A stretch of DNA of 64,000 nucleotides from Roseburia sp. (GTDB lineage Bacteria > Bacillota > Clostridia > Lachnospirales > Lachnospiraceae): NCBI GenBank assembly GCA_017937095.1, contig JAGBEG010000004.1, forward strand, positions 124,001 to 188,000, read 5' to 3'. Below are positions 1-64,000 of this stretch, piece by piece. Each line of letters begins with the position of its first letter. Positions within the stretch are counted from its first letter, which is position 1. A model generated the notes under the pieces. That model did no database searches. It worked only from the letters and a program-made list of their open reading frames with translations, and had not been told where the DNA came from. A program made the position numbers and the translations under genes.

Positions 1-792
1 CGTTCTCCAGATGGAGGACAGACAGGTCGTCTCGGTCGTCATAACGTCAACACCGATCCGGTAGTCTACGCTTAAATTGGACACGCCCGGTCCGACGAAC
101 TCCATGACCTTATTCTTCACATAACCGCGGTCAAATACCTCGCCGATAATCGCGAGTGCGATATCCTGCGGTCCGACGCCCTTTCTCGGCGTTCCCGTCA
201 GATACACGCCGATCACGCCCGGCATATCAATATCGTATGTCTTATTCAAAAGCTGCTTTACCAGCTCCGGTCCGCCCTCGCCGACTGCCATCGTACCGAG
301 CGCACCGTATCTTGTGTGGGAATCGGAACCTAAGATCATCTTACCGCCGCCTGCGAGCATCTCGCGCGCGAACTGGTGGATGACTGCCTGATGAGGCGGT
401 ACATAAACGCCGCCGTACTTCTTCGCACAGGTCAGTCCAAACATGTGATCGTCCTCATTGATCGTACCGCCGACCGCGCAAAGGCTGTTGTGACAGTTCG
501 TCAGCACATACGGAATCGGAAACTTCTCAAGTCCCGACGCACGCGCCGTCTGAATAATTCCGACAAATGTAATGTCATGGGATGTCAGCTTGTCGAACTT
601 GATCTGCAGCTTGTCCATGTTCCCGGAAACATTGTGCTCCTTTAAAATGCCGTATGCAATCGTTCCTTCCGCCGCCTGCGCTTTGGTAACGTCTGCGCCC
701 GTCCTGCTCTTTACCGCCGCCGCAGCATCCGCGCCATCGGCAATCAGCTCTGTTCCATTTACCAGATAAACACCGCTATCGTATAACTTCAT
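1..792 (-). CDS. Aconitase-family hydratase, N-terminal 264 residues (runs off the window)
   Basis: The gene starts at ATG 790-792 behind a clean AGGAGG site and leaves the window at position 1, so only the first 264 codons are visible. The fragment has the aconitase-superfamily SDSHT motif (about residue 155) and a TTETTC motif near residue 256, which carries a likely 4Fe-4S ligand cysteine. Such enzymes add or remove water on hydroxy-acids through a labile 4Fe-4S cluster. It resembles the stand-alone YbhJ-type hydratases more than LeuC or AcnA, but the substrate cannot be told from this part. The missing C-terminal swivel domain would be needed to decide the subfamily. Confidence 0.8.
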
Positions 793-861
793 GAATTTCC
801 TCCTGTCTGCGATTTTCCATCCGAAGAGACACGCCCCTCCTGACAATATCACTTGTGAAAA

Positions 862-890
862 ATTATATAGGTAGCGATAATAAAAATCAA
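862..890 (-). promoter_or_regulatory. Sigma-A-type promoter for the hydratase gene
   Basis: On the minus strand a -35 TTGATT (885-890) and a perfect -10 TATAAT (862-867) are 17 bp apart, about 70 bp upstream of the hydratase start. The -35 overlaps the stop codon of the upstream HAD gene, so the hydratase can be transcribed independently of it. Confidence 0.7.
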
Positions 891-1558
891 GTACTTTTCC
901 GCGCCAGCACGCCGTCCTCAAACATCAGGATCATATCATAGAGCGTATCTACCGACGCCACGATACGCCCTGCCGTCTCCTCATCCGGTCTGGATAAATC
1001 CGGCACCATAATTGTGCGAATTCCCGCATCCGACGCCGCGCGCACGCCGTTGGGCGAATCCTCCACAGCAATACAGTCACACGGCTGTTCGCCGATCTGT
1101 TCGCAGGCATACAGATAGATGTCCGGCTTCGGTTTGCCGTTCTCCACCATCGTCGCACAGATGATCCGGTCAAACTTGTCATAGACGCCGATCCTCGTCA
1201 GATAATCCTTCGTGCGCACCGGATCAGTCGCAGTTGCGACCGCCGTCTTAATGCCGTGTACCTTAAGATATTCCAACAGCTCGTCGACTCCCGGCTTCTT
1301 GTCGATCCCGTGCTTTGCAATGTGCTCCCGCATCAATTCTTTCCTGCGCTCCCGGATCGTCCAGTAGGAAAATTTCTCTCCAAAGCGCTTCTGTAAATAC
1401 GGCGCGGCATATTTTCCCGCAAGGGAGCGTATTGCAAGCGCGTCCTCCGCCGTCATGTCAAAGCCCGCTTCCAAAGCCGCCTGCCGCCAGTACTTATTCA
1501 GCCATTTCTCTGTGTCAATGAGCACGCCGTCCATATCAAAAATCACTGCTTTTACCAT
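887..1558 (-). CDS. HAD-superfamily hydrolase, beta-phosphoglucomutase-like
   Basis: A 223-residue HAD phosphatase/phosphomutase. The nucleophile motif FDMDG puts Asp8 and Asp10 at the N-terminus. An all-alpha cap follows (about 15-80), then the TATD segment (motif II Ser/Thr), a KPKPDIY motif (motif III Lys) and [11 protein letters not shown] (motif IV acidic pair). It therefore probably dephosphorylates or isomerises small sugar phosphates in the cytosol. The start is taken at ATG 1556-1558 behind AAAGGAG; a longer reading to 1591 has no RBS. The gene is same-strand with the two-component genes but 42 bp away from them. The substrate is not predictable. Confidence 0.85.
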
Positions 1559-1600
1559 ACGCCCTTCTCCTTTCTGTGCCGCATCCCGCATTTGCCAGAA

Positions 1601-3637
1601 TCAGTTTTTGTCCGCCTTCTCCTTCACCTCATCCTGCCCCTGATACAGCGGAAGCTCGATCGCCGCCTTGAACAGATCTCCATCCACGGAAATCGCAAGC
1701 TTTCCCCCCATCAGCGCCGTCAGATTCTTTGCGATGGAAAGTCCCAGTCCGTGCCCCTCCGTCGTCCTCGAGGAATCTCCCCGGATAAAACGCTCTGTCA
1801 GGTCCTCCACGCTGCTGTTCTCAATCGCAAGCGAGCGCTCCGATACATTTTTAATAGAAAAGACTGCCGTCTCCCCTTCCGCCTGCACCTCCACATAGAC
1901 CCTTGTCTTCTCAAGCGCGTATTTCGCGGCATTATTGTATAAGTTCTCAATGACGCGGTAGAGATGCCTGCCGTCCGACCAGATATAGACCGCCTGATGC
2001 GGCAGCTTTGTGACGATTGTCAGCTCCTTTGTCTCGAACTTCTCGTCAAACTCTCCCCCAGTCTGGCATACCAGCTCCACGATATCAATTTTCTGCATAT
2101 CGAGCTTCACATTGCCGGAGCTGACCTTGGAAGCCTCGACCAGATCTTCTGTAAGCTGCTTTAAGCGCTGCGATTTTTCATCGAGAATCCTCACATAATT
2201 CTTCACGCGCTCATTCTCAATATCCTCCAGCTTAATCAGATTCACATAGTTGATAATGGATGTGAGCGGCGTCTTGATATCGTGCGAGACGTTTGTAATC
2301 AAATCCGCCTTCATGCGCTCGTTTTTCGTGCTGTCGTCCACCGCATGCAAAAGCCCCGCCCCGATATTGTTGATCGTCTCCGCCAGCTTGCGATCCTCGC
2401 CGTGAAGCTCTTCGACATCAATCTTTGCCGAGAGGTCGCCCCCGGCGATCTCCTCTACTCCCTTTAAGATCTGATAGTGCTCCACCGCAGACCGCAGCAT
2501 GGCGTATGCCTCTATCCCGGAAAACAGAAGAAGACCTACCAGCGCCAGAACATTCTTATAATAAAATGCGCCGACTGCGAACACAAAACAGACTATCATA
2601 TGCACGGCGAATACTGCCAGTACCTGCACCGTCACGGAACGCTCGCGGAATGTCTTTTCCAGCCCCCGCCCGAGCCAGCACACAAGGCTGTTCTCCCACA
2701 TGACCTCTGCTTTCAATCTGCGCACCATACTCAGATAGAAAATCAAAAACAGCGCATCTACCAGAAAGCTGATCGTACCGGACGCGACCAGAAGCCCCGA
2801 GACATCCCAATCCTTGCCCCCGGATTTTCCGATGAGCATCATCAGCTCGCTTGTCAGAAATACAAATCCCGCGATGAGAATCTCCGTCTTGATCTTATCC
2901 ACATGGCTTAAGTGGATTTCTTCCTCTCCCTCTCTGTGCCCTGCTGCAAGCGTCAGATAGACAAGCGTTAAAATCCAGCCGACCAGACTGATCAGTCCCC
3001 CGGCAATGCTGACCTTGATCCACGGATGCAGTCTCTCGTATTCAAGCATCGCCTCATAGAGATCATCCTGCGCGGGAAACTGCGTATCCACGCCGATGAC
3101 AAGCACGACGTCCTCGAGCGGCCAGTACATCTGTGTGCCGTAGCCGCTGAAAAAGTAGTTCTCAAACCCGCGGATATTCGTGCCAAATTCCTTGTTCTCC
3201 ATATCGTAGAGCAGATAATCTCCCATGGTCTTTGCCTCCATAAGGATCGTCTGCGTATCAAATTCCTCCTGCCCTTCCATATCCGGCTGATTCGTATACC
3301 ACACGCCATCCGCCTTATACCAGTAACAGAAATTGATATACTCCTGTTTGAACTCGTTCGTATACTGCAGATAGCGCTTGTCATCCTCAGCGGTGCGCAG
3401 CGCTCCCTTCTGCGTTAAGTGCAGATAATCGCTCAGATCGTTGCACTTCTGTTCCATGCACTTAAGATAATACCCGGAGCTTAAGAAATCATCCGTTCCG
3501 ATATCCGTCAATTCCAGAATATTCTTGTTCATCAGCGCGACGAGAAGAAACACTGAAATCGTCAATATTATCGTGAAGAAAGAATGAAGGATCAGCCCCG
3601 TCATCTTCATCCCATATCCGTAGGATCGTTTTTCCAT
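1601..3637 (-). CDS. Membrane sensor histidine kinase
   Basis: A 678-residue kinase. An N-terminal membrane helix (about 12-35) is followed by an extracytoplasmic region (about 40-205), then several further helices up to about residue 390 and a short HAMP-like segment. The HisKA phosphoacceptor is in VSHDIKTPLTS (His near residue 453). The HATPase_c domain has an N box (NLYNNAAKYA) and a G2 box (GHGLGLSIAK). It should phosphorylate the response regulator encoded 11 bp upstream. The six- to seven-helix sensor is unusual for the simple two-helix EnvZ type and suggests sensing in or near the membrane. The ligand is unknown; the LCP gene beyond the regulator points to the cell envelope. Confidence 0.9.
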   Translation of the reverse strand: MEKRSYGYGMKMTGLILHSFFTIILTISVFLLVALMNKNILELTDIGTDDFLSSGYYLKCMEQKCNDLSDYLHLTQKGALRTAEDDKRYLQYTNEFKQEYINFCYWYKADGVWYTNQPDMEGQEEFDTQTILMEAKTMGDYLLYDMENKEFGTNIRGFENYFFSGYGTQMYWPLEDVVLVIGVDTQFPAQDDLYEAMLEYERLHPWIKVSIAGGLISLVGWILTLVYLTLAAGHREGEEEIHLSHVDKIKTEILIAGFVFLTSELMMLIGKSGGKDWDVSGLLVASGTISFLVDALFLIFYLSMVRRLKAEVMWENSLVCWLGRGLEKTFRERSVTVQVLAVFAVHMIVCFVFAVGAFYYKNVLALVGLLLFSGIEAYAMLRSAVEHYQILKGVEEIAGGDLSAKIDVEELHGEDRKLAETINNIGAGLLHAVDDSTKNERMKADLITNVSHDIKTPLTSIINYVNLIKLEDIENERVKNYVRILDEKSQRLKQLTEDLVEASKVSSGNVKLDMQKIDIVELVCQTGGEFDEKFETKELTIVTKLPHQAVYIWSDGRHLYRVIENLYNNAAKYALEKTRVYVEVQAEGETAVFSIKNVSERSLAIENSSVEDLTERFIRGDSSRTTEGHGLGLSIAKNLTALMGGKLAISVDGDLFKAAIELPLYQGQDEVKEKADKN

Positions 3638-3648
3638 AGAAATACCCT

Positions 3649-4341
3649 CTAATTCCTCTCGATCTTATATCCAACGCCCCACACCACTTTAAGATATCTC
3701 GGCTCTTTGGGATTGATCTCGATTTTCTCCCGGATATGCCTGATATGCACTGCCACGGTGTTGTCCGCACCGATGGCGTCCTCGTTCCAGATACTCTCAT
3801 AAATCTGGTTGATGGAGAACACCTTCCCCTGGTTCTTTACAAGAAGAAGCAGAATATTGTATTCGATCGGCGTCAGCTTGACCGGCTCGCCGTCCACCGT
3901 GACCTCCTTTAAGTCGTCGTTGATGGACAATCCGCCTACCGTATACACCGAAGCGCCCGTCTCTGCCGCATTGCCAAGCTGTGTGTAACGGCGAAGCTGC
4001 GATTTCACGCGTGCCACCAGTTCCAACGGATTGAACGGCTTTTCCACATAATCATCCGCGCCGATATTTAGCCCTAAAATCTTGTCCGCATCCTCCGTCT
4101 TCGCCGAGAGAATGATGATCGGAATGCTGCTCTCCTCCCTGATCTTAAGCGTCGCACGGATTCCGTCGAGCCTGGGCATCATCACGTCCATAATCAGAAG
4201 ATGCACCTCATGATCTTTGAGTATCTCAAGCGCCTCCTCGCCATCGTATGCCTTTAATACCTCATAGCCCTCCTGCTGCAAATAAATATCGATTGCCTCT
4301 ACTATCTCCCTGTCGTCATCACATACCAGAATCGTCTGCAT
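3649..4341 (-). CDS. OmpR/PhoB-family response regulator
   Basis: A 230-residue regulator with an N-terminal receiver and a C-terminal winged helix. The acidic pocket is CDDD (8-10) and the phosphoacceptor is Asp52 in MDVMMP. The conserved Thr/Ser and Lys appear as ILSAK and EKPFNP. The Trans_reg_C domain occupies about 130-228 and ends with the typical VWGVGYKIE. It is the first gene of a two-gene operon with the kinase. The intergenic region to the divergent LCP gene holds repeated TTCTTAA boxes that are good candidates for its binding sites. Confidence 0.93.
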   Translation of the reverse strand: MQTILVCDDDREIVEAIDIYLQQEGYEVLKAYDGEEALEILKDHEVHLLIMDVMMPRLDGIRATLKIREESSIPIIILSAKTEDADKILGLNIGADDYVEKPFNPLELVARVKSQLRRYTQLGNAAETGASVYTVGGLSINDDLKEVTVDGEPVKLTPIEYNILLLLVKNQGKVFSINQIYESIWNEDAIGADNTVAVHIRHIREKIEINPKEPRYLKVVWGVGYKIERN

Positions 4342-4453
4342 CGCATCCTCCTGTCTGCACCGCGCGCCCTGCGGGTACGCAGCTTTCCCAATGTCCTATC
4401 TGTACTACTACAGTTCATTTTAACAGGAAACTGTGAAATGTTATAGAGGTGAT

Positions 4454-4525
4454 TTCTTAATAACTTCTTAAAAATCTTCCTTTTATCCTTCTTAATTATT
4501 AAGAATCACCGCCCAAGATTAAGAA
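4454..4525. promoter_or_regulatory. Cluster of TTCTTAA boxes, candidate response-regulator sites
   Basis: TTCTTAA occurs directly at 4454 and 4465 (11 bp apart, one helical turn) and again at 4489. Inverted copies (TTAAGAA) lie at 4499 and 4519, and 4489-4505 forms a palindrome with a 3-bp centre. The cluster sits between the response regulator (start 4341) and the LCP gene (start 4603), just upstream of the LCP promoter. Phased direct repeats are typical of OmpR-family sites; the assignment is inference. Confidence 0.5.
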
Positions 4526-4533
4526 AACCTTTA

Positions 4534-4562
4534 TTACAAACAGGTATTTCCAGTGTTATGAT
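4534..4562 (+). promoter_or_regulatory. Promoter of the LCP gene
   Basis: A -35 TTACAA (4534-4539) and -10 TATGAT (4557-4562) are separated by exactly 17 bp, about 40 bp upstream of the LCP start. The TTCTTAA cluster ends 8 bp before the -35, a usual place for activator binding. Confidence 0.65.
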
Positions 4563-4602
4563 GGGTAAAGCAGTGCACTATACATAGCAGGAGGATGGAA
4601 AC

Positions 4603-5655
4603 ATGAAAAAAATGCACAGAAAAACACAGCGCAAAGTCATTCTGCTGATTTTTGAGCTGTTGCTTTTACTGCTATTGGCAGTGACCCTTTTTATTGTGGT
4701 AAAGCTTTCAAAAATACAGAAAAATGAATTAAATCTGGATAATGTATCGATCAACGAAGGTCTCTCAGAAGAGACGAAGGACGCCATGTCCGACTATCAG
4801 ACGATCGCTCTCTTCGGACTGGATAACCGCTCGAACGGCAATCTCTCCAAGGGGCGGAGCGACGTCATCATGCTCGCAGCCATCAACAACAAAACGCACG
4901 AGGTAAAGCTAGTATCTGTCTACCGCGATTCCTATCTGGACACAGGAAACGGCGTCTTTGAAAAATGCAACGCAGCGTATGCCAAGGGCGGTCCGGAACA
5001 GGCGCTCTCCATGCTCAATACGAACCTTGACCTCGCGATTACCGATTACGTGACCGTGGACTTCAACGCCATCGTAGAATGCATTGATCTTCTGGGCGGC
5101 ATCGAGATGACGATCACCGACGACGAAGCCACGCTGATGCTCGGCTACATCAAGGAGCTCAATAAGCTCACCGGAAACGACTCCAAGTGCCCGGCCTCCG
5201 GCGGAACCTATACCTTAGACGGGGTACAGGCAACCGCTTTCGCGCGCATCCGCTACGGCGGCGGCGACGATTACAAGCGGACCGAGCGCCAGCGCGCTGT
5301 GCTTGCCGCGATGGTAGACAAAGCGCAGAAATCCGACCTAAAGACAATCAACGCTTTGATTAATCAGATGTTCGGCGATATCGAGACAAGCTTCTCCAAC
5401 GCCGACCTGCTTACGCTCGCCGCCAATGTTTTCAATTACAAAATCGGCGACACCAGCGGTTTCCCATATGAAAAGGTGGGGAAAAAATACGATAAGGTCG
5501 GAGACGTTGTCATCCCGTGCGATCTTGTATCGAATGTGACAACGCTCCATGAATTTCTGTTCAATGAGACGGATTATACTCCGTCCGACACCGTGCAGCG
5601 CAACAGCGACACCATTATTAACAACACCGGCTTCCGTCAGGGCGACGGCTTCTAA
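4603..5655 (+). CDS. LytR-CpsA-Psr (LCP) family cell-wall ligase
   Basis: A 350-residue protein with a short cytoplasmic N-terminus and one membrane helix (about 12-32), so the catalytic domain lies outside. The LCP domain (about 65-290) shows the conserved GRSDVIMLAAI and VSVYRDSYLD segments and ARIRYGGGDDYKRTERQR, whose Arg and Asp residues bind the lipid pyrophosphate. LCP enzymes transfer wall teichoic acid, capsule or other glycopolymers from polyprenyl carriers to peptidoglycan. The RBS is AGGAGG before ATG 4603. It is divergent from the two-component system and probably under its control. Confidence 0.92.
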   Translation: MKKMHRKTQRKVILLIFELLLLLLLAVTLFIVVKLSKIQKNELNLDNVSINEGLSEETKDAMSDYQTIALFGLDNRSNGNLSKGRSDVIMLAAINNKTHEVKLVSVYRDSYLDTGNGVFEKCNAAYAKGGPEQALSMLNTNLDLAITDYVTVDFNAIVECIDLLGGIEMTITDDEATLMLGYIKELNKLTGNDSKCPASGGTYTLDGVQATAFARIRYGGGDDYKRTERQRAVLAAMVDKAQKSDLKTINALINQMFGDIETSFSNADLLTLAANVFNYKIGDTSGFPYEKVGKKYDKVGDVVIPCDLVSNVTTLHEFLFNETDYTPSDTVQRNSDTIINNTGFRQGDGF

Positions 5656-5666
5656 ACGCAGGCTCT

Positions 5667-5750
5667 GCCGCCGCGTTCGACAAAACACAGCCGCCGCATT
5701 CCAAAACGCAAGCCGCTGCATTCCAAAACGCACAACCACCGCATTTTAAA
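5667..5750. repeat. Imperfect 22-23 bp tandem repeat, four units
   Basis: Units begin at 5667, 5690, 5712 and 5735, each close to GCCGCYGCATTCCAAAACGC. They lie just after the LCP stop codon and before the terminator hairpin. Later units drift in sequence, and no reading frame is conserved. Confidence 0.75.
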
Positions 5751-5751
5751 A

Positions 5752-5808
5752 TACCCCGCATACAGGCGCTTCCCGTCAGGCAGCGTTTGTACGCGGGGTA
5801 TATTTCTG
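5752..5808 (+). terminator. Terminator downstream of the LCP gene
   Basis: A long inverted repeat pairs TACCCCGCATAC with GTACGCGGGGTA (stem about 19 bp with a few mismatches, loop near 5771-5780), followed by TATTTCTG. It closes the LCP transcription unit. Confidence 0.7.
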
Positions 5809-5912
5809 TCCGAAATCCCATATTCTATGTCATATCTCTTTCAACTTTTATTTGTTGGATTCAAAACCTTTAGTACCAGCCAAGCCATTAGAATAGATGC
5901 GAAAGGATGGCG

Positions 5913-6233
5913 ATGATTATGGACAAGACAATGGCAGACCGCTTAATTGAATTACGTGAAAAGAATCGTCTCTCCCAGAGTGCCGTCGCAAATCGTCTCG
6001 GCGTCACCCCTGCCTTAATCAGCGCCTACGAGAAGACCGAACGCAACCCCAGCATCGATAAGCTGGTGGCTCTCGCTGACGTCTACCACACCTCGACCGA
6101 CTACATTCTCGGCAGATCAGCAACAGATCCCTACGCGGCGATTATCGAAGTCAAAGATCTGACCGACGCGCAGATCCGTATTCTGCGGGAGCTTGTAGAA
6201 GTCATGAAGTCTCCCGGCGTATCGAACCGTTAA
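5913..6233 (+). CDS. XRE-family HTH regulator
   Basis: A small cytosolic DNA-binding protein of 106 residues. The Cro/C1-type helix-turn-helix spans about 10-62, with LSQSAVANRLGVTPALISAYE covering the two recognition helices. The following segment has the DYILGR ending common to this family. The start is placed at ATG 5913, about 6 bp after GAAAGGA; ATG 5919 is also possible, and ATG 5907 overlaps the RBS itself. Its stop overlaps the end of the convergent small gene. Its target is unknown. Confidence 0.8.
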   Translation: MIMDKTMADRLIELREKNRLSQSAVANRLGVTPALISAYEKTERNPSIDKLVALADVYHTSTDYILGRSATDPYAAIIEVKDLTDAQIRILRELVEVMKSPGVSNR

Positions 6234-6508
6234 AGCTTTTTTATGATTCGTATTCCAATCGCGCCGATGATTCCCTTATTCTCAAGCTTTGCAGTCCATT
6301 CCGCCTTTTTTTCCCGCTTGCGTCTTAATTTCTCTATCTTGGCAAGCCTTTTTTGAATCCGCCGTTCCCTTTCCTGCTCCTCCTTTGTTCCAAGCTTTCG
6401 CAAAAGTTCACTGAGCTCGTCTCCATCTTCATAAAGGATTTCCCACTTCCCATGTGTTCCGATTACTTCTACCTCTTTGATCTCGTTTGTCGTTTCCCTC
6501 TTTTTCAT
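6230..6508 (-). CDS. Small highly charged hypothetical protein
   Basis: A 92-residue ORF with an AAGAGGG site before its ATG. Residues 1-30 could form a small beta unit (VEVIGTHGKWEILYED). Residues 38-72 are a Lys/Arg/Glu-rich predicted helix or coiled coil, and the tail is hydrophobic and glycine-containing (GIIGAIGIRII). I recognise no family. It overlaps the convergent XRE gene by 4 bp at the 3' ends. The plausible RBS and amphipathic pattern favour a real gene, but the evidence is modest. Confidence 0.5.
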   Translation of the reverse strand: MKKRETTNEIKEVEVIGTHGKWEILYEDGDELSELLRKLGTKEEQERERRIQKRLAKIEKLRRKREKKAEWTAKLENKGIIGAIGIRIIKKL

Positions 6509-6637
6509 GTCCCAACCCTCTTTTGATTTCCAATAGCTGTTTAAGACATTTTAACACATAGTTGAAGCAAACGCAATCTATAAGTGTAGTTATCGTGTTC
6601 CGGATTTCTAAGAAATCAGCGTTTCTTTTTTCTTTTC

Positions 6638-8032
6638 TTATGATCTGCCAAAGTAAGAAACCCCATACTGCCTGCAGATTCTGCGCACCTCGATTACACC
6701 GACAACCGCGGCAAGGACGCCGCTTGCAATATTGCTGACCGCCATGACAATTCCCGCGCTGACATTTCCGAGGTCGGTGAACTGCTGCAGCGCCCAGAGC
6801 ACCGGCACACGGAACAGGAAAACTCGACAGAAATTCATCACCAGCGTGATTTTCGTCTTTCCAAAGCCATAGAGCAGCGCCATCACCGCGGCATTGACGC
6901 CGAGGGGGATCGCACCCATCGCCTCGTAGCGGTAGATTTCGGCAATCATGCCTGCAAATTCTGCGTTATCCCCGGCAAAAAGCGCGCTCAACTGATTCAG
7001 ACAGAGCAGCGACGCGCTCATGAGAACACCGCCGATCAAGATATTAATATAGAGTACCCAGCGGAATGCGCTTAAGGCGCGCTTCGGCTTGCCCGCGCCG
7101 AGATTCTGGCTGATAATCGAGGAACCGCCCTCCTGAAAACCGTTCTGCGGGTTGGTCGTGATACCGCCGATGTTGTTGGAAATGCCGAGCGCACCTACCG
7201 TCCATGAGCCGTAGACCGTGCTCATCGAGTTCACGACGACCTTTCCCATGGCAAACGCAATTTTCTCCACGATCACAGGAAACGAGAGCACGAGCATTGG
7301 CTTTACCGTCTCCTTTTCGAAGGTGATTGCCCGCAGTGAAAAGCCGAAGGCGTTTCCCTTCTGATTCATGTTGATGACCGCCGCTAAGAGCAGAAGACTC
7401 TGTGAAATCAGCGTCGCGAGCGAAATCATATTGATATCTCCGTCCATTCCATAGACGAACCATGCCGTAAGCGCGAGCTTTACAACAATGACCCCTGTGT
7501 TCAGCACGAGAATGCGCTTTGAATTGCCTCTTGCCCGCTCGATTGCAATATAGACGTTATTGAAAAAGGTAATTACCATCCCGAACAGTTCAAGCCTGAA
7601 ATAAGTGCTGCCGTCCGCGATAAATTCCTCGGGCGTATTCATAAGCCGCAGAAATTCCGGCGTAAACGGCACCAGAACGAGGAGAATGGCAGCGCCGAGC
7701 ACTGCGCACAGCGCGAACATCGTGCTTACTCTCTTCTTGACAAGCACGAAATCGCCTGCGCCGTACGCCTGGCTGACTTTGATGCTCGCGCCTACCGCAA
7801 GTCCGCCGCCGAGTGCGGAAAGCATCATGTTGATCTGTGAGAGATACGCCACCGCCGAGACAGCGGATGCACCGATATGGGACGCCATCATGGTGTCCAG
7901 GATTTTAAAAAGCTGGTTTAAGCTCTGGTAGAGCGCCAGCGGAAATCCTACATATAACACGACTCTGCCCATGGAGCCGTTCAGGGAAAAGTCGCGGAAT
8001 TTTTCATCCTTTTTAGAAAGAGCTGCCTTCAT
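6638..8032 (-). CDS. MATE-family multidrug/cation antiporter
   Basis: A 464-residue membrane protein with twelve predicted helices in two homologous halves, as in MatE domains (about 25-185 and 250-410). Export of organic cations or drugs driven by Na+ or H+ is the family role. A segment near 285-310 (NNIGGITTNPQNGFQEGGSSIISQN) corresponds to the start of the second repeat. It is divergent from the AraC-type gene at 8164, which is its most likely local regulator. The short common promoter region is AT-rich. Confidence 0.9.
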   Translation of the reverse strand: MKAALSKKDEKFRDFSLNGSMGRVVLYVGFPLALYQSLNQLFKILDTMMASHIGASAVSAVAYLSQINMMLSALGGGLAVGASIKVSQAYGAGDFVLVKKRVSTMFALCAVLGAAILLVLVPFTPEFLRLMNTPEEFIADGSTYFRLELFGMVITFFNNVYIAIERARGNSKRILVLNTGVIVVKLALTAWFVYGMDGDINMISLATLISQSLLLLAAVINMNQKGNAFGFSLRAITFEKETVKPMLVLSFPVIVEKIAFAMGKVVVNSMSTVYGSWTVGALGISNNIGGITTNPQNGFQEGGSSIISQNLGAGKPKRALSAFRWVLYINILIGGVLMSASLLCLNQLSALFAGDNAEFAGMIAEIYRYEAMGAIPLGVNAAVMALLYGFGKTKITLVMNFCRVFLFRVPVLWALQQFTDLGNVSAGIVMAVSNIASGVLAAVVGVIEVRRICRQYGVSYFGRS

Positions 8033-8163
8033 TCTTTTTTCTTCCTTTACTTTTTGATGCCTCCATGTTATAACAAATTTATATTGATTTATACGAATTT
8101 TTTCGGGTATTTCACTTTATATTACAGATTTTTTGCTTTTTGCAATGGTGCAAAGGAGAATTT

Positions 8164-9015
8164 ATGTCAGACAGTTCCTTCCACGACCGCATCGACCAGT
8201 TTTTCATCGGGCGCATCCGGCGAGACTCCAGCTTTGATATGGGCGCATCACACTATCATCCCTACTATGAAATCTATTACGTACTTTCGGGACAGTGCCG
8301 CTGCTTTATCGGGCACAGTATCTACCTCCTTTTTCCCGGCGATATGGTACTGATTCCGCCCGGCATTCTGCACAAGATGCTCTATGAGTCCAAACGCCCC
8401 ACGGAACGCCTCACTTTAAGTTTCACACCGGAGTATGTCTCCTCGTTCCGCGAAAGCTGCGGTGCGCAGGCGTGGGAGCATATCTTCTGCCGGATGCGGC
8501 TTACGCTGCCCTCCTCCATGCAGGCGCCGTTCCTTGCGCTCGCCGGGCAGCTTGAAGCGGAATCCGCCGGCGCCGATGCATATGCGCCCGCTCTTTCCAA
8601 AAGCCTCCTTTACCAGCTTCTTACCATGATCGGCCGGAGTCAGGACGCCTCGCAGAAGCCGCAGCTTCTCGATCAGGCGCAGACCGCGATTCAGGAGAGC
8701 GCCCGCTACATCTACGAGCATTACGAGGAGAACATCACGCTTTTCGATGCGGCGCGCGCGGCACATATGAATCCAACGTATTTCTCGAGGAAATTCAAGG
8801 AATCCACCGGCTTTGGATTCAAGGAATACTTAACGCATATCCGTATGCAGAAAGCAGCGCAGCTTCTTCTTGACACCGATGCTTCCGTTACGGAAATCGC
8901 CGGAATCTGCGGCTTTTCCGACAGCAATTATTTCGGCGATGCCTTTGGCAGGCATTTCGGCATGTCACCGCGCAGTTACCGGAAATCGAGACGCGAAAAC
9001 GGGGCGCACCCATAA
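8164..9015 (+). CDS. AraC-family regulator with cupin sensor domain
   Basis: A 283-residue protein. The N-terminal cupin-like domain has the metal- or ligand-binding pattern HYHPYYEIYYV and later PGDMVLIPPG. The C-terminal AraC domain (about 180-278) has two HTH motifs, ITLFDAARAAHMNPTYFSRKF and VTEIAGICGFSDSNYFGDAF, the latter the family signature. The start is ATG 8164, 7 bp after AAAGGAG; the longer frame from 8140 lacks an RBS. Such proteins sense sugars or aromatic compounds. It is divergent from the MATE gene, so efflux control is a reasonable guess. Confidence 0.9.
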   Translation: MSDSSFHDRIDQFFIGRIRRDSSFDMGASHYHPYYEIYYVLSGQCRCFIGHSIYLLFPGDMVLIPPGILHKMLYESKRPTERLTLSFTPEYVSSFRESCGAQAWEHIFCRMRLTLPSSMQAPFLALAGQLEAESAGADAYAPALSKSLLYQLLTMIGRSQDASQKPQLLDQAQTAIQESARYIYEHYEENITLFDAARAAHMNPTYFSRKFKESTGFGFKEYLTHIRMQKAAQLLLDTDASVTEIAGICGFSDSNYFGDAFGRHFGMSPRSYRKSRRENGAHP

Positions 9016-9026
9016 GGCGCGCCCCG
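9000..9026 (-). terminator. Hairpin terminator between the AraC and coiled-coil genes
   Basis: CGGGGCGC pairs with GCGCCCCG across a 9-11 nt loop. The stem contains the stop codon of the plus-strand AraC gene. On the minus strand it is followed by TTTTCG, so it best terminates the minus-strand operon that ends at 9045. Confidence 0.6.
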
Positions 9027-9044
9027 CTCTGATTCGATTGGCTT

Positions 9045-9815
9045 TTATTTTCTTTTTCCAAACAGGGAATGCTTCTCGGATTTCCTGTCGCCTGACTCCT
9101 CCGGCTGCTCCTCTTCCTTCCATTTGAAGTATTCCGCATCCAGATTGACCTTGACTTCCGCCTGCACGGCTTCCATCTCCTCATCCGGTATCTCCTCCGG
9201 CTCCTCCTCCGCAAGCGGGATTCCTGCCCGCTCGAAGTATTCCTCATTAATCCTGATTTCCGGCTTGATCTGCGCATAGACGGACGGCTGTTCCTCTTCC
9301 TTCTTCGCCTTCGCCCGCTCCTTAAGAATCTGCTTATTCCGCTCCTCAATGAGCTGCATATATTTGTTGGTGTCGCGCAGGTCCTCCAGATGGCTGCGCA
9401 GCTCGCGCTGGTCTGTGTGGACCGCCGCCTTCTGCTGCGCAAGCGCCTCATTCGTCTTCCTGCAGATCTCTGCAAAGGAGTCTGCGGCGTCCTGCATAAT
9501 GTCCTGTACACGGCGCAGCGCCTCGTCGGAATACATCACAGACCCAGCGTAAACATCCTCCGCCATGCGGTTCGCGTCCATGACGATCTCATCCGTCCTT
9601 CTGCGCACCTCACGCTCCGCCGCGTCACGGCTCTGCTTGGTGAACTCATGTTCCTCGAGTATCTCATAGATGCAGACGTTCAACTGCTGCAAGAGGTTCA
9701 GCGCCTCCTTTTTATCTATGATGACGCGGTTCGTCTCCTTATCGTACACCTCGCTTTGGGCAAACATGATATGAATGTTCCGCAAAACCTGTTCTGTCTT
9801 ATCCTGCGCGCTCAT
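9045..9815 (-). CDS. Hypothetical coiled-coil protein, DivIVA-like architecture
   Basis: A 256-residue soluble protein with no signal peptide or membrane helix. Residues 55-180 are almost entirely heptad-rich and Glu/Arg/Gln-rich (predicted coiled coil). The C-terminal third is acidic and proline-containing with two similar EYF motifs (NEEYFERAG and DAEYFKWK), ending in a basic tail. I do not recognise a defined family; the layout is reminiscent of DivIVA/GpsB-like scaffolds. It is the last gene after the surface nucleotidase, 18 bp downstream, so probably co-transcribed. Confidence 0.7.
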   Translation of the reverse strand: MSAQDKTEQVLRNIHIMFAQSEVYDKETNRVIIDKKEALNLLQQLNVCIYEILEEHEFTKQSRDAAEREVRRRTDEIVMDANRMAEDVYAGSVMYSDEALRRVQDIMQDAADSFAEICRKTNEALAQQKAAVHTDQRELRSHLEDLRDTNKYMQLIEERNKQILKERAKAKKEEEQPSVYAQIKPEIRINEEYFERAGIPLAEEEPEEIPDEEMEAVQAEVKVNLDAEYFKWKEEEQPEESGDRKSEKHSLFGKRK

Positions 9816-9833
9816 GTCTCTCTCCTGTATCTG

Positions 9834-11813
9834 TCAGCTTCTTCTCTTCTTTATTGTATCCGCATTCTTTCTTCTCATGCGTCTTATCAATTTTACCACT
9901 AACACCGCGATCAGAACAACCAGGAATATTAAAATTAAGATAACTATAAGAATCATCCCCGCATACTTGTTCGGATTCTTTAATAAGTCTCCAATATTTC
10001 TGCTGTCCTCCACGACCTTCCTGTCATGCAGGCTGTCATAATACTCCGGCACATTGGCGATTCCGTCTCCGTCCGAATCCGGGAAAGACTGCATATATCG
10101 CGCAATGGCATCCCATGCCTTCAGCTCGCTTCCGTTCTCGTAAATGATGACGTCCTCGAAATCCTCAACCGGAGTTCCGTCCGCATATTTGGGCACAAGC
10201 GAGAGGATTCCGTAAGACATATCCGTGACCGCGCTTAACATCTGACCGCTGTAGAGATCCGCGACAACGCGGTAAAGCTTATCATCCTCAAGCTCTATGC
10301 GGTTTCCGTCCGCATCCACCAGATAGAGATCCGTCACCCTGTTTAAGATCAGACGGTTCGGATTGTAGGAAAAATTAAGCCCGCTCATATACATCCGCGC
10401 CGTCGTCATATAGTCTGTAACGGACGCGTCGATCTCCGCCGCCGTCCTAAGCTCCTCTCCCGTCAGATACACACTGATGAGGGGATATCCCGGTACGCCG
10501 TCCGGTCCGATTCCAAGCGAGAAGGAATTGAATACATCCTCCACGGTAATTTCTCCCTTCCCGTAGGTATCGCGCACGGTTCCGCTTGGAACAACCGCAA
10601 AATCAACCGGAGTCCCGTCAAAATCAGCCGCATTCTCCACCGCATACACATAAGCGTCCGAAAGCAGATCGCCCAGATTATGCTCGGTATGCACAAGCGA
10701 AAGATCATCCAGCGCGCAAAATTCGATATCATTTACCGCAAGCACCTGTTCTCTCGTGTAGCCGAATGCAGACAGGTAGGTATCATCCACTGCCGCAAAG
10801 AAAGCGTCCACCTTTTCCTGCGCCGCAGCATCCGCCGGGATATCGGTCGTGATTGGAATCAGCTCATATTCCGTCATTTCCCATCTGCCGTCGCTCTTTT
10901 GCTCCATGGAAAGCGAACCGATCCGCTTACCGTACTCTCCGGTAGACACAATATAGGTATCTCCGTGCACAATCGGCTCTTCAAGGTCGGTGTGCGTGTG
11001 CCCGCTGACAATCAGATCGAGCTGCGGAACGCTCTTTGCAAGAATCTCGTCTTCTGATTTGCTCTCGTCCTCCCACGTACCGCTGTGAGAGACGCAGACA
11101 ATCATATCCACGTCCTCATTCTTCTGGATGTCCGCGACCGTCTCCTTCACCGCCTCCACCGGATCGGTAAACAGCAGCTCGCAGGTCGGCGCGCAGGCAA
11201 GCGCATCCTTCCCAAAAACGCCGATGACCGCGATATCTACGCCGCCCTTTTCCAGAACAATATAGTCCTTCACATCATACGCATCAAACGCATCCCGGAT
11301 CGCCTGCTGCCCTTCATTTAACCCCGCTGCCTCCATTGCCTCCCAGTCCACGTTGCAGACCACCATTTCCGGCAGCGCGTCACCGCTTGCTGCCGCGCTC
11401 TTTAGCATATTGGCAAGCCCTTCCGAACGGTAATCAAATTCATGATTGCCAAGCGTTGTCGCCTCGCATCCAAGCTCTCCCAGCATACGAAGCTCCGCCG
11501 CTTCCTCCTCATAGACCGTCTGAACCAGCGTTCCCATCGAGAAGTCACCGCCGTCAAGCACCAGCGTATCAGGATTTTTCGCCTTCTGGCTGTCGATTAC
11601 CGTCTTGATCCGGGCAAAACCGCCGACATCCACCGTCTCTTCATCTACGACCGTAGAAAACGTATTCAGATGAGAATGTGTATCGTGCGTAAAGATCACA
11701 TCCACCGTCTTTGCTTCCTCCGCCGCCTCTGCCGGGAGAGCGCTTCCCGCAAAAAGCGGCAGCACAAGCGCCGCAGCAAGGATTCCTGTCAAAATTCGTG
11801 ATTTGTTCCTCAT
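9834..11813 (-). CDS. Cell-surface 5'-nucleotidase / metallophosphatase (UshA-like)
   Basis: A 659-residue secreted, membrane-anchored phosphoesterase. A signal peptide covers about 1-30. The metallophosphatase domain (about 35-300) has the dimetal motifs FTHDTHSH, DGGDF, GNHEFDYR and VSGHTHTD. A 5'-nucleotidase C-terminal domain follows (about 345-540), then a segment including SDGDGIANVPEYYD, a membrane helix near 620-645 and a basic tail. It should release phosphate from extracellular nucleotides or similar esters. It follows the DUF362 gene by 84 bp and precedes the coiled-coil gene. The RBS is AAGGGGG. It is one of three nucleotidase-type genes in this block. Confidence 0.9.
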   Translation of the reverse strand: MRNKSRILTGILAAALVLPLFAGSALPAEAAEEAKTVDVIFTHDTHSHLNTFSTVVDEETVDVGGFARIKTVIDSQKAKNPDTLVLDGGDFSMGTLVQTVYEEEAAELRMLGELGCEATTLGNHEFDYRSEGLANMLKSAAASGDALPEMVVCNVDWEAMEAAGLNEGQQAIRDAFDAYDVKDYIVLEKGGVDIAVIGVFGKDALACAPTCELLFTDPVEAVKETVADIQKNEDVDMIVCVSHSGTWEDESKSEDEILAKSVPQLDLIVSGHTHTDLEEPIVHGDTYIVSTGEYGKRIGSLSMEQKSDGRWEMTEYELIPITTDIPADAAAQEKVDAFFAAVDDTYLSAFGYTREQVLAVNDIEFCALDDLSLVHTEHNLGDLLSDAYVYAVENAADFDGTPVDFAVVPSGTVRDTYGKGEITVEDVFNSFSLGIGPDGVPGYPLISVYLTGEELRTAAEIDASVTDYMTTARMYMSGLNFSYNPNRLILNRVTDLYLVDADGNRIELEDDKLYRVVADLYSGQMLSAVTDMSYGILSLVPKYADGTPVEDFEDVIIYENGSELKAWDAIARYMQSFPDSDGDGIANVPEYYDSLHDRKVVEDSRNIGDLLKNPNKYAGMILIVILILIFLVVLIAVLVVKLIRRMRRKNADTIKKRRS

Positions 11814-11897
11814 AGTTCTGGTTCCCCCTTAGTTCATTATTTATCGCAAATACAACCTTTATCGTAAATACAGCTCCCCAGACCATATTTACCTTTT

Positions 11898-13022
11898 CTA
11901 TATTTCAATCAGCTCATAGCAGTCGCTTCCAAGTCCGATCTTCACGGCATGTTCAATGCAGCTCTTCCAGTTCGTGTCAGGATGCACCATATGAAAATGA
12001 TCGTGATGCGCCGCTTCCTCCTTATGTACCATGCAGTTCTCATGCAGCACGCTGTGATTCTCTAACATCGGCTGCTTATTGCAGAGATCGGCACACGCCA
12101 TATCGAGCGCTACCGGATCGAACGACGCCAGCATACCCACATTCGGGATAATCGGTACATCATTCTCCGCGTGGCAGTCGCAGTTGGGGGACACATCACA
12201 GATCAGCGAAATGTGAAAGCACGGTCTGTCCTGACAGACTGCCTTGCTGTACTCTGCAATCTTATAGTTAAGCACATCATTGGAGTTCGCCTGTGTCGGA
12301 TGCACCGCATCCTTCGGACAGACGCCGATACAGCGGCCGCAGCCCACGCATTTGTTCTGATCGATTGTCGCTTTCCCGTTTAAAATCACCGGGGCGTCGT
12401 GCGCGCAGATGCGCTTACAGGCTCCGCAGCCCACGCAGAGGCTCTGCGCTACCGCAGGCTTGCCCTGATTGTGCATCTCCATTTTTCCGGCTCTCGAGCC
12501 GCAGCCCATTCCGATGTTCTTGAGCGCTCCTCCAAATCCCGTCGCCTCATGTCCCTTAAAATGCGTCAGCGAAATAAACACATCGGCATCCATGACCGCC
12601 TGCCCGATCTTCGCTTTCTTCACATATTCCCCGTCTACCGGAACAAGCGCTTCATCTGTTCCCTTAAGACCGTCCGCGATAATGACATGGCATCCGGTGG
12701 AAAATGGTGAAAATCCGTTCACATAAGCCGTATCCAGATGATCGAGCGCATTCTTTCTGCTGCCCACATAGAGCGTATTACAGTCGGTAAGGAACGGTTT
12801 GCCTCCAAGCTCCTTTACCAGATCCGCCACGACCTTCGCATAATTTGGGCGAAGGAACGCAAGATTGCCGTATTCCCCGAAGTGAATCTTGATTGCCGCG
12901 TATTTGTCCTTAAAATCAATCTCCTTCATACCCGCAGTAATGCAGAGACGCCTTAACTTCTGAAGAAGATTCTCGCTTCCGGTCGTCCGAAAGTCCGTGT
13001 AATATACCTTCGACTGTTCCAT
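11898..13022 (-). CDS. DUF362-domain 2[4Fe-4S] ferredoxin-like protein
   Basis: A 374-residue cytosolic protein. The DUF362 region (about 40-180) contains CHVIIADGLKG and LTHFKGHEATGFGGALKNIGMG. Between about 190 and 250 lie two 4Fe-4S motifs, CVGCGACKRIC and CVGCGRCIGVC. A C-terminal part follows with several histidines (CDCHAE, AAHHDHFHMVH). Function is unknown for the family; electron transfer or metal handling is likely. It has AAGGAGG before ATG 13022 and a large hairpin plus phased TTTAC repeats upstream, so it heads the transcript that includes the surface nucleotidase. Confidence 0.88.
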   Translation of the reverse strand: MEQSKVYYTDFRTTGSENLLQKLRRLCITAGMKEIDFKDKYAAIKIHFGEYGNLAFLRPNYAKVVADLVKELGGKPFLTDCNTLYVGSRKNALDHLDTAYVNGFSPFSTGCHVIIADGLKGTDEALVPVDGEYVKKAKIGQAVMDADVFISLTHFKGHEATGFGGALKNIGMGCGSRAGKMEMHNQGKPAVAQSLCVGCGACKRICAHDAPVILNGKATIDQNKCVGCGRCIGVCPKDAVHPTQANSNDVLNYKIAEYSKAVCQDRPCFHISLICDVSPNCDCHAENDVPIIPNVGMLASFDPVALDMACADLCNKQPMLENHSVLHENCMVHKEEAAHHDHFHMVHPDTNWKSCIEHAVKIGLGSDCYELIEI

Positions 13023-13045
13023 ACTCTTTCCTCCTTAAAATGAAG

Positions 13046-13084
13046 CACCCGCATACCGGATGGACCATCCGGTATGCGGTGCAC
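13046..13084. terminator. Strong hairpin just upstream of the DUF362 gene
   Basis: GCATACCGGATGG pairs perfectly with CCATCCGGTATGC around a single base, extended by flanking GCACC/GGTGC. It lies about 10 bp from the RBS of the DUF362 gene. On the minus strand the run after it is only TTCATTTT, so it may be a terminator or an mRNA leader structure. Confidence 0.6.
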
Positions 13085-13094
13085 TTTTCGCTAT

Positions 13095-13132
13095 TTTACA
13101 AAAAACTTACCTATATTTTACACGAATTTACA
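13095..13132. promoter_or_regulatory. Phased TTTAC repeats (PhoP-box-like) upstream of the DUF362/nucleotidase operon
   Basis: On the plus strand TTTACA starts at 13095, 13117 and 13127, with a degenerate CTTACC at 13106, giving spacings of 11, 11 and 10 bp. Each full copy fits the Bacillus PhoP half-site TT(A/T)A(C/T)A. The array is about 70-110 bp before the DUF362 start. The link to phosphate control is inference. Confidence 0.5.
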
Positions 13133-13147
13133 AATGATGTAAACCTA

Positions 13148-13199
13148 AACAGAGCCGGTTTTCGCGAAGCAGATATGCTTACACGAAACCGGCTCTGTT
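13148..13199 (-). terminator. Hairpin after the cytosolic nucleotidase
   Basis: AACAGAGCCGGTTTTCG pairs with CGAAACCGGCTCTGTT (stem about 16 bp, one bulge) 14 bp beyond the stop of the gene at 13213. On the minus strand it is followed by TAGGTTTAC, a weak T run. It likely closes the phn-nucleotidase operon. Confidence 0.65.
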
Positions 13200-13212
13200 G
13201 CCTTTTCCTTAT

Positions 13213-14709
13213 TTATACTATAACATATGGATTCTGATGGAAGTATTCCACAATCAGTTCCACCATCTCTGTATTTATTTCCGAGAGCAGCTTGCACTCT
13301 GTATAGACCGGATAGCCGCCTGCCCCGCTGTAACGGTAATTATTCAGGCACATCGTAAAACGATCCGAATCGCTTACGTTCTTCCCTTCATAGGCAAGGT
13401 TCTTAATGCGGCTCCCTCTCGGCGCCCGTGGGTCGATCTCATAGGTAACGCCCATATAGTAATCGTAATTATAGTGCTCGACCTTCGGCGCAAGAAAGCT
13501 GTCCGCAACACACACTGCTCCGTCGTCATCTATTGCAAAATATTCCGCGCTGCGCTCCATTGCGGTGCGAAGCTGTGCGCCCGTGATCTCGCACACGACC
13601 AGTGAATTTGGATACGGATATGTGGCAATGACATCCCGCATACTCACATCCCTGCGAAACCCCGCAATTTCATTTGCAAGCCCCACCGACGAAAGCTGGG
13701 CATTCGAGAAATACAACTGAATTTTGTTGAGGAAATCTGCAATCGGCGAGCCGCCAAGAGCCATATCGACCTTCCCCGCCGGGCGCAGTTCCCTGCTCAA
13801 ATGTCCAATCGGCTGATCCAGCCACTTTTGCACAGCCTTCTCCACAGGCTGATACTTTTTGCACAATTCCTGTTGTTTTTCTCCACATAAGTCCGCTTTC
13901 ATCCGCTCTGAGCGGATGCTTTTCTTTCCATCTGTCCACGTCAGTTCCAGATAGTGATACTCTCTGGCATTCTCCACAGGCTGTACCACATAAGTTCCGG
14001 ACACAAGCTGCCCGTCAATCGACGTGTGCTGATGCCCGGTCAGAAGAATATCATAATCCAACTCCTCACAGATGCGATAACCGATATTCTCCGTCGTCGA
14101 AGAGAGTACCCTGCCGCTCGGTAAATCCCGCTCGAACCCGCCGTGATAAATCAGAATCGTGACGTCCGTCTGTTTTTTTATCTCGCCAAGCGCCTGTTTC
14201 GCCGCCGCAAAAGGATCTGTCACACGGATTCCCACAAGATTTTTCTGTTTCTCCCAGATGTTTACATAGTCTGTTACAACACCGACAATGCCGACGCAAA
14301 GTCCATTCGGCATGACGCGGATATCATACGGATAAAGTACCCTTCCTGCATCATCCGTGACGTTCTGGCAGACGCATCTGCCCCGGTTCGCCTGTATGTA
14401 GGCGCGCTGATACGCCTGTCCATAATTGAAATCGTGATTTCCCAGCGTATAGTAATCATAGCCGCAGTCACTCATGATTTCCCCGATTGTCTCTGGTGTT
14501 TCCAGGACCTGTCTGCAGTAGCCCGCAAACGCCGATCCCTGCAGAATATCGCCGCCGTCTATGACAAGCGTCTCCTCATCCCGCGCAAATCCACCGGCAC
14601 ATGCGAAAAGTCCCATCTGCTTTCGCTCATCATCCCCATAGCTCGTCGGATAGAAATATCCGTGGACATCGGATGTAAAATATAACTTTAATTTCTTTGT
14701 CTGACTCAT
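13213..14709 (-). CDS. Cytosolic bifunctional metallophosphatase/5'-nucleotidase
   Basis: A 498-residue UshA/CpdB-type phosphoesterase without a signal peptide or membrane helix. Metal motifs are YFTSDVHGYF, DGGDILQG, GNHDFNYG and LLTGHQHTSID. The C-terminal 5'-nucleotidase domain covers about 310-465. It sits 83 bp after the second permease of the phn-type importer, on the same strand. The arrangement suggests the importer brings a phosphorylated compound that this enzyme dephosphorylates inside the cell. The exact substrate (nucleoside monophosphate, cyclic nucleotide or other ester) cannot be read from sequence. Confidence 0.87.
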   Translation of the reverse strand: MSQTKKLKLYFTSDVHGYFYPTSYGDDERKQMGLFACAGGFARDEETLVIDGGDILQGSAFAGYCRQVLETPETIGEIMSDCGYDYYTLGNHDFNYGQAYQRAYIQANRGRCVCQNVTDDAGRVLYPYDIRVMPNGLCVGIVGVVTDYVNIWEKQKNLVGIRVTDPFAAAKQALGEIKKQTDVTILIYHGGFERDLPSGRVLSSTTENIGYRICEELDYDILLTGHQHTSIDGQLVSGTYVVQPVENAREYHYLELTWTDGKKSIRSERMKADLCGEKQQELCKKYQPVEKAVQKWLDQPIGHLSRELRPAGKVDMALGGSPIADFLNKIQLYFSNAQLSSVGLANEIAGFRRDVSMRDVIATYPYPNSLVVCEITGAQLRTAMERSAEYFAIDDDGAVCVADSFLAPKVEHYNYDYYMGVTYEIDPRAPRGSRIKNLAYEGKNVSDSDRFTMCLNNYRYSGAGGYPVYTECKLLSEINTEMVELIVEYFHQNPYVIV

Positions 14710-14792
14710 ATATTTTCCTTACTTTTTCTCATTTCTACATGCTGCGGCGAAGAAATCTGTCTCTTATCCTGCAATACCGCAGCAAACCCCTG

Positions 14793-15602
14793 TCAGCCTC
14801 TCGCAAGCTTCGTGCGGATTTTACCTGAGAATACTTCTATAATTAATATCAGCACAATCAGACCAGCCAGAATCGCGCCGACCTGATTCCACTTATACGC
14901 GCTCATCGCAAAAATCAACGGCGCGCCAATACCTCCCGCCCCTACCAGACCGAGCACGGTCGCGTCTCTTAAATTCATGTCAAATCGGTAAATAATCGTT
15001 GACATGAAGTCGGGAAAGAGCTGGGACAGGATTCCGTAACGGATCTTCTGGAACATCGTGCAGCCCGCCGCATCGAGCGATTCTAAAATCTTAGTATCCA
15101 GATCCTCAATGCTTTCGATGAACATTTTGCTGACCATTCCGATGGAACACAGCGACATTGTGAGCAGGCCCGCAAACGGCCCCGGTCCGGTCACACGGAT
15201 GAACATGAGTCCATACACGAACGCCGGGATTGTCCGGATCGCCATGATAAAGGTTCTGAACACCAGCGCCACAGGCTTTGGCACAAGGTTGACCGCCGAC
15301 AGAAAGGACAGCGGTACGGACAATATTGCGCCTACGATCGTTCCGAGAAATGCGATACACATCGTCTCAAGCAGCAGATACGCCACACCGGACGTCGTGA
15401 AATTAAACAACAGCTCTGTGTCAGGGTGAAAGATTCCGCTGACAATTCTTCCTGCGACCGCGAGCCCGTCCCCGCCTGTGCTTCCCGTCTGTACCGCAGA
15501 CATTGACCACGCCATTAAGACTGCCACTATAAGCGCCGCCAGAAGCTTTGCATACCATGTCTTTGGTTCCTGCTCATACATTTTATCTATTTCGTTCTTC
15601 AT
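14793..15602 (-). CDS. phnE: Phosphonate-type ABC permease (PhnE family), second copy
   Basis: A 269-residue inner-membrane permease with about six helices. The binding-protein-dependent transport motif is seen as EALDAAG plus the later GLVGAGGIGAPL, which contacts the ATPase. It pairs with the other PhnE-like permease 45 bp upstream to form a heterodimeric channel. The importer type is set by the PhnC and PhnD homologues in the same operon. phn-type systems carry phosphonates, phosphite or phosphate esters in different bacteria, so the symbol indicates family only. Confidence 0.85.
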   Translation of the reverse strand: MKNEIDKMYEQEPKTWYAKLLAALIVAVLMAWSMSAVQTGSTGGDGLAVAGRIVSGIFHPDTELLFNFTTSGVAYLLLETMCIAFLGTIVGAILSVPLSFLSAVNLVPKPVALVFRTFIMAIRTIPAFVYGLMFIRVTGPGPFAGLLTMSLCSIGMVSKMFIESIEDLDTKILESLDAAGCTMFQKIRYGILSQLFPDFMSTIIYRFDMNLRDATVLGLVGAGGIGAPLIFAMSAYKWNQVGAILAGLIVLILIIEVFSGKIRTKLARG

Positions 15603-15647
15603 AATCCCGTTCCTTTCAAAAACTGAGAATTTCCGGCAGCATAAGTT

Positions 15648-16469
15648 TTAAGTCAATTTCTTTCGGATATAGTGACTGAGCGCCTCTATGATGAGTACCG
15701 TACCAAACAGGATAATCAGTATCATTCCCACGCTGTCATATTCACGCCAGCCGATTTTCTCATTGAGGATCAGGCCGAGTCCTCCTGCACCGACGTAGCC
15801 GAGGATGGCGGCATAGCGCACATTTCCCTCCAGACAGAACAGACAGACGGAAAGATATGCCGGGAGCACCTGCGGCTGTATCGCTGTGAGAAACGCATCG
15901 AGCTTTCCCGCTCCCATTGCCTCCATCGCCTCATAAGCGCCCATGTCCACCGTCTCGATCAGCTCGTAGAGCTGTTTTCCAACATACGCGAACGTAAATA
16001 CCGCAATCGCCACGGTTCCCGCCATCGTTCCCAGTCCCCAGATATAAGTCGCAATGAGCGCCGCCACAAGTGTCGGTATGGTACGAACAATGCTTAAGAA
16101 TACGCGCACAACGCCAAGGACAATTTTGTTCCTGATCAGATTGGCGGACGCCAAAATCGCAAACGGTATCGCGAGCACGCTTCCCACAAAGGAGCCGAGC
16201 AGTGACATCTTGATCGTATCGAGAAGCGGTCCCCAGATATTTCCGATATAATCGACATTTGGCGGGAACATCTGTCCTAAAATGACAAAGAACTGGTTTC
16301 CCCTTGTGAAGATGGTCGTTAGGGAAAAGCCTGTAATCCGCACGGACACAATCGTCGCGGCGAGAAGCAGAAGAAGGATAAGAGGCGTCCTGCTGGCTTT
16401 CTCTTCTACGACTTTTCCGTTCGCCAGAACAATTTTTTTCGGTTTGAAAATTTTATCATACAATCCCAT
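15648..16469 (-). CDS. phnE: Phosphonate-type ABC permease (PhnE family), first copy
   Basis: A 273-residue permease with an N-terminal cytoplasmic stretch, then about six membrane helices. The coupling helix is around EAMEAMGAGK, and GYVGAGGLGLILNE is the PhnE-family signature. Its ATG directly abuts the stop codon of the ATPase gene, indicating translational coupling. It is about a quarter to a third identical by eye to its downstream partner, consistent with an ancient duplication. Confidence 0.86.
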   Translation of the reverse strand: MGLYDKIFKPKKIVLANGKVVEEKASRTPLILLLLLAATIVSVRITGFSLTTIFTRGNQFFVILGQMFPPNVDYIGNIWGPLLDTIKMSLLGSFVGSVLAIPFAILASANLIRNKIVLGVVRVFLSIVRTIPTLVAALIATYIWGLGTMAGTVAIAVFTFAYVGKQLYELIETVDMGAYEAMEAMGAGKLDAFLTAIQPQVLPAYLSVCLFCLEGNVRYAAILGYVGAGGLGLILNEKIGWREYDSVGMILIILFGTVLIIEALSHYIRKKLT

Positions 16470-17231
16470 TTAGTTCTCCTCCGCGGCATCCGGTATCTTT
16501 CCCTCATAAATTGTGTTCAAGACCTCATCCGTGACCTCGCCGGAAGGTCCGTCATAGACGATCCTGCCCGCGCGGATACCGATAATGCGGTCTGCGTAGG
16601 CAAGCGCCAGCTCGACATGATGAATATTGATGAGAATCGAGATGTTCATTTCCTGATTGATCTTCTTAAAGTCGCTCATGACCTGCTTTGCCGTGACCGG
16701 ATCTAACGCCGCTACCGGCTCGTCCGCAAGGATGATCTCGGGATTCTGCGCTAACGTGCGCGCTAACGCCACACGCTGCTGCTGTCCGCCGGAGAGCTGA
16801 TCCGCCCGGATATATGCCTTATCAAGAATCCCGACCTTGTCGAGCGCCTCAAGCGCTTCAAGTTTATCCTCTTTTTTAAAGACGCCGAGCAATACTCTCC
16901 AGAACGGCATTTCCGGCACCTTCGCCATCAGTACGTTACGAATGACCGTTGTTCTCGTCACAAGGTTAAAGGACTGAAAAATCATACCGATTCTACGGCG
17001 GAATTTCCGAAGTTCCCTGCCTTTAAGATTCTTTACCTCCAGCCCATCCACGGTGAGCGTTCCCTCCGTGATATCGTGCATGCGGTTAATCGTCCGAAGC
17101 AGGGTCGATTTTCCCGCACCGGAAAGACCGATGATTCCTACAAATTCACCCTGATCGATTGTCAGGTTGACATGGTCAAGCCCCACCGTACCGTTCGGAT
17201 ATACTTTAGATACATTTGAAAACTCTATCAT
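16470..17231 (-). CDS. phnC: Phosphonate-type ABC transporter ATPase (PhnC)
   Basis: A 253-residue ATPase with Walker [10 protein letters not shown], a Q-loop at IFQSFNL, signature [13 protein letters not shown], Walker B EIILADEP and switch histidine in INIHHVELA. The start is ATG 17229-17231 behind AGAAGGAG; the ORF extends upstream to 17279 without an RBS. It energises the two PhnE permeases and receives substrate from PhnD, encoded upstream beyond a hairpin. No C-P lyase or other phosphonate-degrading gene lies in this window. Confidence 0.9.
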
Positions 17232-17283
17232 ACGTGCTCCTTCTGCTTTGCCGCGCATAAACCACGGCTCTTTTATCACATAA

Positions 17284-17309
17284 GGGCTGCGACAATTCTG
17301 CCGCAGCCC
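17284..17309 (-). terminator. Intra-operon hairpin between phnD and phnC
   Basis: GGGCTGCG pairs perfectly with CGCAGCCC over a 10-nt loop, in the 133-bp gap between the binding-protein and ATPase genes. The following TTATGTG is a poor T run. Such hairpins often stabilise the binding-protein mRNA or partly stop transcription so the binding protein is made in excess. Confidence 0.55.
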
Positions 17310-17364
17310 CGCCCTTCGTTTCTACCTTCCGTTTTCTGCTGTCTGATGTTCTTCTGTTCTGCTG

Positions 17365-18480
17365 TTAGTTGGCTGCCGAAAGCTCCTGAATCAGCTTCTG
17401 CGCTTCTCTTTCCTTATCATAGTCGGAAGATTGTGCCGGCTCATAGCCGTTGTGGCTATAGATGGCAATAACAGCCTTTCCTTCTTCGGTATTTCCGATG
17501 TTGATGAGCGCTGTCTGGATCGCCGCTTTTAAGTTCTCATCCATGTTGGCAGAAGTCTTGCTGACACAGACCGTATCGTTGTAAATCGGATCTGTCACGC
17601 CTATGACATTTGTCTCCTCCCAGATGGAAGCGCTGCGGCCATACTCTGTTGTCCATGTCTCCTCATAGTCGCGTCTTGCATCCGCGTAGGTAATCAGGAC
17701 GTCCACCTGACCGGAAGCAAGTCTTGCAAATGCACTTGCATAGGAGTCAGACTGTACGGCGCTGGATAACTCTGTGATACCTTTACCGTATCTGTCCTGT
17801 AACCATAAGGAAGGATAGATATAGCCTGCCGGAGAAGAGGAGGACATAACGCTCCAGTTTGCGCCATCAAGGTCTTCCCATGTAAGCTCCTCGCCGCCGT
17901 TTACCTTCGCTGCAAGCTCCTGACCTTTCTCGGAAGGTCCTGCGATGAACAACGCGCGGTAAGAAACCGCCTGATTCTCGGATGCCACTGTCGGTTGTCC
18001 GTCGTTCCAGTCTGCCGCATTTCCAGAATCCTTGCTAAGGCCGTCTCTGGTCGCTGTCAGAATAACATCACATCCATCATCGTAAAGAACATAAGTACCG
18101 CCCGGGATAAATCCTACGTCTGCCGTTCCCGCTGTGAGTGCCTCACCGACTGCCTCATAAGTCGTACCTACGGAAATAACGACCTCATCCACATCGTAGC
18201 CCAGTCCTGCCAGCTCGCTCTTCATCAGCTCGCTTAGCGGCTCGGTCGCCGTTACGATTTCCTCCGGATCTCTGGACGGAACGAAATATACATTCAGGGT
18301 ATCAAGATGCACATTGTCTGCCGGAGCTTCTGCCTGCGCGTCTGCTGCGCTCTCCGTGCCTGCAGGAGCCGTCCCATTTCCTGCTGCAGCCGCATCTGCG
18401 CCTTCTGTTTCATTTCCGCAGCCTGCAAGCATTCCTGCACACATTGCTGCTGTTACTAATGTCGCGGTCAATTTCTTCAT
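17365..18480 (-). CDS. phnD: Phosphonate/phosphate-ester-type binding lipoprotein (PhnD family)
   Basis: A 371-residue lipoprotein with signal sequence and lipobox LAGC (Cys about 21), then a low-complexity Ala/Gly/Glu linker and a PhnD-type domain (about 55-350). Family landmarks are NVYFVPSRDP at the start, VGFIPGGTY and SGQVDVLITYADA. It captures substrate at the cell surface for the PhnCEE importer. The start ATG 18480 follows AGAGGAG and gives the expected signal peptide. The LacI gene ends 40 bp upstream. Ligand specificity is open. Confidence 0.87.
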   Translation of the reverse strand: MKKLTATLVTAAMCAGMLAGCGNETEGADAAAAGNGTAPAGTESAADAQAEAPADNVHLDTLNVYFVPSRDPEEIVTATEPLSELMKSELAGLGYDVDEVVISVGTTYEAVGEALTAGTADVGFIPGGTYVLYDDGCDVILTATRDGLSKDSGNAADWNDGQPTVASENQAVSYRALFIAGPSEKGQELAAKVNGGEELTWEDLDGANWSVMSSSSPAGYIYPSLWLQDRYGKGITELSSAVQSDSYASAFARLASGQVDVLITYADARRDYEETWTTEYGRSASIWEETNVIGVTDPIYNDTVCVSKTSANMDENLKAAIQTALINIGNTEEGKAVIAIYSHNGYEPAQSSDYDKEREAQKLIQELSAAN

Positions 18481-18520
18481 AATCGTGAATTCTCCTCTCT
18501 GCTGTTGCATGAACCGCGTC

Positions 18521-19495
18521 TTATGCACTGTCGCCGATTTCCAATTTTGCCGGGAGATAGACCTTCATACTGTCTTCCCGCTTATCAATGATTCTCTCCA
18601 TCAAAAGCTTGATTGCCGTGGACCATACAATGTCCGGCAGCATCCGAAGGCTGGTGTAGGTCGGATATTTCGTCTGCAGCGTCTCGATATCCCGGTAAAT
18701 GACCACCGCGATATCCTTCGGTATCCGGTATTTCTGTTCCCGGATCGCCTCCATAGCGCCCTCCGCTACCTCGTCATTTCCCAAAAGCAGAACCTCAGGG
18801 ATATCCTTCGTATCTAACAAGCTCTTCGTCAGAGCGTAACCGCTCTCCCGGCTCAATTCTCCCACGAGGAAGTATTTCTCTGTAAAGCTGCCCCGCTCCT
18901 TTAGAATCTCTTTCAGGCCTTCAAGCCGGTGCGTACCGATTCTGACACCATTTTCCTCGTAGATACCGCCTATGTACCCGATACTCCGGTACTCCTTCTG
19001 ATCGAGCAGGTAATGTACCATATCCCTGATTCCCTGCTCGTAGTCCATGATGATCTGATCGAACTCATAATTTTTCTGGTCAGAATTGACAAACAGGATC
19101 ACGTAGCTCTGCCGTCTGAGAAAGTCCATCTCCTCCTCCGAAAAGGAGCCGACTGCGATAATTCCGTCCACCTGCATTTCCTCGCCCCAGACAAGCCGGT
19201 GAAAGCTGACGTCCGCCTTCTTAAGCATTGCCTCCACGACGCAGGGAAGGGACTCCAATCGCATATCCTCCCTGTCCTTTCTCACGATATGCCAGTCCGC
19301 TACTCCAATGGTAATCGTTTTTCCTTTCTGTGCATGACGCATCTTCGGCGGAATATATTTCAACTCATGAGCAATTTTATAAATCTGGTTGCGCACCTCC
19401 GGTGTCACCACAAGCGTCTCATCCTGATTGAGCACACGCGACACGGTAGCCGACGAAACATTTGCTAATTGTGCTATCTCTTTGATTGTTGCCAT
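18521..19495 (-). CDS. LacI-family transcriptional regulator
   Basis: A 324-residue regulator with the LacI HTH at the N-terminus (IKEIAQLANVSSATVSRVLN, residues 4-23) and a periplasmic-binding-like effector domain (about 60-320). The hinge helix region around 48-60 is less conserved than in PurR. The start ATG 19495 has AGAAAGG upstream; the longer ORF has none. It is the first gene of the phn-type operon and probably regulates it. A LacI regulator, usually sugar- or nucleoside-responsive, suggests the transported compound contains such a moiety. Confidence 0.88.
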   Translation of the reverse strand: MATIKEIAQLANVSSATVSRVLNQDETLVVTPEVRNQIYKIAHELKYIPPKMRHAQKGKTITIGVADWHIVRKDREDMRLESLPCVVEAMLKKADVSFHRLVWGEEMQVDGIIAVGSFSEEEMDFLRRQSYVILFVNSDQKNYEFDQIIMDYEQGIRDMVHYLLDQKEYRSIGYIGGIYEENGVRIGTHRLEGLKEILKERGSFTEKYFLVGELSRESGYALTKSLLDTKDIPEVLLLGNDEVAEGAMEAIREQKYRIPKDIAVVIYRDIETLQTKYPTYTSLRMLPDIVWSTAIKLLMERIIDKREDSMKVYLPAKLEIGDSA

Positions 19496-19553
19496 ATAAT
19501 CACGCCTTTCTTCTGCATTATATTTCACGATTTCTCTGATTTCAATAGAAAAG

Positions 19554-19587
19554 GTAAAATTTTACTAAATTTTTACCGCATTTTACA
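19554..19587. promoter_or_regulatory. Phased TTTAC repeats and palindrome upstream of the lacI-phn operon
   Basis: TTTAC starts at 19561, 19572 and 19582 (spacings 11 and 10 bp). The first overlaps a perfect 12-bp palindrome, GTAAAATTTTAC (19554-19565). The order and spacing match the array at 13106-13131. It lies about 60-90 bp before the LacI start. It may bind a PhoP-like regulator; the palindrome alone could be an operator for the LacI protein, though it lacks the usual central CG. Confidence 0.5.
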
Positions 19588-19672
19588 CCGTCTATACGGA
19601 CAGCTTATAATTATAATAATTACCGCTAATTTTTCCTGTATTTTATGACATGACGCAGCTCATATTTCCCGT

Positions 19673-20395
19673 CTACGGTTCAAGGATCATACTGCGGATT
19701 GTCCCGACGGATATGTAACCATTCTGTATGGCGTAGGCATCCGTGCCCTCTGGAAACGGCGTCGTCACGGGAATGCCTGCCGCCGATACGACAAAACTAT
19801 CCTCCCCTTCCCGGACCCTCTGAAAATGATCCCGGTAGAACGGCGTCTGCGCCGACGTGCATCCCCATCTGATTCCCTTAAGCCCGGAGAGCGCACATCC
19901 CGGGAAATTCACGTTCCATATCTCATTTGCGGGAAGCGGCTGTTTTAAAAGCTTCTCCGCAATCGGAATCAGGTATTCCCCGACCAATTCCGCACTTCCA
20001 TGCATTTCACTGGAAAAGGCGATTGCCGGAACCCCGTTTAACAGCGCTTCCATTGCAGCCCCGACCGTACCGGAATACTGAATATCTATCCCGGCATTGA
20101 ACCCGTGGTTGATGCCGGAAAATACAATGTCCGGCTTCTCCGTCATCAGCTCTGCGAGCGCGATCTTCACACAGTCCGCCGGTGTTCCCGCGACGCTGTA
20201 GGCGGTCACACCCTCCACCGGGAATGTCTCCTTTCGCACTTCGATTTCCCCGCGCAGGGTAATGCGTGAGGACATAGCGCTGCACTGATGCTTTGGAGCT
20301 ACGACCCAGACCTCGCCAAAGGTCTGCGCCGCCTCTGCGAGTCTTGCAATTCCTTCTGCCTGTATACCGTCATCATTTACCACGAGTATTCTCAT
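19673..20395 (-). CDS. surE: 5'/3'-nucleotidase SurE
   Basis: A 240-residue SurE phosphatase. The N-terminal ILVVNDDGIQAEGI carries the metal-binding Asp8-Asp9 pair. The APKHQCSAMSSRITL segment replaces the usual SG, and GINHGFNAG and YSGTVGAAMEA follow, with NVNFPG in the C-terminal half. It hydrolyses nucleoside monophosphates and short polyphosphate in the cytosol. Its start lies 3 bp after the stop of the MBL-fold gene, so the two are co-expressed. It is the third nucleotidase-type gene within 11 kb. Confidence 0.92.
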   Translation of the reverse strand: MRILVVNDDGIQAEGIARLAEAAQTFGEVWVVAPKHQCSAMSSRITLRGEIEVRKETFPVEGVTAYSVAGTPADCVKIALAELMTEKPDIVFSGINHGFNAGIDIQYSGTVGAAMEALLNGVPAIAFSSEMHGSAELVGEYLIPIAEKLLKQPLPANEIWNVNFPGCALSGLKGIRWGCTSAQTPFYRDHFQRVREGEDSFVVSAAGIPVTTPFPEGTDAYAIQNGYISVGTIRSMILEP

Positions 20396-20398
20396 ATA

Positions 20399-21748
20399 TC
20401 ATCTGTTCTCCTTCTTCTGTTCTGCTTCTTTTTTCAAATCGTTCTCTCTCAGTATATAACAATCTCCGTAATTCGGCAAAATTTGTTTTCCCGCCTTTTT
20501 TGACTGTACCTGTTCGGGTCGTTCGCTGTGCAGCGGCACCAGCACGTCTGGCGCAATCGTATCCACCATCCACCGCAGATAATAAGGCGTGGCATGACCT
20601 CCCAGACTCTTATACTCATATGGGATTTCCAGCGCTTCCAGCAGATCAAGCATCTTCTGGTAAGAGGTATCATAGCTTCCCAGCGGTGAACCGTCCATAT
20701 GGACGTAGCGTGACACAACGTCATTTAAGTCTATCAATTCGTACATATCGCTATAGTCAAGCTGCAGTACGTACTGTTCTGGATGGTCCAACAGCGCCTG
20801 TCCCGATACAATCTCCCGGTTTTCTGCGTGTTTCTCTCCGGCAGTCCGCTCATAGACATAAAGCTTATCGTCAGGATAAAATTCTTCCACATAGGACGCC
20901 AGAGTACTATCAAGTACCAGCCTGCGCCCTGCTTTTTCGAACGTCTCAAGCAGGCGGTGCACCCTCTCCACGTTCCGGTTGTAGAGGTTTATGACAAGAA
21001 GCCCGTCTTCTGCCGCCGCCATATCCCGCATCTCAGTCAGTAACGTTTCCTCTGTGCGTTCCTCTGCCGGCTCTTCCAGCGAAAGCATATCCACATCGGA
21101 AAAGCTCACCGTCACACCCTCTGTAATCAGCACGTCCGCACCTGCGGCACTTTTTGCAAAAGCACGCGTGTCTTCCGGATGGAATCCATGAAAACGGTAA
21201 TCCCCCGTATAACAGATCGTCCCGTCCGGCGTCGTGATGAGAAATCCGGCTGCCCCGACAACATCATGGTCGATTGCCAGCACCCTGACTGTGATGTCTC
21301 CCACCTGAAAGCTCTCACCATACGGAATACCAATGCAGTTCTCATGCCCGCGTTCCTGTATATCGCCCGCCGCCTCCAATCTGCGGTACAGCCGCAGGGA
21401 CTGGTCGCTCATGTAAACCGGAGTATGCGCATCAAGCATTCCCAGTCCGCCCATATGGTCGATATGCATATGGGAAAGGAGAAAGAAGCATTCTTCTTTT
21501 GTCTCACCGTATGCCGCAAGATCGAGCTTTTTTGCCGTCTCCTTGTCATAGATTCCATCGGCTGGTGCAAGCATTCCCAGACGGATGTAGTCTGCTGCCA
21601 GATCCTCTTTTCGTTTCTTTATCCTTTCATCCATGCGTCCCGCAACGGCAAAGCCGAAGTCAAACATACATTTCGCTTTATCCGTCCGCACTTCCACGAA
21701 TGTTCCACCGATTTCACGCAATCCGTTATAAAAGCAGATTTTTGTCAT
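20399..21748 (-). CDS. Metallo-beta-lactamase-fold hydrolase (RNase J-like)
   Basis: A 449-residue protein with the zinc-binding HMHIDHMGG motif near residue 95, a later AIDHDVVGA, and CYTGDYRFHG with a metal-bridging Asp. A C-terminal GGHATPYYLR and VPLHSE resemble the beta-CASP motifs B and C of RNase J/CPSF-type nucleases. The family is usually annotated as an exonuclease or MBL-fold hydrolase. Position immediately before surE and after the ugp-like operon suggests a role in nucleic acid or phosphodiester breakdown for phosphorus supply, which is inference. The RBS is AGGAGG. Confidence 0.82.
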   Translation of the reverse strand: MTKICFYNGLREIGGTFVEVRTDKAKCMFDFGFAVAGRMDERIKKRKEDLAADYIRLGMLAPADGIYDKETAKKLDLAAYGETKEECFFLLSHMHIDHMGGLGMLDAHTPVYMSDQSLRLYRRLEAAGDIQERGHENCIGIPYGESFQVGDITVRVLAIDHDVVGAAGFLITTPDGTICYTGDYRFHGFHPEDTRAFAKSAAGADVLITEGVTVSFSDVDMLSLEEPAEERTEETLLTEMRDMAAAEDGLLVINLYNRNVERVHRLLETFEKAGRRLVLDSTLASYVEEFYPDDKLYVYERTAGEKHAENREIVSGQALLDHPEQYVLQLDYSDMYELIDLNDVVSRYVHMDGSPLGSYDTSYQKMLDLLEALEIPYEYKSLGGHATPYYLRWMVDTIAPDVLVPLHSERPEQVQSKKAGKQILPNYGDCYILRENDLKKEAEQKKENR

Positions 21749-21782
21749 TTTGCTCCTCCTTTATCAAATATCAATTAAAATC

Positions 21783-21812
21783 AGCCGTGCAGTTTTGGAG
21801 AACCGCACGGCT
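21783..21812. terminator. Bidirectional terminator hairpin after the ugp-like operon
   Basis: AGCCGTGC pairs with GCACGGCT across a 14-nt loop. The plus strand continues TTTTCTGC and the minus strand GATTTTAATT. It separates the binding-protein gene from the MBL-fold gene, which has no obvious promoter of its own after the hairpin. Confidence 0.7.
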
Positions 21813-21841
21813 TTTTCTGCTTCCTGTCTCTATGTTCCAAC

Positions 21842-23179
21842 TTACTTCGTTTCAGCGTTCACCGCTTCCACCAGCTCAGAGAGCGCGGTTTCCGGGTCTG
21901 CGTCATTTAAGATCAGCTCCTCTAATTTTGCATTGACCGCAGACTGGATGTCATAGCTTCCGTCAAATGCCGGAGAACTGAAGAAGCTGTCCGCCTGTGC
22001 ATATGCAGCCGTCGCCGTAGCGTCATTCTTCATAAATTCCTGATAAGTATCAGACTCGTATGCAGAGGTGCGCACCGGAAGATATCCTGTCTCCATTGCC
22101 CACTTTACGGTAGCTTCCTCGGATGTTAAAAATTTCATGTACTCCCATACCGCCTTCTGCCTGTTCTCATCCTGTGAAAACATGACGAGGTTCGTTCCTG
22201 CCTGATTGGCTGCCTTCTCCTTGTTCCCCGGCAGCGGTGCGACGCCAAGCTCCCATCCCGAGGAAGTATCGATATAGGATACGCCGGTACTTGAACCGAT
22301 ATAAGCTGCGATCATCTGATTGCTGAACGGACCGGAGAAATATCCGTCCTCACCTACAAGACGCGCATAACCGTTGGAATAAAGATCCATGATGAAGGAT
22401 ACCGTCTCCAGTCCGGTCTCATTGTCAAACTGCGCGCCCTCTTCGGTCACATAGTCGCCGCCATTTTGTCTTAAGGACGCCTCGAGCATACCCGCCATAT
22501 CATCGAATCCAAGGGAAACCATACCTTTTTCTGTCTTGAATGCTTCGCCGACCGTCTTGATGTCTTCCCATGTCTCCGGTGCGGAAAGTCCCAGTTCATC
22601 GAAGAGCGTCTTATTGTAGAAATATACATAAGTACTCTTATTGAACGGCATTGCTGCGATAAATCCGAACTGGCTGCATTCATCCCTGTAGCTCTCAATG
22701 ATGTCGTCATAATTGTCATAGTCGTTTGCCACAAAATCATCCAGATGCACTACCTTGTCCAAATACGGAATCAGCCAGCTATTATACGCCTGCGCCATAT
22801 CCGGCAGGGTATCCGCCGCTGCATTTGCCGTAAGCTTTGTGCTGAGATCATTATAATATCCCTGATTTACCAATGTGACCTTGATGCCATATTCATTTTC
22901 ACTGTTGAACTGATCGGTCAGCTCGGTCAGTGTCACTTCCTGCTGCTCGCTCATCGCATGCCAGAAAGTAATCTCACATGGCTCAATCGCCGTATCGCTC
23001 TGCGCATCCCCGCTTTCTGCCTCCGCCGTACCTGCTGCGTCCGTACTCTCAGCGGGCTGCGCCGTATTCGCTGCCTCATCTGCTCCCGTCCCGCTGCTTC
23101 CATTATCGCCGCAGCCTGCCAGCATTCCTGTCGCTAATGCCGCTGTTAAAAGCATTGCGCCAATTCTTCTTCGTTTCAT
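21842..23179 (-). CDS. ugpB: UgpB-like binding lipoprotein (glycerol-3-phosphate family)
   Basis: A 445-residue extracellular solute-binding lipoprotein. The lipobox is LAGC (Cys about 22), followed by a Thr/Ala/Glu linker. Several segments match E. coli UgpB from memory: ITFWHAMS at the start, MPFNKSTYVYFYNK versus its PFNSSTPVLYYNK, the internal SSTG/SSG turn, and ETGYLPV near the end. UgpB binds glycerol-3-phosphate or glycerophosphodiesters; sugar-binding relatives are possible. The start ATG 23179 follows AGAGGAA, and an upstream in-frame extension to 23299 lacks an RBS. It is the last gene of the ugpCAEB-like operon. Confidence 0.75.
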   Translation of the reverse strand: MKRRRIGAMLLTAALATGMLAGCGDNGSSGTGADEAANTAQPAESTDAAGTAEAESGDAQSDTAIEPCEITFWHAMSEQQEVTLTELTDQFNSENEYGIKVTLVNQGYYNDLSTKLTANAAADTLPDMAQAYNSWLIPYLDKVVHLDDFVANDYDNYDDIIESYRDECSQFGFIAAMPFNKSTYVYFYNKTLFDELGLSAPETWEDIKTVGEAFKTEKGMVSLGFDDMAGMLEASLRQNGGDYVTEEGAQFDNETGLETVSFIMDLYSNGYARLVGEDGYFSGPFSNQMIAAYIGSSTGVSYIDTSSGWELGVAPLPGNKEKAANQAGTNLVMFSQDENRQKAVWEYMKFLTSEEATVKWAMETGYLPVRTSAYESDTYQEFMKNDATATAAYAQADSFFSSPAFDGSYDIQSAVNAKLEELILNDADPETALSELVEAVNAETK

Positions 23180-23258
23180 ATGCTTTTCCTCTCTTTCTCT
23201 ATGCGCCGGTATGATTGCCGGACGCCTGTATGGATATATATTCACCGGATTTTCCGGG

Positions 23259-24095
23259 TTATCCCTTGATTCCGCTCTGCGCCACGCCCTCAATGACATA
23301 CTTGCGCAAAAACAGGTAGATAATGATAATCGGCATGACCAGAATACAGGACGCTGCCATAATCAGTTCGTAGGAGGAACCCGCCTCCGTCTGGAACCGG
23401 ATCAGCCCGTTGGAAAGTACGCGCATTTCGTCCGAATTGGTGACGAGCAGCGGCCACAGGAAGGAGTTCCATGAACCGATGATGTTTAAAATTGCAATCG
23501 TTGTAATCGGACTTTTGTTCATCGGAACCATAATTTTTATCATATATTTGAAATCACTGCATTTATCCACCTTCGCCGCAAGATAAAGTGTTTCCGGCAC
23601 CTGCATGAAAAACTGGGTCAGCAGATAGATATAGAACACGTTGGAAAGCCACGGAACAATCATTGCCTGATAGGTGTCAATCCATTTAAGCTTCGTAATT
23701 GTGATAAAATTCGTGATGATTAACATCTCTCCGGGTATCATCAGCGTCGCAAGGAACAGCGAGAACACCAGCTTTTTCCCCGGAAAGTTAAGTCTCGAAA
23801 ACGCGAATGCCGAGAGTACCGTCGTAATCAGCACGCCAATGGTCGTAAATACCGTGATGATGACCGTGTTGATCAGATATCTTCCGAACGGCGCCGCTGC
23901 CCACGCTTTTGCATAGTTCACGACCTGAATCTCCTCCGGGAACAGCGACGGCGGTACCCTTACGATTTCCGTAGCGGATTTCAGGGAAGATGATATCATC
24001 CAGACAAAGGGCAGCAGCGTAAAGAGTGCCCCTACAATCAGAACGACATACTTTAAAATCGTTCCGAGGCTGCTTTTTATCTTTTTTTCGTTCAT
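23259..24095 (-). CDS. ugpE: UgpE/MalG-type ABC permease
   Basis: A 278-residue permease with six predicted helices. The EAA motif appears as AAKVDKCSDFKYMIKIMVPM, with the downstream proline-rich turn. It forms a heterodimer with the permease 10 bp upstream and binds the UgpC-like ATPase. Assignment to UgpE rather than a sugar permease rests on the UgpB-like partner. Confidence 0.78.
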   Translation of the reverse strand: MNEKKIKSSLGTILKYVVLIVGALFTLLPFVWMISSSLKSATEIVRVPPSLFPEEIQVVNYAKAWAAAPFGRYLINTVIITVFTTIGVLITTVLSAFAFSRLNFPGKKLVFSLFLATLMIPGEMLIITNFITITKLKWIDTYQAMIVPWLSNVFYIYLLTQFFMQVPETLYLAAKVDKCSDFKYMIKIMVPMNKSPITTIAILNIIGSWNSFLWPLLVTNSDEMRVLSNGLIRFQTEAGSSYELIMAASCILVMPIIIIYLFLRKYVIEGVAQSGIKG

Positions 24096-24105
24096 TATGT
24101 ACCTC

Positions 24106-24978
24106 CTACGCAGTCTTTTTGTCTGAGACCGCCCGCTGTATCATGGTAAGCGCCAGTATGATTACAAACAGCACGACAGCCGCCGCAGACGCCACGCCAT
24201 AGTCCGCGCTGTTATAGAATTTGTCATAGATATAATAGACCACGGTAATCGCGCTGTTTGCCGGACCCGCGCTGCTCTTGAACAGGGAAAATACTTCATT
24301 GTACACCTTGAATGCATTGATCATTCCCATGATGAATGCGTACGCAATCATCGGCGAAATTCCCGGTACTGTGATCTTTAGAAAGACCCGCCACTTCGGC
24401 GTTGCGTCCACGCGCGCCGCGTTATAGAGATCCGGCGATATGGTCTGCAATCCTGCAAGGAAGATCAGAATGTCAAACGCCATGCTCTTCCATATACTGA
24501 AAATAATCAGCGCCATCAGTGCATAGTCCGGCGAATTAAGCCAAGGGACTGCCTCGATGCCGAACCAGCTTAAAACATAGTTGAGCAATCCATAATTACT
24601 ATTGAATATCCAGCTCCATACGATACCGATTGCAATGACGCTCGTAACGTACGGAAGGAAAAATAAGGTCTGAAACATCCCCTTACAGCGGATTTTGCTG
24701 TTTAACAGCACCGCAATCAGCAGTGACAAAAGAATCGAACAGGGAACCACGAACACCACATAAATGCTGGTATTGGTAAGCGCCTTCCGAAAAACCTTAT
24801 CCGAAAACAACTCCTTATAATTTCCAAGCCCAATTGCGTCAAAACTTCCATTTATAATGCTGTAGCCCTCATAAAAGCTCATAAGTACCGCTTTAATCAA
24901 CGGATAAATCGTAAATACCAATATGATAATCAGCGCGGGCAAAAGATACAGATAGCCCTTCAAACTTTTCTTTTCCAT
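24106..24978 (-). CDS. ugpA: UgpA/MalF-type ABC permease
   Basis: A 290-residue permease with six helices. The EAA loop is at AARVDATPKWRVFLKITVPG, matching the CUT1 permease consensus. It overlaps no neighbour; the ATPase gene ends 15 bp upstream. It works with the UgpE-like subunit to import the ligand delivered by the lipoprotein at 21842. Confidence 0.78.
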   Translation of the reverse strand: MEKKSLKGYLYLLPALIIILVFTIYPLIKAVLMSFYEGYSIINGSFDAIGLGNYKELFSDKVFRKALTNTSIYVVFVVPCSILLSLLIAVLLNSKIRCKGMFQTLFFLPYVTSVIAIGIVWSWIFNSNYGLLNYVLSWFGIEAVPWLNSPDYALMALIIFSIWKSMAFDILIFLAGLQTISPDLYNAARVDATPKWRVFLKITVPGISPMIAYAFIMGMINAFKVYNEVFSLFKSSAGPANSAITVVYYIYDKFYNSADYGVASAAAVVLFVIILALTMIQRAVSDKKTA

Positions 24979-24993
24979 CTCACATCTCCCGCA

Positions 24994-26037
24994 TCAATAT
25001 TTCCCGATCATGCTGCCGTCTGCATCAAACAGCATAATCTGGTTCTGCCGCACGCCCAGTTTAAACGCGCCGCCCTTTTCTATCTGCAAATCAGAGTGTG
25101 CCAACACGCGAAGCGGTTCTTTATCCAATGTGAAATAAATCAAAAGGTCACGTCCTGTCATACGGACATGCGCCGCCTCCACCGCAAATCCATCCTCCCG
25201 TACCTCAAAGGATTCGGGTCGGATTCCCGCGGTATATGTCCCGTCTGATAATCCGCTGATCTCCCGCAATTTTACCTGCCCGCAGTAAATCGCTCCATCC
25301 TTCACAACTGCGGAAAAGGTGTTGATCTCCGGCATTCCAAGGAACTGCGCCACAAATAGATTCTCCGGTTCAAGATACATGCTCTGCGGCACTTCATACT
25401 GCTGCACAACGCCCTTGTCCATGACTGCAATCTTATCGGAAATGCTCATCGCCTCCTCCTGATCGTGCGTCACGAAAATCGTTGTGATTCCCACTTCCTG
25501 CTGTATTCTGCGGATTTCCTCACGCGTCTCAATACGAAGCTTTGCGTCCAGATTGGAAAGCGGCTCATCCAGCAGAAGGACCTTCGGCTTCTTCACGAGC
25601 GCTCTCGCGATCGCGACACGCTGCTGCTGTCCGCCGGAGAGCGCCTTTGGCTTTCGATCCATAAGCCCCTCTAAGTGCACCAGCTTTGCCATTTCATATG
25701 CGCGTTCCTTTGCCTCTTTCTTATTCACCTTCCGATTGATGAGCGGAAACATGATGTTCTCCTCTACCGTCATGTGCGGATACAGCGCGTAATTCTGGAA
25801 TACCAGTCCGATTTCCCGTTCTTCCGGCGGTATCTTCGTTACATCCTTATCGCCAAAGAAAATTTTTCCGTCTGTCGGCTCGGTAAGTCCCGCAAGCATA
25901 AAAAGCGTTGTCGACTTGCCGCAGCCCGACGGTCCTAACAGTCCAACCAGTTCTCCGTCGCAGATCGTTAAGTTCATGCCGTCCACTGCCCGAAAGTCTC
26001 CATACGCTTTTGTCAGATTTTCTATTCTGATTTCCAT
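24994..26037 (-). CDS. ugpC: UgpC/MsmK-type ABC transporter ATPase
   Basis: A 347-residue ATPase. Walker A is GPSGCGKST, signature [13 protein letters not shown], Walker B VLLLDEP, and the switch His is in VTHDQEEA. A C-terminal TOBE/OB regulatory region covers about 240-345, as in MalK and UgpC. It is the first gene of the four-gene importer operon. Such ATPases can serve several CUT1 importers. The 250-bp region upstream is shared with the divergent tldD gene and carries TTTAC repeats. Confidence 0.85.
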   Translation of the reverse strand: MEIRIENLTKAYGDFRAVDGMNLTICDGELVGLLGPSGCGKSTTLFMLAGLTEPTDGKIFFGDKDVTKIPPEEREIGLVFQNYALYPHMTVEENIMFPLINRKVNKKEAKERAYEMAKLVHLEGLMDRKPKALSGGQQQRVAIARALVKKPKVLLLDEPLSNLDAKLRIETREEIRRIQQEVGITTIFVTHDQEEAMSISDKIAVMDKGVVQQYEVPQSMYLEPENLFVAQFLGMPEINTFSAVVKDGAIYCGQVKLREISGLSDGTYTAGIRPESFEVREDGFAVEAAHVRMTGRDLLIYFTLDKEPLRVLAHSDLQIEKGGAFKLGVRQNQIMLFDADGSMIGKY

Positions 26038-26135
26038 AACTATCTACCTCTGTTTCTGCCTGCCGTTTCTGAATGTGTGTGACAGGATCATGGTGATAAT
26101 GTAGCACAGAAATTTTTTACAACAAACCAAACACC

Positions 26136-26167
26136 AGTAAATTTCAAGTAAAATTCCTGTATGTAAA
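26136..26167. promoter_or_regulatory. TTTAC repeats upstream of the ugp-like operon
   Basis: On the minus strand TTTAC(A/T) occurs at 26162-26167, 26147-26152 and 26136-26141. The last two are 11 bp apart and a degenerate copy falls on the next 11-bp step. The motif is the same as at 13.1 and 19.6 kb, but in the opposite orientation relative to the gene and with one irregular 15-bp gap. It lies about 100-130 bp before the ATPase start. Confidence 0.4.
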
Positions 26168-26215
26168 ATTTCATTTGTATTTCTGACTACTCCGCCCTGC
26201 AAATTCTATATACTG

Positions 26216-26244
26216 TTTACAGCAATTTTCCCCCATGCTATACT
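26216..26244 (+). promoter_or_regulatory. Promoter of tldD
   Basis: A -35 TTTACA (26216-26221) and -10 TATACT (26239-26244) are separated by 17 bp, about 45 bp before the tldD start. The transcript would begin at or just inside the leader hairpin described next. Confidence 0.65.
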
Positions 26245-26275
26245 TGGATTTATCTGGTGCTTCGCACCAATCCAA
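26244..26275 (+). promoter_or_regulatory. Leader hairpin abutting the tldD Shine-Dalgarno site
   Basis: TTGGAT (26244-26249) pairs with ATCCAA (26270-26275), and the inner TGGTGC pairs with GCACCA around a TTC loop. The stem ends immediately before GGAGG (26276-26280). It could affect translation or mRNA stability of tldD. Confidence 0.5.
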
Positions 26276-26288
26276 GGAGGTATATAAA

Positions 26289-27674
26289 ATGCTTAACGAC
26301 TATCTTTCCGGGAAAAGCCAGCTTTTTTCCGACGGCGTACACACCGAGCTGCGCGCACAGGAAAACCGCCTGCGGCGCGTGTCTATGGTTCAGGGAAATC
26401 TGGTTGCCAACGGCCGTGAGGAAATATCCGGCACCAGCGCGCGTGTCTACAAAAACGGCGTCTACGGATTTTCTTCCAGCGCCGAGACTTCGGCTGCAGC
26501 AGCGGAAACTGTTTTAAAGGCTGCCACGGACAACGCTCTTTTTCTGGATCGCCATATCGCCAAAAATGCCGGGCCGCTTCCGCGCGTGAGCAATAAAAAT
26601 ATCCCGGAGTGCAAGATCATCCGCGATACAAACCCGCAGGAATATGTCGATTTCGTCCGGGAAATCGATTCTTACATTATGAAGAAATACCCGGATCTCT
26701 CCAGCCGCAGCGTCAGCATCCGCGAGGATTCCATGGAGAAAATCATCTGCACCTCGGACGGAAGCTGCGGACATATCACGTCTCCGCGTTCGTATGTTTT
26801 GATCTGTCTGAATGCCGAGACTGCCGCGGGCATTCCGGTCGAACTGTTCGAACCAACCGGAGGCTTCGGCAATTTCGATGACAATTTCAGCGATCCTTCC
26901 CTCCTGTTTCCAAGGGTCGACGCTATCTATGAGCTGCTTATGAAAAAACGCGAGGGCGTTTACGCCGAGGCAGGTTATAAGACAGTTGTCTTAGGCGGCA
27001 TCCTTCCCGGTATGCTCGCACACGAAGCAGTCGGTCACACTGTGGAAGCCGACCTTGTACGCGGCGGCTCTGTTGCCGGTCCATACTTAAAGAAACAGGT
27101 CGGCTCTCCGCTTGTAAATATGGTCGATTTCGCACATACCGCGTTTGGCTCGCCTGCTCCGCTCCCAGTCTATCTGGACGACGAAGGTACGCCGGCGGAG
27201 GATGCGGTCCTGATCAAGGACGGTATTCTGACCGGATACATGAACAGCCGCGAGACAGCCGCGCTCTACGGCGTTGCGCCGCAGGGAAATGCAAGAGCAT
27301 GGTCCTTCTCCGACGAGCCGCTCATCCGTATGCGCAATACCGCTGTGCTTCCGGGCAATGACAAGCTGGAGGATATCATCGCATCGGTCGAGGACGGCTA
27401 TTATCTGACGCATACCAACAACGGACAGGCAGACTTAACCGGAGAATTTATGTTCGGCGTCTGCATGGGGTATGAAATCAAGCACGGAAAACTGGCACGC
27501 CCGATCTTAGACACGACGATTTCCGGCGTAGCCTTTGATATGTTAAAGACCGTCGATATGGTATCTGACGAGGTTATCTGGACGAGCAGCGGCATGTGCG
27601 GCAAAAAGCAGCCTATGCCTGTAGGAATGGGCGGTCCGGCCCTGCGCTGCAAGGTTATGATAGGAGGTCGTTAA
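26289..27674 (+). CDS. tldD: TldD/PmbA-family metalloprotease subunit TldD
   Basis: A 461-residue protein with the TldD zinc motif HEAVGH in MLAHEAVGHTVEADL (about residue 250). Landmarks include GGILPGM before the motif and DDEGTPAED after it. TldD forms a heterodimer with the TldE encoded 3 bp downstream and degrades unfolded or modified peptides, including RiPP precursors in some bacteria. The start is ATG 26289 behind AAGGAGG; the in-frame ORF begins earlier, at 26235, without an RBS. No RiPP biosynthesis gene lies nearby. Confidence 0.9.
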   Translation: MLNDYLSGKSQLFSDGVHTELRAQENRLRRVSMVQGNLVANGREEISGTSARVYKNGVYGFSSSAETSAAAAETVLKAATDNALFLDRHIAKNAGPLPRVSNKNIPECKIIRDTNPQEYVDFVREIDSYIMKKYPDLSSRSVSIREDSMEKIICTSDGSCGHITSPRSYVLICLNAETAAGIPVELFEPTGGFGNFDDNFSDPSLLFPRVDAIYELLMKKREGVYAEAGYKTVVLGGILPGMLAHEAVGHTVEADLVRGGSVAGPYLKKQVGSPLVNMVDFAHTAFGSPAPLPVYLDDEGTPAEDAVLIKDGILTGYMNSRETAALYGVAPQGNARAWSFSDEPLIRMRNTAVLPGNDKLEDIIASVEDGYYLTHTNNGQADLTGEFMFGVCMGYEIKHGKLARPILDTTISGVAFDMLKTVDMVSDEVIWTSSGMCGKKQPMPVGMGGPALRCKVMIGGR

Positions 27675-27677
27675 GGA

Positions 27678-28976
27678 ATGGAAGATTTAAGAATTATTTC
27701 AGATAAAACAAGAGACGCCCTTTTAAACGGGGGCGCCAAGATGGCACAGTACACTGTCTCGCAGACCGAGACGCTGGAATTTAATGTAAGCAGCGGAGAG
27801 TTCTCTCTCCTGCGCACGCTTTATGACAACAGCCTTTCCATCGTCGCATATGTAGACAACCGGATGGGACATGCTTCCGGCAATAAGTTCGACGACGCTT
27901 CGATTGCCGCCAAGGTAGCGGACTGCCTTGCCTCCGCGAAATCAGGCACCGAAGATTCCGCTTATGCGATTGCGCCAAAGCAGGAAAATGCCTGCTTCCA
28001 TGACGGCGCCTACGAGCCGGACACAGACCGCCTGTTTGCGCGGACGCGTGAATTTATGGACGATATTGCCCGAAATTACCCCAAAGTGCTTGTAGCGGAA
28101 ATGATGGTCTCTCATGTAAAACGCCATTCGCTCTACCGGAATACAAACGGAACCGAATATGAGACGAAAAAAGGCTATTATGAAATCGGGGTTCAGTTCG
28201 CAGGACATGACGAAGATGCGACGACCTCGTTCTGCTTCGAGGAAATTACAGTTGGCGATCTTGACACGCCGTTCCTTGAACTTGGGAATCTCAAAAAGGC
28301 ATTTGCGGACGCCGAGGCACAGCTTACGACCATACCGCTTACGGGCAAATTTGAAGGAACCCTCATTCTCACCCCGGGCTCTCTTTCTTCATTCCTCTAC
28401 AGCATCGCAGAGCTTTTTGTCTCTGATACTGCCGTTCTGGAAAAGACGAGTCCGTGGCTTGACAAGCTGCACGAAAAGGTCGCCGATCCCCGCATTTCCA
28501 TCTCCATTGACCCATTTCATCCGCGCATCGTCTGCGGCGAGCGCTACACCGATGATGGATTTGCTTCAGAGTCGTTTGACCTTATCAAGGACGGTACGCT
28601 CGAAGCTTTCCTGATTTCCCTGTATGTCGCAAACAAGTCCGGCTTCCCCAGGGCAAAGGCGACCGACCTCTCCCTTGTGATGGCGGGCGGCGATACCAGC
28701 TATGAGGATATGATAAAGAATACAGACCGCGGCATCATCCTGGGGCGCTTCTCCGGCGGCAATCCAAGCGTTAACGGCGATTTCTCCGGCGTTGCCAAGA
28801 ACAGCTTTCTCGTGGAGAACGGCAAGGTCGCCGGCTGTGTCAATGAGGTCATGGTGAGCGGAAATCTTGCAGATTTACTGAACAACCTTATCACCTTATC
28901 CAAAGAAACCGTGGCAAACGGCTCCTGCGTGCTTCCTTACGCAGCATTCGACCATGTAACAATTTCCGGAAAATAA
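27678..28976 (+). CDS. pmbA: TldD/PmbA-family subunit TldE (PmbA)
   Basis: A 432-residue partner of TldD, lacking the HExxxH zinc motif as expected for TldE/PmbA. Family segments include the C-terminal NPSVNGDFSGVAKNSFLVENGK and VMVSGNLADLL. It begins 3 bp after tldD, so the two subunits are made together. Its stop is separated by one base from the stop of the convergent dnaK-like gene, leaving no room for a separate terminator. Confidence 0.9.
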   Translation: MEDLRIISDKTRDALLNGGAKMAQYTVSQTETLEFNVSSGEFSLLRTLYDNSLSIVAYVDNRMGHASGNKFDDASIAAKVADCLASAKSGTEDSAYAIAPKQENACFHDGAYEPDTDRLFARTREFMDDIARNYPKVLVAEMMVSHVKRHSLYRNTNGTEYETKKGYYEIGVQFAGHDEDATTSFCFEEITVGDLDTPFLELGNLKKAFADAEAQLTTIPLTGKFEGTLILTPGSLSSFLYSIAELFVSDTAVLEKTSPWLDKLHEKVADPRISISIDPFHPRIVCGERYTDDGFASESFDLIKDGTLEAFLISLYVANKSGFPRAKATDLSLVMAGGDTSYEDMIKNTDRGIILGRFSGGNPSVNGDFSGVAKNSFLVENGKVAGCVNEVMVSGNLADLLNNLITLSKETVANGSCVLPYAAFDHVTISGK

Positions 28977-28977
28977 T

Positions 28978-30744
28978 CTATTCCCGTGGAAGAATCGGGT
29001 CTGCGGAGGCTTCCAGCGCCGCTTTGGCTCTGCGAAGCTCCGCTGCCTGTTCCTCGGTCACATCCCCCGGCTTGATTCTTGCGACAAGCTTCTTAAGATA
29101 AGACAGATCTGACTTGATCTGCTTTTTTACCGTCTTGTCCAGAGTCTTTTTCTGACCTGCATATGCCGCCTCAACACGGCGGATCAATGTCTCTGACTCA
29201 TTGCGCACATCGATATAAGCGCGTCTCTGTCCGTCTGTCGCCTCATACTCCGCCGCTTCGCGGATTGCACGCTCGATATCGAAATCCGACATGTTCGTGC
29301 TGGAGGTAATCGTGATCTGCTGCTGTTTCCCGGTGCCGAGATCCTTTGCAGATACCTGTACGATTCCGTTCGCATCGATGTCAAAGGTCACTTCTATCTG
29401 GGGCACGCCAGCCATTGCCGCCTTAATGCCGCTCAATTTGAAATTCCCCAGAAGCTTATTATCCTTTGCGAACTGGCGCTCTCCCTGTAAGACCTTGATT
29501 TCTACAGACGTCTGGAAATTCGCCGCCGTGGAAAAGACCTTGCTGTGTCTGGTCGGAATCGGCGTATTGCGGTCGATCAGCTTCGTCGCCACGCCGCCGA
29601 CTGTCTCGATCGAGAGTGAGAGCGGCGTCACATCCATCAGGATCAGCTCTGCCGCTGACGACCCTGCCATAAGCTGTTCGCCGCCAAGCTTACCGCCCTG
29701 CGCCGCAGCCCCAAGCGCCACGCATTCATCGGGATTCAGATTCTTTGACGGCTCCTTCCCGGTGAGCTGTCTGACCTTCGCCGCAACCGCAGGCATCCGC
29801 GTCGAACCGCCGACAAGCAGCACCATGCCAAGCTCCCCGGTGGAAATACCTGCATCGGATAACGCCTGATTCACAGGTCCCGCCGTGCGCTCGACCAGAT
29901 CGTTTGTCAATTCCTCAAACGCCGCGCGGCTGATATTCATATCCAGATGCTTTGCTTCCCCATGCGCCGTCGTGATAAAAGGCAGATTGATATTCACGGT
30001 CACCGCCGTCGAAAGCTCCTTCTTCGCCTTCTCCGCTTCTTCCCTCACCCGCTGCATAGCGGTCGCATCCTTCGATAAATCTACTTTCTCCTGCTTCTTG
30101 TACTCAGAGACAATATAATCCACAAGACGCGCGTCAAAATCATCCCCGCCCAGGTGGTTGTCCCCCGCCGTCGCGAGCACTTCGATCAGATTGTCGCCGA
30201 TCTCGATAATCGACACATCAAATGTTCCGCCGCCCAGATCGTAGACGAGAATCTTCTGGGGGTCTCCGTGATCCAGCCCATAGGCAAGCGCCGCAGACGT
30301 CGGCTCGTTGATGATCCGAAGAACATTCAGACCCGCAATCCTTCCCGCATCCTTCGTCGCCTGACGCTGTGCATCGTTAAAATAAGCAGGCACTGTGATA
30401 ACCGCCTCCGAAACAGTCTCCCCAAGGTAACTTTCTGCATCTTTTTTCAGCTTCCGGAGTATCATCGCGGAAATTTCCTGCGGCGTATAGCTCTTTCCGT
30501 CCACTTTCACACGATAATTGCTTCCCATTTCCCGCTTGATGGAAAAAAAGGTGCGCTCGACATTCACCGCCGCCTGACGGCGCGCAATATCTCCGACAAG
30601 CCGCTGCCCGTCTTTATTGAACGCCACAACAGACGGCGTCGTGCGCGCTCCCTCCGCGTTTGGAATCACGACCGGATTCCCGTTCTCAAGCACCGCTACG
30701 CAGCTATTCGTCGTTCCAAGATCAATTCCTATTACCTTTCCCAT
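28978..30744 (-). CDS. dnaK: DnaK/Hsp70 chaperone, stand-alone paralogue
   Basis: A 588-residue Hsp70. The ATPase domain has GIDLGTTNS (residues 5-13), [12 protein letters not shown] and [11 protein letters not shown]. The linker and substrate domain start near [16 protein letters not shown], and the helical lid runs to the end. The C-terminus stops at DPILPRE, without the long EExD-type disordered tail of the main DnaK. The start ATG 30744 follows GAGGGCAGA; an extension to 30783 is less likely. It has no grpE, dnaJ or hrcA beside it and no CIRCE operator upstream, so it is probably a second DnaK with special clients. Confidence 0.85.
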
Positions 30745-30781
30745 TTCTCTGCCCTCACTGCCTATCCGTTTCTTTTTTTCC

Positions 30782-30810
30782 ACTTTATTCCTGAAAAATG
30801 GTCAAGTCAA
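30782..30810 (-). promoter_or_regulatory. Promoter of the dnaK paralogue
   Basis: On the minus strand -35 TTGACT (30805-30810) and -10 TAAAGT (30782-30787) are 17 bp apart, about 37 bp from the start codon. No inverted CIRCE repeat (TTAGCACTC) is present. Confidence 0.55.
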
Positions 30811-30951
30811 GGTATGCGGTTCCGATTTCATTTCCAGTTTATAAAATTTCAGAATTTGTTTACAACTTCATGCCCGGGTCTAAGCGCCTCTCCTCTGACA
30901 TTTCCATTGGACTTTGTATCTCATCCGGGTACGCCTGCTGCCCGTCCCAGA

Positions 30952-32229
30952 TTACGCCTTATATACAATATTTCCGTCAATTATCGTATACAATATCCGC
31001 GCATCGACCGAAAACGGTGTTCCTTTTACCAAAACAAAGTCGGCGTCCTTCCCCTCCTCGATGCTCCCCACACGGTCCGCCGCTCCGATATGCTTTGCGG
31101 CGTTGATCGTAATGGCTTTTAACGCGTCAAATTCGCTCATGCCGTTATAGATGGCTCTTCCGGCGCAGAGCGGCAGATAGCGTTCCTCGATGACCGGGGA
31201 ATCCGTGATAATCGATACCTCGCAGCCCGCTTTCGCTAAAATTCCCGGCGTCTCAAAGCCTTTGTTTTTCAGCTCGTATTTCGTGGCGTGTCCGAAGGAC
31301 GGTCCGACCGCGACCGGAAAGCCCTCTTTTGCAAGATCATCCGCAATCAGCGCTCCGTCCGTCACATGGTCGAGCCGCAGCTTGAGGTGAAATTCCTTCG
31401 CAATGCGGATCGCCGTGTAAATATCGTCTGCGCGGTGCACATGCGCCTTTAACGGCATTTCTCCGCGGATGACCGGAAGCATCGCCTCAAGCTTCGCGTC
31501 ATAAGCTGGAAGCTTGCTGTAATCGGTACGCTTTTCTGCGCGCATGTCATTTGTGCCGTCCGCCTTATCGCCGCCGTCTTCTATCCCGGAGTTCTCGGAT
31601 AATTCATCTGCAACCAGCACATTCTGTCCCTGCGCGCATCCCGCTTCCCGCAATTTCTTGTCATAAATAACCGCTTGACGAAGTGTTTCGCGGAGTTTTG
31701 CAGCGACAGACATGCGGGAGTAAACGCCTTTTTCCTTATAGCAGTTCTTCGGGTTCTCGCCGAACGCGATTTTCATCGCTGATTTTTCGAGCACGACCAT
31801 ATCGTCAATCCGTTTTCCATAGGTCTTGATAACGCAGAAGGTTCCGCCGATGACATTGGAACTGCCCGGTCCGGTCGAAACGCAGGTAACGCCTCCCTCG
31901 CGCGCCATCTTAAATGTCTCGTCCTGCGGATTGATCGCATCCACCGCCGAAAGCTGCGGCGTTACCGGGTCGCCCAGTTCGTTGAAATCCTCGCCTGCAA
32001 AGCCGACCGCATAACCGTCCAGTCCAAGATGGCAGTGTGCATCTACAAATCCCGGATAAATGTCATATCCTGTGGCATCGATCACGTCCGCCTCGTTGAT
32101 GACCTTTCCCTCAAGCACCGGGGCGATCTTTTTGATTTTCCCTTCCTCTATCAGGATATCCGCGATAAACGGCTCTTCCTGCACGGCGTTGTGGATTGTT
32201 CCCTGTTTCAATAGTAGATATTGGCTCAT
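30952..32229 (-). CDS. Amidohydrolase-family protein
   Basis: A 425-residue TIM-barrel metal hydrolase. After an N-terminal beta domain, DAHCHLG (about residue 65) supplies the first metal-binding histidines. Later AHVHRADD and LRLDHVTD give further ligands, and ITDSPV gives the likely catalytic Asp. The C-terminus returns to the beta sandwich (DADFVLVKGTPF). It is closest to the imidazolonepropionase-like amidohydrolases, but the substrate is unknown. The start ATG 32229 is behind AGAGGAA; the ORF is open to 32325 without an RBS. It follows a histidine phosphatase gene by 120 bp. Confidence 0.83.
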   Translation of the reverse strand: MSQYLLLKQGTIHNAVQEEPFIADILIEEGKIKKIAPVLEGKVINEADVIDATGYDIYPGFVDAHCHLGLDGYAVGFAGEDFNELGDPVTPQLSAVDAINPQDETFKMAREGGVTCVSTGPGSSNVIGGTFCVIKTYGKRIDDMVVLEKSAMKIAFGENPKNCYKEKGVYSRMSVAAKLRETLRQAVIYDKKLREAGCAQGQNVLVADELSENSGIEDGGDKADGTNDMRAEKRTDYSKLPAYDAKLEAMLPVIRGEMPLKAHVHRADDIYTAIRIAKEFHLKLRLDHVTDGALIADDLAKEGFPVAVGPSFGHATKYELKNKGFETPGILAKAGCEVSIITDSPVIEERYLPLCAGRAIYNGMSEFDALKAITINAAKHIGAADRVGSIEEGKDADFVLVKGTPFSVDARILYTIIDGNIVYKA

Positions 32230-32349
32230 TGTTTCCTCTCTTTTCGCATATTCTCTGCAAAAACAGCCTGCCACGAACAGCAGACCGCTCTCCTTCTGCT
32301 TATGTTTCCCCGCTTTGGAACACACTATTCTTATTTCTTTCGCCGCGCG

Positions 32350-32961
32350 CTACTCGCCCGCTTCATACCGCGCAATCGCCCGCCTGATTTCTTCTTCCTC
32401 TATCTTTACAAGCTCCGTATTTTTCGTCCGAAAGCGCCGTACCATCTCCTCGAACGGCAAATCCGCCAGATAACAGCGCAGCGCCATGAGCACAGCGCTG
32501 TGGGTGACGATCAGCACATCCTCCGTCTCCCGGTTCAGGATTTCGTCCAATGCCGCAAGCGTCCTGCCAAGTACCTCGTCGTAATTCTCGCCGCCGGGTG
32601 TATGCACATACCGTCTATGGCTGTTCCAAAATAGATACCGCTCGCCGTACTCCTCGCGGATGATGTCCCAGTTCGACCCCTCCCACTCGCCGAGATCCAT
32701 CTCCCGCAAGCCCTCCATGGCAATGCAGGGAATCCCAAGCGCATCCGCAGAAATCTGCGCCGTCTGTGCCGCGCGAAGCTGCGGGGATGTATAGACGCAG
32801 ACCGGATGAAATGTCTCTTCGTCCCGCCTGGAAAGAAGCGTTTTTGCGAGCGCTTCCGCCTGATTTCTCCCATTCTCATTCAGGGGGATGTCCGTTGTCC
32901 CCTGTATCTTCTTCTCTACATTCCACCTCGTCTCGCCGTGGCGCGTAAAATATAAATTCAT
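32350..32961 (-). CDS. Histidine phosphatase (phosphoglycerate-mutase-like)
   Basis: A 203-residue enzyme with the catalytic RHGETRWN motif at residues 7-14 (phospho-accepting His8). The second catalytic region reads VTHSAVLMALRCYL, and a conserved Glu lies in MDLGEWEG. These enzymes remove phosphate from small metabolites such as sugar phosphates, phosphoserine or alpha-ribazole phosphate. It is encoded upstream of the amidohydrolase on the same strand; a functional tie is not evident. Confidence 0.88.
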   Translation of the reverse strand: MNLYFTRHGETRWNVEKKIQGTTDIPLNENGRNQAEALAKTLLSRRDEETFHPVCVYTSPQLRAAQTAQISADALGIPCIAMEGLREMDLGEWEGSNWDIIREEYGERYLFWNSHRRYVHTPGGENYDEVLGRTLAALDEILNRETEDVLIVTHSAVLMALRCYLADLPFEEMVRRFRTKNTELVKIEEEEIRRAIARYEAGE

Positions 32962-33084
32962 CTGCTTTCTCCTTCAGAAAAATTCCGCTTCAAATTCACA
33001 AACCTTTCTGTGTTTTGTCTCCCCATTCTTCCCCTATTAATAATATAACGATTCTAAGCTGCATCCACAACCAGTTTTTAACAA

Positions 33085-33115
33085 ACGAAAAAAGAATCCG
33101 ACAGAATCGGATTCT
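33085..33115 (-). terminator. Terminator of the LysR-controlled operon
   Basis: AGAATCCGA (33093-33101) pairs perfectly with TCGGATTCT (33107-33115). On the minus strand it is followed at once by TTTTTTCG. It lies 52 bp after the MmgE/PrpD stop codon. Confidence 0.85.
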
Positions 33116-33166
33116 CCTGACTTGCGCAACGCCATTTACGGCTATCTCCACTTACGCACGATATTT

Positions 33167-34399
33167 CTATATGGATTCGGGTGTCAAAAGGGCAATCCAT
33201 TCATCCTGCTGCTCCTTTGGCATCCTCCCTGCTGTATTGTCCCGGAATTTTGCGATTACATCCGTCTGCGTGAAAGCATGGGGATTGTCATAATCGCCTT
33301 TGGCGTGGAATACCTCCCGCTTAAGAATCTCTCCGTTTTTCTTGTACACGACCAGACGCCCGCCCCGTTTGTCGGGCAGCAGGCGGTTATAGACATCCTC
33401 CTCCATAAGGAAAATGCGGTGCGCCAGCTCCTTCACCGTCTCGTTTGCAATATACTCATGGACACTGGTATGCGTCAATTTTCCGCAATAGAGAAGAATG
33501 GCAAGCGACACCGGTGTGGAAAATTTCGCCTCCACTTCAGACTGCGCCGCCTGCGCAGTCAGGCGCGCCGCCTTCTTATATGTATATACTTCCATGCGTT
33601 CCACCTCGTCCGCCGTCAGCCCCTCTTCCATAAGACCGGAAAGGATATCCGCAAAAGGATGGATGAAACGGCAGCCGGTATGTATTTTAAAATAATTCCG
33701 GTTGATCCAGAAATCTTCGCCCAGTCCTTTATCCATATTCTCAAGCCTTAACGTGGCTCCCATGACGGTTTCATACACTTCCTTTACCATTTCCTCCGTA
33801 CAGCGCACACCTTCCTGTGCCATTTTCACGGCGCGCACTCCGATCATTCCGGCAAGTCCGGTATAACAGTCATGTAACTCGCTTCCGTCGAACACCGATT
33901 GCCATACGCTGACGCACGGCAGAGACGCCGCAATGAGAACCGCCTCATAAAGCTCTTCCTCGTCCGCACCTGTAAGAAGTCCATAGGCAACCGCCGCTGC
34001 TGCCGTCATCACAGTGCCATGTCCCAGAATCGTATTGGAAAAAGCGATGGAGGCTCCCCATCTCGCCGCAATCTCATAAGCCGCAGCAAACACCGTTATA
34101 AATCTTTTGGAAAAAACATTTTCTTCCCCGCACACTGCCAGCATCACGGGCATAATGTGAATTGCCGGATGCCCGATTGCGAACCGGTTTCCCTCATATA
34201 ATTCCGTACTCACCATTGCGCGGGCATAATCAAAAATCCGGTCTTCCAGACTTCCCTGTATATTTTTGTTTTTCCCGAGTGCAATGCAGCCAATGGAATC
34301 CAAGATCACCTCTTTTACGCGCTCTTTTGTGTCCTCATTCAGATCTTCATAAGATAAACGATATGCAAATTCTATCTGATGCCTTATCTTCTCTTTCAT
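33167..34399 (-). CDS. MmgE/PrpD-family protein
   Basis: A 410-residue protein of the 2-methylcitrate dehydratase fold. The all-alpha N-terminal domain has DSIGCIALG, ATNILGHG-like SNTILGHGTVMTAAAA and an RAVKMAQEG segment. The C-terminal lid covers about 270-385, ending with FRDNTAGRMP. The family includes PrpD, cis-aconitate decarboxylase and iminodisuccinate epimerase, so chemistry is dehydration, decarboxylation or epimerisation of a carboxylic acid. It is about 40-60 residues shorter than typical PrpD. It is the last gene of the LysR/ABC/OCD operon, 23 bp after the OCD gene. No prpB or prpC is present. Confidence 0.82.
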   Translation of the reverse strand: MKEKIRHQIEFAYRLSYEDLNEDTKERVKEVILDSIGCIALGKNKNIQGSLEDRIFDYARAMVSTELYEGNRFAIGHPAIHIMPVMLAVCGEENVFSKRFITVFAAAYEIAARWGASIAFSNTILGHGTVMTAAAAVAYGLLTGADEEELYEAVLIAASLPCVSVWQSVFDGSELHDCYTGLAGMIGVRAVKMAQEGVRCTEEMVKEVYETVMGATLRLENMDKGLGEDFWINRNYFKIHTGCRFIHPFADILSGLMEEGLTADEVERMEVYTYKKAARLTAQAAQSEVEAKFSTPVSLAILLYCGKLTHTSVHEYIANETVKELAHRIFLMEEDVYNRLLPDKRGGRLVVYKKNGEILKREVFHAKGDYDNPHAFTQTDVIAKFRDNTAGRMPKEQQDEWIALLTPESI

Positions 34400-34422
34400 C
34401 CCGCCACTTCTTTCTCATACAC

Positions 34423-35538
34423 TTATTTCCAATATGGTTCCTCCCAGACGGGCAGCTTTACGCCAAGCCCTTTGCCCTGCGCCTGCTGATACAGCTCATA
34501 GCCCCATCCGATATCAAATACGACCTGTCCGCTTGTCACGAACATATATTTTTCGGATGGATTTTTTCTGCCCAGCGACGGATCGCAGACAACATCCCCC
34601 ATACTGATTGACTCCGCCAGAGACGGTACGCGTCCTTCTTCCATCAGCGAATAGAAAAGTCCCCATCCATTGCACGCCTTTTTGACGCTTCCAAGCGACT
34701 GTCCTTCCTCATAGTACGCTTCATGCATTTTCACGTTGTCAAAAACGATCTTGTTTTTGATCCAGAAATCATCATCCGCTGTGATCGGAGAAGTCAAAAG
34801 TACCGTCGCCCCCTCCTTGATCCATGCATCCTTTAAATACAGCGGCTTTTTCGGAGACGCCGCGATACTGATAATATCTCCCATCGGAAGCGCCTCCTCC
34901 ATGGATTCTACGGCAATGCCGGAAAGTCCGCTCTCCTCCTTCGCCCAGTCCACAAAATTCTGCGCGCTCTCAAGATGTGCCGCCACGGCGACCACCCTTT
35001 TTAAATTCTTTAACTGGGAGACCATCGCTTTCAAGGTCGCCTTCTGCACCGGACCTGTTCCTACCGCGACAAATGTCTCCGCGTCCTGATTTGCAAGGTA
35101 ACGGACCGCCACCCCCGGTATACAGCCGGTTCGCATGGAACTGATGAGGTTGCCGGACATATAGCAAAGCGGTTCGCAGGTCTTAGGATCGTTGATCGTC
35201 ACCATCAGAACAGACCTCGGCAGCCCCCGTTCGCGGATGTTGGCGACATTCGACCCGTACCATTTTTCCCCGCAGACTGCGAATCTGCCGCCCAGATAGG
35301 TCGGCATCGCGATAAAGCGCCGTTCCGGTCCTGCTGCCGGCATATTCGGAAATTCGGGATGCTCCGGGAATACCAGCACCAGCCCGTGGGAATTGTGGTT
35401 GGGACCTCCCATCAGATAATCGCCGCTTTTTAACAGACGGAATACCTCCTCGCACACATCCGTACATTTCGCCGCATCCAGTACGCCAGCCTCAATCAGA
35501 TCCGGCTCCGATAAATATAAGAACTCCGTTTTACTCAT
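34423..35538 (-). CDS. Ornithine cyclodeaminase / mu-crystallin family protein
   Basis: A 371-residue protein with the family substrate-binding Lys in GEKWYGSN (about residue 90) and Arg in SSMRTGCIPGVAVRYLA (about 132). A Rossmann motif near 155 reads VAVGTGPVQKATL instead of the usual GTGxQA. Family members are NAD(P)-dependent ketimine reductases, ornithine or alanine dehydrogenases, and lyases of amino-acid-like substrates. Similar proteins are sometimes annotated tyramine oxidase subunit B without clear support. The gene lies between the importer ATPase (25 bp) and the MmgE/PrpD gene. The role is inferred as imine or amino-acid chemistry on the imported compound. Confidence 0.8.
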   Translation of the reverse strand: MSKTEFLYLSEPDLIEAGVLDAAKCTDVCEEVFRLLKSGDYLMGGPNHNSHGLVLVFPEHPEFPNMPAAGPERRFIAMPTYLGGRFAVCGEKWYGSNVANIRERGLPRSVLMVTINDPKTCEPLCYMSGNLISSMRTGCIPGVAVRYLANQDAETFVAVGTGPVQKATLKAMVSQLKNLKRVVAVAAHLESAQNFVDWAKEESGLSGIAVESMEEALPMGDIISIAASPKKPLYLKDAWIKEGATVLLTSPITADDDFWIKNKIVFDNVKMHEAYYEEGQSLGSVKKACNGWGLFYSLMEEGRVPSLAESISMGDVVCDPSLGRKNPSEKYMFVTSGQVVFDIGWGYELYQQAQGKGLGVKLPVWEEPYWK

Positions 35539-35563
35539 AAATTTTTCCTCTCTCCCTGCCGCA

Positions 35564-37093
35564 TCATGCCGGCATTGTTCTGCTTTTTTGCATCGAAATG
35601 GATCTCATAATGTTTTCTTCCGTAATGTCGTCCCCGGTCAGTTCCCCGGTAATCTCTCCTTCCGCAATCGTAAGAATCCGATTGGAAATTCCCATGATCT
35701 CCGGCATCTCGGATGAAATTACGATGACCGCCATTCCCGCTCCGGCAATCTCTGCGATCAGCTTATGGATTTCCGACTTGGACGCTACGTCAATTCCCTT
35801 TGTCGGCTCGTCTAAGATCAACACCTGCGGTTCCTTGAGCAGCCACTTGGCAATTACGATTTTCTGCTGGTTTCCTCCGCTCAGATTGCCGCAGAGCTGC
35901 CAGCTTCCCGGTGAATTGATGGACATTTTTTTCTGATAGGTCTGATAATTTGTCTCTGCGCACGCCTCGTCTACCACGCCGCCCTTTTTCAACGAATCCA
36001 ATACCGTGAGGTTTAAATTTTCTTTACAGGACGCTTCCAGAATCAGCCCCTGTGTCTTGCGGTTCTCCGGGACAAGCGCGATTCCCGCCCGGACGGCGTC
36101 GACCGTACTGTTGATGGTAACGAGCTTGTCATTGATACGGATAGAACCGGACGTCGCTTTGCGCGCACCGAAAATCGTCTCCACAATCTCTGACCTTCCG
36201 GCGCCTACAAGACCATACAGCCCCAGAATCTCTCCCTTCGCCACCTCAAACGAAATGTCATGGAAAATCCCGTCCAATGACAGGTGATTGACCTGCATCA
36301 CGACGTCGCCTGCCCTTTGCGCTGTGCTTTTATAGAAAAATCCGCCCAGGGTACGTCCGATCATCAGATTTACGACGTCGTCTACAGTACTCTCCCGCGT
36401 CTTTAAATCTCCTACAAGCTCGCCGTCCCGAAGGACAATGATTTTGTCACTGATTTCAAACACCTCATCCATTCGATGAGAAATGTATATAACTGCCACG
36501 CCTTCTTCCTTTAAGCGACGTATATTATCAAATAATGCATTCTTTTCTTTGTCTGTCAGCGATGAGGTCGGCTCATCCAGAATCAGCAGTCTGGGGTGAT
36601 ATGCCAGCGCCTTTGCAATCTCGACCAACTGCTGCTTCGCCAGTGAAAGCTCACCGACCAGCTTCTGCGGATTTTCTTTAAAATCAAGCTTCTTAAGGCA
36701 CTCCGCCGCCATCTCATTCATCTTTTTGTAATCGACCAGACCAAAGCGGTTCTTCGGATACATTCCGATACAGATATTTTCTGCGATTGTCAGATCGGTC
36801 ATTAAGGATATTTCCTGAAATACCAGACAGATTCCCGCTCTCTTTGCCTCGAGCGCATTCTTAAAATGGCACGCTTCCCCAAGATAAGTCATGCTTCCTC
36901 CCGGATCGGCGTCGTGCAGACCCGCAATATATTTGACAAGTGTGGATTTGCCTGCCCCGTTTTCTCCGCAGAGGGCGACGATCTCGCCCTCCGCAATCTC
37001 CATGCTCACATCCTTAAGCGCCTTCACTCCGGTGTAGGTCTTTGAAATATGCTCTACCCGCAAAACGGTCTTTTTCTCTCCATGAGCTTCCAT
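35564..37093 (-). CDS. Ribose-type ABC importer ATPase (RbsA/MglA family)
   Basis: A 509-residue ATPase with two fused nucleotide-binding domains. Domain 1 has Walker A GENGAGKST and signature LSLAKQQLVEIAKAL. Domain 2 has a degenerate Walker A (GLVGAGRSE) with signature LSGGNQQKIVIAKWL and a DEPTKGID Walker B, the typical RbsA/LsrA pattern. The start is ATG 37093 behind AAGGAGA; the ORF extends upstream without an RBS. It energises the two permeases at 38275 and 39209. Confidence 0.9.
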   Translation of the reverse strand: MEAHGEKKTVLRVEHISKTYTGVKALKDVSMEIAEGEIVALCGENGAGKSTLVKYIAGLHDADPGGSMTYLGEACHFKNALEAKRAGICLVFQEISLMTDLTIAENICIGMYPKNRFGLVDYKKMNEMAAECLKKLDFKENPQKLVGELSLAKQQLVEIAKALAYHPRLLILDEPTSSLTDKEKNALFDNIRRLKEEGVAVIYISHRMDEVFEISDKIIVLRDGELVGDLKTRESTVDDVVNLMIGRTLGGFFYKSTAQRAGDVVMQVNHLSLDGIFHDISFEVAKGEILGLYGLVGAGRSEIVETIFGARKATSGSIRINDKLVTINSTVDAVRAGIALVPENRKTQGLILEASCKENLNLTVLDSLKKGGVVDEACAETNYQTYQKKMSINSPGSWQLCGNLSGGNQQKIVIAKWLLKEPQVLILDEPTKGIDVASKSEIHKLIAEIAGAGMAVIVISSEMPEIMGISNRILTIAEGEITGELTGDDITEENIMRSISMQKSRTMPA

Positions 37094-37125
37094 GCGCACA
37101 TCTCCTTCCTGCTTTTTTGCAGTAA

Positions 37126-38256
37126 TCAATAACCCGGCGTCTCAAACTCCCCGACATTTTCCTGCGTAACCACGTCGGTACTGGTGTAGCCGTAGAATTT
37201 GTATTCATTTCCAAGCGCGATGTCAAGCGCCATCTTCACCGCCTCATGTCCTTCCTCGGAAGCGTCCTGAATACCGGAGCTGTAAAGCTTTCCTTCTTTG
37301 ATCGCTTCGTAGCCCTCATCATTCATATTACAACTGAATACCTTTACCTCGTCGAGTCTTCCGACCGCCTCAAGCGCCGAAATCGCTCCACATGCGCCGG
37401 AATCATTTGCGCACACAATGGCGTCGACCTCCGGATATTTGATCAGCAGATTTTCTACTACTGTAATTGCTTCTTCCTTCGCCCATCCGTATTCCTGCGA
37501 ATCTATGATCTCAATTCCCGGATAGCTGGCAAATACATCCCGCGTCGCCTCGCAGCGCAGATCGGAATCTGTCATACCGTATAATCCGGCAAGCTCAATG
37601 ACTTTTCCCTCTCCGCCCAGTGCATCCGCACAGGTCTGCGCCATCTGTTCCCCAAGCCTGTACGCATTACCGCCGGAAAAACCGTCGATCATCTGCTCAA
37701 TTTCGTCTGTTGCAGGCGGTGTGGAGAATAGAAATACCGGTATTCCGGCCTCGTTGCATGCCTCAATCGAGGAGCTGATCATTTCTCCGTTTACCGGATA
37801 AATTCCTATCACGTCCATTCCCTGCTGAATCAGATCAAGCACATCGTTTGCCTGCGTCACCTCATCGGAGTGCGCATCCGTAATATAGAGGTTCGTTCCC
37901 TGCGCCTCGGCTTCATCCTGCGCTCCGGTGTACTGTGCCACGGTAAATTCATCCGCGTCCGTATAGGCAAAGGACAGACCGATCTTTATCTCATCCGCAG
38001 ACTTTCCGGTAGGATTCGCTGGAACCACATAGTCCTGCAGATCCACGGCATCTGCAATTTCTGTCGTATCGGACGATACCGCGCCCTCTGCGGCGCCCTC
38101 TGCCGTACTCCCTGTATCTGTACTGCTTCCTGCGTCACTCGCGGCAGTACTTCCGCCATTTGCCGTCTCTGATGTGGTGACCACGCCTTCACATCCGGCA
38201 AGCCCCATCACTGCGAGCATTCCTGCTGCCATCATTGCTAACATTCTTTTCTTCAT
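37126..38256 (-). CDS. Ribose-type binding lipoprotein
   Basis: A 376-residue lipoprotein. A signal peptide with lipobox LAGC (Cys 22) precedes a Ser/Thr/Ala linker, then a Peripla_BP_4 domain (about 70-370). Landmarks are IGLSFAYTDADEFTVAQ, the DVIGIYPVNG strand, and DAIVCANDSGACGAISAL. Ligands of this class are pentoses, hexoses, polyols, AI-2 and some nucleosides or amino-acid derivatives. It lies between the permease and ATPase genes. The unusual partner enzymes suggest the ligand is not an ordinary sugar. Confidence 0.87.
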   Translation of the reverse strand: MKKRMLAMMAAGMLAVMGLAGCEGVVTTSETANGGSTAASDAGSSTDTGSTAEGAAEGAVSSDTTEIADAVDLQDYVVPANPTGKSADEIKIGLSFAYTDADEFTVAQYTGAQDEAEAQGTNLYITDAHSDEVTQANDVLDLIQQGMDVIGIYPVNGEMISSSIEACNEAGIPVFLFSTPPATDEIEQMIDGFSGGNAYRLGEQMAQTCADALGGEGKVIELAGLYGMTDSDLRCEATRDVFASYPGIEIIDSQEYGWAKEEAITVVENLLIKYPEVDAIVCANDSGACGAISALEAVGRLDEVKVFSCNMNDEGYEAIKEGKLYSSGIQDASEEGHEAVKMALDIALGNEYKFYGYTSTDVVTQENVGEFETPGY

Positions 38257-38274
38257 AATATGATCCTCCTTGTT

Positions 38275-39225
38275 TTATACAAATGTATCTTTTGATACTA
38301 CTTTGTCTGAAATAATGATAATAAGTAAAATCAATCCCATCGCCAGCGTCTTCCAGTAGGATTGCAGGTTCAGCATATTGATGCCTTTCTGAATCATGAT
38401 GATTGCGAGAACACCGAGTACCATATGCAGCACCTTGCCGCTTCCGCCCTTCATCTTGACGCCGCCCAAGACGACACATGTAAGCACGTCCATGGACACA
38501 TCCGGCCAGCCAAGTCCGGGTGAGACGGAGTTGAGCCTCGCCGCCTGTAAAATGCCCGCCAGCGCCGCCGCGCCTCCACAGATCACATAGTTTTTCAGAA
38601 TCACGCGGTCTACCTGAATACCGGAATTTACCGCAGTTGCAAGATTGCTTCCAATCGCATAAGTCATACGCCCATGCTCCGTATATTTTAATAGGAAGGA
38701 AACGATCATCACCAGCAACAGCCAGATCCATGTGAGAATCGACACGCCGAAAATTGCCACGCTTCCGAAAATCTTAAATCCATAGCTTTCTCCGATATGG
38801 GATTTCGCCCCGGTCAGCAGGAAAATCACGCCGTGCAGGCCGACTTCCGCGACCAGTGTAACGACCAGCGAATTTAATTTCAGCTTCGTCACGCAGAAAC
38901 CGTTGATAAGCCCCACCAGAACGCCGGAAAGAATTGCAAGCGCAACGCCGAGCAGCGTATTGTAATGCGTCATTATAATTACGATATTTGCCGCAAGGCT
39001 CATCGTCATTCCCACGGATAAATCAAAATACCCGCAGATCAGCAGCATACCAACGCCAAGCGCCATAATCCCATACAAATTGCTCTGTAAAAACAGATTC
39101 AAAAAGTTATCCACCGACAGGAAATGTTCTGTGCAGCCGCCGAGTACAGCTATCATGACAATAAGGATTAAAATAATTGTGTATGCTTTGCAAAATTTTT
39201 TGATTGAATCAGCGACTAAATGCAT
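38275..39225 (-). CDS. Ribose-type ABC permease (RbsC family), second of pair
   Basis: A 316-residue BPD_transp_2 permease with eight to ten helices. Conserved segments include GYFDLSVGMTMSL and VVLGGVKMKGGSGKV, the cytoplasmic coupling loop of RbsC. It overlaps the upstream permease by 17 bp, showing translational coupling, and carries its own GGGAGGG site. Two different permeases imply a heterodimer, as in LsrCD. Confidence 0.88.
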   Translation of the reverse strand: MHLVADSIKKFCKAYTIILILIVMIAVLGGCTEHFLSVDNFLNLFLQSNLYGIMALGVGMLLICGYFDLSVGMTMSLAANIVIIMTHYNTLLGVALAILSGVLVGLINGFCVTKLKLNSLVVTLVAEVGLHGVIFLLTGAKSHIGESYGFKIFGSVAIFGVSILTWIWLLLVMIVSFLLKYTEHGRMTYAIGSNLATAVNSGIQVDRVILKNYVICGGAAALAGILQAARLNSVSPGLGWPDVSMDVLTCVVLGGVKMKGGSGKVLHMVLGVLAIIMIQKGINMLNLQSYWKTLAMGLILLIIIISDKVVSKDTFV

Positions 39226-40183
39226 GTTTTACCCTCCCTATCATGTTCTCTCTCATCTGCGGGTTCGTTGTCAGCCACACCACCAGAATGATCGTGATCC
39301 ACTGTACGATCCACTGGAAGTAATACGGAAGACCTATCATGATAAATCCGTTATTCAGGCATCCGATGATTGCCGCTGCGATCACAGTCCTCCCGACTTT
39401 TCCTTCGCCTCCGGTAATTCTGACGCCTGCCAGAATCACAATCGTGAGTACGGACGTCTCATACCCGCTTCCGGCTTCCACCTGCACAGACATGACTCTT
39501 GACACGTAAAGAATCCCTCCGATTGCTGCCGCAGCCCCGCAAAGCATATACGACTGCAATACAACACGCCTGTCGTTCACGCCCGAAAACCGGCTCGCAA
39601 TACTGTTCCCTCCTACCGCTCTTATCTTTTTCCCATATACCTTCTTCTGCAGCAAATACCAGCACCAGAAGATAATGGCTGCATAAATATAAAGAGAAAC
39701 CGGAAGAAACAGGAATTTCCCTTTGTCAAGATACGGGAGCCATGAATCCGTCTGAACCTTCGTCACTTTTCCCTCACTGTAGATCAGAATGATTACGGTG
39801 AGCAGGTTTTGTACACTGAGCGTTACGATCATGGAATTGAGTTTCAGATATCCTACAAGTATTCCGTTTACAAAGCCTACCGCCACACCTACGATCAGCG
39901 CCACACCGATTGCTGCATATACGCCGTTCGTATCGTGCACCTTTGCACATACGATTGCGGTCAGTGTCAGCAGCGAACCAATCGACAGATCGAAATTGCC
40001 GCCCATAATCACAAACAGCAATCCGCACGCCATAACTCCGGTGATGATGATCTGCCTTAAAATCGTGAGCAGATTTGTCATCGACAGGAACAGCGGATTT
40101 AATACGGAAAAGAGAACGATTACCACCAGCAATATGACTAACAGCCCGTCCAATTTCCATTTGAAGTTCCATTTTCCTTTCAT
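39209..40183 (-). CDS. Ribose-type ABC permease (RbsC family), first gene of the operon
   Basis: A 324-residue permease with family motifs GGNFDLSIGSLLTL and VILAGVRITGGEGKV. The start is ATG 40183, 8 bp after GAGGAG; an in-frame GTG at 40192 sits too close to that site. It opens the operon permease-permease-binding protein-ATPase-OCD-MmgE/PrpD. Between it and the LysR gene lie a promoter, a LysR box and a hairpin terminator. Confidence 0.88.
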   Translation of the reverse strand: MKGKWNFKWKLDGLLVILLVVIVLFSVLNPLFLSMTNLLTILRQIIITGVMACGLLFVIMGGNFDLSIGSLLTLTAIVCAKVHDTNGVYAAIGVALIVGVAVGFVNGILVGYLKLNSMIVTLSVQNLLTVIILIYSEGKVTKVQTDSWLPYLDKGKFLFLPVSLYIYAAIIFWCWYLLQKKVYGKKIRAVGGNSIASRFSGVNDRRVVLQSYMLCGAAAAIGGILYVSRVMSVQVEAGSGYETSVLTIVILAGVRITGGEGKVGRTVIAAAIIGCLNNGFIMIGLPYYFQWIVQWITIILVVWLTTNPQMRENMIGRVKHAFSR

Positions 40184-40225
40184 CCTTATCACTCCTCACT
40201 TGCCTACACCTGTTTTTATAACAAA

Positions 40226-40258
40226 AAAGACAATGATGGCTTTTTAGACCTCATTGTC
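40226..40258 (-). terminator. Intrinsic terminator inside the leader of the importer operon
   Basis: AAGACAATGA pairs with TCATTGTCT around a 14-nt loop. On the minus strand it is followed by TTTTTTG. It is downstream of the lysR stop but also downstream of the apparent operon promoter, so it could act as an attenuator. An outer ACCTGT/ACAGGT pair flanks the hairpin. Confidence 0.75.
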
Positions 40259-40284
40259 TCGTACAGGTTTTTCTGTTTGACCTT

Positions 40285-40312
40285 AACTTACCATATTTTT
40301 TTTATTTGTCAA
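40285..40312 (-). promoter_or_regulatory. Candidate promoter of the importer/catabolic operon
   Basis: On the minus strand a perfect -35 TTGACA (40307-40312) is followed after 16 bp of A-rich spacer by a weak -10 TAAGTT (40285-40290). The weak -10 fits an activator-dependent promoter; a LysR box is centred about 75 bp upstream of the expected start. Confidence 0.5.
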
Positions 40313-40344
40313 CGCCCGCACTCCTCGCCCGGACGTCACTTTCT

Positions 40345-40359
40345 ATACTTGCAAGGTAT
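40345..40359. promoter_or_regulatory. LysR-type binding box ATAC-N7-GTAT
   Basis: ATACTTGCAAGGTAT is a T-N11-A type LysR site with ATAC/GTAT arms and a TTGCAA palindromic core. Its position upstream of the operon promoter is where a LysR recognition site is expected. An arm-identical box lies in front of lysR itself. Confidence 0.6.
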
Positions 40360-40379
40360 CGTTTGGCATAGTCCATACC

Positions 40380-41267
40380 CTAATTGACTTCCTCCCTGAT
40401 GTAATCAATAAACTGACCCACCGCCGTGGACAGGCGCTTATTCCGTTTCCAGATCACTACGACGCTGGAGGTGAGCCTTGGATTGATGATTTCTTTGTAC
40501 ACGATATTCTCCTTCCCATGGAATAACGGCTCCGCAGACTTCGGGCACAGCAGGATTCCAAGGCCGTTCTGCGCCAGTGCCAGCCCGTTGATCAATGCCG
40601 TATACCAGCAGATGACTCTCGGTCTGGTGCCGAGCAGCTCGAACCACTTCTTGATCTGTTCCTCGTGAATGCTGCGCCCGGGCAGAATCAACTGCTCGCC
40701 GGCAAGCTGCGCCAGATTTATCGTCGTCTCCTCCGTTTCTGCCAGCGCATGATTCTTCGGCAGACAGGCTATCCATGTCTCTTCCGGCAGGCGGATACAC
40801 TCGTACTTCTCGCTGTTGAACGGCTCACGCACGATTCCGATATCGTATACCCCGTTGTCGATTTTCTTCATGATCTCGTCGGTATTGTTATTATTCACAT
40901 GATAGGTGATATTCGGATATCGTCTGTTGAATCCGGAAATCCATTTCGGGAGCAGATAGTTTGCCGCCGTTTCAATCGTGCCGATATAAATATTTCCGCC
41001 CTGATCGTGATACAGCTCCCGCATCTGCGCTTCCGTCTTATCCATTAATTCCACAATCTCCGATGCCCGCTCCTTGAGAAAATATCCCGCATCGGTCAGC
41101 CAGATTCTGCCCTTGTCCCGGTAAAAAAGCTCGACCCCCAGTTCCTCCTCAAGCTGCTTTAGCTGTCTGCTTAAAGGTGGCTGCGACATATGAAGCTTCT
41201 CCGCCGCCTTTGATATGTTCTCTTCCTCCGCGATTGCCAGAAAGTAGCGTATCATCCGTGTATCCAT
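40380..41267 (-). CDS. LysR-family transcriptional regulator
   Basis: A 295-residue regulator. The N-terminal winged HTH (residues 1-60) contains NISKAAEKLHMSQPPLSRQLKQLE, and the effector domain spans about 90-290. The start ATG 41267 is behind AGGAGG; an upstream in-frame start at 41312 lacks an RBS. It is encoded directly upstream of, and on the same strand as, the importer operon. Matching ATAC-N7-GTAT boxes before its own start and before the operon suggest self-control and activation of the operon. Confidence 0.9.
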   Translation of the reverse strand: MDTRMIRYFLAIAEEENISKAAEKLHMSQPPLSRQLKQLEEELGVELFYRDKGRIWLTDAGYFLKERASEIVELMDKTEAQMRELYHDQGGNIYIGTIETAANYLLPKWISGFNRRYPNITYHVNNNNTDEIMKKIDNGVYDIGIVREPFNSEKYECIRLPEETWIACLPKNHALAETEETTINLAQLAGEQLILPGRSIHEEQIKKWFELLGTRPRVICWYTALINGLALAQNGLGILLCPKSAEPLFHGKENIVYKEIINPRLTSSVVVIWKRNKRLSTAVGQFIDYIREEVN

Positions 41268-41280
41268 ACCTGCGCCTCCT

Positions 41281-41295
41281 ATACCCAATTTGTAT
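41281..41295. promoter_or_regulatory. LysR-type box ATAC-N7-GTAT overlapping the lysR leader
   Basis: ATACCCAATTTGTAT has the same arms and arm spacing as the box at 40345. It touches the lysR Shine-Dalgarno region (AGGAGG, 41276-41281) and lies in the intergenic region shared with the divergent Fe-S gene, consistent with autorepression. Confidence 0.55.
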
Positions 41296-41470
41296 AGAAT
41301 ACTTATTATCATACTTTTTCTGTTTTTTCAAGAAATTTCTGTATGCCAGGAGTTTTTGCAAAAAAAGAACGGAACGTGACAAACTCACAGAACCGCTCCT
41401 TTCTTTTTCGTATAATGTTCCCATCAGCCGCAATAAAGCGGCAAATCTTATCACAGAAAGGGAACTTCTC

Positions 41471-41947
41471 ATGTTAAAAAATCTGTACCAGAAATATGGC
41501 TACCTCATTCTTTTCCTCTACGTCATCGCAGCATACTTCTATATGCCGCTCGGCATGATTGCAATCGTCTGTATGCTCGCTCCAATCGTGTTTGCCCTGC
41601 TTGGCAAAGGGCGCTACTGGTGCGGTCACTTCTGCCCACGCGGAAATTTCTATCAGAATGTTGTCGGAAAAATGACACGCAAGCACAGAGCCCCCGCCTT
41701 TCTGAAGAGCACCTGGTTTCGTGCGGTGATGGTCCTCTTTATCCTCGGAAATTTCTCCTTCGGCATCTATAAAAACTGGGGAAATCCCGCAGGTATCGGC
41801 ATGGTATTCTACCGCATTATATTGATTACTACCGTAGTAGGCATTGTGCTCGGCACCCTTTTCCAGCCCCGTACATGGTGCGGTTTCTGCCCGATGGGGT
41901 CGATTGCGGCATTTGTGACGTGGATGAAGAAAGGGAAAACTGCTTAA
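41471..41947 (+). CDS. Membrane 4Fe-4S protein (NosR/NapH-like fragment family)
   Basis: A 158-residue membrane protein with about four helices. Two cysteine clusters lie at the membrane edges: WCGHFCPRGNF near residue 55 and WCGFCPMGS near 140. These match the polyferredoxin-domain halves of NosR, NapH and CcoG, which bind or pass electrons via 4Fe-4S clusters, but the usual C-terminal ferredoxin repeats are absent. The start is ATG 41471 after AAAGGGAAC; the ORF is open upstream without an RBS. The electron partner is unknown. Its stop overlaps the 3' end of the convergent secreted-protein gene. Confidence 0.78.
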   Translation: MLKNLYQKYGYLILFLYVIAAYFYMPLGMIAIVCMLAPIVFALLGKGRYWCGHFCPRGNFYQNVVGKMTRKHRAPAFLKSTWFRAVMVLFILGNFSFGIYKNWGNPAGIGMVFYRIILITTVVGIVLGTLFQPRTWCGFCPMGSIAAFVTWMKKGKTA

Positions 41948-42699
41948 GAAAAAAGCAACAAAAGTGACGCAGGAGCAGTTGGCTGAGCGAATGGCTGTAT
42001 CCCGGCAGACCGTGTCAAAAGATGTATCTCAATGTGATCCCTGCCTGCACCGTAGCCCTGCCGGTATGACACCAGCCCTTCGCCCTGCTCCCAGATGAAA
42101 GTCTCGTAAAATCCCGTCTCTACCAGACTATTCCAGCCATGATACTCACAGCGGTCCTGCTCTGTCACGATATACTCATGCCAGCCTTTTTCCTCCGGCT
42201 CAAGTGCATCCGGCTTATCGCTTTCCTGACAAACGATCGTTCCCTCTTGCAGGAAATCCTCCTCCGATGCGCACTTTAGTGCCGCTTCTTCCTCTGTTAA
42301 GCGGATGATTTTATCCTTATTTACATAAAAGTACCCAATTTCAAACGAATTATCTCCGTGATAAAACGCTCCCTCACAACAGATTACCAGATGATACAAT
42401 ATCCCCTGTGCTGCGCGTTTCACTCTGATCACCTTAAGTTCTGCCTCGTCATAGGAAATCCGCTCACCATTCTCATCAAATTCCAGAAATTCCGGCTGGT
42501 AAAAATAACTTCCGTCGCCGTCCGGGAAAAAGAACGGATTGTTATACATGGAATCCGCTTTCTCTTCTGACGGTGCGTTCCGCCCAATGCGGTCTGTTAT
42601 CCTGTTTGCAGTCATTTCTTCCCCATAAATCGGGGATGTGCAGAACAATACTAGCAGTACCGCCGAACAGCAGATACCTTTTAAAATCATACGTTTCAT
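41944..42699 (-). CDS. Secreted hypothetical protein with an altered C-terminus
   Basis: A 251-residue protein with a signal peptide (about 1-26, cleaved near IYGEE) and no further membrane helix before the tail. The mature part is acidic with several FFF/YF aromatic patches and no family I recognise. The last 20 or so residues are read from the antisense strand of a broken HTH gene (41946-42020), and the hydrophobic ASLLLLF end is therefore probably not original. The native stop may have been lost when sequence was deleted here. Confidence 0.65.
   Translation of the reverse strand: MKRMILKGICCSAVLLVLFCTSPIYGEEMTANRITDRIGRNAPSEEKADSMYNNPFFFPDGDGSYFYQPEFLEFDENGERISYDEAELKVIRVKRAAQGILYHLVICCEGAFYHGDNSFEIGYFYVNKDKIIRLTEEEAALKCASEEDFLQEGTIVCQESDKPDALEPEEKGWHEYIVTEQDRCEYHGWNSLVETGFYETFIWEQGEGLVSYRQGYGAGRDHIEIHLLTRSAGIQPFAQPTAPASLLLLFS
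41946..42020 (+). pseudogene. Remnant of an XRE-family HTH regulator
   Basis: Reading frame codons from about 41946 give KKKATKVTQEQLAERMAVSR followed by QTVSK, which is the classic Cro/C1 HTH consensus beginning of a gene with no start codon and no continuation. After 42020 the sequence becomes the antisense of the secreted protein. The frame differs from that of the Fe-S gene ending at 41947. It marks a deletion or rearrangement junction. Confidence 0.7.
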
Positions 42700-42747
42700 T
42701 TTTATCTACCTTATATCAGACACAGATGGAAGCATAGCCGCTCTCTT

Positions 42748-44472
42748 TTATTCCAATTTGAACTTTCCCACCTCGCTGCTTAGCTGATCTGCAACATTCA
42801 TATTAGAATTGGCTTCATGCCCAATGTCTCCTACACTTGCCGTCAAGTCGACCGACATTTCCGTTACATTCGTAACGCCCTTTGCACTCTCTTCTACTGC
42901 AATGCTCACCGCCGAAATCGCTTCCTTGATTTCATCAATGCTGTGCTGCATCTCGCTGCTTTCATCCGCAAATCCCTGCATCATCTGACTCATACTGCCG
43001 ACATCCTCCTGATAGCTTCCACTGGTCTCAAGCAGCTTTTCGTACCCGCTCATCGCCGTTTCGTCAAGGAAGGTAAGCATCGCCTCTGCCTTCTGCGCCA
43101 GTTCATTTACAGCTCCGACTACCTCTTCGCTCACCTGTTTAATCCGCGCTGCCGCCTCCGCCGAATTTGATGCGAGCTTGCCAATCTCATCCGCAACGAC
43201 CGCAAATCCACGTCCCGCTTCCCCGGCCCGTGCTGCCTCGATACTTGCATTAAGCGCAAGAAGATTCGTCTGCTCCGTGATACTGATAATATTCGCCGTA
43301 AGCAAATTGATTTCTTCTACTGCTTTTGATCTCTCGATCTTTTCATTTACAGCAGCCGCCATATCCTGTGCCAGAACCTTCGCTTCGCTCTGTCCTTCCA
43401 CAGCCTTCCTGTAGATATCCGCCGCCTTACCCATGATTTCACCGGAAAACGCTCTGCCATGATCCGCACTTTCTGAAATGGCGCTGATTTTCTGATCTAT
43501 CCTTCCAATAGAATCGTTAATCTGGCTAAGGGACGCGCTGGTTTCCTCCATCGCCGCACTCATTTCTTCCATTGTCGCAGATACGTCCGTGATATTTACC
43601 TCTGCGCTGGACAAGTTCTGAACTACCATCCTGGAAGAATGATTCAACTGCATCGAATTACCCGCAATATTCAGCATGATTTCACGAATATAATCCAGAA
43701 GCGTATTCACGTTATCCGCTATGAGTTCCAGCTCATCCCCGGTATGAATATCCAGCTTCTGCGTCAAGTCGCCTTCACTATGCACAAGGTCATAGATCTT
43801 CCTGTTGACCTTCTGCAATCCACCTGCAATCTGCCCGACAATGACATTCAATATTACGATTGCTAATATGACACAAACAATCGTCATAATAATTATCTGA
43901 CGCGTCGTTGCATTCAGGCGCGCTACAACCTCCGATGCATCATAATCGCTTCCAAGAACTGCAACAACCTCCCCGGCGCTGTTTCTGATCGGCATATATA
44001 CGGAAATCAAATCTCCGTCCTCTGTGTAATCAATATAGTCCTGTACATAATCCGCGCCGTCAAACGTATCTGCAAGTTCCTCATATGATACCTCAAATAC
44101 TTCACCGACCTTTACCTGATTCTCGGATGTATCTGTATCTACGCCATAATAGACCTGTTTTCCATCTGTATATAATGTATACAGAAAAGCGATACCATAC
44201 TCCTGCTGAACCTCCCGCAATACAGAGAGCACCGTCTGGTAGCCTTCCGTATCTTCACATCCGGGTACTAATTCGCCCGCCAGATCTCCGTCTGTGACAT
44301 TTACTGCTATCTTTGCCGCCATCTCCGCCTGCTCTACACCCATTGCAACCATTCCGGCACTGGTGCTTCGATAAGAGGAAATCCCCATTGCCACGCAAAC
44401 AACCAGAATCAAAATATTTGCCGGGAGCAATATTTTTGCGCGAATACTTAACGTCCTTGCCTTTTGCTTCAT
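42748..44472 (-). CDS. Methyl-accepting chemotaxis protein
   Basis: A 574-residue transmembrane chemoreceptor. A membrane helix (about 13-33), an extracellular sensor domain (about 35-190), a second helix (about 192-213), a HAMP domain (about 214-268) and a long cytoplasmic coiled coil follow. The signalling tip is recognisable at [20 protein letters not shown] with [12 protein letters not shown]. The sensor contains [11 protein letters not shown] and [20 protein letters not shown], typical of single or double Cache folds that bind small acids or amino acids. No che genes are nearby. Confidence 0.9.
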
Positions 44473-44591
44473 ACAATCCTCCTCTTCTTACGGTATCCTC
44501 TTTCCCTCTTATAGTACTATATACCTAGTATTATTTTACCAGACCACCTCAAAAAAACAAGCATTTACATCGACTGATGAAGCCTCTTACG

Positions 44592-44629
44592 AAAAAAAAC
44601 AGAGCGTGTTTGTAAAAACAGCACTCTGT
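44592..44629 (-). terminator. Terminator of the ATP synthase operon
   Basis: ACAGAG/CTCTGT stem with an extended imperfect helix, followed on the minus strand by a run of eight T. It lies 12 bp after the atpC stop codon. Confidence 0.8.
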
Positions 44630-44640
44630 CTCTTTTAATC

Positions 44641-45051
44641 TTATTTTGCAATATCAATTCGCACCAGAGCCTTGCGCAAAGCAAACTCGGCACGCTTTAC
44701 ATCAATCGCCTCTGTCTTATTGGCAAGACGCTCCTCGGCGCGCGCACGCGCTGCCTCGGCTCTGCCCTTGTCAATCTCGTTCGGCCATTCCGCGATTTCT
44801 GCGAGAAGTGTTACCTTTTCCGGCAGAATTTCCGCAAAACCGGAATGAACTGCTGCTATCACGTCCTCCTCGCCATCCTCGTGAATCTTCACGACTCCGG
44901 GTGCAAGAACGGTCGTGAGCGGAATATGCTTTTTGTATACACCAAGCTCACCGGCAGCCGTATTAAATTCGATCATCGTCGCCTTTCCTGTGTAAAACAC
45001 ACGGTCAGGCGTAATGATTTCCACATCGAAAACTCTGTTCTCGTCTGCCAT
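44641..45051 (-). CDS. atpC: F1 ATP synthase epsilon subunit
   Basis: A 136-residue epsilon subunit: N-terminal beta sandwich (about 5-87, with GELGVYKKHIPLTT) and C-terminal two-helix hairpin (about 92-134, KGRAEAARARAEERL). It is part of the central stalk and regulates ATP hydrolysis. It is the last gene of the operon, 46 bp after atpD. Confidence 0.94.
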   Translation of the reverse strand: MADENRVFDVEIITPDRVFYTGKATMIEFNTAAGELGVYKKHIPLTTVLAPGVVKIHEDGEEDVIAAVHSGFAEILPEKVTLLAEIAEWPNEIDKGRAEAARARAEERLANKTEAIDVKRAEFALRKALVRIDIAK

Positions 45052-45097
45052 AATGCTCCTCCTTATCGCCTACTTCAATCCGCCGCAAAGCAACCGA

Positions 45098-46498
<1,401 letters not shown>

Positions 46499-46597
46499 TT
46501 ATTTCTCCTTGTAATTTTTTGTACTAGATTCTCCATGATACACAGATTGCGTGCAAGCACGAGCAGTGCCATTTCACTTGCCACTCAATCTGCTTAT

Positions 46598-47461
46598 CTA
46601 GGAAATCGCAGACGCGCCGGCGATGATCTCAGTCAGCTCCTGCGTGATCGAACCCTGACGGGCTCTGTTGTATTTCAATGTCAAATCACTGATCATTTCT
46701 TCTGCATTGCTGGTCGCAGAATCCATTGCCTGCATTCTCGCACCGTTCTCGCTGGCAACCGCTTCCACAAGCGCGCCGTAGAACAGGCTCGTCACATACT
46801 TCGGAATAATCATATCAAGCGCCTCTTCCTCGTTCGGCTCATAGTTCATGAGCACGTTGGCTTCGGCAGCCTGACCGATTTCCTCCTCGTCAAATTCCAC
46901 CGGAAGCAGCTTGATAAGCTTCGGCTCGTGGCTTACCGTATTCTTAAAATGCGTGTACGCCAGATAGATTTCGCCGATCTCCCCAGCAGTGTAATCCGCT
47001 AAGATCTGCTTGCAGAGTGCAGCGGCGTCCTCGTAGGACGGAGACTCGATGATACCGGAGCCGTCCTCTTTGATTTCATAGCCTCTGCGCTCTAATGCTT
47101 CCTTTCCTTTATTACCGATTGCATAAATCTCTACATCATCGACCGGGAGATCCTCGCTTCCGGTAACAAGCTTTACGACATTGGAATTGTAGCCTCCGGC
47201 AAGTCCACGGTTGGAGGTAATGACAACTACCGCCTTCTTCGTGGATTCCCCTTTCCTAAGATATGGGTGGTCGATCGTGCCGGACTTCGCCAACATGGAG
47301 GTCACAGTCTGATACATATAATTAGAATATGGATTCGTCTGCTCGGCTCTGTTCTTGGCTTTCTGCAATTTTACGGTAGAAACAAGCTTCATGGCTTTCG
47401 TGATTTGCTGCGTACTCTGTATGCTGCCTTTGCGTCTCTTTATGTCCCTCATTGAGGCCAT
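46598..47461 (-). CDS. atpG: F1 ATP synthase gamma subunit
   Basis: A 287-residue gamma subunit; the N-terminal MRDIKRRKGSIQSTQQITKAM and C-terminal RARQGSITQELTEIIAGA are the hallmark coiled-coil ends of the rotor shaft. The start is taken at ATG 47461, giving MASMRDIK; a GTG at 47470 in frame is a less usual alternative. The gap to atpA is 75 bp. Confidence 0.95.
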   Translation of the reverse strand: MASMRDIKRRKGSIQSTQQITKAMKLVSTVKLQKAKNRAEQTNPYSNYMYQTVTSMLAKSGTIDHPYLRKGESTKKAVVVITSNRGLAGGYNSNVVKLVTGSEDLPVDDVEIYAIGNKGKEALERRGYEIKEDGSGIIESPSYEDAAALCKQILADYTAGEIGEIYLAYTHFKNTVSHEPKLIKLLPVEFDEEEIGQAAEANVLMNYEPNEEEALDMIIPKYVTSLFYGALVEAVASENGARMQAMDSATSNAEEMISDLTLKYNRARQGSITQELTEIIAGASAIS

Positions 47462-47536
47462 CTTAAGCACCGCCTTTCATTCTTGTTGATATTTTCCGCT
47501 CTGAAATCATGTCTGCGGAAAATAATTGCTACCGTT

Positions 47537-49595
<2,059 letters not shown>

Positions 49596-49608
<13 letters not shown>

Positions 49609-50120
49609 GTCGAATCACCCATTTCTTTCAATGTCTCTTCCACCAGCGTATCCTGCACCGACGCGTCGATATTTGCCGCAACAACCTTTGCAGCCATCAT
49701 GGACGCAACGGTAATCATTTCCTGTTTTACCTCATCCATCGCGCGCTTTCTGGAAAGCTCTGCTTCCTCATTCGCTCTCTGGATAATGCGAGCAGCCTCT
49801 TCCTTGGCTTCGGCCTCGATGTTGGCAGCGTTCTTCTGCGCCTTCTTGCGGGCTTCGCTTAAAATCTGTTCTGCTTCTTTGTCAATATTTCTCAGCTTGG
49901 CATCGTAATCTGCTTTCAATGCCGCTGCATCCGTCTTGTCCTTCTCCGCCGTCTCAATGTCCGTCGCGATCCTGTTCTTTCTGTCCTCTAAAAGCTTGCG
50001 CGCCGGATTCAGGAGCAGCTTTGACATGAACATAAACAGGAAAAATACAGCGATCGCCATGAGCACGACATCATGGAGCAACTGAAAATCCAATCCGAAA
50101 AGTCTTAGCATTTCCTCCAA
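49596..50120 (-). CDS. atpF: ATP synthase b subunit, TTG start
   Basis: A 174-residue b subunit: one membrane helix (about 15-36) followed by a long charged coiled coil (38-150) that forms the peripheral stalk. The start is probably TTG 50120, which sits 7 bp after a perfect AAAGGAGG; the first ATG (50111) lies directly behind a GGAGG within the coding region, with only 2-3 bp spacing. It is separated from atpE by 147 bp containing two perfect hairpins. Confidence 0.92.
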
Positions 50121-50217
50121 GGTTTGGCCTCCTTTCCGTTGTTATTTTTGTGGGAAGAACGCTTACGCGCTTCCTCGACCTGCGAAAAATGGCTCAAGCA
50201 CCCTTACCATGATTAGT

Positions 50218-50263
50218 GAAGAACGCTTTGCGTTCTTCTAATGAATCAAGCTTCGCTTGATTC
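50218..50263. other. Twin perfect hairpins between atpE and atpF
   Basis: GAAGAACGC-TTT-GCGTTCTTC (50218-50238) and GAATCAAGC-TTC-GCTTGATTC (50243-50263) are perfect 9-bp stems with 3-nt loops, 4 bp apart. The second begins 4 bp after the atpE stop. A third, weaker stem (GGAAG/CTTCC) lies near 50153-50174. They probably protect or process the atpE message so that c subunit is made in excess. Confidence 0.7.
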
Positions 50264-50267
50264 TATT

Positions 50268-50534
<267 letters not shown>

Positions 50535-50541
50535 CTAAAAA

Positions 50542-51279
50542 TTATTCTGATTCGTAGTTCTGACCGATGTATGTCATTGTCAACATACAGAATACATACG
50601 TCTGAATTGCTCCTGAGAACAAGTCAAAGTAAACATGGAGTGCTGCCGGCCAGATAATTGCTATCTTACTCAGCAATCCATATACCAGCGCCATCATAAC
50701 GGTTCCTGACAATACGTTTGCAAACAAACGTAAGGACAACGAAACCGGTACTGCAATCTCACTGATCAAGTTGATCGGAAACCAGATCGGCAGCCATGGC
50801 GGCAACGGGGAACACATATCTGTCCAGATCTGTTTTAGCGGCAGATTCTTAAACTGCGTAATATGGATCAGGAAGAATGTAATAAGACCTAATGCAAATG
50901 TTGTGCCGAAATCGGCAGTTGGCGGTCTTAGACCAAACAGACCGGAAATGTTGCTCATCAGGATAAAGATAAAGATTGTGCTGATGTAATTCACAAACTT
51001 CGGCGCAGCCACCTTCCCCATGGTGCCTGTAACCATATTGTCGAGCATCTCAACAATAAGCTCTATCACATTCTGGAAGCCTTCCGGTATTTCTTTTGCA
51101 TGCCTGATCGCCCGATTGCCCGCAATTGCAAGCCCTAACATGAGCGCCATGATAATAAGGATGCAGACATGTGATGTTGTTATCCAGACCTCGTGTCCAA
51201 AGATCTCATACTTGAAAATTCCATGTATCATGAAATCGATGTTCTCGGCGCCGGATGACATCAAAATCTCGTTATTCAC
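50542..51279 (-). CDS. atpB: ATP synthase a subunit, GTG start
   Basis: A 245-residue a subunit with about five to six helices. The essential Arg is in VSLSLRLFANVLSG (helix 4), and the last helix contains QTYVFCMLTMTYIGQ. The start is GTG 51279, placed 5 bp after a perfect AAGGAGGTG; the longer ATG frame to 51333 would overlap atpI and has no RBS. It carries ions to the c ring. Confidence 0.93.
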   Translation of the reverse strand: MNNEILMSSGAENIDFMIHGIFKYEIFGHEVWITTSHVCILIIMALMLGLAIAGNRAIRHAKEIPEGFQNVIELIVEMLDNMVTGTMGKVAAPKFVNYISTIFIFILMSNISGLFGLRPPTADFGTTFALGLITFFLIHITQFKNLPLKQIWTDMCSPLPPWLPIWFPINLISEIAVPVSLSLRLFANVLSGTVMMALVYGLLSKIAIIWPAALHVYFDLFSGAIQTYVFCMLTMTYIGQNYESE

Positions 51280-51292
51280 TGTTTCACCTCCT

Positions 51293-51727
51293 TCAGATAG
51301 TCTCACTATCTTCACTGTTCGAAGATACATCACCTCTTCCTTGCAGTTTTTGTATTGCTTTATGAATAAAAGGCTGTAAGTACGCAGACACTTTCAAGCC
51401 TGATACCCCGATAAATGCAGTAAACAGATTTCCCAGATTCCACTTCATCATCACGAAAAAAACCACTACCACAACGGCATACCGCAAAAGAGACTTCGCG
51501 ATTACCCTCGCCTTCGCGCCGCTCTCACCGTAAATCTCCACCGTATCGCGGACAACCACGGCAATGTTGATCGCCATGCCGACGGCAAGCGCAATTCCAA
51601 TGAGCAGCCCACTCGTATAGCGCAGCTTGTCCTCCACGAACCAGACGCCCGCCAGCTCTATTATAATTCCATATACAATAATTCCCAGAACCAGCCCGGG
51701 TAATGCATCATTTAGTCTTCTTAACAT
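51293..51727 (-). CDS. atpI: ATP synthase subunit I
   Basis: A small membrane protein of about 144 residues with four predicted helices (LVLGIIVYGIIIELAG onward), in the usual place of AtpI before atpB. AtpI helps assemble the c ring. The start is uncertain: ATG 51727 is used, but GTG 51745 or 51748 beside GGACAGG are possible. The gene overlaps the end of atpZ by 20 bp or more. The longer ORF to 51844 is atpZ sequence in another frame. Confidence 0.75.
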   Translation of the reverse strand: MLRRLNDALPGLVLGIIVYGIIIELAGVWFVEDKLRYTSGLLIGIALAVGMAINIAVVVRDTVEIYGESGAKARVIAKSLLRYAVVVVVFFVMMKWNLGNLFTAFIGVSGLKVSAYLQPFIHKAIQKLQGRGDVSSNSEDSETI

Positions 51728-51959
51728 GGTTCTTGTCTGATTCACCACCCTGTCCGTATATCTTTCTCGCCATCTTAAAAATATTCGTAAATCCCGCAAG
51801 CGCCCCCACAATAAACAGCGGAACCGTAATAATCGGAATGTCATACCTCTTCCCCAGCCATACGCCGAGCATCGTGCACATAAAAATCGGCACGATCATA
51901 TTCAGCCCGAACTGTAAGATCAGCGTCAGGGATTGAAAAATTTTACGATGATTGTTCAT
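51708..51959 (-). CDS. atpZ: AtpZ-type ATP synthase-associated protein
   Basis: An 83-residue protein with two membrane helices (about 12-33 and 42-62) separated by a short GKRYDIP loop, followed by a charged tail. It is the first gene of the operon, as AtpZ (AtpQ/AtpR-like, F0F1 assembly protein) usually is. The start ATG 51959 has AAGGA 7 bp upstream. Confidence 0.82.
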   Translation of the reverse strand: MNNHRKIFQSLTLILQFGLNMIVPIFMCTMLGVWLGKRYDIPIITVPLFIVGALAGFTNIFKMARKIYGQGGESDKNHVKKTK

Positions 51960-52011
51960 AGAAAATCCTTGCCGGCATCACAGCTTACCGCCGCTTGATG
52001 CCAATATATAC

Positions 52012-52041
52012 ATTATATATCATTTTTCCCGTTTTTGTCCA
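52012..52041 (-). promoter_or_regulatory. Promoter of the ATP synthase operon
   Basis: On the minus strand -35 TGGACA (52036-52041) and a perfect -10 TATAAT (52012-52017) are 18 bp apart, about 50 bp before atpZ. The leader between them and atpZ contains a GGCATC/GATGCC hairpin (51973-52001). Confidence 0.65.
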
Positions 52042-52145
52042 CGTATTAATCATTTTTCTACATGGATAATATTGCATGTTTGTCACCTTGGCGAATACAA
52101 ATTTTACATATTGTATATTGCGTCTCTTACGCGCACAATATGCAC

Positions 52146-52188
52146 AAAGAGGAAAGACCCGCATCCTGCATGCGTGCCTTTCCTCTTT
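52146..52188 (-). terminator. Terminator after comEB
   Basis: AAAGAGGAAAG (52146-52156) pairs perfectly with CTTTCCTCTTT (52178-52188), with an inner GCATCCTGCATGC segment. It begins 2 bp after the comEB stop and isolates the ATP synthase promoter. Confidence 0.75.
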
Positions 52189-52190
52189 TA

Positions 52191-52676
52191 TTACAATTCC
52201 ATATTTACCCTGCGCCCCGTGCGCTCATACCGCTGCAGCGTGACGCCTGCTGACTTTAACATCCGCTTTGATGCAATCACGGACGGCGTGCCGTCGTATT
52301 TGTCGCTGTCATACACAAGACGCTTGATGCCGGACTGAATGATTGCCTTGGCGCATTCATTGCACGGAAAGAGCGTCACATACATCGTAGCCCCTTCCAG
52401 ACTGCCGCCGCGGTAGTTCAGGATGGCGTTCAGCTCGCTGTGCGTCGTGTAGAAATACTTATTCTCAAGCGGCTCCCCCTCGCGCTCCCACGGATATTCA
52501 TCGTCCGAACAGCCCATCGGAAATCCATTGTAGCCCATGGACAAAATCTTGTTCTCGGGGCTTACGATACAAGCTCCGACCTGCGTATTCGGGTCCTTCG
52601 AGCGCATTCCGGATAAGGTCGCGACTCCCATGAAATATTCATCCCAGCTAATGTAGTCCTCTCGCTTCCCGCTCAT
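52191..52676 (-). CDS. comEB: dCMP deaminase family protein
   Basis: A 161-residue zinc deaminase. HSELNAIL supplies the zinc His and catalytic Glu (about residues 79-81), and TLFPCNECAKAI supplies the two zinc cysteines (about 102-107). GYNGFPMGCSDDE is the typical upstream element. It converts dCMP to dUMP for thymidylate synthesis. It sits between upp and the ATP synthase genes, as in many Clostridia. Confidence 0.92.
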   Translation of the reverse strand: MSGKREDYISWDEYFMGVATLSGMRSKDPNTQVGACIVSPENKILSMGYNGFPMGCSDDEYPWEREGEPLENKYFYTTHSELNAILNYRGGSLEGATMYVTLFPCNECAKAIIQSGIKRLVYDSDKYDGTPSVIASKRMLKSAGVTLQRYERTGRRVNMEL

Positions 52677-52725
52677 GTCTCTCTCCTCTCGTCCGCGGCT
52701 TGTGAAAATAAGTTTTCACCATTCC

Positions 52726-52870
52726 GACCGCCGCTTCGATATATCGGCTTTTTCCCTGCTCTGACCGCCGCTTCAGTTTGTCGGCTTTTCTCCGCTCAAG
52801 CTACCGCTTCGGTATATCGGCTTTTCGTCGTCCCGACCGTCATTTCGGTCAGACAGCCCTTGCTCCCGGC
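52726..52870. repeat. Imperfect 36-37 bp tandem repeat, four units
   Basis: The core CCGCTTC recurs at 52731, 52768 and 52804 and, degenerate (TCATTTC), at 52840, spacings 37, 36 and 36 bp. Each of the first three units reads approximately ACCGCCGCTTCGRTATATCGGCTTTT. It fills the gap between comEB and upp and has no conserved frame. Confidence 0.75.
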
Positions 52871-53500
52871 TTATTTCGTACCGAAAATACGATCCCCGGC
52901 GTCTCCGAGTCCCGGAACGATGTAGCCGTGCTCGTTCAGATGGTCGTCGAGCGCTCCGATATAGATATCCACATCGGGATGCGCCTCCTGCATCTTCTTC
53001 ACGCCTTCCGGCGCTGCGATAATGCACATCAGGCGAATGCTTTTCACACCCTTGTCCTTTAACATCTGGATCGCCGCAGCCGAAGATCCTCCGGTCGCAA
53101 GCATCGGATCGACCACGAATACTTCTCGGTTCGCACAGTCCGCCGGAAGCTTACAGTAATATTCCACCGGCTCTAAGGTCTTCGGGTCACGGTAAAGTCC
53201 GATATGCCCCACCTTTGCGGCTGGAATCATATTGAGCATACCGTCTACCATTCCAAGCCCCGCGCGCAGAATCGGAACAACCGCAAGCTTCTTGCCCTTT
53301 AACTCTTTTACCGTCGTCTTACAGATCGGCGTCGTAATCTCCACATCCGCAAGCTTTAAATCTCTCGTCGCCTCATAACACATCAGCATCGCTATCTCGC
53401 TCACCAGCGTGCGGAAATCCTTCGAGCCCGTCTCCTCTCTTCTGATAATACCAATCTTGTGCTGAATCAATGGGTGATCCATTACGACTACTTTTGACAT
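52871..53500 (-). CDS. upp: Uracil phosphoribosyltransferase
   Basis: A 209-residue enzyme with the PRPP-binding motif [16 protein letters not shown] (about 128-143) and C-terminal [17 protein letters not shown], the uracil-binding signature. It salvages uracil to UMP. It lies in the sua5-LMWP-upp-comEB-atp cluster typical of Firmicutes. Confidence 0.97.
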
Positions 53501-53553
53501 TCAGTATTCCTTCCTTTTCTCATTCCAGACAGCCTTCTGCTGTGGATGTAAGC

Positions 53554-54039
53554 TTACACGCTATTGTCCTGCGTGTTCTCTTCCTCATTTTCATTTAACA
53601 GATTTACCAGTTTTAATATGGTCTTGCGCAGCGTCTCATAGCAAAGCCCATACGCCTGAAGCGTTCCGCCGTAGGGATCTATGATTTCCAGTTCGTCCCC
53701 GACAAGCTCTGTTAAAACATAGACATTCTCCGGATCGGCATTCTCGTATTTCTCAAGAACCTTTTCCACCTGAATGTGCTCCATCACAAGCACCAGCGTA
53801 TCGTCCGTAAAATCTTCTTCCGTCAACTGCGTGGACATAAATCCTTCCATATTAATTCCATTACTTATCATAACAGCTTCCGCCTTCTGATTCAATGGCT
53901 CGGGAAACAAAACCACCAGACCCCTGGTGAGGATTTCCACCGGGTGCTTTAAACTGTATTCCTGAAGGATACCCGCCGCCATAGGCGCTCTGCAGGTACC
54001 GCTGTCCGCAACAAAAATAATTCGGTTATACTGTTTCAT
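53554..54039 (-). CDS. Low-molecular-weight phosphatase-like protein lacking the catalytic cysteine
   Basis: A 161-residue LMW-PTP-fold protein. The P-loop should read C-x4-C-R-S-P; here it is FVADSGTCRAPMA, so the nucleophilic Cys is Ala11 (codon GCG), while the second Cys16 and Arg17 remain. The general-acid loop DPYG is kept near residue 130. By position between sua5 and upp it corresponds to YwlE, the protein-arginine phosphatase of Bacillus. It probably binds phospho-ligands without hydrolysing them, or has another role. The C-terminal tail is acidic. Confidence 0.82.
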   Translation of the reverse strand: MKQYNRIIFVADSGTCRAPMAAGILQEYSLKHPVEILTRGLVVLFPEPLNQKAEAVMISNGINMEGFMSTQLTEEDFTDDTLVLVMEHIQVEKVLEKYENADPENVYVLTELVGDELEIIDPYGGTLQAYGLCYETLRKTILKLVNLLNENEEENTQDNSV

Positions 54040-54069
54040 AATAAATTTCTGCCCTCTCCCTGCTTTATC

Positions 54070-55122
54070 CTATATCTGTATGACCTGATGACCTGCCGCC
54101 TTCAACAGCCGGTTCATGATTGCCTGTCCGATTCTGGGTGTCGCAAAGCTTTCCGAGTAGATTGCATCTACATTCAAATCGTCAAACTCCCGCAAAATCT
54201 TGTAAAGATGTCTGGCAATCGCGTCTTCGTCCTCTCTTGCTCCAATGCTCATCACGGAATCCGCCCGATATCTGCCAAGCGTCTCATCCGTCGCAATCAC
54301 ACCCACGCGCAGACCCTCCCTCTGCTTTTGGGCTGTAAGTCTGTTAATCTCTGCCACGACCCTGTCGGTCTCCCCACAGACCAACACAAGATCCGCCTTC
54401 GGCGCATAATGCTTGTACTTCATTCCCGGCGCCTTGGGCTTCTTCATCGAATCCGATGCAATGATGCCCGGATCGATACAGACCTCCTCACCAAGTACAT
54501 CCTCCAGCATTTCCTTTGTTATGTAACCCGGACGCAGGATCATCGGCGTCTTTTCGCTTAAATCAATAATCGTGGATTCGATTCCGATTCCCACCGCTCC
54601 GCCGTCTAAAATCATCGGGATTCTGCCATCCATATCAAGCGCCACATGTGACGCCTCCGTCGGGCTTGGTTTCCCGGAAGTATTCGCGCTCGGAGCTGCG
54701 ATCAGGCATCCGCTCTCCTCAATAAGCCGCAGTGCGACCGGATGATTCGGCATACGGACGGCAACCGTATCCATCCCGCCCGTCGTCTCGTACGGTACTT
54801 TATCATTCTTCCACACGATCATCGTAAGCGGTCCCGGCCAGAATGCATCCGCGAGCTTTCTCGCCTGCGGCGGAACCTCTCTCGCGATTCTCTCCAGATC
54901 TTCGAATCTGGCGATATGTACGATCAATGGATTGTCCGATGGTCTTCCCTTCGCAGCATAAATCTTCTTAGACGCCTCGGGAGAAAGCGCATCCGCTCCC
55001 AGACCATAGACCGTCTCCGTCGGAAATGCGACCAGTTCCCCTGCTGCGATCAAATCTGCCGCTTCTTTTATGTCGTTCCTGTCAATGTTGGCAGAATCTA
55101 TCTGAATTAACTTTGTTTGCAT
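54070..55122 (-). CDS. sua5: L-threonylcarbamoyladenylate synthase (Sua5/TsaC)
   Basis: A 350-residue enzyme with the YrdC domain (about 15-200; KRxxR-type site seen as FPTETVYGLG, KGRPSDNPLIVH and APSANTSGKPSPT) and the C-terminal Sua5 domain (about 230-348). It makes the threonylcarbamoyl adenylate for tRNA t6A37. The start is ATG 55122 behind AGAGGA; the ORF upstream extends into the repeat region. It is adjacent to the phosphatase-like gene, 30 bp apart. Confidence 0.94.
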   Translation of the reverse strand: MQTKLIQIDSANIDRNDIKEAADLIAAGELVAFPTETVYGLGADALSPEASKKIYAAKGRPSDNPLIVHIARFEDLERIAREVPPQARKLADAFWPGPLTMIVWKNDKVPYETTGGMDTVAVRMPNHPVALRLIEESGCLIAAPSANTSGKPSPTEASHVALDMDGRIPMILDGGAVGIGIESTIIDLSEKTPMILRPGYITKEMLEDVLGEEVCIDPGIIASDSMKKPKAPGMKYKHYAPKADLVLVCGETDRVVAEINRLTAQKQREGLRVGVIATDETLGRYRADSVMSIGAREDEDAIARHLYKILREFDDLNVDAIYSESFATPRIGQAIMNRLLKAAGHQVIQI

Positions 55123-55154
55123 AATGCTATCCTCTAAATGCAGTGCCTGGCTCG

Positions 55155-55511
55155 CCCTATCAATCCGCAAAGAAATTTACCCCGCAGTGCACGTCCGTCA
55201 GCAGAGCTGCCGGACGCGTCAGCTCCGCTGACGTTTGGGCTTTTCGCCCTATCAATCCGCAAAGATACAACAAGCCTCGTGCAAGCACGGCGACTCTCTA
55301 CTACGCAGTGCACCGCTCGCAAGCAGAGCTTACTCGCTCACGGGCTTTCGCCCTATCAGTCCGCAAAGATACAACAAGCCTCGTGCAAGCTCTGGCGGCT
55401 CTTCACCCCGCAGTGCACGTCCGTCAGCAGAACTGCCGGACTCACGGGCTTTCGCCCTATCAATCCGCAAAGATACAACAAGCCTCGTGCAAGCACGGCT
55501 TGTTGTATCTT
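55155..55511. repeat. About 104-bp tandem repeat, three and a half copies
   Basis: The segment CCCTATCARTCCGCAAAG starts copies at 55155, 55247, 55351 and 55455, spaced 92, 104 and 104 bp. Copies 2 to 4 share the following GATACAACAAGCCTCGTGCA. Within copies are nested small inverted repeats (CGTCAGC-TCC-GCTGACG near 55217, GTCCG/CGGAC pairs). ORFs on both strands cross it only because stops are rare. The 577 bp from 55123 to 55699 hold only this array, the palindrome and the 21-bp array. Confidence 0.85.
55470..55511. terminator. Long palindrome ending the 104-bp array
   Basis: AAGATACAACAAGCC pairs with GGCTTGTTGTATCTT, and inside CGTGC pairs with GCACG around AA, a near-perfect 42-nt hairpin. 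There is no T run, so it may end transcripts weakly or be a mobile palindromic element rather than a classic terminator. Confidence 0.5.
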
Positions 55512-55580
55512 CACGTCTTGGCACTGCTCAATGCTTTCCTGCACATTATCGCACAATTCGGGGATTTAGGCAACTGGATA

Positions 55581-55706
55581 TTGTAGGGCTGCCCTAGACC
55601 TTGCAGGGAAATCGCCTATGCTTGTAGGGAAACTGTCTAGGTTTACAGGGGTGCCGCCTATGCTTGTAGGGAAACTGCCTGGGTTTACAGGGATACCGCC
55701 TAGACC
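55581..55706. repeat. 21-bp tandem repeat, six units
   Basis: Units start at 55581, 55601, 55622, 55643, 55664 and 55685, the last five exactly 21 bp apart. Consensus is about TTGTAGGGAAACTGCCTAGG, and odd and even units form two subtypes. The last unit overlaps the stop codon of the FMN reductase gene (55700-55702). Confidence 0.85.
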
Positions 55707-56239
55707 TGTTTTCCCATCTCATATGCCTGCTGCATTGCTGGCGTACCTTTGATTTCGCCGACCTTCCATGCGCCGACGCCGTAGATGATTCCTTTTTCCA
55801 CTGCGCCGGGCAGGCAGTCGAGCGTAAAGCCGCGCAGGCTCTCTACGGTTTTCTCAAGGTTGGCGTTCTCGGTGTCTGCCGCCGTCATTATATAATAAAA
55901 TTCCTTGTTGCGAATTTCCGTGTAACGCGGCACCGTGCGGTCAATCATTGTCTTTAGCTGTCCGTCCATCGTATAGAAATAAACAGGCGTTGCCAGAACA
56001 ATCACGTCAGCACTTACCATCTTCTCTAAGATTTCCGCCGCATCATCCTTCTGGACACACACGGAAGTCTCATTACAGACGCCGCAGCCCGTGCAGAAAT
56101 GAATGGTCTTATCGCGCAGATAAACTTTCTCCGCTGTGTTTCCTGCTTCCTTGGCGCCGCGGATGAACTCATCGCACAGCGTATCCGAATTGCCGCCCTT
56201 TCTCGGGCTTGCCGATATTACAAGTACATTCTTGCTCAT
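55700..56239 (-). CDS. NADPH-dependent FMN reductase / flavodoxin-fold oxidoreductase
   Basis: A 179-residue protein. The FMN-binding loop is SASPRKGGNSD (10-20), with VLATPVYFYTMDGQLK in the middle. A CGVCNETSVC stretch (about 52-61) has three cysteines, recalling the CxxC-containing iron-sulfur flavoproteins and DUF-type NAD(P)H:FMN reductases of Clostridia. It likely reduces quinones or disulfides. Its stop lies inside the last unit of the 21-bp repeat. Confidence 0.85.
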   Translation of the reverse strand: MSKNVLVISASPRKGGNSDTLCDEFIRGAKEAGNTAEKVYLRDKTIHFCTGCGVCNETSVCVQKDDAAEILEKMVSADVIVLATPVYFYTMDGQLKTMIDRTVPRYTEIRNKEFYYIMTAADTENANLEKTVESLRGFTLDCLPGAVEKGIIYGVGAWKVGEIKGTPAMQQAYEMGKQV

Positions 56240-56308
56240 AAATATTTCCTCCTTCGCTCCCTGGCGCAGTGTTTGTGCCTTCCTGCACTTTCCTGCGCCG
56301 TATCTGAC

Positions 56309-56380
56309 AATTATTTCTATCGTTTCGATTATTTCAATTGCTTCTGTTGTTTCGATTATTTCGATTGTTTCTGTTGCCTC
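56309..56380. repeat. 9-bp tandem repeat, eight units
   Basis: From 56309 to 56380 the plus strand is eight successive 9-mers (AATTATTTC, TATCGTTTC, GATTATTTC, AATTGCTTC, TGTTGTTTC, GATTATTTC, GATTGTTTC, TGTTGCCTC). Seven end in TTC, the last in CTC. It lies between the DXS-like gene and the FMN reductase. One minus-strand frame would read Glu-X-X repeats, but it has no start. Confidence 0.75.
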
Positions 56381-56408
56381 TATAATATATTTCGCTTGTT
56401 GCTGATTT

Positions 56409-58163
56409 CTACAAAAGACGTAAGACGTCCTCTGTCATCTGCTCCGCCGTCAAACGGTTTTCGCGCAGCACCTCATTTACATCATAGCGGTCAAGGAACT
56501 CCTTCTTCAATCCGTAATTTAACACCTTCATATCGGAAGCCCCATAGAAACGCGCTATCTTTTCGCCAAAGCCACCGTCCAGCACGCCGTCCTCAAGCGT
56601 AATCACCACGTCATGATCATCTTTCAGTTCCTCCAGCAGTGTTTCGTCAATTCCCGTTATGTAAACCGGATTGATGACCGTCGGCTGTACGCCCGTCTGT
56701 TCCGCAATCGCCTCAGCCGTCTTTTCTCCAAGTGCATAGAAGGTTCCAAGCGCAATGATCGCCACCCTGCTGCCCTTCTTCGTCACCTCGTATTGATTTA
56801 ATTTGCCGTAATCCTTTGTAACCTTTCTGCCATCCGAGATCACATTTCCGCCCGGCACGCGGATCGCAACCGGATAATCCTTCTGCCCGATGCTCCAGTC
56901 AAGCATTGCAAAATATTCTTCCTTCGTCGTCGGCGCAAGATAGACAAGATTCGGAATATTTCCCATCATCGGTATATCATAAATCCCAAGGTGCGTCACA
57001 TCATTCATTCCGTACACGGACGCCGCAAAAGTGATGATTGTCGCAGGATTCCTGTTGATACACAGATCCTGTGATAGCTGGTCGTAGGTTCTCTGGATAA
57101 AAGTACTGTATACACCATACACGGGCTTCCCGCCGTTCGCCGCAATGCCGGACGCAAGCGCGACTGCATGCTCTTCCGCAATTCCGACGTCCACAAACTG
57201 CGCTCCCGCCGCTTTTCGCTTTTCCTCCGTAAAACCAAATACCGCAGGCGTCGCAGAGGTGATTGCGACCACGCGCCTGTCTTCCTTCATTTTTCCAAGC
57301 AGGTAATCAGCGGTCATGCTGCCGTAGTCTTCCCCGTCAAATGTAAATGACGGTTCTCCGGTCTTGATATCAAACGGGATGCACCAGTGCCAGTTCTCCT
57401 TCTGCCGCTCCGCGGGCGCATAGCCTTTTCCCTTCTGCGTGCAGATATGCACGACAACCGGACGCTCACTGTCCTTTACTTTTTCAAACGCTGCGATCAA
57501 CTGTGCAATGTCGTTTCCATCCTTCACAAAGAGGTAATCCAGTCCCATTGCCGCAAAAAGATTGCACTCCGCAGTTCCGTTCGTCTCCCGCAGGAGTTTT
57601 AAATTCCCGTACAGCCCGCCATGATTCTCCGCAATCGACATGCCGTTGTCATTGACGACGACAATCAGGTTGCTGCCGAGCTCCGCCGCATAATCCAGTC
57701 CCTCGAGCGCCTCGCCGCCGCTTAAGGAGCCGTCTCCGATCACTGCAATGATATTTTCATGTTCTCCCTTGACATCCCTTGCCTTTGCCAGACCACATGC
57801 AAGGCTGACGGAGGTTGAAGTGTGACCGATGTTGAAAAAGTCATGTGCGCTTTCTTCGGGGCAGCTATAACCGGACACATCGTCATAATGCTCCTCATAC
57901 AAAAACGCATCCGCCCTTCCCGTCAGCATTTTATGACAATAGCTCTGATGCGACACGTCGAACACGAATTTATCCACCGGGGAATCAAATACATAGTGCA
58001 GCGCGATCGTCGCCTCCACCATGCCGAAATTCGGACCGAAATGACCTCCGTGAACGCTCAGTTTCTTAAGAAGCGCCGCGCGCATCTCCGCCGCAAGTTC
58101 CTTTAACTGTTCCATATCTAATTGCCGCACATCTGACGGCTGCTTTATTTTTTCTAAATACAT
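56409..58163 (-). CDS. DXS-like thiamine-diphosphate enzyme, atypical
   Basis: A 584-residue transketolase-family protein resembling 1-deoxy-D-xylulose-5-phosphate synthase. Kept are the TPP motif GDGSLSGGEA to NDNGMSI, the GGHFGPNFG N-terminus, IAEEHAV, QRTYDQ and a WHW histidine. Lost are the DRAG arginine (reads FAAS) and the YPRG arginine (reads VPGG), which bind the acceptor phosphate in E. coli DXS (Arg420 and Arg478). The linker after MSIAEN is about 35-40 residues shorter. It is probably not the housekeeping Dxs and may use another acceptor. Confidence 0.8.
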   Translation of the reverse strand: MYLEKIKQPSDVRQLDMEQLKELAAEMRAALLKKLSVHGGHFGPNFGMVEATIALHYVFDSPVDKFVFDVSHQSYCHKMLTGRADAFLYEEHYDDVSGYSCPEESAHDFFNIGHTSTSVSLACGLAKARDVKGEHENIIAVIGDGSLSGGEALEGLDYAAELGSNLIVVVNDNGMSIAENHGGLYGNLKLLRETNGTAECNLFAAMGLDYLFVKDGNDIAQLIAAFEKVKDSERPVVVHICTQKGKGYAPAERQKENWHWCIPFDIKTGEPSFTFDGEDYGSMTADYLLGKMKEDRRVVAITSATPAVFGFTEEKRKAAGAQFVDVGIAEEHAVALASGIAANGGKPVYGVYSTFIQRTYDQLSQDLCINRNPATIITFAASVYGMNDVTHLGIYDIPMMGNIPNLVYLAPTTKEEYFAMLDWSIGQKDYPVAIRVPGGNVISDGRKVTKDYGKLNQYEVTKKGSRVAIIALGTFYALGEKTAEAIAEQTGVQPTVINPVYITGIDETLLEELKDDHDVVITLEDGVLDGGFGEKIARFYGASDMKVLNYGLKKEFLDRYDVNEVLRENRLTAEQMTEDVLRLL

Positions 58164-58229
58164 CTCTTTTCTCCTTGCCCATTGTTTTTGATTTTCTATG
58201 GGAGCTTTCCTGTCAACGCGTTTTCCTCC

Positions 58230-58676
58230 CTACAATTTCTTGTCTCCTGCGTCTGTGCGCTGCCTCTTAGCGTCCGTATTCCCGCACGCCTCGGCAGCGG
58301 CCTCGTCCCATGTCAGTTTTCCGGTTTCCACTGCTATCGCATACCGCGAGATTTTATAGTCCAGACGTTCTATCGTCGTCTCGATCTGCGCCTTCTGCTC
58401 CTTTAAGATTCTCCGCTGTTCTTCCAGAAGCTGCAGTCTTGCCGGAATGGTCGAATCTCCCTCCTGATAGAGCCGTACATACTCGATCATGCTCTCCACA
58501 GCAAGCCCTGCACTGCGCATACAGATGGCAAGCTCCACCCATCCAAGGTCCGCCTCCTGATAATCCCTTATGCCGCCCGCTGTCCGCGTTACCGGAGGTA
58601 TCATGCCGACGCGCTCATAGTAACGCAGCGTGTCCTGTGAAATATCGTACTTTTCACTGACTTCTTTGATTGTCAT
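58230..58676 (-). CDS. MerR-family transcriptional regulator
   Basis: A 148-residue MerR protein with an N-terminal winged HTH (TIKEVSEKYDISQDTLRYYERVGMIP, residues 2-27) and a coiled-coil dimerisation helix (about 85-120). It lacks the cysteines of metal sensors and resembles the AdhR/NmlR-like or YraB group. A classic MerR promoter with a 19-bp spacer and inverted repeat lies just upstream, pointing to autoregulation. It is 66 bp upstream of the DXS-like gene on the same strand. Confidence 0.9.
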   Translation of the reverse strand: MTIKEVSEKYDISQDTLRYYERVGMIPPVTRTAGGIRDYQEADLGWVELAICMRSAGLAVESMIEYVRLYQEGDSTIPARLQLLEEQRRILKEQKAQIETTIERLDYKISRYAIAVETGKLTWDEAAAEACGNTDAKRQRTDAGDKKL

Positions 58677-58713
58677 ATTTTATCCCAGCTCCTTTCTTCC
58701 TGCTCATAGGCAC

Positions 58714-58744
58714 ATTCTAGTACCTGGAGTGAACTCCAAGTCAA
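58714..58744 (-). promoter_or_regulatory. MerR-type promoter and operator
   Basis: On the minus strand -35 TTGACT (58739-58744) and -10 TAGAAT (58714-58719) are 19 bp apart. The spacer is filled by an inverted repeat, ACTTGGAGT-TC-ACTCCAGGT (58722-58741). The long spacer and centred dyad are the diagnostic features of MerR-controlled promoters. Confidence 0.8.
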
Positions 58745-58817
58745 GCCTTTTCCACAAATTTATTTAGGAAATTTCTTTTATACTTTGCTTCATTATCCCG
58801 AAAATGCGGCAATCTAC

Positions 58818-58846
58818 TTGCCATGTTTTAGTAAATGTGTCATAAT
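58818..58846 (+). promoter_or_regulatory. Promoter of the aldose epimerase gene
   Basis: A -35 TTGCCA (58818-58823) and -10 CATAAT (58841-58846) are 17 bp apart, about 47 bp before ATG 58893. Confidence 0.5.
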
Positions 58847-58892
58847 TATCTCCGTTAGGTTCATCCTGATATGATTCGGAAAGGAGTTCCCT

Positions 58893-59930
58893 ATGAAAAT
58901 TACAAAATCTGATTTTGGTACGACAAACACAGGAGAAAATATTTATATATACCATCTTGAAAATGCAGGCGGCGCTTATGTTGAAATCATTAATTTCGGC
59001 TGTCGCCTTGTAAAGATTGTTGTCCCTGACCGCAATGGAAATATGACGGACGTTTGCCTTGGGTTCAGTTCCATGGACAACTACGCCAACGATAACGCCA
59101 GTCTCGGCGCGGTCGTAGGACGCGTGGCAAACCGCATCAAAGACGGTAGCTTCTCTCTGCATGGCAAAACCTACCAGCTCGCAGTAAACAACGGTACCAA
59201 CCATTTACACGGCGGTCTGATCGGCTACGGCTCAAAGGCATGGGAGGCAAAGGTAAAGGACGACAAGCTGATTCTGACGCTTCACTCCGAAGACGGCGAG
59301 GAGGGCTATCCGGGCAACCTGACGCTCTCTGTCACTTATGGCTGGTCTGAGGACAATGAGCTGTCGATTCTGTATGAAGCTTCGACAGATGCCGACACTC
59401 TGCTCAACGTTACGAGCCATGGCTACTTTAACCTGAACGGTGAAGGTTCCGGCGACGTCTTATCCCACGAGCTTTTCATCGACGCTGACCAGATCACCGA
59501 GCTAGACGATTCCCAGGCTCCGACCGGAACCTTCCTTCCGGTAGATGGCACGCCGTTTGATTTCCGCACTATGCACACCATTGGAAAGCTGATGCATTCC
59601 GATTATGAGCAGTTCCGGAAATTCGGCACCTACGATCACAATTTTGTCATCAACGGCACGGGATTACGCGAAGCAGCCGTTCTGCAGTCCAAAGAAAGCG
59701 GCATCCGCATGACCTGTTTTACCGACCAGCCCGGTCTGCAACTCTATGTTGCCAATCAGCCGATCGAGCTTCCGGGCAAGGACGGAAAGACCTATGAGCG
59801 CCATACAAGCGTCTGCTTAGAGACACAGCATTTCCCGGACGCAATCAACCACGAGAATTTCCCGAGCATTGTTCTTGAGCCGGAAGCTCCGTTCCGCTCC
59901 AAGACTTTGTATCATTTCTCGACTTTCTAA
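58893..59930 (+). CDS. galM: Aldose 1-epimerase (galactose mutarotase)
   Basis: A 345-residue beta-sandwich enzyme. Catalytic features are NHLHGG (His near residue 96), NVTSHGYFNLNG (second His near 175) and the Glu in PEAPFRSKT near the C-terminus. It interconverts alpha and beta anomers of galactose or glucose. The RBS is AAAGGAG before ATG 58893. It appears monocistronic, with its own terminator. Confidence 0.94.
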   Translation: MKITKSDFGTTNTGENIYIYHLENAGGAYVEIINFGCRLVKIVVPDRNGNMTDVCLGFSSMDNYANDNASLGAVVGRVANRIKDGSFSLHGKTYQLAVNNGTNHLHGGLIGYGSKAWEAKVKDDKLILTLHSEDGEEGYPGNLTLSVTYGWSEDNELSILYEASTDADTLLNVTSHGYFNLNGEGSGDVLSHELFIDADQITELDDSQAPTGTFLPVDGTPFDFRTMHTIGKLMHSDYEQFRKFGTYDHNFVINGTGLREAAVLQSKESGIRMTCFTDQPGLQLYVANQPIELPGKDGKTYERHTSVCLETQHFPDAINHENFPSIVLEPEAPFRSKTLYHFSTF

Positions 59931-59945
59931 TGTGCTAAATTAAGA

Positions 59946-59982
59946 ACACGAGCTTTCTCTCTTGTAAAGCTCGTGTTTTTGT
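59946..59982 (+). terminator. Terminator after galM
   Basis: ACACGAGCTTT pairs with AAAGCTCGTGT around CTCTCTTGT, followed by TTTTTGT. It starts 16 bp after the galM stop. Confidence 0.88.
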
Positions 59983-60016
59983 ATTAAAATATCTTCAAGT
60001 TATCAAGTTTGGGTAA

Positions 60017-60226
<210 letters not shown>

Positions 60227-60241
60227 TCCTCTTTGCTACAT

Positions 60242-60280
60242 AGAAGAAGCCGTCACGCTTGTGACGGCTTCTTCTTTTTC
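60242..60280 (+). terminator. Terminator after the ferredoxin gene
   Basis: AGAAGAAGCCGTCAC pairs perfectly with GTGACGGCTTCTTCT (loop GCTT), then TTTTCC. The stem contains the stop codon region of the convergent MerR-like gene, so it can serve both. Confidence 0.9.
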
Positions 60281-60966
60281 CAGAATCCTCTTTCCTTCTC
60301 CTCACCCTTTTTCTTAAAGTTCCCGCGGATGGCAGCGTCCAGCTTGCGGAAACGCTCCTCCTCGGCCTCTTCGCGCTCCCGCATGAGGTAGTTCATTTCC
60401 TTTATCACCTGCTTTCCAACCTCCTCACTGATACTCTGCCCAAGCCCCTCGTTGTTGGCGGCAAGCGCTTTTCCTACAATTTCTGTCATAAGCTCGGTAA
60501 ACTGCGCCATTCTGTCCGTATTATCCAGAATGCTCTGCGGGCTTTCCTGCGCTTTTCGCTCTGCCAGCGCCGTCTCCTGTTCCTTGGGAAGCATCTGCGC
60601 AGGCGTCGTGCCAAACGCCCCCATCGTTCCCGCCGCTCCCGGCACATTCTCCGGTGCAGCCGCTCCCTTCTGCGCCGCTCCCTCCAGAGGCGTGCCCGGT
60701 TTCTGATCCGCAGGCATGTCCTCTGCCGTCAGACCATCGAGAGGTCCGTTATGTACGATCATGCGAATCGCCTTGAGCTGATATCCCTGCTCCTTTAATT
60801 CCTTTATCCTCTGGAACTCTTTAATATTTTCCTTCGTGTAATACCGGTGCCCCAATTCATTGCGTGGGATATCAAGCGCCAGTTCATCCTCCCAGTAACG
60901 TAACACATGTGATTCCACATTGACGATATTTGCTGCGTCGGAAATCATGTAACGTACTTTTTCCAT
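60253..60966 (-). CDS. MerR-type HTH protein with a long C-terminal region
   Basis: A 237-residue protein. Residues 1-72 form a MerR-like winged HTH (VESHVLRYWEDEL with NELGHRYYTKENI). A low-complexity Ala/Gly/Pro linker follows (about 85-130), then a helical region (about 150-215) and a basic tail ending in KKKKPSQA. The layout resembles RacA-like DNA-binding proteins rather than small-molecule-sensing MerR regulators, but I cannot assign a role. It is convergent with the ferredoxin gene and divergent from the XRE gene at 61199. Confidence 0.8.
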   Translation of the reverse strand: MEKVRYMISDAANIVNVESHVLRYWEDELALDIPRNELGHRYYTKENIKEFQRIKELKEQGYQLKAIRMIVHNGPLDGLTAEDMPADQKPGTPLEGAAQKGAAAPENVPGAAGTMGAFGTTPAQMLPKEQETALAERKAQESPQSILDNTDRMAQFTELMTEIVGKALAANNEGLGQSISEEVGKQVIKEMNYLMREREEAEEERFRKLDAAIRGNFKKKGEEKERGFWKKKKPSQA

Positions 60967-61124
60967 GGATATCTCTGCTCCTCTCCAATTTTCCTTAACT
61001 TATATTATAGGCGTTCGAAAACGCCTGCACAACAAGAATCGCTCGTCTTATTGCGACAGGAATCGTAAGAAATCGTCTTAACTATAGGTTAATTTTCTTT
61101 CTTATTATTTAAACTAACGTTCCA

Positions 61125-61174
61125 TTGTGCACAGCCCCGGTATCTGCTACGATAAAATTACCGAAAGCGCTTTC
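61125..61174 (+). promoter_or_regulatory. Promoter and dyad upstream of the XRE-TPR gene
   Basis: A -35 TTGTGC (61125-61130) and -10 TACGAT (61148-61153) are 17 bp apart. Just downstream, a perfect palindrome GAAAGCGCTTTC (61163-61174) could be an operator for the encoded XRE protein. Confidence 0.4.
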
Positions 61175-61198
61175 CGAAAAAAATAAAAGGAGAAAAAT

Positions 61199-62284
61199 AT
61201 GTCAATCGCTCAGATTCTTCGTGAAAAAAGAAAGGAATATCATTTGACCCAGGAGCAAATCGCCGGATATCTGGGGGTGTCTGTCCCTGCGGTCAGCAAA
61301 TGGGAATCCGGCGCAAGCTGCCCGGATATCTCGCTCATCGCCCCGCTTGCAAGGCTTTTAAAAACAGACCCGAACACGCTGCTATGCTTTAAGGAGGAAC
61401 TGACGGAATCGGAAATCGCCGCCTTCCTGCTCGAAATCTCAGATTGCGCTAAAACAAAAAGCTACGCGGACGCTTTCTCTCTTGCTCTTGAGAAAATCCG
61501 GGAATACCCGAACTGTATGCCGCTGCTCGAGAACGTCAGCGTCACGTTAGAGGGGCTTTTAATAATGTCCGGAACCGGAAAGACCGAGCGCGAAGCTTAT
61601 ACGAAGCAGCTCACCTCCCTCTACGAACAGGCAGCCTCCGGAAATGACCCCAAGATCCGGGAACGCGCCACTTTTATGCTCGTTCCAAAATATATCGCAC
61701 AGAATGAATTTGAAAAGGCACAGGAGTTGATCGATCAGCTCCCCGCTCCGTCCGAACTGGATCGGCGGCAGGTACAGGCAAACCTATTTCTCGCGGAAGA
61801 AAAGTATGATGATGCTGCGCTGATCTATGAGCGAAAGGTGCTCTCCTGTGCCAACATGCTGCTCGGTTCGCTGCTGCAGCTTGAGGAAATTGCATGTAAG
61901 GAAGATCGTATGGAAGATGCTGCTGCAATTTCATTACTCCACACACAGATTGCCGGGCTGCTTGGTCTATGGGATTACAATTCCTATGTCGCCCCGCTTA
62001 TGCTCGCACTGTCAAAGCGCGACAGCAAGGAATGCCTTCCTCTGATAAAAGCGCTGCTTGACTCCTGTTCTATCCCGTGGAATATGTCGGAATCGCCCTT
62101 ATTTTCCCATATAACTACAAATACATCACCCGAAAAACAGAATGCGCAGCAATACTATGGAAGACAAATACTTCCGGGACTGATTGCCGCCTTTGAGCAG
62201 GACGCACACTATGATTTTCTTCATGATGATGAGGAATTTCAGAAATTACTGGCGCAGTATAAGAAAGAGGGGCAGGCGCAATAG
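61199..62284 (+). CDS. XRE-family regulator with TPR-like helical domain
   Basis: A 361-residue protein: Cro/C1 HTH at residues 5-60 (LTQEQIAGYLGVSVPAVSKWESG), then an all-helical region (about 75-355) with TPR-like spacing (for example VQANLFLAEEKYDDAALIYER). This is the architecture of peptide-responsive (RRNPP-like) regulators, but no signal peptide gene was seen beside it. The RBS is AAAAGGAG before ATG 61199. The gene ends inside a shared terminator hairpin. Confidence 0.85.
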   Translation: MSIAQILREKRKEYHLTQEQIAGYLGVSVPAVSKWESGASCPDISLIAPLARLLKTDPNTLLCFKEELTESEIAAFLLEISDCAKTKSYADAFSLALEKIREYPNCMPLLENVSVTLEGLLIMSGTGKTEREAYTKQLTSLYEQAASGNDPKIRERATFMLVPKYIAQNEFEKAQELIDQLPAPSELDRRQVQANLFLAEEKYDDAALIYERKVLSCANMLLGSLLQLEEIACKEDRMEDAAAISLLHTQIAGLLGLWDYNSYVAPLMLALSKRDSKECLPLIKALLDSCSIPWNMSESPLFSHITTNTSPEKQNAQQYYGRQILPGLIAAFEQDAHYDFLHDDEEFQKLLAQYKKEGQAQ

Positions 62285-62298
62285 TGCCTGTCCCTCTT
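62265..62298. terminator. Shared hairpin between the XRE-TPR and Rpn genes
   Basis: AAGAGGGGCAGGC pairs with GCCTGTCCCTCTT with one mismatch, spanning the XRE stop codon. Neither side has a long T run. Confidence 0.55.
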
Positions 62299-62303
62299 CG
62301 GCT

Positions 62304-63242
62304 TCACCTATTCTCACGCGACATCCGGCAGTATTCCTCATACACCTGCGCATCCTGCCACTTGGGATGCTGCCCGATAATCTCACAAAGATGCGTGATT
62401 ACTGTCACATCCTCCTCAAGAATGTCCGCAATCTGCTCCGGCGGCAAAGATTTCTGTATTTTCTTGCGCACCAACGATATCAGCTTTAGCTGCTCGCCCT
62501 CTTCCAGAGCAATCTGGCGCTCATTTCTCAAATGCAGTTCCTCGTTATATTCCGTCAACAGCATATCTCTTACCTCCTGCCTGTTCTTGCTGAGAATGTC
62601 TTCCAATATCCCTTTCCGAAGACATGTCTCCACCGCTTCATCTACCGCCTGACCAATTCTCATTTTATGCGACAGATTCTCACGGACGCACGCAACGAAT
62701 TGTACATACTCCCGAAGTCTTTTGCTCTTCTCCATCAGCCACGCATTGCTTCCAAGATTAATATTCAGCATGACCGCCGTGCATTCTACACCCGGCAGCA
62801 TTTTCGGATTTCCTTTCCCAAATGCATCACTCAGCTTTAAGACACTTCTCTCCGGCTCACTCTGCATCCCATTATAAAAGATAACAAACTGCGGCATCGG
62901 CAATTCAATCCTCTTACTGCTATATAAATCCTGTCGTTCTCCCACCATCCCACGGTACAAGTCCGCGAAATAAAATAATCCACGCAGAGGCAGATTCGGA
63001 CTGTATGTGCTCTGATGCTCGTACAGGTTCAATACATCCATGACCAGAAAAGACAGGTCATTTCTCATCCCCATGTATACGACATCCTCCATCGTATTGA
63101 CCTCAATCGCCTCCGGGTCATCATATGCCGTATCGTTAATGGCATTGTACAGCTCAAGTAAATCCTTTTTCTCGCGAAAGATAAACTTGAACAACCGGTC
63201 CTTATACTCCCGGTTCACCTTTGTGGTTTCTTCCTTCTCCAT
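62304..63242 (-). CDS. Rpn-family recombination-promoting nuclease
   Basis: A 312-residue PD-(D/E)XK-type protein of the Rpn/PDDEXK_1 group. The N-terminal part begins REYKDRLFKFIF, and the nuclease region has DLSFLVMDVLNLYEHQSTYS (Asp and Glu/Gln of the active site, about residues 60-80) followed by YFADLYRGMV. C-terminal helices cover 200-305. These proteins cut DNA and promote RecA-independent recombination in E. coli. The start is ATG 63242. It is flanked upstream by a 412-bp non-coding region with palindromic elements. Confidence 0.87.
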   Translation of the reverse strand: MEKEETTKVNREYKDRLFKFIFREKKDLLELYNAINDTAYDDPEAIEVNTMEDVVYMGMRNDLSFLVMDVLNLYEHQSTYSPNLPLRGLFYFADLYRGMVGERQDLYSSKRIELPMPQFVIFYNGMQSEPERSVLKLSDAFGKGNPKMLPGVECTAVMLNINLGSNAWLMEKSKRLREYVQFVACVRENLSHKMRIGQAVDEAVETCLRKGILEDILSKNRQEVRDMLLTEYNEELHLRNERQIALEEGEQLKLISLVRKKIQKSLPPEQIADILEEDVTVITHLCEIIGQHPKWQDAQVYEEYCRMSRENR

Positions 63243-63422
63243 GAAGTACCTCCATTATAAATAATTTTTTCTTTCTTCGCAAGGAACATGCGAAAGTTCT
63301 CATACAGGGATCTTATAAGATGGCCTGTGACCTGAATATAGAATTGTGTTCTGACCCGGTATTATGACTACCGGAAAGATTCCCAGATATGTGAATTAAA
63401 TATTATAGCATGCCATTCGGCA

Positions 63423-63538
63423 GTATAATGTCTGACGATATTATACCATAGACGCACAGCGTCCATGGCTTTCGCCGTGGGCGACCGATGCCACTCCGCT
63501 TCGCTCCGGGCGGGTATAATGTCTGACGACATTATACC
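63423..63538. repeat. Pair of palindromic elements around GC-rich inverted repeats
   Basis: Two copies of a palindrome with arms GGTATAATGTC/GACATTATACC and loop TGAC lie at 63423-63446 (one mismatch) and 63513-63538 (perfect). Between them are GACGC-ACA-GCGTC and a CATGGC/GCCGTG stem. This composite, about 115 bp, looks like a small non-autonomous mobile or REP-like element. The remaining bases of the 63243-63654 gap show no gene; a 73-residue ORF crossing it is rejected. Confidence 0.6.
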
Positions 63539-63654
63539 ACATATTTTACATTTGTAAATATTTTTTAAGAATTGTACTCTCTGGCACACCCTTTTGGGTA
63601 AAAGTATTTCATATACGAAAGAGAGCGCTCACGCGTTCCCTTCTAACTATCCCG

Positions 63655-63996
63655 CTATTTCTCGCCCTTCACGCGGTACTTCTTCTCAATCACCGTGACA
63701 TAGACTACCATCGCCCCGATTACCTCTGCAAGTACCCCCAATATCGAGATAACGATCCACGGCGAATTTTCTCCGGCAAGCATCGGCAGCCCAAGCAGTA
63801 CGAACAATGTGCCGAATCCAATAAAAAGCTTCCCCAATGCCCGGTTATATCCTCTTATGTCCCTCACGGGAAATACTTCTGCGTTTGCCCAAAAGCCGAA
63901 TGGAACAGGCTTTTTTGAGACAAAATCATAGATTCCAAGCACGATAAATGCCGCACCGACGGCTGCCCATATAAGAAATGCGATATACTCTGCCAT
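63655..63996 (-). CDS. Small membrane protein (DUF3784-like)
   Basis: A 113-residue protein with three predicted helices (about 6-26, 55-73 and 80-103). A conserved-looking YNRALGKLFIGFG segment lies between helices 1 and 2, resembling DUF3784 proteins of Firmicutes, whose function is unknown. The start ATG 63996 is 4 bp from the window end, so its RBS cannot be seen. Confidence 0.7.
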   Translation of the reverse strand: MAEYIAFLIWAAVGAAFIVLGIYDFVSKKPVPFGFWANAEVFPVRDIRGYNRALGKLFIGFGTLFVLLGLPMLAGENSPWIVISILGVLAEVIGAMVVYVTVIEKKYRVKGEK

Positions 63997-64000
63997 ATCC

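Follow-up and report, generated by a model that had tools for sequence, protein, structure and literature searches.

Phased TTTAC repeats before three phosphorus-related operons of a Roseburia sp. as probable PhoP boxes

The Locus

The window, a 64-kb stretch of Roseburia sp. DNA analysed as a whole, carries three phosphorus-related operons on its minus strand, each preceded by an array of TTTAC units (Table 1). These units had been pointed out in an earlier note as phased repeats before the three operons, and all three arrays were located again. Read on the plus strand, array 1 has TTTAC at 13095, 13117 and 13127 and a one-mismatch CTTAC at 13106 (spacing 11-11-10); it precedes the minus-strand DUF362 gene, whose start is at 13022. 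Array 2, which precedes the minus-strand lacI (start at 19495), has TTTAC at 19561, 19572 and 19582 (spacing 11-10). Array 3, in the gap that separates a minus-strand ugpC-like gene (start at 26037) from a divergent tldD-like gene, had been called reversed and less regular, and it does have its TTTAC units on the minus strand, at 26167, 26152 and 26141, with an irregular 15-11 spacing. At the sixth base, eight of the ten units have A or T and the remaining two have C. Exact TTTAC pairs at 10-11 bp occur four times in the window, always inside the arrays; dinucleotide shuffles in 250-base blocks gave 0.13 pairs on average and reached four in 0 of 200 runs.

Among the operon products, phnC reaches its NCBIfam cut-off, as does the phnE at 15648-16469, whereas phnD falls below; SurE passes TIGR00087, and the four Ugp-like scores lie under the curated cut-offs.

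Table 1. Coordinates of the arrays, candidate promoters and genes in the window
Feature	Position	Strand	Description
Array 1	13095..13131	-	four phased units, gene strand GTAAA/GTAAA/GGTAAG/GTAAA at 10, 11, 11 bp
Array 2	19560..19586	-	three phased units, 11 + 10 bp, directly upstream of the lacI -35
Array 3	26137..26167	-	three TTTAC units, 15 + 11 bp
Sigma-A-like promoter, DUF362-nucleotidase operon	13115..13143	-	TTTACA-17-TAAAAT
DUF362 protein with 4Fe-4S domains, first gene of the operon	11898..13022	-	Pfam PF04015, 186.7 bits
5'-nucleotidase-like phosphoesterase, second gene of the operon	9834..11813	-	Metallophos + 5_nucleotid_C
lacI promoter	19517..19545	-	TTGAAA-17-TATAAT; -35, spacer length and -10 same in four species examined
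Palindrome TTTAGTAAA-NN-TTTAC	19554..19569	-	candidate LacI auto-operator; shares one array 2 unit
LacI-family regulator, first gene of the phn operon	18521..19495	-	Pfam
phnD, phnC, phnE, phnE and 5'-nucleotidase-like gene	13213..18528	-	Pfam
ugpC/ugpA/ugpE/ugpB-like ABC transporter, metallo-beta-lactamase-fold protein, SurE	19673..26037	-	profile scores
Weak candidate promoter, downstream of array 3	26098..26125	-	TTGTTG-16-TACATT; by eye, inferred

Conservation of the Arrays

Good support exists for control of the phn operon through its array, the strongest case of the three. Each of the four lacI promoters found has the array: its layout is kept in G035 and G071, whose LacI relatives are 77% and 83% identical, and, with one degenerate unit, in G077 (72%), and it lies 66-67 bp from the lacI start in G000 and G035. 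The palindrome that overlaps the array is present in 4/4 lacI promoters examined, always 8 bp before the -35, as a LacI operator at the regulator's own promoter should be. A central CG step is typical of LacI-family operators; it is missing here, the centres reading AT, AG, AA and AC in the four species.

At the DUF362-nucleotidase operon the -10 of the promoter is itself one of the units of array 1. Of the 59 other genomes of the genus, 27 have a relative of the nucleotidase (61-89% identity), and an array lies directly upstream in 5 of these 27 orthologs, with equally good shuffles in 0/100. Within the stretch examined, the promoter units are present in 8 of 28 orthologs and the array is absent in the other 20. 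Eight nucleotidase or DUF362-nucleotidase promoters, five of which were selected for an array already found, all have TTTACA- or TTTACT-17-TAAAAT; measured from the -10, their extra units lie at 10-11, 22 or 33 bp. Two of eight relatives inspected (L114 and L115) have the same DUF362 promoter without an array. The array scores before DUF362 are 4.5 in G020 and 5.0 in G071, both with the DUF362-nucleotidase pair. No comparable array was found in 78 more distant DUF362 relatives (78 loci scanned out of 80 fetched), where the best upstream score was 3.0 as against 7.0 for array 1, and DUF362 as a widely conserved target of the array was rejected on this ground. Also rejected was a second, activated promoter with the last unit of array 1 as its -10, which by eye misfits G020 and G067. 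PhoP-type control of this operon is likely, but it need not mean induction, because array 1 overlaps the -10 and the start region; this overlap makes repression or tuning the more likely prediction.

For array 3, a footprint by conservation failed for want of a close relative of the ugpA-like permease: the best match in the 59 other genomes of the genus has 45% identity. Control of the ugp-like operon by this array is only suggestive. The proposal that phosphate starvation governs all three operons is partly supported, with a different strength for each.

Genomic Context of the Repeat

Across the genome, the exact pair TTTAC-N6-TTTAC is not over-represented (26 matches vs 26 for the reversed control), the triple with up to two mismatches is rarer than its control (19 vs 46), and so is the off-phase pair (41 vs 78). 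These counts being uninformative, the test was moved to neighbouring genes: the signal is the location of the matches, not their number. The earlier note had asked for such a scan before pst, pho and other phosphorus genes, and 9 of the 26 exact pairs do have a listed phosphorus-related gene no more than 350 bp downstream (the list being partly filled from array matches, namely GDPD, two sulfatase-fold genes and the GntR operon), vs 0/26 for the reversed motif and 0/30 for the off-phase control with loci. The nine precede GDPD, pstS, Na/Pi cotransporter-phoPR, a phosphoglycerol-transferase-like gene (two overlapping matches), a second LtaS-like gene, a PhnF-like GntR-ABC-inositol-monophosphatase operon, lacI-phn and ugpC. 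With a stricter list (pstS, Na/Pi cotransporter, GDPD) and the window sites removed, the figures are 3/24 vs 0/56 (p = 0.025). The other 17 of 26 have no listed gene under the 350-bp rule. Neighbours without a phosphorus link include AAA ATPases, EamA permeases, an MCP, GNAT, an FGGY kinase, a GanS-like binding protein, an EF-G-like GTPase, addB and others.

Among the sites of the genus chosen for three or more units, 23 of 38 lie near listed phosphorus genes, vs 0/30 control loci and 0/24 when the controls are restricted to the same genus. When only pstS, Na/Pi cotransporter and phn are counted and the window site is removed, 14/37 remain (Fisher p = 1e-4 with 30 loci, 4e-4 with 24). Fifteen of the 38 have no listed gene under the rule used, which asks for 35% protein identity and misses the Na/Pi cotransporters of L197 (34%) and L267 (32%). 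The count leaves out nine matches from other families of the order, among which pstS is downstream only at L215. As for the controls, the set is not pure noise, a CATTTTTGCAT repeat recurring in three genomes, and L288 and L297 are one and the same site.

The commonest neighbours of the arrays in the genus are the Na/Pi cotransporter, a phosphoglycerol-transferase-like gene and pstS. Spacing in the 23 compared arrays is 11-11 in 20, 11-10 in two and 10-11 in one, a phase that is partly by choice, the search pattern having admitted 10 or 11 bp. Across their 69 units TTTAC is followed by A in 34, T in 15, C in 12 and G in 8. At Na/Pi cotransporter promoters, TATAAT begins exactly 11 or 22 bp after the preceding unit in 6/7 cases, with L255 as the miss in a measurement that used TATAAT alone.

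The Regulator and Rival Explanations

A PhoB/PhoP-like regulator is encoded at L011:10237-10908, with a PnpS/PhoR-like kinase alongside, after the pst-phoU and Na/Pi cotransporter genes. Both score below cut-off (best matches PhoB, 229 vs 296, and PnpS, 262 vs 400) but stand beside pst-phoU, and their own cluster has two arrays, one before pstS and one before the Na/Pi cotransporter. Three things that a Pho box calls for are found here: a conserved word repeated directly in steps of about 11 bp, an encoded PhoP/PhoR pair, and a place at the promoters of pst, of the regulator cluster and of organophosphate genes. With 9/26 matches before phosphorus genes, PhoP boxes are the best reading of the arrays; on the motif, its phasing, its places, its partial conservation and the presence of the pair, the three promoters very probably carry such boxes.

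The motif by itself cannot settle the regulator, because the WalR box, TGTWAH-N5-TGTWAH (PMC9210968), gives nearly the same repeat and phase when reverse-complemented. That the boxes belong to a different member of the OmpR family, with a WalR (YycF)-like one as the foremost candidate, is improbable, although several observations suit it: the same source lists pstC-phoU and a sodium:phosphate symporter among the genes altered in a C. difficile wal knockdown (PMC9210968), surface-polymer genes are among the array genes, and WalR-like pairs are encoded, the best at C3:152879 (277 bits) beside a WalK/PnpS-like kinase. No response regulator in the genome reaches the YycF/WalR equivalog cut-off (best 276.5 bits vs 340), though a diverged equivalog could be present; the A needed for the half-site TGTWAH (as TGTAAA) follows in 34/69 units; and the commonest genus neighbours, like the two arrays in the phoPR cluster, suit PhoP better.

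The LacI regulator, as the first gene of its operon and with the palindrome kept in four promoters, invites the thought that array 2 is mainly its operator and resembles the other arrays partly by coincidence. This is slightly less probable still, since two more units lie outside the palindrome at 10-11 bp (G000, G035 and G071; one is degenerate in G077) and the same repeat precedes pstS and the Na/Pi cotransporter. Somewhat less remote, yet unlikely, is that array 2 alone is real, array 1 being incidental to a sigma-A promoter (TTTACA, GTAAAAT) in an AT-rich stretch, and array 3 due to chance. The array-less promoters of L114 and L115, the 20/28 nucleotidase orthologs lacking the array in the stretch examined and the irregular array 3 speak for it; against it stand the arrays upstream of 5/27 other orthologs with 0/100 shuffles as good, the scores of G020 and G071 compared with at most 3.0 in 78 relatives, and the 0/200 window shuffles with four pairs.

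Position and Sign of Control

Under the PhoP reading, binding, phosphate response, start points and sign of control are inferred. At low phosphate, the cell's own phosphorylated PhoP would bind head-to-tail TTTAC half-sites one helical turn apart, and the position of an array relative to the sigma-A promoter would set the sign of control. Array 2, just upstream of the -35, would activate lacI-phnDCEE-nucleotidase; with a likely LacI operator overlapping its last unit, the phn operon may require both low phosphate and an inducer. Array 1, spanning about -23 to +14 of its promoter, would more likely block or tune, and for the ugp-like operon activation would come from array 3, at about -60.

Beyond the window, an array follows a conserved -10 by 21-23 bp at phosphoglycerol-transferase-like genes, whose nearest solved relative is the phosphoglycerol transferase GacH; among the candidates overall, units lie 12 or 21-23 bp past the -10. 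This layout hints at repression, with PhoP switching off surface genes that spend phosphate. A genus-wide rule, for which the chances fall a little short of even, would have a single PhoP activate phosphate, phosphonate and organophosphate uptake from arrays upstream of the -10, and repress phosphoglycerol transferases, linked to glycerol-phosphate polymers of the surface, and dampen the nucleotidase from arrays over or downstream of it; phosphate shortage would then remodel the cell surface.

Known Systems and Significance

The PhoP box of Bacillus subtilis consists of TT(A/T/C)ACA-type direct repeats, and its core site was reportedly named by Liu and Hulett in 1998. The arrays resemble it in their hexamer-like unit, in direct repeats about one turn apart in either orientation and in their pst, phoPR and phosphodiesterase targets, and differ in using TTTAC with a loose sixth base. 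The Pho box of E. coli PhoB has two 11-nt direct repeats, each with 7 conserved and 4 loose positions (PMC4415409); it shares with the present arrays the 11-bp phase, the tandem units and, for 6/7 of the Na/Pi promoters here, a -10 one or two turns past the last unit, whereas its conserved letters are CTGTCAT and the sites here were picked for at least three units. Repression has a parallel in B. subtilis tagAB, which is repressed by PhoP~P (PMC6232261): there as here a Pho regulator, in our case by prediction, shuts the synthesis of a phosphate-rich surface polymer, although the candidates here are phosphoglycerol-transferase-like genes.

The kind of switch is already known and the group of bacteria is little studied; literature searches, including Lachnospiraceae and Clostridia, found no Pho-box definition of this kind. 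For a large Lachnospiraceae genus the arrays offer a Pho-box definition that can be put to use, together with a predicted regulon and two testable predictions: phosphonate uptake under joint phosphate and LacI control, and glycerol-phosphate surface polymers shut down by PhoP.

Phased Arrays in the Window

The earlier note had placed phased TTTAC units before three operons, and reading all three stretches bears this out; the gene content downstream likewise agrees with Pfam and NCBIfam assignments. Arrays 1, 2, and 3 precede the DUF362-nucleotidase, lacI-phn-nucleotidase, and ugp-like operons, respectively. Spacing in array 3 is 11 bp between two units and 15 for one. When the window was scanned for exact TTTAC pairs at all spacings from 6 to 30, four pairs at 10 or 11 bp were found, all inside these arrays. 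Shuffled windows (250-base blocks, dinucleotides kept) held a mean of 0.13 such pairs, reached four in 0/200 cases, and contained no triples.

Features discussed in the text (the window, and loci L of its own genome)
Feature	Location	Strand	Description	Basis
Array 1	TTTAC 13095, CTTAC 13106, TTTAC 13117, TTTAC 13127	+	Before DUF362 with ferredoxin domains and 5'-nucleotidase-like protein	Sequence reading; genes, Pfam and NCBIfam
Array 2	TTTAC 19561, 19572, 19582	+	Before LacI-family regulator, phnD, phnC, phnE, phnE, second 5'-nucleotidase-like protein	Sequence reading; genes, Pfam and NCBIfam
Array 3	TTTAC 26167, 26152, 26141	-	Before ugp-like ABC transporter, metallo-beta-lactamase-fold protein, SurE	Sequence reading; genes, Pfam and NCBIfam
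DUF362 leader	window 13043-13086	-	Very stable hairpin, then CATTTTAAGGAGG	
pst locus	L011		Polyphosphate kinase, pstS, pst genes, phoU, Na/Pi cotransporter, PhoB/PhoP-like regulator, PnpS/PhoR-like kinase	
PstS	L011:3920-4957		C-terminal part aligns to start of phosphate-binding profile, N-terminal part to a profile's end	
PhnF-like locus	L369:6274-12031		PhnF-like GntR regulator heading ABC transporter, metallo-beta-lactamase-fold protein, inositol monophosphatase, behind TTTAC pair	
Phosphoglycerol-transferase-like gene	L012:7167-9654		Sulfatase fold, 794 residues; array downstream of sigma-A-like promoter	
Second LtaS-like gene	L370:1333-3413		TTGACA-16-TAAAAT; two units from 12 bp after -10	

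Distribution in the Genome and the Genus

The window's own genome (3.9 Mb, 24 contigs) is taken for a Lachnospiraceae, since the best-matching named DUF362 relatives belong to that family or to genera assigned to it. It contains 26 exact TTTAC-N6-TTTAC matches and 26 of the reversed control, so that match number alone is uninformative. Position tells more: with a match qualifying when the 5' end of a listed gene lies at most 350 bp downstream, 9/26 qualify vs. 0/26 for the reversed motif and 0/30 for an off-phase control (the 30 of its 41 matches with loci assessed). About a third of the matches lie before pst and other phosphorus genes, the check that the earlier note had proposed. The nine precede GDPD, pstS, the Na/Pi cotransporter, a phosphoglycerol-transferase-like gene (two overlapping matches), a second LtaS-like gene, a PhnF-like GntR operon, lacI-phn, and ugpC, from a gene set partly drawn from array neighbours. 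A strict count, limited to pstS, the Na/Pi cotransporter, and GDPD and excluding window sites, gives 3/24 vs. 0/56 (p = 0.025). Within the pst locus, phased units precede pstS and again the Na/Pi cotransporter; the profile matches of its PstS read as if circularly permuted. At L259, a triple array precedes GntR, a GDPD-like piece, and transporter genes, and together with the PhnF-like locus L369 this looks like organophosphate uptake.

The triple array TTTACN{5,6}TTTACN{5,6}TTTAC was searched in the own genome, 35 further members of the genus, and 24 genomes from elsewhere in the order (60 altogether), with 50 matches vs. 32 for the reversed control. The 41 same-genus matches make up 38 sites, all examined, of which 23 precede a listed gene under the 350 bp rule (8 Na/Pi cotransporter, 5 pstS, 7 phosphoglycerol-transferase-like, 2 lacI-phn, 1 GntR/PhnF-like), compared with none of 30 control loci, taken from the 32 reversed matches and 24 of them same-genus. 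Excluding the window's site and genes found through arrays, 14/37 remain (p = 1e-4 vs. the 30 controls, 4e-4 vs. the 24 same-genus ones); sites before weaker Na/Pi cotransporter matches (L197, L267) were scored as misses. Nine matches from other families of the order were kept out of the genus count, and a single one of these (L215) precedes pstS. The other 15/38 same-genus sites are misses, and a subset examined further lies by AAA ATPases, permeases, and others with no clear phosphorus link.

Two other repeats came to light. In three genomes (L206, L254, L256), AAA ATPase (ATPase_2) genes are preceded by TTTACT-type repeats at 10-11 bp, which read TTTACTGT in L254 and L256 and apparently differ from the Pho arrays. 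Among control loci, CATTTTTGCAT repeats at 11 bp, identical across three genomes (L275, L280, L287), with a PhoR-like histidine kinase within two of the three loci; a different two-component system may use this repeat as its box.

Promoter Position and the Predicted Sign of Control

All four lacI promoters found (G000, the window's own genome, and relatives G035, G071, and G077, with LacI 72-83% identical to the window's) share TTGAAA-17-TATAAT with phased units directly upstream; in G077 one unit is degenerate. The position of array 2 is a candidate activator's layout. In 4/4, a TTTAGTAAA-NN-TTTAC palindrome lies 8 bp before the -35; it shares the array's last unit and is likely a LacI operator. 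At Na/Pi cotransporter promoters, TATAAT begins 11 or 22 bp after the preceding unit in 6/7 measured, the seventh (L255) having no such TATAAT.

The phosphoglycerol-transferase-like protein has as nearest solved proteins the phosphoglycerol transferase GacH and lipoteichoic acid primase and synthase. In the own genome and six relatives its gene carries TTGATT or TTGTTT, 17 bp, and TATATT or TATAGT, and in each of the seven the array starts 21-23 bp past the -10. The simplest reading would be that unit position sets the sign: units upstream of the -10, as in the Na/Pi cotransporter class, would activate, and units downstream, as in the phosphoglycerol-transferase/LtaS-like class, would form a roadblock. 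PhoP repression is predicted for the L012 and L370 genes, comparable to that of tagAB by PhoP~P in B. subtilis (PMC6232261).

The DUF362 promoter is TTTACA-17-TAAAAT, its -10 doubling as one unit of array 1, which extends from about -23 to +14 of the inferred start. Lying over the -10 and start, the array is in the place of a putative repressor. Two of eight more distant relatives compared (L114, L115) keep this promoter without the array. The array score before DUF362 is 7.0 in the window, 4.5 and 5.0 in G020 and G071, which have the DUF362-nucleotidase pair; none of 78 more distant relatives scores above 3.0. Among 27 other nucleotidase orthologs, five have a phased array in the roughly 250 bp upstream (shuffles as good, 0/100 each), two are those of G020 and G071, and 20 have none directly upstream, a stretch that for operon-internal genes excludes the operon's own promoter. 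The array accompanies the nucleotidase in some members of the genus. Each of the eight promoters compared carries a further exact GTAAA at 10-11, 22, or 33 bp from the -10, and off-phase copies occur as well in four; since five were picked for their array and L339 is nearly identical to L341, this comparison is descriptive and no test. The 72-nt DUF362 leader has a folding energy of -32.4 kcal/mol (z -5.35, equalled by 0/200 shuffles), and its hairpin could be an attenuator. A weak candidate promoter follows array 3 at a distance of about 60 bp; no close relative of the ugp-like permease was found in the genus.

Which Regulator?

The PhoP hexamer of B. subtilis is TT(A/T)A(C/T)A, the form used in the earlier note. 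The TTTAC repeat agrees with the general design of a Pho box, direct repeats of 11 nt (PMC4415409); read in reverse, it matches the WalR box too (PMC9210968). The latter paper also reports that pstC-phoU and a sodium:phosphate symporter changed in C. difficile with wal genes turned down. No response regulator of the own genome reaches the YycF cut-off, although WalR-like pairs are encoded there. The neighbouring genes favour PhoP as the array regulator; at surface-polymer genes a WalR (YycF)-like regulator may act instead. No Pho-box definition for Lachnospiraceae was recognised in the open-access literature searched, most subscription papers falling outside it. PhoP-type phosphate control of the three operons, as the earlier note read them, is supported in part, as an interpretation. 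Phased TTTAC arrays are ordinary in kind, and it is their detail that is useful.
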